A stretch of 24,171 nucleotides of DNA, taken from a virus. Both the position numbers and the translations under genes were made by a program. Location: positions 1 to 24,171 of IMG/VR virus record IMGVR_UViG_3300021956_000468; one strand, written 5' to 3'. The notes beneath the pieces are model-generated. The model saw only the letters and a program-made list of their open reading frames with translations, searched no databases and was not told the DNA's origin. Of the stretch, positions 1 to 24,171 are shown one piece after another. Numbering within the stretch: position 1 is the stretch's first letter; every line of letters begins with the position of its first letter.

Positions 1-516
1 GCAGCTTTGCAACAGCTTTTGAATGATGTTTTCAACGTCCTCACCCACATAACCGGCTTCGGTCAGGGTGGTGGCGTCAGCCATGACAAAAGGCACATTC
101 AACATGCGCGCCATGGTTTGGGCCAATAAAGTTTTGCCAGAGCCTGTGGGGCCAATCAGCAAAATATTGCTCTTGGTCAGCTCGACATCGTCTTTCTTGG
201 ACGACGCTTTGTGCTTCAAGCGTTTGTAGTGGTTGTACACCGCCACGGCCAACGTGCGCTTGGCCGGTTCTTGGCCAATCACGTAGTTGTCGAGGTTAGC
301 TTTGATTTCTGCGGGCGTGGGCAGGTCGTTGCCGTTTTCTTTGGCCGCTTCTAGACCTGGCAACTCGTCACGGATGATTTCATTGCACAAGTCAATGCAC
401 TCGTCGCAAATGAAGACCGAAGGGCCTGCGATGAGTTTTTTGACTTCGTGCTGGCTCTTACCGCAGAAGGTGCAGTACAGCGTTTTCTCGCCAGAAGCGC
501 TTTTTTTATCAACCAT
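1..516 (-). CDS. clpX: ATP-dependent Clp protease ATP-binding subunit ClpX (partial, C-terminus beyond window)
   Basis: The first 172 residues of ClpX, the AAA+ unfoldase that recognises tagged substrates and feeds them into the ClpP chamber in the cytoplasm. Reading from the ATG at 516, a four-cysteine zinc-binding domain is visible (C15, C18, C37, C40), followed by the linker and the start of the AAA+ module with Walker A GPTGSGKT at residues 122-129. The frame is open to base 1, so the Walker B, sensor and C-terminal regions are missing only because the window ends. It lies 35 bases after clpP, so it is probably cotranscribed, although no clear Shine-Dalgarno sequence precedes its ATG. The assignment is secure from sequence and context. 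Confidence 0.97.
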
Positions 517-551
517 GTCGTGTTTATGTTTGTGTGTGCGTTGTCTGTCGT

Positions 552-1160
552 TTAGCCGCGCTTGCTGATCACTTGATCAATCAAACCGTACTCTTTGGAC
601 TCGTCGGCACTCAGATAGTAATCGCGTTCGGTATCGCGCTCGATTTTCTCAAGCGGCTGGCCGGTACGCTCAGCCAAGATGCGGTTCAATTGGTCGCGCG
701 TCTTCAAGATTTCACGGGCGTGAATCTCGATTTCTGTGGCTTGGCCACGAGTACCGCCCAAAGGCTGGTGAATCATGACCTTGGAGTTGGGCAAAGCAAA
801 GCGCTTGCCCTTCTCGCCTGCGGCCAACAAGAACGCGCCCATGCTGGCGGCCATGCCGATACACAGCGTGGACACATGAGGCTTGATGAAGTTCATGGTG
901 TCGAACACCGACATACCCGCACTCACCGAGCCGCCGGGGGAGTTGATGTAGAGCGAGATGTCCTTATCGGGGTTCTCGCTCTCAAGGAACAACAATTGCG
1001 CCACCACCAAGTTGGCGGTTTGGTCGTTGACCTCGCCCACCAAAAAGATCACGCGCTCTTTGAGCAAACGTGAATAGATGTCGTAAGACCGCTCGCCGCG
1101 GCCCGACTGCTCAATGACCATGGGGACCATGCCCAAGGCTTGTGTATCCAGTGCGCTCAT
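552..1160 (-). CDS. clpP: ATP-dependent Clp protease proteolytic subunit ClpP
   Basis: A 202-residue serine protease that forms the tetradecameric barrel of ClpXP/ClpAP. The catalytic triad is visible with the family spacing: S106 in the GMAASMG motif, H131 in MIHQPLGG and D180 in ERDYYL. The oxyanion-region glycines (SPGGSVSAG) are also intact. The length matches ordinary bacterial ClpP. The ATG at 1160 follows AAGGAAACAAC, a usable ribosome site, and the gene begins 20 bases after the tig stop, consistent with a tig-clpP-clpX operon. Nothing is truncated or unusual; this is a normal host housekeeping gene. Confidence 0.98.
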
Positions 1161-1180
1161 GTTGTTTCCTTGTAGGAGGA

Positions 1181-2491
1181 TCAGGCTTGACCCATCAATT
1201 CGTCGAATGAAATCGCTTTGGCGTTGACCTTAGCTTTAGACAAGATGAAGTCAGTCACGTTGTTTTCAATGACGATGGCTTCAACTTCGCCCAAACGGCT
1301 CATGTCGCTGTAGTACCAACGCACCACATCGGCTGGCTTCTCGTAGCTAGAGGCCAGTTCTTCGATGTGCGCTTTGATTTGCTCAGCCGTGGCTTGCAAG
1401 TTGTTGGCGCGAACCAAATCAGCCACCACCAAGCCCATGCGCACGCGCTTTTCAGCTTGTGGGCGGAACACGTCGTCAGGGATCGGGGCTTTGTCAGCGT
1501 CTTTGATGCCACGGGCCTTGAGGTCAGCGCGAGCGCCTTCGACCATGCGGTCGAGTTCAGCTTGCACGCTGGCGTTTGGCAGGTCGAGTTCAGCCTTAGT
1601 GGCCACAGCATCCAAAGCCGCTTGCTTGTTGCGACCCAACAAGCGGAATTTCACTTCGCGCTCGAGGTTGTTTTTGATGTCAGCGCGCAAGCCTGCCACG
1701 GTGGCTTCAGCCACGCCCAAAGACTTGGCCAATTCGTCGGTCACTTCTGGCAAGTGAGCGGCTTCGACTTTCTTCAAAGTCACCAAGAAATCGGATTGTT
1801 TGCCGGCCACGTCTTTGCCGTGGTAGTCAGCGGGGAAGCTCAGGGGGAAAGTCTTGCTTTCGCCCGACTTCATGCCGCGCACCGCATCTTCAAATTCTTT
1901 GAGCATTTGGCCTTCGCCGAGCAAGAACTGGAAGTCTTCGGCTTTGCCGCCTTGGAATGGCTCGCCGTCAATCTTGCCTTCGAAGTCGATGGTCACGCGG
2001 TCGCTGTCTTGAGCGGCACCGTCCAAGCCACGTTGGGCGAAGGTGCGGCGTTGCTTGCGCAAGATGTCGATGGTTTTGTCGATGGCAGCATCTGTCACTT
2101 CGGCAGACACGGTTTCAACGTCAACACCGGCCATGTCAGCAAACTTCACTTCTGGGTACACCTCGAAGATGGCTTCGAATTGCATTTCACCTTCAGGCGC
2201 GCCTTCTTTTTCAGTGATGCGGGGTTGGCCAGCAACACGCAATTTGGCTTCGTTGGTCGCCAATTGGAATGCTTCGCCCACTTTGTCGTTCATCACTTCG
2301 AACTGGGTGGAGTAGCCGTAGCGCTGAGCCACGATGTTCATCGGCACTTTGCCTGGACGGAAACCGTCAATCTTGACTTGGCGTGCCACGCGCTTCAAAC
2401 GCACGTCCACTTCCTTGGTGATGATGTCCACAGGCAACGACAAGGTGATCTTGCGTTCCAATTTTTCCAAAGTTTCAACAGTCACGGCCAT
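1181..2491 (-). CDS. tig: Trigger factor, ribosome-associated chaperone and peptidyl-prolyl isomerase
   Basis: A 436-residue trigger factor, which binds nascent chains at the ribosome exit tunnel. The ribosome-binding signature GFRPGKVP is at residues 43-50, the same position as in Escherichia coli. An FKBP-type isomerase domain follows (about residues 150-245, beginning [16 protein letters not shown]), then the helical C-terminal chaperone arms. The ATG at 2491 has a good ribosome site (AGGAGA, seven bases upstream). It heads the tig-clpP-clpX cluster. It is the last clearly chromosomal gene before the phage block, and its promoter region is next to the presumed insertion junction. Confidence 0.98.
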
Positions 2492-2520
2492 GTGGTTTCT
2501 CCTAAATTGGCATGGTCAGC

Positions 2521-2538
2521 AGCGGCCTTGTGGCCGCT
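2521..2538 (-). promoter_or_regulatory. Hairpin in the tig leader
   Basis: A perfect inverted repeat, AGCGGCC and GGCCGCT separated by four bases, lies about 30 bases upstream of the tig ATG in the untranslated leader. There is no T-tract after it, so it is not a classic terminator. It could stabilise the 5' end or modulate translation. The structure is seen directly; the role is unknown. Confidence 0.45.
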
Positions 2539-2659
2539 TGCTATCAATCAAATGGTGCGCGGGGCGTGGGTCGTAAATCTAATTAAATCAACAACTTAAA
2601 CCCGTAACGCGGGATTTGTGCGGGAATCGAGGCAAAGCCGAATTCCGACTAAGCCTTAA

Positions 2660-2668
2660 ATTGTAGCA
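2660..2668 (-). promoter_or_regulatory. Candidate extended -10 element of the tig promoter
   Basis: On the minus strand the sequence TGCTACAAT gives an extended -10 (TGn) followed by TACAAT, five of six matches to the sigma-70 consensus, about 170 bases upstream of tig. The -35 position (TCATCT) is poor. It may be the native tig promoter, just on the host side of the phage junction. This is inference from a short motif. Confidence 0.35.
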
Positions 2669-2772
2669 ATAGGGGTGAGTATAGATGAGTGCCCCCATAC
2701 GACTACCCTTGTGGGGCTGGGGGCTGCGCTATCGGCTCCATCCATAACCGGGGCCGCCACGGCAAGGTCTCC

Positions 2773-2815
2773 CGCACTGATATTGCCGCCTCAGTGCGCC
2801 GCGTGGACTTCGCGG
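2773..2815 (-). terminator. Two abutting hairpins downstream of the endolysin (possible transcript end or processing element)
   Basis: In the transcript sense, a 5-bp stem CCGCG/CGCGG with a seven-base loop (2815-2799) is followed without any gap by an 8-bp perfect stem CGCACTGA/TCAGTGCG with a ten-base loop (2798-2773). They begin about 15 bases after the endolysin stop. There is no T-tract, so intrinsic termination is doubtful. RNA protection, processing or a recombinase-arm site are alternatives. Confidence 0.35.
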
Positions 2816-2829
2816 TAATGTTGGCGGTG

Positions 2830-3261
2830 TTAAAGAAGATTTGCCTCTGTGGTCCTTCGCTTGACTAGGCCGGGCAGCACTCGGCCACCTCCGCGCACCC
2901 AGCGCATGAGTTGATCTTTGGCTTGGTCCCACTGGCCAGCATTGACCACCCGGCGAAGCGTTGACGCCTGCAAGGACCCAAGCCCCAAGTTGTAGGCAAA
3001 GTCAGCAATGGCGCTCAAGCGGTCGCCTTTGAGGTTTGGGCAAAGTGCGAGCGTGCCGCGTGAGAACTTGAGCGCATCCATGCGCATGCGCTGGTCGGCG
3101 TACTCTTGAGTCCATGCCCTGCCGGGGAAAACGTCAGCCCCAGTTGAGCCCCACCCGCACGTCCAAACGCCAGCCGGGCACAAGTACGGCACTAGCTTGC
3201 ACCCTTCAAAGGTGCGAATCAGCTCATAGAGCGCGGCTAATTCAGCCTGCTCGTTTGTCAC
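2830..3261 (-). CDS. Phage endolysin, GH24 (T4-type) lysozyme
   Basis: A 143-residue muramidase that cuts peptidoglycan at the end of the lytic cycle. The family's catalytic arrangement E-(8)-D/C-(5)-T is visible as E19, C28 and T34, with Cys in the middle position as in the lambdoid R and P21-type enzymes. The downstream AIADFAYNLGLGSLQASTLRRVVN segment is also typical. The start is a GTG at 3261, inside the last codons of the upstream membrane-protein gene, giving a 20-base overlap and probable translational coupling. The N-terminus is not hydrophobic, so it looks like a canonical holin-dependent rather than a signal-arrest endolysin. It is the last phage gene before the chromosome. Confidence 0.9.
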   Translation of the reverse strand: MTNEQAELAALYELIRTFEGCKLVPYLCPAGVWTCGWGSTGADVFPGRAWTQEYADQRMRMDALKFSRGTLALCPNLKGDRLSAIADFAYNLGLGSLQASTLRRVVNAGQWDQAKDQLMRWVRGGGRVLPGLVKRRTTEANLL

Positions 3262-3712
3262 GGTTAATCACCCGGGTGGCGAAGTAGAAGCCGATGATTA
3301 CGCCCACCAGCTCACGGTCCCAGTCGCTCATCTTCCAGCCTTGGGAATTCAGCGCGCACACCCAAAGGTAAAGCGCCAGCGAGGCGGCGGCTGGTCGGAT
3401 GACGCCATTCCAAAGGTCAACCAACAAGATGCCCGTCTTCTCTGTGGCCCGGCTTGTTGCCTGCAAGAAAGCGTTGGCATCAATCCGGGCAATATCGGCG
3501 TCAGCTTGGACCATCACTTCTTTGACGCCCAACTCGGCTTGCAGTCGGATGCGCTCACAGTCGCGGGCATGCCGCTTATCGTCCAGCTCCGCTTGCAGGG
3601 TGAGCATGGCTTGCTCATGCTTGTGGTCTTGGGCTTTGGTCCACATGGCGGCCAGCTGGCCCCAAACCATGCGGAATGCCGCACCACCCAAGAAAGAAAT
3701 AATCGCGCTCAT
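3242..3712 (-). CDS. Holin-like membrane protein next to the endolysin
   Basis: A 156-residue protein. The ATG at 3712 was chosen over one six codons upstream because GGAGG sits at correct distance before it. It has a short hydrophobic N-terminus (about residues 1-24), a charged, probably helical middle (about 28-82), and two hydrophobic segments near the C-terminus (about 105-121 and 134-146), ending in a basic tail (RVINRDKRAG). This layout resembles the three-helix holins found with phage and gene-transfer-agent endolysins, and its overlap with the endolysin gene supports a lysis role. A spanin-like or other envelope role cannot be excluded. No separate Rz/Rz1 pair is visible nearby. Confidence 0.6.
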   Translation of the reverse strand: MSAIISFLGGAAFRMVWGQLAAMWTKAQDHKHEQAMLTLQAELDDKRHARDCERIRLQAELGVKEVMVQADADIARIDANAFLQATSRATEKTGILLVDLWNGVIRPAAASLALYLWVCALNSQGWKMSDWDRELVGVIIGFYFATRVINRDKRAG

Positions 3713-3766
3713 TGATGCACCTCCATGCACTTGATGCTATGGGTGGGTGCACTCAATGGCGGACAT

Positions 3767-6700
3767 TTATTGCAGGTCGTCGCGCTTGGTTCGCAAGATG
3801 TCGAGCTTGTCGCGCTGGCCTTGGTTGTAGCGCTCGCGGCTCTCGCTGGTCATGGACTGATTGCGGTTGGCGCTGCGAATGTTTGCCCGAATCTCGCGTT
3901 CCTCTTTGCTTATGTCGGCGCGCTGGTATTCGACGCCGCGCTCAGGGTCTACGGCGCGAATCTTGGTGCCTGTGAGCACGTCGGGCAACGTGGTCGAAAG
4001 CGGAATGGGGTCGCCTGCTTTGGTGCGCCCGGTGTACGGTCCAAACTCAGTGTCAAACGTGTAGGCAGCTGAGTCCATCAACTTGTTGAAGTTGAAGCTA
4101 CCCGGCACGAATGGCGCGTTGGGGGTGAGCTGCTTGTAGATGTAGCCAGCACGTGTTTGCGCAGCTTCCCAAGAAGTGTCTGACTTCTTCACCAAGTCTT
4201 TGCCGCTGAATGTGTCCACGTTCCACGCGATTGCAGCGGTCATGGTGAGCATTGGGTGCGAGGGCATCATGGGCGCAGGCACGGGCAAGCCGTTGGTCTG
4301 GTTGCTCACATCGAACAAGTCGCCCAAAGGCACCCGGCGCGTCACATCCATGAAGGCTGGTTTTCCCTCGACGTTGAACGGCATGCGGATGGCCCGGTGG
4401 GTACCAATCGCGGAGCGCCCTTGCATGTACTCGGGCAAGCCTTTGCGCTCTTTGTCTTCGTCGCCACCGCTGAAAAGATAGCCCAACCAGTTGGCACCAG
4501 CGAGCAAAGCAATGGGGGCCAGCAAGCGGTCAGGTCGCGTCATGGCCGTGTGAATCAGCATTGGCACGGCTTTGTAGGTGTACGCAAAGAACGGGCTATA
4601 CGTGCGCTTGATGAGCTCCACGCCCTCTGGCATATCGGCATAGTTGAAGATGTAGCGCTCAGTGTCCGTCACGGCATCGTCTGGCGACATCCCGGCTTTG
4701 CGTCGATCAGCGTAGATCATCAACTTGAAGAACTGGTCTTCAAACTCATAGGCGCTTTGCATCTTCTCGCGGTACCAACTCACGGGTTTGCCTGTCTTTT
4801 TCAAGAACTCGGCAACCTTGCCCACGCGTGAAGTGGCCACGCTCTCGATGTCGGACATATCCGCCAGGTCGGGCATGAGCAAGTTTTGGATTTCCAACGT
4901 CGCCCACTCGGTACCAAACAAGCCCTTGTCCACCGCCTCTTTGTAATACTCGCCTTTGGTGCGGTACTCGCGCACCGTGTTGCGCCAGTTGGCTGGGTTG
5001 GCCGGGTTCAAGCCAGCGAAGTGCATCACAAAAATGTTGCTCACCACGTTGTTGCCGTGGCTGACTGGGTTCCAAACGGTCTTGCCTTCTTTCCACAAGT
5101 TCAATGCCGTGTCGTAGGCTTGCATGAGCACGCCCTTGGGTTGCGTGTTGCGCTTGAGTGAGTCGGCCACTTGAGGCTCGACATACATCCCAGCCAGCGA
5201 GCCATAGGTCTTGGTACCGGGTGCGCCCTTGACCTCGACGTTTGGCACTTGCACCCAGCCGCCGGGGTTGTGCACCTTGGCCAAGTCGCTGTTGCTGGAG
5301 ATTGACTTGAACAGTCGGCCAATGGCCACATCGCGTTGGGTTTCCACATAGCCCATTGCGTAGCGAAGCACACCGTCACGGACCTCGCCCATTTCCTTGC
5401 GCTCGTCTTCGGTGAAGTCGCGCCACATGAGAATGGTTGTGCCGTTGTACTTGCTTGGGATGCCCTTGCCCGAGTCCATCGAGTCAAACAAGTCTTGAGG
5501 GATTTGCTCACCATCGGCCAAGCTGGAAATCTTCCAACCGAACTTTTGAGCCAACTCAACCTTGTTGACTGGCACCTCATTGACCAAGCCGCGCGATTGC
5601 AGGCGAGCGCCACGGATTTTCAAGCGGGCCTTGGTGAACCAAGATTGAAGCATCGCCTTATTGGTGAGCTTGGCCACCAGTGGCGTGCGGTACAAGCGAG
5701 GCAGGTAGTCTTTGACCAAGCGGTCTTCGGACAACATGCCCAGCTCAACCAACTCTTGCGCCTGCACATCAAGTGCCGCCGTGATTGATGCCGCCAGCTC
5801 CACCATTTCTTGCGGGGGAACGTCAGCCACCTTGGCTTGGTTTTCAATCATGTCGGACAAGAGCACGCGTTGCTCTGGCGTCAACTCCATGCCTGTCTCT
5901 GCAATGCGCTTTGCGTTCTCCGTGGCTTTGTTTTGGTCCACGCGGAACTGCCGCAACATTTGCTTGAATGCCTCGGGCTTGTTGTCGGCCATCTTGATTT
6001 GGCCAAGGTAGTCCGTCGCATAGGCGGCCATTCGGTCGTAGACCTTGCGGCCTGCCACCCACTGCTTGCGGCCAGCGGCATTGACCTCAACGCTGAATGC
6101 GTCCTTGGCATTGATGGGCTCAAACTTGCGCTTTGGCTTTCCGAGGTCCAAATCAGTTTGGTCTGCCTGCTGTTCTTCTCCCTTCATGGAGAAGGGCACG
6201 TCGGCCATGTCGTTCCAAGTGTCAGTGGCTGGCTTGGCATCCACCTCGATCTTGCCGAAAATTTCATTGATGAGCGCGTGGGCCTCGTCATTCTTCACAG
6301 AGCGCAAGTCGGCAGCGTATTTCTTCAAACCAAAGAAGTCCGCCAGTTGGGCAAGCCACTTTGTAACCACGGAGCGAACACGCTCAAGCACGGGTTTGTC
6401 TAGCGTGCCGCTGCGGTTTTCCTCTGCGAAGATGGCCAAGGTTTCATCCACGCCGCGCGCTTTGGAGAATTCCTCGCCATGCGTTGCCTTCGTGCGCTGG
6501 CCAACTTCGGTTTGCACCCAAGCGTCTGCTTCATTCTTGATGAAGCTGTCGCGCTCGTACAGTTTGGCCATTTGAGCTATAAACTGGTCTTTGGTCAGAA
6601 ATCGGCGCAAGCCATAGTGGAGCAATTCATGGAAAAACGTCCGTTGTACTTCGACTCGACTATGGAGGAAATCACGGAAAAGATAAATGCTGGAGTTGTG

Positions 6701-9700
6701 CAGAGCACCGGAAATTCCATCACTATCGCTTGCCCCCGGAAGTACCCCGACCGCAGTATCAAGCACCCGAATTACGGGTTTGTGCGCGAACTTCGCGAGC
6801 GCTTGGCTAATCTCATCTTCAATCGCGGACGGCGTTAAGCGCTCAGAAATATTGACGCCCTTGCCTTTGCCGCTTGTGCTGTAAATCTCCACCCCCTTGT
6901 CGCTGTCGCGGGTTTCGATGGCGCTAAAGAATTCATCAAAACCTGCTCGAATCGCTGGAATTTCGTCAGCCGTTGGGTATGGATAACTGTCATCCATCTG
7001 CATGCCAAGCGCAGCCATTGCTTTCCAAGTCTCAGGGTCAACAATGTTGGCCAAATAATCATTCGATGCACTTTGGTCTTGCAGTTTGGCAATCAAATAG
7101 CTCTCGAAGGCACGTGCCGACATTTCCACGTCAGTAGTCCAATAGTCTTTGCTGCGCTTGCCATCGAGTTGTGCAGAGCGTGCCTTAATGGCCGTCGAGT
7201 TAATCGCCTTCATCACGACGCCATAAGCGTCCACCATTTCTTTGCGCACACCTTTGTCTTGATACAAATACTTACTGCCAATCGAAGCGAGCTTCACATC
7301 GGTGGCGTCTGTCATCATGCCATCGGCTTTGTTGCGCTTGCGTGAGAAGTAGTTGTCCAGCGCGTGCCACCATTCATGGCCAAGACTGCCAGCGCCATTT
7401 TTCTTGGTGAGGTTAATAACCACCATGTCGGGCTCATAGTGAGCGGCGGCAGGACTCACACCACCACTACCACGGGCGCCAAACGCAAGGCCCAGCTCGC
7501 CATTGAGCGAGATAGCTTTTGGTGGCACTTCAAGCACAGCGGCCATGTCCATCAATGCGTCGTATGCGTCATTGAGGTCTTGCTGGCGGCGGCCTTGAGC
7601 AACCCAGTTACCAAACTCCACACCACGGAAACCAAACGCGGCGCCAAACATTTGAGGCGTCACATCCTGGCCGTTGCGCATATCTTCACCCACGCGCGGC
7701 TTGTTTGTGTCGCGGCGCTCACGTGGAATTTCTTTAGCCTTTTCCAATTTGTCCACCAGCTCGGCTTGGCTTTCAGCTTTGTAGGTGCGTGCCTCTTTGA
7801 CCGTGGCGAATGGCCCGGCCAAGTCGATGTAATTGCGGCCCAGCTTCTTGCCAACAAAGAAACCATCGACACGGTGCTTTGAATAAATATCGAAGGTGAC
7901 TTGCTTCTTGGCATCCGCTTTCGCGTTCATGCCCGCATACATTTCTTTGAACTTGGTGAGGACTTCTTCTTTGGTGTTACCTGCGGCGATGGTGCGCGGC
8001 CAGCTACCAAATGATGTCGACTTCGCCTTTTGCTCAATCACCCACTTGGTCACATTCTTCTCGCCCGAATAGAGCGAATAAAAGTGCTCATCCATCGTGA
8101 TGCCATCAAGTGATTTATCGTGACCAACTTCCAAGTAAAGCTCAACGCGTCCTTGCAGTGGCTTTAGTGTGCGTGACTCTTGCAACAACTTCTTGGCTTG
8201 TGCTGCGGAGTTGTCGCCAGGTGCCATGATTGAACTGGCCATTGAGCGAAGGCTCTTGACCTGCTCTGCCCAGCGTTTTACCTTGTAGCTTTGGCGTGGC
8301 TTGGCTGGAATTTCGTCGCGTGCTGCACGAATAAATGCCACGGTCCAGGGGTCAGTGCCGTTATCGAGTAAAGCTTGATAGTCAGGCTGCGGCCAAACCT
8401 TTGAAAGTGGTTGCAATGCAATGTCGTCGTCAACAACTTCGCCAAGTTGGTCCTTGAATGAAGTCCACACGTCTTTTCGTGCGCCACCAATCTTCTGGCC
8501 AAAGTCTGCGATTTTGTCTTGCGCCTCGGTTGGAGTTTCGGCTTGTGTCACTGGCTTGTTGCTGCGCTCAATCACTTCGTCTTTGGCTGAGAACATAGTC
8601 GAGTGAGTGCGCGGTGATGAAGTTGAAACCCATTCGCCATCGCGCTTGCCAACGCCTTCAACGGTCACGGACCAGTTGCCGCCATTCCAATCAAACGATA
8701 GGACGCGGCTGTTTGTTTTCCAATAGTCGCTCTTGATGATGTTGCCCACTGCAAAGTGGTCTTCGAGCTTGGCGCGTAATTCTGCGGTGCTCTCTTTGCG
8801 TTTGCGTGCTGGCTTGGCTGGTGCTGCTGCTGGCGTCGCTTCTGGCGCTGGCTCTACCTGCGCTTCTTCTGTTGCTGGGGCACTGAAAATATCTTGCTGG
8901 CCAGACAATGAATCTTCGGCGCTTTGACCAAGCTGAAAGTTATCTGAACTGGCACGCTGACGGTCAGCAATGTCTTTTGCCTCGCGCTCTGCCTTGGCGT
9001 TTTGTTCTGCCTCTCGGTCTAGGCGCTTGCGTTCTTGCTCGGCCTGTTCGAGCTTGGCCAAGCGGTCCTCAATGTCTTGAGGCGTGTAGCTGGTTAGTCC
9101 GTCTTGCTCTGCCAGTGGCGTGTAGGTGACGCGGGTTGCGCGATAGTTGCGTCCATCACCAACATTTTTCCCAGTCAAGGTAATGCTTGTGTTCTGGGTT
9201 TCATCATTAACTGGCATGGCATGAGTTGCCAGGCCCATGATTTCGCGCCATTGTTCAAATTGCGCTTTGTTCAACCGACCGTTTGAGACCTCTGTTTTCT
9301 TTGTGAACTTCTCACCGCTGTCGGATGTGAATTCTTCTGTATCAATGGTTGCGTTAGCCAACAATTTGTCGGCCAAAGAAATTAGCTGGTCGTTGCTTTC
9401 TTTGGTTGGGGCTTCAATTTGCCCTCGCGGATTCCCTTGTTCACCACCATCTTGGCCAGCATTTCCACTGCTTGTGGACTTGGTTGCTTCGGCAATGGCT
9501 TGGGTGAAGGCGTCTTTGGCGTGTTCATAGTATTCGTCTTGGGTGGCGTGTGGGTACTGTACTGCGATTCGCTCCAAAATGCTTTCGGCATCAATGCCTA
9601 GCGCATCCAGTTGGGCGGCATACGCGGCAACTTCGGTTTGCAGTTCTGGGGATGCTTGTTCAAAGCCTGCATCATCTTCTTGGCTTAATCCGAAGTCATC

Positions 9701-11998
9701 AAGTGGTGCAAACGGGTCGAAGTCAGCCTCTTGCGCAGCCTCTTGCTGGCTGGCCAAGTAGTCTTGAAACTGAGTTTGATGCTCAAGCTCTGCCATGTGC
9801 TCCCAGCCTTCATCGGTGTACTGGGGGTTGCTGACACTACGCTTGATTAAGTCATACGCTGCGCGCTCGCTGTCTTCTTTGAGATAACCATATTCCTTCA
9901 AAGCCTCGGTCGCCTGGGCAATGGTCATGCCTTTGCCGCTGCCCGCAAAAAGCCAGCGATTGCCGATTTTGATGTTGCCCTCAATCCCCAGGTTTGAGCG
10001 CTCGCTTGGAGCCATGCCGCCACGTGATGCGATGAACTCATGCGCAGCCATTGGTTTGCCTTTGGAGCCAGCTTCTGAGCTGGCCCCACGAATGCGCTTG
10101 GCCGCCTTTTCTTCTGCGGCAAGCTGTGCGGGCGTCTTGTCAGCCAGCACAAATCCGCCTTTGACTTGCTTGACTCGCATCAAAGGTTGCAGCTTCTTGG
10201 CTTTTTGAGCTTCGGCTTTTGTCTTGAATGGGATGCCGCCTTCATCAATGCTTTGGCCCTCCTGGCCAATATGGCCCGTGATGGTTTTTGCTTGACTAGG
10301 GATGAACGGAATTGAGGCGGCTACATTGCCAGCGGGTTGGGTATTTGCTGGTGCGACTTGTTCTGAAATTTGTCCATTGGACTCCAATGATGTAGCGCGC
10401 ACCTCTGGCTGAGTTGCTGCATTTCCTGTGAGGTCCAGTTGCCCGGCGTCGCGTACTCGTTGCAAAGCTGCCATGCCTGGGTCTGCGTCAAGTGGCCCGC
10501 TTCCAAGGTCGCTTGAATCCACATTGTGTAAATCATTTGCTGTGCCATCGGCCACGGGTTCCTTGTCGAGTTGAATGTCATCGGCCACGGGGGTGAGTTT
10601 TGGCGCATTGAGCGGGCTGTCTTGTGTCGCAGTTGAGGCAATAAGGTCAGCAAGCGATTGCGCGGCCATTGGCGGCGCTTCTGCGCTTGGTTGCGCCTCT
10701 GGTGCCAATGGTGCGACTTGAGCAGCTTGCGGCTCAGATACGGGTGCCTGCTGTGTAACTGGTGTTGGTGTAGTGCCAAAGATTTTTTGCACGGCTGATT
10801 GATAGTCAGCAAGTGTGGGCGCTGCGGGGGATTGACCTTGGCCAGAAGGCGGCAACGATGGGGCGACGGGTGGCACTGGGACGTGACGCGCCGACAATGC
10901 GGCGCCAGGCACGGTGCCAGCCAAAGTGTCAATTGCAGCTTGGCCAAGGCCCTCAGTGATTTTTGTTTGGCCATCAATGCCGCCAACAGTTGCATTGCCT
11001 ACGGCTTGAGGGACAAGGGTTTCAGCCAGCTCGCCTGCCCATTCAATCAATGCACGGCCAGCACGTTGCTTGAGGCTGTTGCCCACTGCGGTGCCAGCGA
11101 TGACTTTCTCCAAACCTGTGGAGCCTGAAACCAATCCTGTGAGTGCGCCCGCGGCTTGCGCGGGCAGAGCTTTGATGGGGGCAAGTAACGCCACGGCTTC
11201 CTCATGCGGGATGCCTTTTGAAATCAATTCCTGGTATTGGCCATCGTTTTGCCATACTGAGGCTGGCAAGTTGCGCAGCACATCAGCGGTTTGACTTGCT
11301 GCGTCACCCGCGTTTGAAAGCGCATTGACGGTGCCCATGACTTTGGTGCCAGCACCAAGCATGCCTAGTCCGATAGTCGGACCAACGGAGCCAGCGCCAC
11401 GAGCAACGACATCAAGCCCGGCAGCGGGTTGCGTGAAAAGCGAATTGAATGCCGCACGTGCTGCGGCCACCTCTCCACCATTTTTCTTGGCTGCGTAAAT
11501 CTCAAAGTCACGTTTGGCTTGCTGGTCCCGCAAGTCATCAGACTTCAAACGGTCGGCGCCTTTGTTGACGGTCTCAAAAAATTTACTGACTGGGTTATCG
11601 CCAGCATTGATGTTGTCCGTAACGCCCTTGGCCATGCCATAAGTGCCTTGGTACAAACCAAGCACCGTGTCAGCTATTGCACGGGGAACGCTGCGCTCTT
11701 GAGCGGGGGTGAACTCGCGCGCTTCTCGAACTGGGAAAGCTGGCTTAGGTGCAGGCGTGTCATCCAGTGCGCGTGCTGCATGACTAGCGGCAGAAAAATC
11801 AAACTTGGTTGGGTCTGGTGCAATACCTTGGAGCACGCTTCGTTGACGTGGCGCAGCGGCGGCCAGAATCTCAGCGGACATCGAGCCCATAGGGTCGCCC
11901 GTGGGCTCAATGCTTTGGCTTTCTCCATCAAGGGCCCCTGTGAACTCTTTTAACTTGGGTGTTGCGTCAAGTTTTCCGTTGAACTCACGAAGGGCCAT
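3767..11998 (-). CDS. Giant polyvalent-type virion protein with two HExxH metallopeptidase motifs
   Basis: A single intact frame of 2,743 residues; the ATG at 11998 has GGAG six bases upstream. Residues 1 to about 375 are Gly/Ala-rich and helical-looking, as in ejected internal virion proteins. About 375-565 is a Pro/Ala/Gln linker. About 645-705 resembles a small polyvalent-protein module. A charged coiled coil lies at about 975-1020. About 1165-1255 and 1365-1550 resemble large polyvalent protein-associated domains; the latter looks like LPD5 and ends in HEWWH (1541-1545). A second zinc-peptidase motif, HELLH, lies at 1790-1794, with E1852 in DETLAIFAEE a possible third ligand. About 2300-2520 resembles an LPD38-like region with a hydrophobic stretch. 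By position it replaces the largest internal proteins of T7-like phages, so it is probably packaged and injected. Domain names are from memory of family patterns. Confidence 0.75.
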   Translation of the reverse strand: MALREFNGKLDATPKLKEFTGALDGESQSIEPTGDPMGSMSAEILAAAAPRQRSVLQGIAPDPTKFDFSAASHAARALDDTPAPKPAFPVREAREFTPAQERSVPRAIADTVLGLYQGTYGMAKGVTDNINAGDNPVSKFFETVNKGADRLKSDDLRDQQAKRDFEIYAAKKNGGEVAAARAAFNSLFTQPAAGLDVVARGAGSVGPTIGLGMLGAGTKVMGTVNALSNAGDAASQTADVLRNLPASVWQNDGQYQELISKGIPHEEAVALLAPIKALPAQAAGALTGLVSGSTGLEKVIAGTAVGNSLKQRAGRALIEWAGELAETLVPQAVGNATVGGIDGQTKITEGLGQAAIDTLAGTVPGAALSARHVPVPPVAPSLPPSGQGQSPAAPTLADYQSAVQKIFGTTPTPVTQQAPVSEPQAAQVAPLAPEAQPSAEAPPMAAQSLADLIASTATQDSPLNAPKLTPVADDIQLDKEPVADGTANDLHNVDSSDLGSGPLDADPGMAALQRVRDAGQLDLTGNAATQPEVRATSLESNGQISEQVAPANTQPAGNVAASIPFIPSQAKTITGHIGQEGQSIDEGGIPFKTKAEAQKAKKLQPLMRVKQVKGGFVLADKTPAQLAAEEKAAKRIRGASSEAGSKGKPMAAHEFIASRGGMAPSERSNLGIEGNIKIGNRWLFAGSGKGMTIAQATEALKEYGYLKEDSERAAYDLIKRSVSNPQYTDEGWEHMAELEHQTQFQDYLASQQEAAQEADFDPFAPLDDFGLSQEDDAGFEQASPELQTEVAAYAAQLDALGIDAESILERIAVQYPHATQDEYYEHAKDAFTQAIAEATKSTSSGNAGQDGGEQGNPRGQIEAPTKESNDQLISLADKLLANATIDTEEFTSDSGEKFTKKTEVSNGRLNKAQFEQWREIMGLATHAMPVNDETQNTSITLTGKNVGDGRNYRATRVTYTPLAEQDGLTSYTPQDIEDRLAKLEQAEQERKRLDREAEQNAKAEREAKDIADRQRASSDNFQLGQSAEDSLSGQQDIFSAPATEEAQVEPAPEATPAAAPAKPARKRKESTAELRAKLEDHFAVGNIIKSDYWKTNSRVLSFDWNGGNWSVTVEGVGKRDGEWVSTSSPRTHSTMFSAKDEVIERSNKPVTQAETPTEAQDKIADFGQKIGGARKDVWTSFKDQLGEVVDDDIALQPLSKVWPQPDYQALLDNGTDPWTVAFIRAARDEIPAKPRQSYKVKRWAEQVKSLRSMASSIMAPGDNSAAQAKKLLQESRTLKPLQGRVELYLEVGHDKSLDGITMDEHFYSLYSGEKNVTKWVIEQKAKSTSFGSWPRTIAAGNTKEEVLTKFKEMYAGMNAKADAKKQVTFDIYSKHRVDGFFVGKKLGRNYIDLAGPFATVKEARTYKAESQAELVDKLEKAKEIPRERRDTNKPRVGEDMRNGQDVTPQMFGAAFGFRGVEFGNWVAQGRRQQDLNDAYDALMDMAAVLEVPPKAISLNGELGLAFGARGSGGVSPAAAHYEPDMVVINLTKKNGAGSLGHEWWHALDNYFSRKRNKADGMMTDATDVKLASIGSKYLYQDKGVRKEMVDAYGVVMKAINSTAIKARSAQLDGKRSKDYWTTDVEMSARAFESYLIAKLQDQSASNDYLANIVDPETWKAMAALGMQMDDSYPYPTADEIPAIRAGFDEFFSAIETRDSDKGVEIYSTSGKGKGVNISERLTPSAIEDEISQALAKFAHKPVIRVLDTAVGVLPGASDSDGISGALHNSSIYLFRDFLHSRVEVQRTFFHELLHYGLRRFLTKDQFIAQMAKLYERDSFIKNEADAWVQTEVGQRTKATHGEEFSKARGVDETLAIFAEENRSGTLDKPVLERVRSVVTKWLAQLADFFGLKKYAADLRSVKNDEAHALINEIFGKIEVDAKPATDTWNDMADVPFSMKGEEQQADQTDLDLGKPKRKFEPINAKDAFSVEVNAAGRKQWVAGRKVYDRMAAYATDYLGQIKMADNKPEAFKQMLRQFRVDQNKATENAKRIAETGMELTPEQRVLLSDMIENQAKVADVPPQEMVELAASITAALDVQAQELVELGMLSEDRLVKDYLPRLYRTPLVAKLTNKAMLQSWFTKARLKIRGARLQSRGLVNEVPVNKVELAQKFGWKISSLADGEQIPQDLFDSMDSGKGIPSKYNGTTILMWRDFTEDERKEMGEVRDGVLRYAMGYVETQRDVAIGRLFKSISSNSDLAKVHNPGGWVQVPNVEVKGAPGTKTYGSLAGMYVEPQVADSLKRNTQPKGVLMQAYDTALNLWKEGKTVWNPVSHGNNVVSNIFVMHFAGLNPANPANWRNTVREYRTKGEYYKEAVDKGLFGTEWATLEIQNLLMPDLADMSDIESVATSRVGKVAEFLKKTGKPVSWYREKMQSAYEFEDQFFKLMIYADRRKAGMSPDDAVTDTERYIFNYADMPEGVELIKRTYSPFFAYTYKAVPMLIHTAMTRPDRLLAPIALLAGANWLGYLFSGGDEDKERKGLPEYMQGRSAIGTHRAIRMPFNVEGKPAFMDVTRRVPLGDLFDVSNQTNGLPVPAPMMPSHPMLTMTAAIAWNVDTFSGKDLVKKSDTSWEAAQTRAGYIYKQLTPNAPFVPGSFNFNKLMDSAAYTFDTEFGPYTGRTKAGDPIPLSTTLPDVLTGTKIRAVDPERGVEYQRADISKEEREIRANIRSANRNQSMTSESRERYNQGQRDKLDILRTKRDDLQ

Positions 11999-12001
11999 TT
12001 A

Positions 12002-13312
12002 TCACTCCAATTGGTATTTCTTCCCGTCTGGACCTTCATAGACTGGTTTGCCATTTGAGGTGCCAATCTGCTTGTAGCCAGCGGGGACAGTGGCATCAAT
12101 TTTGGGAGTCTCCGTGCTGACTGGCGGATTTTTGGCACGGTTCTTTTGCTTGGCTGCCGCGACGTATGAGGCTTGGTTTGATCGCTCCGCATCGGACAGT
12201 TTTGACAAGACACCTTTGATGATGTCTTCTTCGCTTGTTGGCTTGTCAGTGCCTCCAAACAGTTTGGAAATTGCACCCGCCTGCTTAGTGCTTGGGTTGG
12301 CCAATTCGGTTGCAAGTTGTTGCACTACGCTTTGGTCCAGTCCAAGCATGTCGTTGTATTGGTCGGGCACACCCTTCTCTCCAAATTTGGCAGTGCGGGC
12401 CTTTTTAATGCGCGCCAAGATGTCGTTGTCTTGAGGCGTCAAGTCCATCGAGTTCTTGCGCAGTACCGCGGCCACGGCCTCGCGCGGCATGTCTTCCACA
12501 TATTTGCGGGCGGCATCTACGTCTTGATTGGCCCGGAGCTGGGCATTGGTCAAAGGCTTGCCGCCGCCCCCGGAATCAAGCGCATCACCTTCGAGTGTGT
12601 GCTTGCGTGCCGAAGCGCTGGCATTGCTTGCTTGGGCATTGTTCTCATTGGCCTTTGAATTTTCAACGGCGCCGAAAATCTTGGCCAACACTGGGTTGGC
12701 TTCTACTTGTCCGCCAGTGAAGTTGTCCAGGCTGTAACCCGTGTTGCCCACATTGTCAAAAAGCGGCTTTCCCGCTGCTGCTGCGTTGGCCTTGCCGTAG
12801 TTGACGGCCAGGGCTGGGTTTGCCACAACAGCATCAATGCCTCGACCTTTTTGCTCGTCAAGCGCAGCTTGGGTCCCTTGGTGCACATTGCTGCCAGTGG
12901 CATACATGCGCTGCATCACGGAAATGGCTTGGCCAAGTTTCTTGACCGTATCTGCATCCGCTGGTGCTGGCATCACTGGGCCAACGCCATCCGCCGGGGC
13001 TTCGTAGCTTGGCCCAAAGCTGCCAGTCTCCAGTTTGTTCTTGAATGCCGGGGCAAGGCTGGTTGGCAAGCCAAGACTCAGCATGGCGTTTTCAACTGGC
13101 GTTTGCTGCAAAGCGAGCTCATTCTTTTTGAGTGCTGCTTCTGCACCGTATTTCTCGCCTGCCATCTTGTGCATGTAGAGGCTGGCCTCTTTGCCCATTG
13201 CATCTTGTGCATATTTTTGTCGGACGGCCTCACCTTGGAAAAGTGCACCAAGGCCAGAGCCCACGCCGCTACCTGCGGCTGCCCAGGGGTTATCAACTGC
13301 GAATGTTGGCAT
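12002..13312 (-). CDS. Presumed internal virion (ejection) protein, 436 residues
   Basis: A 436-residue protein not recognised as a named family. It is rich in Ala, Gln, Asn and Lys, has a short Gly/Ala-rich N-terminus (NPWAAAGSGVGSGLGALFQG), long stretches that look helical, and a C-terminal motif (about residues 410-436) of the type GYKQIGTSNGKPVYEG, which is common at the ends of phage structural proteins. It lies between two similar helical proteins and stops two bases before the giant gene's ribosome site region, so it is in the same operon. Position and composition suggest an internal protein ejected with DNA, similar in place to T7 gp14/gp15. Ribosome site is weak (CGGATAAGCC before the ATG). 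Confidence 0.6.
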   Translation of the reverse strand: MPTFAVDNPWAAAGSGVGSGLGALFQGEAVRQKYAQDAMGKEASLYMHKMAGEKYGAEAALKKNELALQQTPVENAMLSLGLPTSLAPAFKNKLETGSFGPSYEAPADGVGPVMPAPADADTVKKLGQAISVMQRMYATGSNVHQGTQAALDEQKGRGIDAVVANPALAVNYGKANAAAAGKPLFDNVGNTGYSLDNFTGGQVEANPVLAKIFGAVENSKANENNAQASNASASARKHTLEGDALDSGGGGKPLTNAQLRANQDVDAARKYVEDMPREAVAAVLRKNSMDLTPQDNDILARIKKARTAKFGEKGVPDQYNDMLGLDQSVVQQLATELANPSTKQAGAISKLFGGTDKPTSEEDIIKGVLSKLSDAERSNQASYVAAAKQKNRAKNPPVSTETPKIDATVPAGYKQIGTSNGKPVYEGPDGKKYQLE

Positions 13313-13322
13313 GGCTTATCCG

Positions 13323-14048
13323 TTACTTAAAAATGTTTTTGAATGCAGATGCAAAGTTATTGGTGTCGCCCGTCCATCCTTTGTTGGTGTTGAGCGTTGC
13401 GATTGGGTCAGGGCTCATATTGGCCGCGGTAATGTCTGCGGATGTCACGCCACCAGTCCCACCCATTGCTGCACCTGCGCCGCCTGCTGTTTGAAGCAAA
13501 CTGCCCATGAACATTTTTGAGGCATCTGGTCGGCCTGCTACTTGGATGGCAATTTGGTCCGCGGCATTTTGGCCGCGTGAGAAATTGTTGAGCTGGTCAA
13601 TGGATTGACCTGTATTCATCAAATTAATGTCTTCGCCCATGCGCAAACGATTTGAAGCCGTTGTCTTGCCAAGCAAAGCTGCGAGCTGCTGGGCTGCCTT
13701 GACGGAATTCAATTCCGATTGAGCTTTGGCGGTGGTGTAGTCACCAGATACATTTCCCTGAGTTGTACTTTGCTGTGAGCGAATTGCCTGGCTCTCGCTG
13801 ACCGGAGTAATCAAGTCTTTTGTGATTTGGTCAGCGATTTGGGTTTGCGCTACTTTTCGATCAGCGGGTGCAAAATCTTGCGCAGCGCCAACAGCTTTTT
13901 GCTCGGCTTGCATTTGCAAGTCGCGTTGACGGCTAAGGCTTTCGCGAATGGCTGCGTTTTGTCGCTCTTGTGCGTCAGAGCTGGCTTGGTACTGCATGTA
14001 CGCGCCAGAAAGTAATGCCGCAAGGGCGTATGGGGTTATCGGGTCCAT
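13323..14048 (-). CDS. Presumed internal virion protein, 241 residues
   Basis: A 241-residue protein with a hydrophobic, Ala-rich N-terminus (ITPYALAALLSGAYMQYQ), a central helical region rich in Gln, Ala and Ser, and a Gly/Ala-rich segment near residues 185-200 (LLQTAGGAGAAMGGTGG). The start is strongly supported by GGAGG seven bases before the ATG. I cannot assign it to a family, but the composition and location between the nozzle region and the giant virion protein match podovirus DNA-ejection proteins such as the P22 gp7/gp20/gp16 or T7 gp14 groups. The function is inference. Confidence 0.6.
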   Translation of the reverse strand: MDPITPYALAALLSGAYMQYQASSDAQERQNAAIRESLSRQRDLQMQAEQKAVGAAQDFAPADRKVAQTQIADQITKDLITPVSESQAIRSQQSTTQGNVSGDYTTAKAQSELNSVKAAQQLAALLGKTTASNRLRMGEDINLMNTGQSIDQLNNFSRGQNAADQIAIQVAGRPDASKMFMGSLLQTAGGAGAAMGGTGGVTSADITAANMSPDPIATLNTNKGWTGDTNNFASAFKNIFK

Positions 14049-14061
14049 ATCTCAACCTCCC

Positions 14062-14832
14062 TTATTTGCCAGCGTATCGCGTGAGTGGCGACGACACACC
14101 AAAGTTTTGTTGGCCATAAGCCATGCCAGCGGTCGTGCCCTGGTTCGCTTGATTCATCAAGTAAGCATTGCTCAAGTCGCTGAATAAGTTGCCGACGGTT
14201 GCGCCAGCGCGGGCTTGGGCTACGTTGTCAGCATTGACTTTCAAGCCTTCAAGTGCCATCGTGGCGGCAGAGCCCGTGTCAATGCCAGATTGCGCCATGC
14301 TCAAAAGATTGGAGCGCGTGCGCTCGTCTGCTGTTTTCAAGTCGGCAGCGCTTTGGTCGGCGATACCACCAGCGCGCAACAGACCTTCATTGGTTCGGCG
14401 GTCAAGCTCTTGATTACTGTCGACATCAACGGAGCCGCCCATCAAGCCATTGCGAGCCAGGCCAAAACGGTTGTCACGCTCTGCGACTTTGGCTTGTCGG
14501 TCCACCTCTAGCTTGTTGAGGTCATACACGTTTGATTTTTGGTCCGCGTACATGGCATCGCGCGAATTGGATGGGTCTCCATCAACCCAGTTGCCATTTG
14601 CATCTTGCACTTTGTTGTTGAACACATTGTTAATAGTGCTGGTTGCCGCCTTGATACGTGCCTGGCGTTCTTCTTCTTGACGCCGAGCTTCTGCACCAGG
14701 GTCTCCACCACCACCGCCTTTGTGGGGGCGCATGCGCTCTCCAGCACGACGCGGCCATGCACCGATTGCTGGTCCACCAAACTGAGCCGATAGTTCGGAC
14801 TCAAGCTGCTCAATCGTCATTCGGGTTTGCAT
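14062..14832 (-). CDS. Presumed internal virion protein, 256 residues
   Basis: A 256-residue protein with a charged N-terminus, a short run of glycines (HKGGGGGDPG, residues 37-46), an Arg/Glu-rich helical stretch and a long Ala/Asn/Gln-rich helical region, ending in GVSSPLTRYAGK. GGAG is six bases before the ATG at 14832. It is probably cotranscribed with the two following internal-protein candidates. Its position directly after the 138-residue GNAT-like gene corresponds to T7 gp14. No catalytic motif is visible; the role as a DNA-ejection component is inference. Confidence 0.6.
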   Translation of the reverse strand: MQTRMTIEQLESELSAQFGGPAIGAWPRRAGERMRPHKGGGGGDPGAEARRQEEERQARIKAATSTINNVFNNKVQDANGNWVDGDPSNSRDAMYADQKSNVYDLNKLEVDRQAKVAERDNRFGLARNGLMGGSVDVDSNQELDRRTNEGLLRAGGIADQSAADLKTADERTRSNLLSMAQSGIDTGSAATMALEGLKVNADNVAQARAGATVGNLFSDLSNAYLMNQANQGTTAGMAYGQQNFGVSSPLTRYAGK

Positions 14833-14844
14833 AATTTCTCCAGC

Positions 14845-15261
14845 TCACAACTCAGTGCGCACCACTCGGTACGCGTTTTCAAATCCATATCGGCCAAGCA
14901 TTCGAGCCATTGCATTGCTGCATGACGCCTCAATCACCGTTGCCCCTGCACTTTTGCACCATGCGCGAAAAGTGACTAAAAATTCATCGGCAACCAAGTC
15001 CAAACCTTTTCCACCCATCGCCATGATGTTCACGGCAAGCGTTTGCGGGTAATGCACAAATTCAAATGCCAGTGCCATCACGGCTTCTCCGCCATCTTCA
15101 ATCACTGCGGTAATCACCCGGCCCTTCGCGTTGAGATCACGGATGTCATCAACCGTGAATTCGCCGCGTGCGGCCTGGTCAATCACTGGTTGCAACAATG
15201 GCTTGGCCAGGTGGAATTTTTGCTCTAGAAGCTCAGGGCTGGTGATAAATGTCACGTTCAT
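14845..15261 (-). CDS. GNAT-like small phage protein at the T7 gp13 position
   Basis: A 138-residue protein whose C-terminal half resembles the GNAT acetyltransferase fold: a strand-like segment (AVMALAFEFVHYPQTLAVNIMAMGG), a helix, then ATVIEASCSNAMARMLGRYGFENAYRVVRTEL, the usual C-terminal core in which a helix precedes a GF.....Y strand pair. A clear Q/RxxGxG/A acetyl-CoA loop is not obvious (MAMGGKG near residues 81-87 is the best candidate), so catalysis is unsure. The start codon directly abuts the upstream stop (TAA then ATG) with no good ribosome site, suggesting translational coupling. It has the length and relative position of T7 internal protein gp13; homology is not shown. Confidence 0.6.
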   Translation of the reverse strand: MNVTFITSPELLEQKFHLAKPLLQPVIDQAARGEFTVDDIRDLNAKGRVITAVIEDGGEAVMALAFEFVHYPQTLAVNIMAMGGKGLDLVADEFLVTFRAWCKSAGATVIEASCSNAMARMLGRYGFENAYRVVRTEL

Positions 15262-16647
15262 TTAGACCGGGCCCAGCACGTCGTAATAGAGCGTCACGGC
15301 ATCCAAGCGAAATGGCTTGTTGTCGTAGTTGCGGAACTTGAGCGAGAACTCGGTGCCGTCGCATCCAACGGGAATCATTCCACCCGGTCGGGTGTTGCCC
15401 TTGACGCTCACTGCGTCAGTGAATGCCGTTGGGTCCCGCACGTCGTAGCCCACGGAGAATTCGCAGCGACCTTCCATCACCAAATCGACGCCATGAATGA
15501 CTTTGCGCATGCCGGGGCTTTTGAGGTCCATGTACGGCAGCTGCAAGATCACCTCAAACAAAGCACCTTGGTCCGTGCTTGCGGCGGTGTCCAGCTTGTA
15601 AACGTTGTCACCTGAGCGGATGTAGAGCTCTTGGCCAAGCTCGGCAAAGGCGTCCACCGACTCGGGCAAGTAATACTGGCTCCAAGCGGCAATCTTTGAT
15701 GTGCGCGAAATCGAATACACAAACAAGTGATTGCCGATTGCGCAGATATATTGGCCAGTGCCGTAGAAGTAAAACGACTTTGGTGTGATGCCAGCCACCT
15801 TGGTTTCAGCGCGTACCAGCGAGTCAATCGGTGAGCCCACGTCCACGTCGGCCAAGTTGTTGGTCAGTTGCAGCGTGGTGATCGAGCGAAAGCCGTAGTC
15901 ACTCAAGAAGTACAAGTCGCCCGCGACGTTGGCCACAGAGCGTGGAAAGCTGGTGCCCACGTTTTCCACAATGGTGCCAAGCCGCATGTTGGCCGGGTTG
16001 GGGTCCACAAACCACGTTTGCGCGCCGTCCTTGGACAACACCACCAGCTTGCCTTGATAGATGCCCAAGGCGTTTGCGCTTCGGTCGCCGCGTGAGTTCA
16101 AGCCCGTTGGCAAGAAACCAGCGTCATTTGCTTCCGTCCAGTTGCGTGGGTCGCCAGTCTTGCAAAAGCGCACCGTGTCGTTGTTGATCGCAAACAACTT
16201 AGAGGCCAGCTTGACCACGCCTGCGCTGCTTGGACAGTTTGGGTCGGTGACTTGTGTGACGGCAGAGCCATCGAGATAGTGGTGCTGGACGGCACCCGTC
16301 GTCATTTGCGCGGCCACATAGATGTAGGCGTTGAACACGTCAACATAGGGCACGTCTTTGAGCACTTGGCCAGAGCCAAAGTCGATGTGGTGCGACTGGA
16401 AAAGTGGGTTGGCGTGGGTGATGCTGCCTTGCGAGTAGAAGGTGTGCAGCTTGCCAAACGCGGCAAACAATCCCTTGGTGCCAGCTTCAAGCGTTTGAAC
16501 CAGCGTGATGCCGGGGCGCTTTTGTGTGGCCAAACCCGTGGTGACATACGCATTTTTCATTTCGCGCAAGCGGTTGGCATCCGACACGGATGCGCCTTTG
16601 CGAAGGTCAATGCCTAAGTCAAATCGGTCAAAGGTAATGCTTGGCAT
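15262..16647 (-). CDS. Tail nozzle / packaged-DNA stabilisation protein
   Basis: A 461-residue beta-rich protein. The ATG at 16647 was chosen over an upstream one because it has CGGAG at the proper distance and begins two bases after the adaptor gene's stop. The N-terminus (about residues 5-50, FDRFDLGIDLRKGASVSDANRLREMKNAYV... LATQKRPG) and the repeating blade-like pattern (VVLSKDGAQTWF, LYFLSDYGFRSITT, LFVYSISRTSKIAAWSQY) are typical of podovirus nozzle or DNA-stabilisation proteins. The length is close to P22 gp10 and shorter than T7 gp12. It would close the tail tube and hold fibres. Family is well supported by pattern and by adjacency to the adaptor. Confidence 0.75.
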   Translation of the reverse strand: MPSITFDRFDLGIDLRKGASVSDANRLREMKNAYVTTGLATQKRPGITLVQTLEAGTKGLFAAFGKLHTFYSQGSITHANPLFQSHHIDFGSGQVLKDVPYVDVFNAYIYVAAQMTTGAVQHHYLDGSAVTQVTDPNCPSSAGVVKLASKLFAINNDTVRFCKTGDPRNWTEANDAGFLPTGLNSRGDRSANALGIYQGKLVVLSKDGAQTWFVDPNPANMRLGTIVENVGTSFPRSVANVAGDLYFLSDYGFRSITTLQLTNNLADVDVGSPIDSLVRAETKVAGITPKSFYFYGTGQYICAIGNHLFVYSISRTSKIAAWSQYYLPESVDAFAELGQELYIRSGDNVYKLDTAASTDQGALFEVILQLPYMDLKSPGMRKVIHGVDLVMEGRCEFSVGYDVRDPTAFTDAVSVKGNTRPGGMIPVGCDGTEFSLKFRNYDNKPFRLDAVTLYYDVLGPV

Positions 16648-16648
16648 A

Positions 16649-17356
16649 TCAGCTCCGCAGCGTGTAGCCACCGTTTGTCGTGCGCGCTACTTGGGGCTCA
16701 CGGTTGGGCTCTCCGGGGCTTGCAAAGTAGCGACGGTTTTCTTTTTGCAAGGACTTCTCTTTGGCGAGCATCACCTCAAACGATTTGGCAGGGGCCTGCG
16801 CATCGGGTTGGCGGTAATGGGCTTTGGCGTTGGCCAAGGCATACAAGAACACCAGTCGATGCGGCACGCTTGGGCGGTCGGACTGTTGCTCAAAGCGGCT
16901 CTTGCCTGCGGTGTACTCAACAATCAAGTCATAGGCGCGTTCAGGCACTGGCCACACTTCAAGCTGGCCGTTGAGGTTGTCGTACTTTTGAGGGCGGCGG
17001 CGCAGCGCTGAGAAAGCACGGTCGGCCTCGGTGATGCCTTGACTCATGGGCTCGCGGATGGTGTCCGATACTTTGAGCCAAATTGAAATCACATTGTTTG
17101 GCTCGATGAGCTCGTTCTCCACATCGTTGTGCCAGTCGTAGATGTAAGAGTCAGGGCTCAACACGATTGCAGTTTTCTTGCGCATGACGGGCGGCATGAG
17201 CTCGCTATAAATGAAGTCATGCGCTTCTTGCAAAAAGCTCTTGAGAATCACCTCGTTGTTTTTGATCGCAGAGCCTTGCATCACAAAGCCCAACCGACCG
17301 CGCAGCTCCGTGAGCAATTCGCCCATTGTTTTGTTGCGTGCTTCGAGTCCGTTCAT
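16649..17356 (-). CDS. Head-to-tail adaptor (tail tubular protein A-like)
   Basis: A 235-residue protein that likely forms the ring joining portal and nozzle. The open frame reaches 17446, but the ATG at 17356 is preferred: AAGGA lies eight bases upstream and the longer version would overlap the holin gene. The protein is helical at the N-terminus (TMGELLTELRGRLGF), has a beta middle (IVLSPDSYIYDWHNDVENELIEPNNVISIWLKVSD), a segment NGQLEVWPVPERAYDLIVEYTAGKSRF, and a helical end (SVPHRLVFLYALANAKAHYRQPDA). This pattern fits T7 gp11-type adaptors, and it is immediately followed by the nozzle gene, as in T7. Confidence 0.7.
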   Translation of the reverse strand: MNGLEARNKTMGELLTELRGRLGFVMQGSAIKNNEVILKSFLQEAHDFIYSELMPPVMRKKTAIVLSPDSYIYDWHNDVENELIEPNNVISIWLKVSDTIREPMSQGITEADRAFSALRRRPQKYDNLNGQLEVWPVPERAYDLIVEYTAGKSRFEQQSDRPSVPHRLVFLYALANAKAHYRQPDAQAPAKSFEVMLAKEKSLQKENRRYFASPGEPNREPQVARTTNGGYTLRS

Positions 17357-17366
17357 GGTTGAGTCC

Positions 17367-17675
17367 TTATGCTGGGAATTTTTCTTTGAGCCAGTTCTCC
17401 AGCATGAAGATGGCCCGGCTACCCATGTGGCCCGACACACCCACAAATGCCGCCGTCATCAACTGCGAGATTCCCGCGTTTTCGCAAAGCCAAAAAGTAA
17501 TCACGCCAGCAAATGCGCTTGTCACCAACTCACCAATGAACTCAATCAGATTGAAGACACGGGCGTGGCCCGTTTGCATTTTTCGCATGAAGTTCACAAT
17601 GCCTCCCAATATGGCGAGCAAGAAAACCCACGCGTATGTGAGCAATGAATATGAGGTTGGGTCTTTATCAAGCAC
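17367..17675 (-). CDS. Holin with three predicted membrane helices (lambda/P21-like family)
   Basis: A 102-residue protein with hydrophobic segments at about residues 10-31, 42-63 and 70-95 and a basic C-terminus. The motif VGVSGHMGSRAIFMLENWL resembles phage holins of the lambda/HP1 holin families. A GTG at 17675 is the start; AGGA is upstream at slightly long distance. The gene stop is ten bases before the adaptor ATG. Holins control the time of lysis by making holes in the inner membrane. It lies about 14 kb from the endolysin, which has its own holin-like neighbour; it may thus be a pinholin, a second holin, or a moved lysis gene. Membrane nature is clear, exact role is inferred. Confidence 0.65.
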   Translation of the reverse strand: MLDKDPTSYSLLTYAWVFLLAILGGIVNFMRKMQTGHARVFNLIEFIGELVTSAFAGVITFWLCENAGISQLMTAAFVGVSGHMGSRAIFMLENWLKEKFPA

Positions 17676-17717
17676 GGTGCGTGGTTCCTGTTCTGGCCGC
17701 TGTTGATGGGAAATTTC

Positions 17718-18551
17718 TTAGGCCGCATTGATGGCAGACCACCATACGGTGCCGGAGTCCTCGTTGGACTCGACGCCTTGCAGAATGACGATTTGCTCAA
17801 GTTTTAATTTGGCGTTTTCTTGCGCAAGCAATTTGCTTTGCTCGATGAAACTTTGATAGCGCGGCTGCACGTCAGCCGTGATGAGGGTTGCGTCGTTCTC
17901 GACGGACTCTTTGAACTCAACAATATCGCCGTAAGACTTGTGGGCCCATGCGAACACGGTTGGCAAATGGGCAAAGCCAGTGAGCGAATCTTTAAATGCT
18001 TGCGGCAATTCATCTGGCCCGGCAATGAAGTTGGTTTGCACGATTACCTCGCCTGTCGCGGCGTCGTGCTTCACTAGGTTTGCTCCGACTTTTTCGTAAT
18101 ACTCAATCGGCGCACCCGTGGCCAAGTCAAAGGCGACCCACTCGTATTCGATGCCATCGCAGCTTGCTTGGTGCTGGTACCAGTCAGTCACCACGCCATC
18201 TTTGACCTTGATGTGAAAGAGCTTATCGTTTGCGAAATAGCCGAAGGTGCGAGACCAGCGAGCGTTTGTCGTGAGGTTGAAAACGGAGTGGTTGTTAAAC
18301 AATGGGTTGGCACCTGACGCTACGAAAGCGCCAGCCTCACCAAAGGAAATCGGCTCTTGTGCAAACTTCGCACAATAAAACTGATAAGCCACATACCAGT
18401 CGGCAAGCATTATCTGGGTCACATCAAACACTGGCGTCATTGAGGCTTCGCGATTGATTTGCTCGCGCAACGTTGCCGCGAAATAGGTAGCCTCATCGAC
18501 GGTTGCAAAAGCAACGGTGCTGACGGTGAATGGATTGAAGATTTGGAACAT
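17718..18551 (-). CDS. Uncharacterised 277-residue protein of the fibre cassette
   Basis: I do not recognise this protein. The frame is open upstream to 19112, but that part is low-complexity sequence opposite the glycine-rich gene in another phase and not credible. The ATG at 18551 shares a base with the preceding stop (TAATG) and has GGAGG ten bases upstream, so the protein is 277 residues. It has mixed alpha/beta character, several aromatic-rich strands (TDWYQHQASCDGIEYEWVAF), and a C-terminal coiled-coil-like segment (QSFIEQSKLLAQENAKLKLEQ, about residues 230-252). Because it is translationally coupled to the adhesin gene, a role as fibre chaperone, cap or fibre-associated virion protein is plausible but unproven. 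Confidence 0.6.
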   Translation of the reverse strand: MFQIFNPFTVSTVAFATVDEATYFAATLREQINREASMTPVFDVTQIMLADWYVAYQFYCAKFAQEPISFGEAGAFVASGANPLFNNHSVFNLTTNARWSRTFGYFANDKLFHIKVKDGVVTDWYQHQASCDGIEYEWVAFDLATGAPIEYYEKVGANLVKHDAATGEVIVQTNFIAGPDELPQAFKDSLTGFAHLPTVFAWAHKSYGDIVEFKESVENDATLITADVQPRYQSFIEQSKLLAQENAKLKLEQIVILQGVESNEDSGTVWWSAINAA

Positions 18552-19390
18552 TAGGAAACGCCTCCATAAACCCGCACTTGTCCGGGGCCGGGCCATGAGA
18601 CTGCTTTGCCGTTCAAGTTGATGGCCTTGCCACCCGCACCACCGCCGCTGGTCAATGTGTACGCCATGTTGACGGAGCCGTTTCCACCGCCACCGCCTGC
18701 GCCACCGCCACCGCCCGCAGTCGCAGTCGATGAGCCGTTTGCGTTTTGGTAGGCAGAAGTACCGCCAGCGCCACCCCAGCCTCCGCCGCCACCACCCGCT
18801 GCGCCGCGTGAGTATGGGCCGCCACCAACTGCGCCACCTGCTGCACCTGTGCCGCTTGATGAGTTGCCACCTGCGCCGTTGCCGCCTGCGGTCGTGTTCG
18901 CACCACCGCCGCCGCCGCCACCGCCACCGATGTAGCCGTTGTTGACGATTGCCGTGGCATAGCCAAGCGAAAGCGCGGCACCACCAGCACCGCCAACACC
19001 CGTTGCGCCAGCGCCGGGCGTGCCCGTGATGTAGCTGTTGTTTACAAGCGTCAGCGTGTCGCCCGTCGTTCCGCCAGTCAACGTCAAGCCAACGCCGCCA
19101 GAGCCGTAGCAAATGCCACTGACCGTGACGGTGATGTCCGATACCCCGGCGACGTAGCCACCAATGGCTGCCACGTTGAGCGCCACGTTGGCACCACCGC
19201 CCAGCGTCGTTGAGACTGCCACGCGGTTTGATTTGCCGCGTCCATCGCTCATGCTGATTGCACCACTGGCCTTGCCAAATAGTGTGCGCACCGCTGAGTC
19301 ATTCAGGCTTCGCGCTGACGTACCTGCGGCACCAAGCTCAACGCTCACTTGCGAAAATGAAATTGGGTTTGGTGAGACTGGTAGGGTCAC
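18551..19390 (-). CDS. Glycine-rich adhesin-like tail protein
   Basis: A 279-residue protein. Residues 1-55 ([12 protein letters not shown] ... [22 protein letters not shown]) match a small N-terminal domain widespread in phage tail proteins. Residues 60-120 are beta-rich ([21 protein letters not shown]). About 140-255 is dominated by glycine, including a run of about nine, with interspersed Ala, Ser and Asn. This resembles the polyglycine-II bundles of T4-like gp38 adhesins and glycine-rich ends of other receptor-binding proteins. The start is GTG at 19390; it overlaps the fibre gene's stop by four bases (GTGA). A receptor-recognition role at the fibre tip is the likely reading. Confidence 0.7.
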
Positions 19391-21306
19391 TTGAGTGCGG
19401 CCTTAATGGACTGAATCTCAGAGTCGATTTCTTTGATTGCTTCAATCAAAAGCGGAATCAAGCGGTCGTACTGCACGGTCAAGAACTTGGCATCGCATGG
19501 CGCGGGTGCTGTCACCTCGGGCAGTGTTGCGTAGCACTGCTGTGCCGACACGCCCACCTCGCGCTTGACCTGATAGCCGTATGACTGCGCCAGCTCGTTG
19601 GCTTCGTAGTAGAAGCCGCTCAAGGTGCGCACTTTGGCCAAAGCGTCTTGAATCAGGCCGAGGCGCTTTTTGAGTCGGTCGTCAGAGTAGTAGGCCGTAA
19701 TGTTGCCGAAGGCGCGAATCTCGCCCTTCACGCCCGATGCGGCAGTGCCAACACCCAGCGAGTTGGCTGCGCCATCTGTGTTGATGTCCAAGCCAACGCC
19801 TTGTGGGCCAGTTGCACCTTGTGGGCCCGTGGGTCCAGTCGGTCCAGTCGAGCCAGTTGTGCCCGTTGGGCCTTGGATGCCCTGCGCGCCTGTGGAGCCT
19901 TGTGGTCCAGTTGGGCCAGCGGGTCCAGTTGCGCCCGTGGTACCCGTCGCGCCCGTCAAACCAGTGTCGCCCTTGGCGGCCACCTTGTTCCATTGCGTTG
20001 TCGCAAGGTCGGTGGGAATCACGTTGGTTGAGGATTGCAGCGCAACCCATGAGCTGCCACCGTATGACACGACATCATCAACGACATACGCCGTTGTGCT
20101 GTACCAAACGCCCTTCCAGTTCATGCCCTTTGCGCCCTGAATGCCTTGTGGGCCTTGGACGCCTTGAACACCCTGCGCGCCTGTTGCGCCAGTATTCCCG
20201 GTCAAGCCTTGCGGACCAGTTAAGCCCGTGGGGCCAGTTGGACCAGTTGGGCCAGTCAAACCTTGTGGACCCGTCAGGCCCGTGGGGCCAGTCATGCCCG
20301 TGGGACCAGCTGGCCCGGTGTTGCCTGTTGGGCCAGTCATACCAGTTGGACCAAGCGGGCCAGTGGGGCCGAGTGGGCCAACGTCGCCTTGAATGCCTTG
20401 CAGTCCTTGTGGGCCGATAGGACCAACGGGTCCCATGGGGCCGACTAAGCCCTGCACGCCTTGGTCGCCTTTTTCGCCCTTGCCGAATGGCACGCCACCC
20501 GACCACACGCCAGCGGTGTTACCTAGGCGAACGTACAAGAAGCCGTTATCAGTGGCCAAGAAAGAATAGCCCGCGAGCTCTGCGTTGTGGGTTGCGCGGT
20601 CGGCATACAAGCCAACGGAATCCACATGGAACGATTGCCCTGCGCTACCTTGAACACCTTGCGGACCTTGCGGACCTGTGGGGCCTTGATCGCCCTTGGC
20701 ACCTTGAATGCCTTGCGTGCCTTGCGGACCTTGTGGGCCAGTGGCTCCAGTTGAGCCAGTTGCACCCGTGGTGCCGATTGGACCAGTTGGGCCCGTGTCG
20801 CCTTTGAGGCCAATGGTGCCTTGCGCGCCTTGTGGACCAGCCGGACCAGTCAAGCCCGTGTCGCCTTTGAGTCCTGTGGGGCCTGTGAGTCCTTGAGTAC
20901 CTTGTGGTCCCGCTACACCTGTGTCGCCTTTGACACCTTGGGGGCCTTGCGCGCCTTGAGGGCCGAGGGCACCAGCTGGACCCGTTGGGCCGCGCTCACC
21001 AATTTGACCTTGTTGGCCAGTTAAGCCAGCGGGGCCTTGCAGTCCTTGGGGACCTTGGGGGCCAGTGTTGCCTTGCGGGCCTTGTGGGCCGGGAATGCCG
21101 TTGAGCAATTCGGCGGCAAGTGTGCTGCGGCTGACGACGCCATCTTTGAGGGTGCCGTCGTCTTTTTGAATTTGGGCGAGATTGTTTTCAATCCCGCTGA
21201 TTGAGGTTGCAGCCGCATCTAACTCTCGGTTGATGGCCGAGTGGTCGGTATCGTCGCCTGTGCGCTCGGTAAAGTCGGTAGTGCGTTGATACGCTTGCGG
21301 CTGCAT
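19387..21306 (-). CDS. Collagen-like tail fibre with C-terminal S74 intramolecular chaperone
   Basis: A 639-residue trimeric fibre. An N-terminal virion-attachment/coiled region (about 1-68) leads into Gly-X-Y collagen-like segments at about 70-223, 277-394 and 446-504. They are interrupted by two globular inserts: about 224-276 ([23 protein letters not shown]...) and about 395-445 ([28 protein letters not shown]), the latter resembling a CBM5/12-type module. Residues about 541-639 form a peptidase S74 chaperone: [10 protein letters not shown] at the start, REVGVSAQQ, and [16 protein letters not shown]. By family knowledge self-cleavage would occur just before S541. The ATG at 21306 has AGGGAGA upstream. 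It is the first gene of the overlapped fibre cassette. Confidence 0.88.
19790..21110 (-). repeat. Degenerate tandem 9-base (Gly-X-Y) coding repeats of the fibre gene
   Basis: Most of this interval consists of approximate 9-base units coding Gly-X-Y (commonly [15 protein letters not shown]), in three blocks divided by two unique inserts. The same short phrases recur many times in different order, which makes the DNA prone to slippage or unequal recombination. It also makes the opposite strand look like long proline-rich open frames. Confidence 0.8.
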
Positions 21307-21330
21307 AAGGTCTCCCTCTAAACCCGCCGC

Positions 21331-21678
21331 TTAGGCGTTTTGTGTGTCGGTGGCTGGTGCGGCTTTTTTGCCTGCGGCTTGTTTTGCCAAAGGCTCGTCT
21401 TCAACGACAACCTTCTCAACCAACTCGGCCAAGCGTGCGCCTTCGTCGTCGCCATACACGTTGGCAACCACGTCGCTGCCGTACTTGGCACTCAAGCGCT
21501 CGAACTCGCCATCGCCGTCAATAGAAATCACGCCAGCGGCATCGCCTTCTGACACGTTCTCTTTGCCGAACAGCTTGCGCAGAACGATCATTTCGTAAGG
21601 GGGAATGGTCACTGGGGTGATGGTGTTTGCATCACGTCGGATGGTGACGTTAATCAGGGGGACATTCACATTGCTCAT
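21331..21678 (-). CDS. Uncharacterised 115-residue protein after the capsid terminator
   Basis: I do not recognise a named family. The protein starts at the ATG at 21678 with GAGG seven bases upstream. It has a beta-like N-terminal part (VNVPLINVTIRRDANTITPVTIPPYEMIVLRKLFGKENV), an acidic middle and a Lys/Ala-rich flexible tail (LAKQAAGKKAAPATDTQNA). It sits between the capsid gene and the fibre gene, separated from the former by a strong terminator. Small head-completion, decoration or fibre-connection proteins occur at such places, but nothing in the sequence decides. Confidence 0.6.
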   Translation of the reverse strand: MSNVNVPLINVTIRRDANTITPVTIPPYEMIVLRKLFGKENVSEGDAAGVISIDGDGEFERLSAKYGSDVVANVYGDDEGARLAELVEKVVVEDEPLAKQAAGKKAAPATDTQNA

Positions 21679-21704
21679 TGCATACCTCGCATTGCTCTCG
21701 GTTT

Positions 21705-21738
21705 CAAAAAACCCCGGCAGGGTTGAATCTGCCGGGGT
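21705..21738 (-). terminator. Strong rho-independent terminator after the major capsid gene
   Basis: In transcript sense, a perfect 10-bp stem ACCCCGGCAG/CTGCCGGGGT with an eight-base loop is followed by a run of Ts, 15 bases after the capsid stop codon. It is a textbook intrinsic terminator. Its position directly after the capsid gene parallels T-phi after gene 10 in T7, where partial readthrough lowers expression of the downstream tail genes. Confidence 0.9.
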
Positions 21739-21752
21739 GACTCAATCACTGG

Positions 21753-22799
21753 TTAGGCGATTGCGAGGACAGCTTGCGCGTTGCTGCGGCTCAAGGACAG
21801 AGCCAAGCGCAAGTTGACCATCGCGTACATGGCCAACACGTCGTGAGGACGGATAGGCGTCACGATGTCCATGTCGTCGTCGCGCAACTTCAAATACTTG
21901 GTATTCAAGAAGTAGCAGCGCTTTTCCCACTGGACGGTTGGAGTTTCCAAAGCGTCGAGGTCTTCAAATGAGGGGTCCCAAATGATTTCCACGCCCTTGA
22001 AGAACAAACCAGTGTTCACACCAGAACCCACACCCGCATCGAGCGTCTTGACGCTCTTGGCATCGGCCATGTTCGTGACGGTGATTTCCTTGCGGTACGC
22101 GTCAATGAACTTGCCACCAGCCAAGATGAAGTTGGGCGAGCCGCCGTGCTTGATAGCCTTGCGCCATGCGAATTCCATGCGTTGAGCCAACGTACCAGCG
22201 GTTCCAGTTTGAATCGCGGTCTCAGCGTAGTTGCGCCAGTAAGTAGCGCTCGCACGGTCCAAGCCACCCACAACGCCAGTCGTAGGCGCAATGGAGATCA
22301 AGGAATCCAAGCCAGTCACAGCGTCAGCACTTTGGGTGCCGCTGCGGTGCAATTCCATGTCCAGCTTTTGCATGAAGCCTTCTTTCAAAGACTCCATCTG
22401 CTCGTCGAGCAAGTTCAACAGTTGAACTTTCTCGTTCTGCTCCAGCTTGAATGCACCCTTGTCGCCTTCGCGCACTTTGATGCCAGCACCAAACAAGCGG
22501 TCATAGTCGAGGTACAAGCCATCAACAGCACGACGCCATGGGAATGCGGCTTGCTCAGTGGTGTTGCGTTTGTTGAAGGCCACGGCTGCTTCGCCGTATG
22601 CCCAGTTGAAGTTGCTGCCGTAGTCTTTGCGGATGTTCTCCACAACGTTCTGACGGGCACCCATGAAGGACTTGCGACCTTCCATGAGTTTTTTCAGCAA
22701 AGGGCGCTCCGTGGCGATTTGGTCCACGGGCATGTTGCGCAAGTATTCGTCCAAAGATACTTTGGCCAGCTCTTGCAAGTCTGCGTTTGAAATAGGCAT
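21753..22799 (-). CDS. Major capsid protein
   Basis: A 348-residue protein, the right size for an HK97-fold shell subunit without a long delta domain. The segment TGLDSLISIAPTTGVVGGLDRASATYWRNYA (about residues 164-194) is a pattern common to many phage capsid proteins, and LSRSNAQAVLAIA closes the C-terminus. The N-terminus (LQELAKVSLDEYLRNMPVDQIATERPLLKKLM) and following FMGARQNVVENI are also family-like. GGAG precedes the ATG by seven bases. It comes after scaffold-like and capsid-associated genes, as expected. It is bounded on both sides by hairpin/T-tract structures, suggesting independent high-level expression. Confidence 0.82.
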   Translation of the reverse strand: MPISNADLQELAKVSLDEYLRNMPVDQIATERPLLKKLMEGRKSFMGARQNVVENIRKDYGSNFNWAYGEAAVAFNKRNTTEQAAFPWRRAVDGLYLDYDRLFGAGIKVREGDKGAFKLEQNEKVQLLNLLDEQMESLKEGFMQKLDMELHRSGTQSADAVTGLDSLISIAPTTGVVGGLDRASATYWRNYAETAIQTGTAGTLAQRMEFAWRKAIKHGGSPNFILAGGKFIDAYRKEITVTNMADAKSVKTLDAGVGSGVNTGLFFKGVEIIWDPSFEDLDALETPTVQWEKRCYFLNTKYLKLRDDDMDIVTPIRPHDVLAMYAMVNLRLALSLSRSNAQAVLAIA

Positions 22800-22819
22800 G
22801 TCACTGCTCCGAATGAAAA

Positions 22820-22862
22820 GTTAAAAAACACCTTTCATGCCGTGAAGGGACGCAAACCCTTC
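22820..22862 (-). promoter_or_regulatory. Attenuator-like element in the capsid leader (two mutually exclusive hairpins)
   Basis: In transcript sense, GAAGGG (22862-22857) can pair perfectly with CCCTTC (22849-22844) around a seven-base loop. The same CCCTTCA (22849-22843) can instead pair, with one mismatch, with TGAAAGG (22837-22831), a hairpin followed by TGTTTTTT. Only one can form at a time, so the first would act as antiterminator and the second as terminator or 5' element. It ends about 20 bases before the capsid ATG. Confidence 0.5.
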
Positions 22863-22879
22863 GATTCAGCTTCTCGGCT

Positions 22880-22896
22880 CCCGACGCGACTTCGGG
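22880..22896 (-). promoter_or_regulatory. Stable hairpin in the capsid leader
   Basis: CCCGA and TCGGG pair perfectly around a seven-base loop, 18 bases upstream (in transcript sense) of the alternative hairpins. It may be part of the same folded leader. The wider interval 22800-23102 has no credible gene; it holds this set of inverted repeats, and presumably a promoter that I could not identify with confidence. Confidence 0.45.
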
Positions 22897-23058
22897 TACA
22901 GCTTTTGCCAAGACGCTTTGCGCTACTGGACGCGACCCCAGCGGTGACAGCGGTAATTGAGGCATGTTCCGCATCGAAGTAATGGCTGGGTTGTTGCGGC
23001 TGGCGAACTCCGCTTACGCTCTTTACAACTCAGTCACCACAACGATGCAGGACTTGGT

Positions 23059-23103
23059 AAAAACAAATATATGCGTCAGTCAATACACCGACGGATATTT
23101 GTT
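23059..23103 (-). terminator. AT-rich inverted repeat with T-tract after the 124-residue gene
   Basis: Arms AACAAATAT and ATATTTGTT are perfect 9-bp complements; after a short bulge CGTC/GACG extends the stem inward, with a twelve-base loop. On the transcript the stem runs into TTTTTACC. It starts at the stop codon of the capsid-associated gene. It may be a weak intrinsic terminator; the symmetry would also suit a protein-binding operator. Confidence 0.5.
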
Positions 23104-23477
23104 CACATTGATTGCATCTTTTTTGCAACCTTGCTCATTGCACCCGCTTGGCCACGGGTCAACTCGCCCTCGTCCACTTCCTCGTCAAGCTCGTCGAGCT
23201 CCAAGTCCATGTGCGTGATTTGCAATTCAATGCTTCGGTTGTTCGAGTTCTCGCTTGCTGATTGGCGCGAGCTAATCACCTTGGCTTTGGCTTCAAACAT
23301 GAGCACGGTGCCCACGGCTGGCAGCTCTGTGATACCCAGCTTTTTGAGCTCTGCATCGTCCAGCGTCAGGCGCGTGCCGTATGAATAGCGCTCACCTTCG
23401 CCGGGGCCAGCAAGGGCGTATTCCTTGGATTCCTTCTTGGCTTCTGCCTTGGTGATTTTTAAGTCGGTCAATGCCAT
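23103..23477 (-). CDS. Small capsid-associated phage protein
   Basis: A 124-residue protein of a type often found between scaffold and capsid genes: a Lys/Glu-rich start (LKITKAEAKKESKEYA), then YSYGTRLTLDDAELKKLGITELPAVGTVLMFEAKAKVISSRQS, then RSIELQITHMDLELDE and an acidic and then basic tail. I know this pattern from many phage genomes as a small capsid-region protein, sometimes described as a capsid staple or head protein; I am not certain of the function. The ATG at 23477 has only a weak purine-rich ribosome site, and lies 27 bases after the scaffold stop. The stop codon touches an inverted repeat. Confidence 0.65.
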   Translation of the reverse strand: MALTDLKITKAEAKKESKEYALAGPGEGERYSYGTRLTLDDAELKKLGITELPAVGTVLMFEAKAKVISSRQSASENSNNRSIELQITHMDLELDELDEEVDEGELTRGQAGAMSKVAKKMQSM

Positions 23478-23504
23478 GGTGTTTTCTTTCAGTTACGTTG
23501 AGGC

Positions 23505-24171
23505 TCACAAGCCCATGTTGTCCATACGCTGCGCGAGGCGGTCGATGGGATTTGCGGATGAAGCGGTTGGCGTGCCAAGCGTGGCCGGGCGTGAGCGCAT
23601 GGGTTGCTCATGCGTCACCACTGGAGCCTTGGGCACCACGATGCCGTCATACATCATCTTGATGGTGGCGGCCCACTGGTTTGGCTGGTAGGTGCTCACG
23701 AAGGCTTGCAGGTTGGCAGGGTTGCGAAAGTGCTCACTGATTGCCTTCATGCGCGCTGGGTGGTCCACCTCGTTCTTGCGCGTGTCAAGGTAGGTTTCCA
23801 TGGCGCTTGCAGCGGTTTGCACGGTCTGCTGGTACTGCTGGTGCTGCTCTTGCGTTTGCTGCACTTGCTGGGCCTGCTGCGTCTTGGCAGCTTCGGTCTT
23901 GCGGTACTTGGCCAACTCCACGGCCTTGTCGCGCGTGATCTCCATGTTGTCCACCGCTGCCTTGAGGTCGTCTTGGCCTTCGAGCAAGTCAATGCCCGGC
24001 GCTTCCACACCCAACTTTTGATACAACGCGGCACGCTGGCCCTCGATCATTTCCAAGGCCACGCGCAAGTCGGTCTCTTTGCCCGAGTTCATTAAGCGGC
24101 CAAACTCCAAGGTCTGCGCAAAGTCTTGCGGTGTCATGCCCGTGGATGTCACCAACTGCTTGAACTCGGTC
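23505..24171 (-). CDS. Scaffold-like capsid assembly protein (partial, N-terminus beyond window)
   Basis: The frame is open to the right edge, so the real start is outside; 222 residues are visible. The protein is highly helical and charged, with a Gln-rich coiled coil (AAKTQQAQQVQQTQEQHQQYQQTVQ in the middle), a segment DHPARMKAISEHFRNPANLQAFVSTYQPNQWAATIKMMYDG, a Pro-rich linker, and a short helical C-terminus (NPIDRLAQRMDNMGL). Such architecture, and position upstream of the capsid gene, are typical of phage scaffolding proteins, whose C-terminus contacts the capsid subunit. There is no protease motif in the visible part. Confidence 0.72.
   Translation of the reverse strand, partial: TEFKQLVTSTGMTPQDFAQTLEFGRLMNSGKETDLRVALEMIEGQRAALYQKLGVEAPGIDLLEGQDDLKAAVDNMEITRDKAVELAKYRKTEAAKTQQAQQVQQTQEQHQQYQQTVQTAASAMETYLDTRKNEVDHPARMKAISEHFRNPANLQAFVSTYQPNQWAATIKMMYDGIVVPKAPVVTHEQPMRSRPATLGTPTASSANPIDRLAQRMDNMGL

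Follow-up and report, generated by a model that had tools for sequence, protein, structure and literature searches.

Two or more MPTases within one polyvalent protein have been reported before (Iyer et al. 2017, PMC5512222), and a few giant phage proteins have been studied experimentally. The Stx2 phage Sp5 encodes a 2,793-aa protein (ORF80) that is essential for infectivity; the deletion mutant still packages DNA and loses tail-fibre labelling. According to its authors, the protein would act in tail formation (PMC5155283), a role that could be purely structural. In the virion RNA polymerase of N4, an HExxH domain precedes a large helical C-terminal domain (PMC12633501). The DarB-like gp69 of the Bcep22-like phage JC1 (4,515 aa) was detected in purified virions (PMC9144972) and is an example of a giant phage protein whose presence in the virion is established.

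The window that we analysed, 24,171 nucleotides of the IMG/VR virus record IMGVR_UViG_3300021956_000468, contains a single intact gene at 3767-11998, with an ATG start, no internal stops and a product of 2,743 aa. It lies on the minus strand, which the initial annotation had not given. As that annotation had proposed, the product belongs to the polyvalent proteins of Iyer et al. 2017, in which between one and five zincins had been found before. It joins disparate domains in one phage-type chain (LPD5, a predicted zincin with LPD1, a second predicted zincin and a C-terminal part that we call the carrier), and its gene sits among late virion genes, downstream of genes for an adaptor, a tail-hub-like protein and a tail fibre. 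Its features are the following.

3767..11998, minus strand: giant polyvalent protein gene, 2,743 codons
9119..11998, minus strand: residues 1-960, variable N-terminal part rich in Ala, Gly, Pro and Gln, without known domain
7643..8053, minus strand: LPD5, residues 1316-1452 (Pfam PF18799, E 2.8e-39)
6911..7168, minus strand: LPD1, residues 1611-1696 (Pfam PF18796, E 4.5e-19)
6878..7651, minus strand: zincin 1 region, residues 1450-1707, overlapping LPD1 (from model, VIA-align and alignment of relatives)
7364..7378, minus strand: HEWWH, residues 1541-1545 (motif scan)
7124..7126, minus strand: E1625, predicted third zinc ligand of zincin 1 (invariant in alignment; in a helix of the model)
6209..6871, minus strand: zincin 2 region, residues 1710-1930 (RadC/JAMM in its place in relatives L006 and L008)
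6617..6631, minus strand: HELLH, residues 1790-1794 (HExxxH in most relatives)
6443..6445, minus strand: E1852, predicted third zinc ligand of zincin 2 (at least 90% conserved; in a helix of the model)
3770..6163, minus strand: C-terminal carrier, residues 1946-2743
4400..4738, minus strand: LPD38-like carrier segment, residues about 2421-2533, which also contains the match to PDB 9k3a_A

LPD5 and LPD1 were the only Pfam matches in the giant protein at E up to 1. The proposed array of LPD domains therefore stood for these two, while LPD38 (PF18857) gave no Pfam match at that threshold and is suggested by profile comparison only: the C-terminal profile is remotely related to the LPD38-bearing C-termini of enteric-phage-type relatives (probability 94%, E 1e-7). 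PHROGs matches of the giant protein were confined to families of unknown function, chiefly PHROG 616.

The left 2.5 kb of the window (1-2552) is bacterial, with trigger factor (tig), clpP and clpX on the minus strand, which rules out reading the whole window as phage. Contig L002 is 100% identical over 2553-18903 and different left of 2553. This break in identity marks the likely edge of the prophage, at about 2553 and immediately upstream of tig; L002 has only the phage side in common with the window. The phage carrying the giant gene is temperate. Among the scanned genomes, the carrier occurred in one Polynucleobacter (L089) and one MAG labelled Bacteroidetes (L088); the latter includes a phage closely related to a family that was otherwise seen here in Polynucleobacter, a possible case of mis-binning. 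Elsewhere in the window, 19387-21306 (minus strand) encodes a tail fibre of collagen-like type; it matches the collagen repeat six times, and its C-terminus matches an S74-type chaperone close to the threshold. Upstream proteins of 436 and 256 aa had no credible solved relative, and the 436-aa protein also had no match among phage records.

HEWWH and HELLH lie exactly where the initial annotation had placed them, and the composition of the giant protein would yield only about 0.026 HExxH motifs by chance. In the AlphaFold model of residues 1450-1945 (mean pLDDT 75, pTM 0.54), both motifs are placed in a helix that is followed by a further helix with the glutamate. Around the first motif, H1520, H1541, E1542, H1545, D1548 and E1625 are invariant in an alignment of 39 relatives, as is the stretch HEWWHALD, and dN/dS of 0.08-0.10 against the closest relatives (L003-L005) indicates purifying selection. 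Foldseek searches of the PDB with the 1450-1945 model returned no significant match, and zincins appeared only upon a second look with VIA-align. There, matches of 1450-1707 were almost exclusively zincins, the best being the catalytic domain of anthrax lethal factor (Z 8.2, 178 residues, 4.1 A), followed by 4l7a, aureolysin and M1 aminopeptidases; these top matches are zincins that cleave proteins and peptides. The core sheet, the HExxH helix and the second helix with its glutamate are all present in model and alignment, and peptidase 1 is accordingly modelled as a zincin-like domain with good structural matches. A histidine ahead of the motif and an aspartate three residues behind it fit the widespread phage-type MPTase clade of Iyer et al. 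2017.

For peptidase 2, the H and E of the motif do not vary among the 39 aligned relatives, conservation of E1852 is at least 90%, and dN/dS against L003-L005 is 0.145-0.17, again indicating purifying selection. The motif, E1852 and the predicted order of elements agree with a zincin layout, and AlphaFold places the motif in a zincin-like domain whose structural matches are weak (1710-1922; best MATCAP, Z 5.5-5.7 by VIA-align). By their conserved ligands and selection, both predicted zincins are candidates for active metallopeptidases. The two motifs had been said to stand in different contexts, and indeed they belong to separate predicted zincin-type domains: profile comparison gave a homology probability of only 1.5%, no detectable homology, and we rejected a duplication as their origin.

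Among relatives of peptidase 1, pairing with a second motif is near-regular. A second HExxH or HExxxH, mostly HExxxH, lies downstream in 61 of the 64 non-redundant peptidase 1 relatives. Peptidase 2 itself was found in 51 of them, its motif intact in every case (12 HExxH, 39 HExxxH); of the 13 others, ten have another HExxH downstream, one is a cut contig, L008 has RadC/JAMM and L074 no recognised motif. HEWWHALD served as a search pattern, so the intact peptidase 1 HExxH is partly by construction; the second motif was not a search term. Tandem zincins thus appear from sequence to be the rule in one clade, as against about 8% of the MPTase proteins in Iyer et al. 2017, and scans for HExxH overlook most second peptidases, these being HExxxH. 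This form, usual for peptidase 2 of relatives, fits another MPTase set in Iyer et al. 2017.

The carrier (1946-2743) matches no Pfam family (E up to 1) and no PHROG, and is under purifying selection (dN/dS 0.12-0.13 against the closest relatives). It recurs in more than 80 loci, duplicates counted, either fused behind up to ~2,900 payload residues, or nearly alone as an 850-916-aa protein, or, in some phages, as a separate gene adjoining a large payload gene. When its profile was compared with PDB sequences, it matched 9k3a_A (E 3e-7), with one clear stretch of 57 residues and a weak second stretch in the same order. 9k3a_A is ORF26L of Anabaena phage A-4L (cyanophage A4), and 9k3a_B is the product of the next gene, ORF27L. 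Beside ORF27L lies ORF28L, the ten-copy 'Internal protein' of 9k2v, an entry titled cyanophage A4 pre-ejectosome; from the neighbouring genes and the adjacent PDB code we infer that 9k3a would be part of the ejectosome. The carrier is distantly related to a protein of solved structure. Foldseek found no significant match in the PDB for the carrier model, and its VIA-align matches were mostly short C-terminal helices, which we set aside as evidence; a match to the N4 polymerase (Z 6.2, rmsd 16.6) is weak and suggestive only.

Upon comparing what precedes the carrier in different phages, we observed that payloads are exchanged on it. L006 and L008 (carrier 82-83% identical) have LPD5, peptidase 1 and LPD1 in common with the giant protein, and a RadC domain with an HxHPSG JAMM motif stands where residues 1706-1932 would be. 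L011 (carrier 62% identical) combines GGDEF with an HExxxH peptidase 2 and lacks peptidase 1. L088 (69% identical) has RadC alone and L086 (53% identical) RadC and ART, both without HExxH or HExxxH. Since carriers occur without a zincin, the peptidases are payload and unnecessary for carrier use. L004 presents the converse case, with both peptidases kept (about 90%) and a different C-terminus. Among the 23 distant carriers scanned for payloads, nine have ART, eight Zeta toxin, and single ones RelA/SpoT, Acb1 (anti-CBASS) and others; the Acb1 and Zeta_toxin fusions ahead of distant carriers would imply that anti-defence or toxin-type enzymes enter with the DNA.

Payload and carrier also occur as separate genes. 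In Pseudoalteromonas phage Y3, two zincins share one gene and the carrier is in the following gene (E 4e-9). In two split-gene phages, a ferritin-like gene of 162-163 aa lies between the payload and carrier genes (L149, 8286-8777; L103, 8129-8617). Most split-gene phages with enough upstream ORF (within L101-L169) have one HExxH there, which the profiles for peptidases 1 and 2 do not cover. We had suspected that fused giants and HExxH go together and dropped this idea, as split-gene phages have HExxH in a separate upstream gene.

Taken together, we consider it probable that the product of the gene is a polyvalent ejection protein delivered by the virion and made of carrier and payload, with zincins that probably act after ejection. 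Active-site conservation with the zincin model, the relation to A-4L, gene fission and payload exchange all count for this explanation, as do the need of Sp5 for its 2,793-aa protein and the finding of the JC1 giant in virions; weighing against it, the clear match to A-4L ORF26L spans only 57 residues, and Foldseek was empty for both models. The carrier, the last ~800 residues, would bring the chain into the virion and have it ejected together with the DNA, and the front part (LPD5, zincin 1 with LPD1, and zincin 2) would be the payload. The zincins would most likely become active post-ejection, and their targets may be conserved proteins of the host, the payload chain to which they belong, or both. 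The claim that the peptidases act on particular proteins in the cell just infected, for example a conserved host target or proteins of defence or restriction, has slightly less than an even chance of being right: effector-type enzymes (ART, Zeta toxin, GGDEF, RelA/SpoT and Acb1) swap with zincins on the same carrier, and zincin 1 with its LPD5/LPD1 partners is strongly conserved across phages of unrelated hosts, a conservation that is equally compatible with a self target. Self-processing, in which the zincins cleave their own chain before packaging or after entry and release working parts, stands nearly level with host targets, itself somewhat short of even. It is the general role proposed by Iyer et al. 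2017, P1 DdrB has been proposed to be processed before packaging, and the fission of payload and carrier genes in relatives indicates that the parts can function as separate chains. Against it, the N4 virion polymerase is packaged unprocessed and carriers free of zincins exist (L086, L088). Moreover, Y3 retains zincin 2 although its carrier is already a separate gene, and therefore carrier release cannot be the sole task of peptidase 2.

A protein with tail or neck duties only, its zincin folds being mere scaffold, is improbable. It would account for the phenotype of Sp5 lacking its 2,793-aa protein, with DNA-filled heads and no tail-fibre labelling; the zincin active-site residues, however, are invariant and under purifying selection, and the wholesale exchange of payloads speaks against a role as scaffold only. 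Less probable still is the suggestion of the initial annotation that the peptidases substitute for a murein hydrolase and open up the envelope. Phages of such type must pass the cell wall, and no murein hydrolase domain was recognised in the giant protein (Pfam, E up to 1). Yet the protein also gave no peptidoglycan-binding or hydrolase signal, a phage lysozyme gene adjoins just downstream (2830-3261), PHROGs gave a weak match of amidase type for a neighbouring gene (15262-16671), the structural matches of peptidase 1 act on proteins and peptides, and the relatives with zincin-free carriers speak against an envelope role. Returning to the ejection protein, we tentatively extend this explanation, at somewhat less than even odds, to a carrier derived from an ejectosome, which many phages would use as a shared vehicle for delivery. 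Its exchangeable modules would include a near-obligatory pair of unrelated metallopeptidases (zincin 1 with zincin 2 or, rarely, JAMM/RadC), the two acting as one unit inside the infected cell.

Compared with the known systems, the giant protein resembles the phage-type polyvalent proteins of Iyer et al. 2017 (PMC5512222) in its size and multi-domain build, its LPD5, LPD1 and LPD38-like parts, its HExxH zincin and the HExxxH variant of relatives; it differs in a carrier that is absent from Pfam and PHROGs. Stx-phage records have the core of LPD5, zincin, LPD1 and second zincin in common with it (about 35% identity), as well as the late-gene position. They differ in a second motif of HExxxH form and a C-terminus with Pfam LPD38, only distantly related to the carrier here. 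By these Stx-phage hits and PHROG 616, the giant protein is likely a relative of Sp5 ORF80. JC1 gp69, likened by description, is also a giant protein of many domains, encoded late among the virion genes, with methylase/helicase-type domains according to its authors. The N4 virion RNA polymerase is likewise a giant ejected protein in which an HExxH domain is followed by a helical C-terminal domain; by contrast, it contains an RNA polymerase, and its structural match to the carrier is weak. A-4L ORF26L (PDB 9k3a_A) shares distant sequence similarity with the carrier, in two stretches in order, and differs as a separate 1,114-aa protein without a zincin, the A4 murein hydrolases residing in the neighbouring internal protein. 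Paired zincins as such were already known. What is new here is the near-regular second motif, the carrier with its relation to A-4L, and the exchange of payloads on it: a previously unannotated domain of ~800 residues is tied to a solved phage protein and has its payloads swapped in nature, which makes testable both the loading and ejection of giant virion proteins and the targets of polyvalent-protein zincins.
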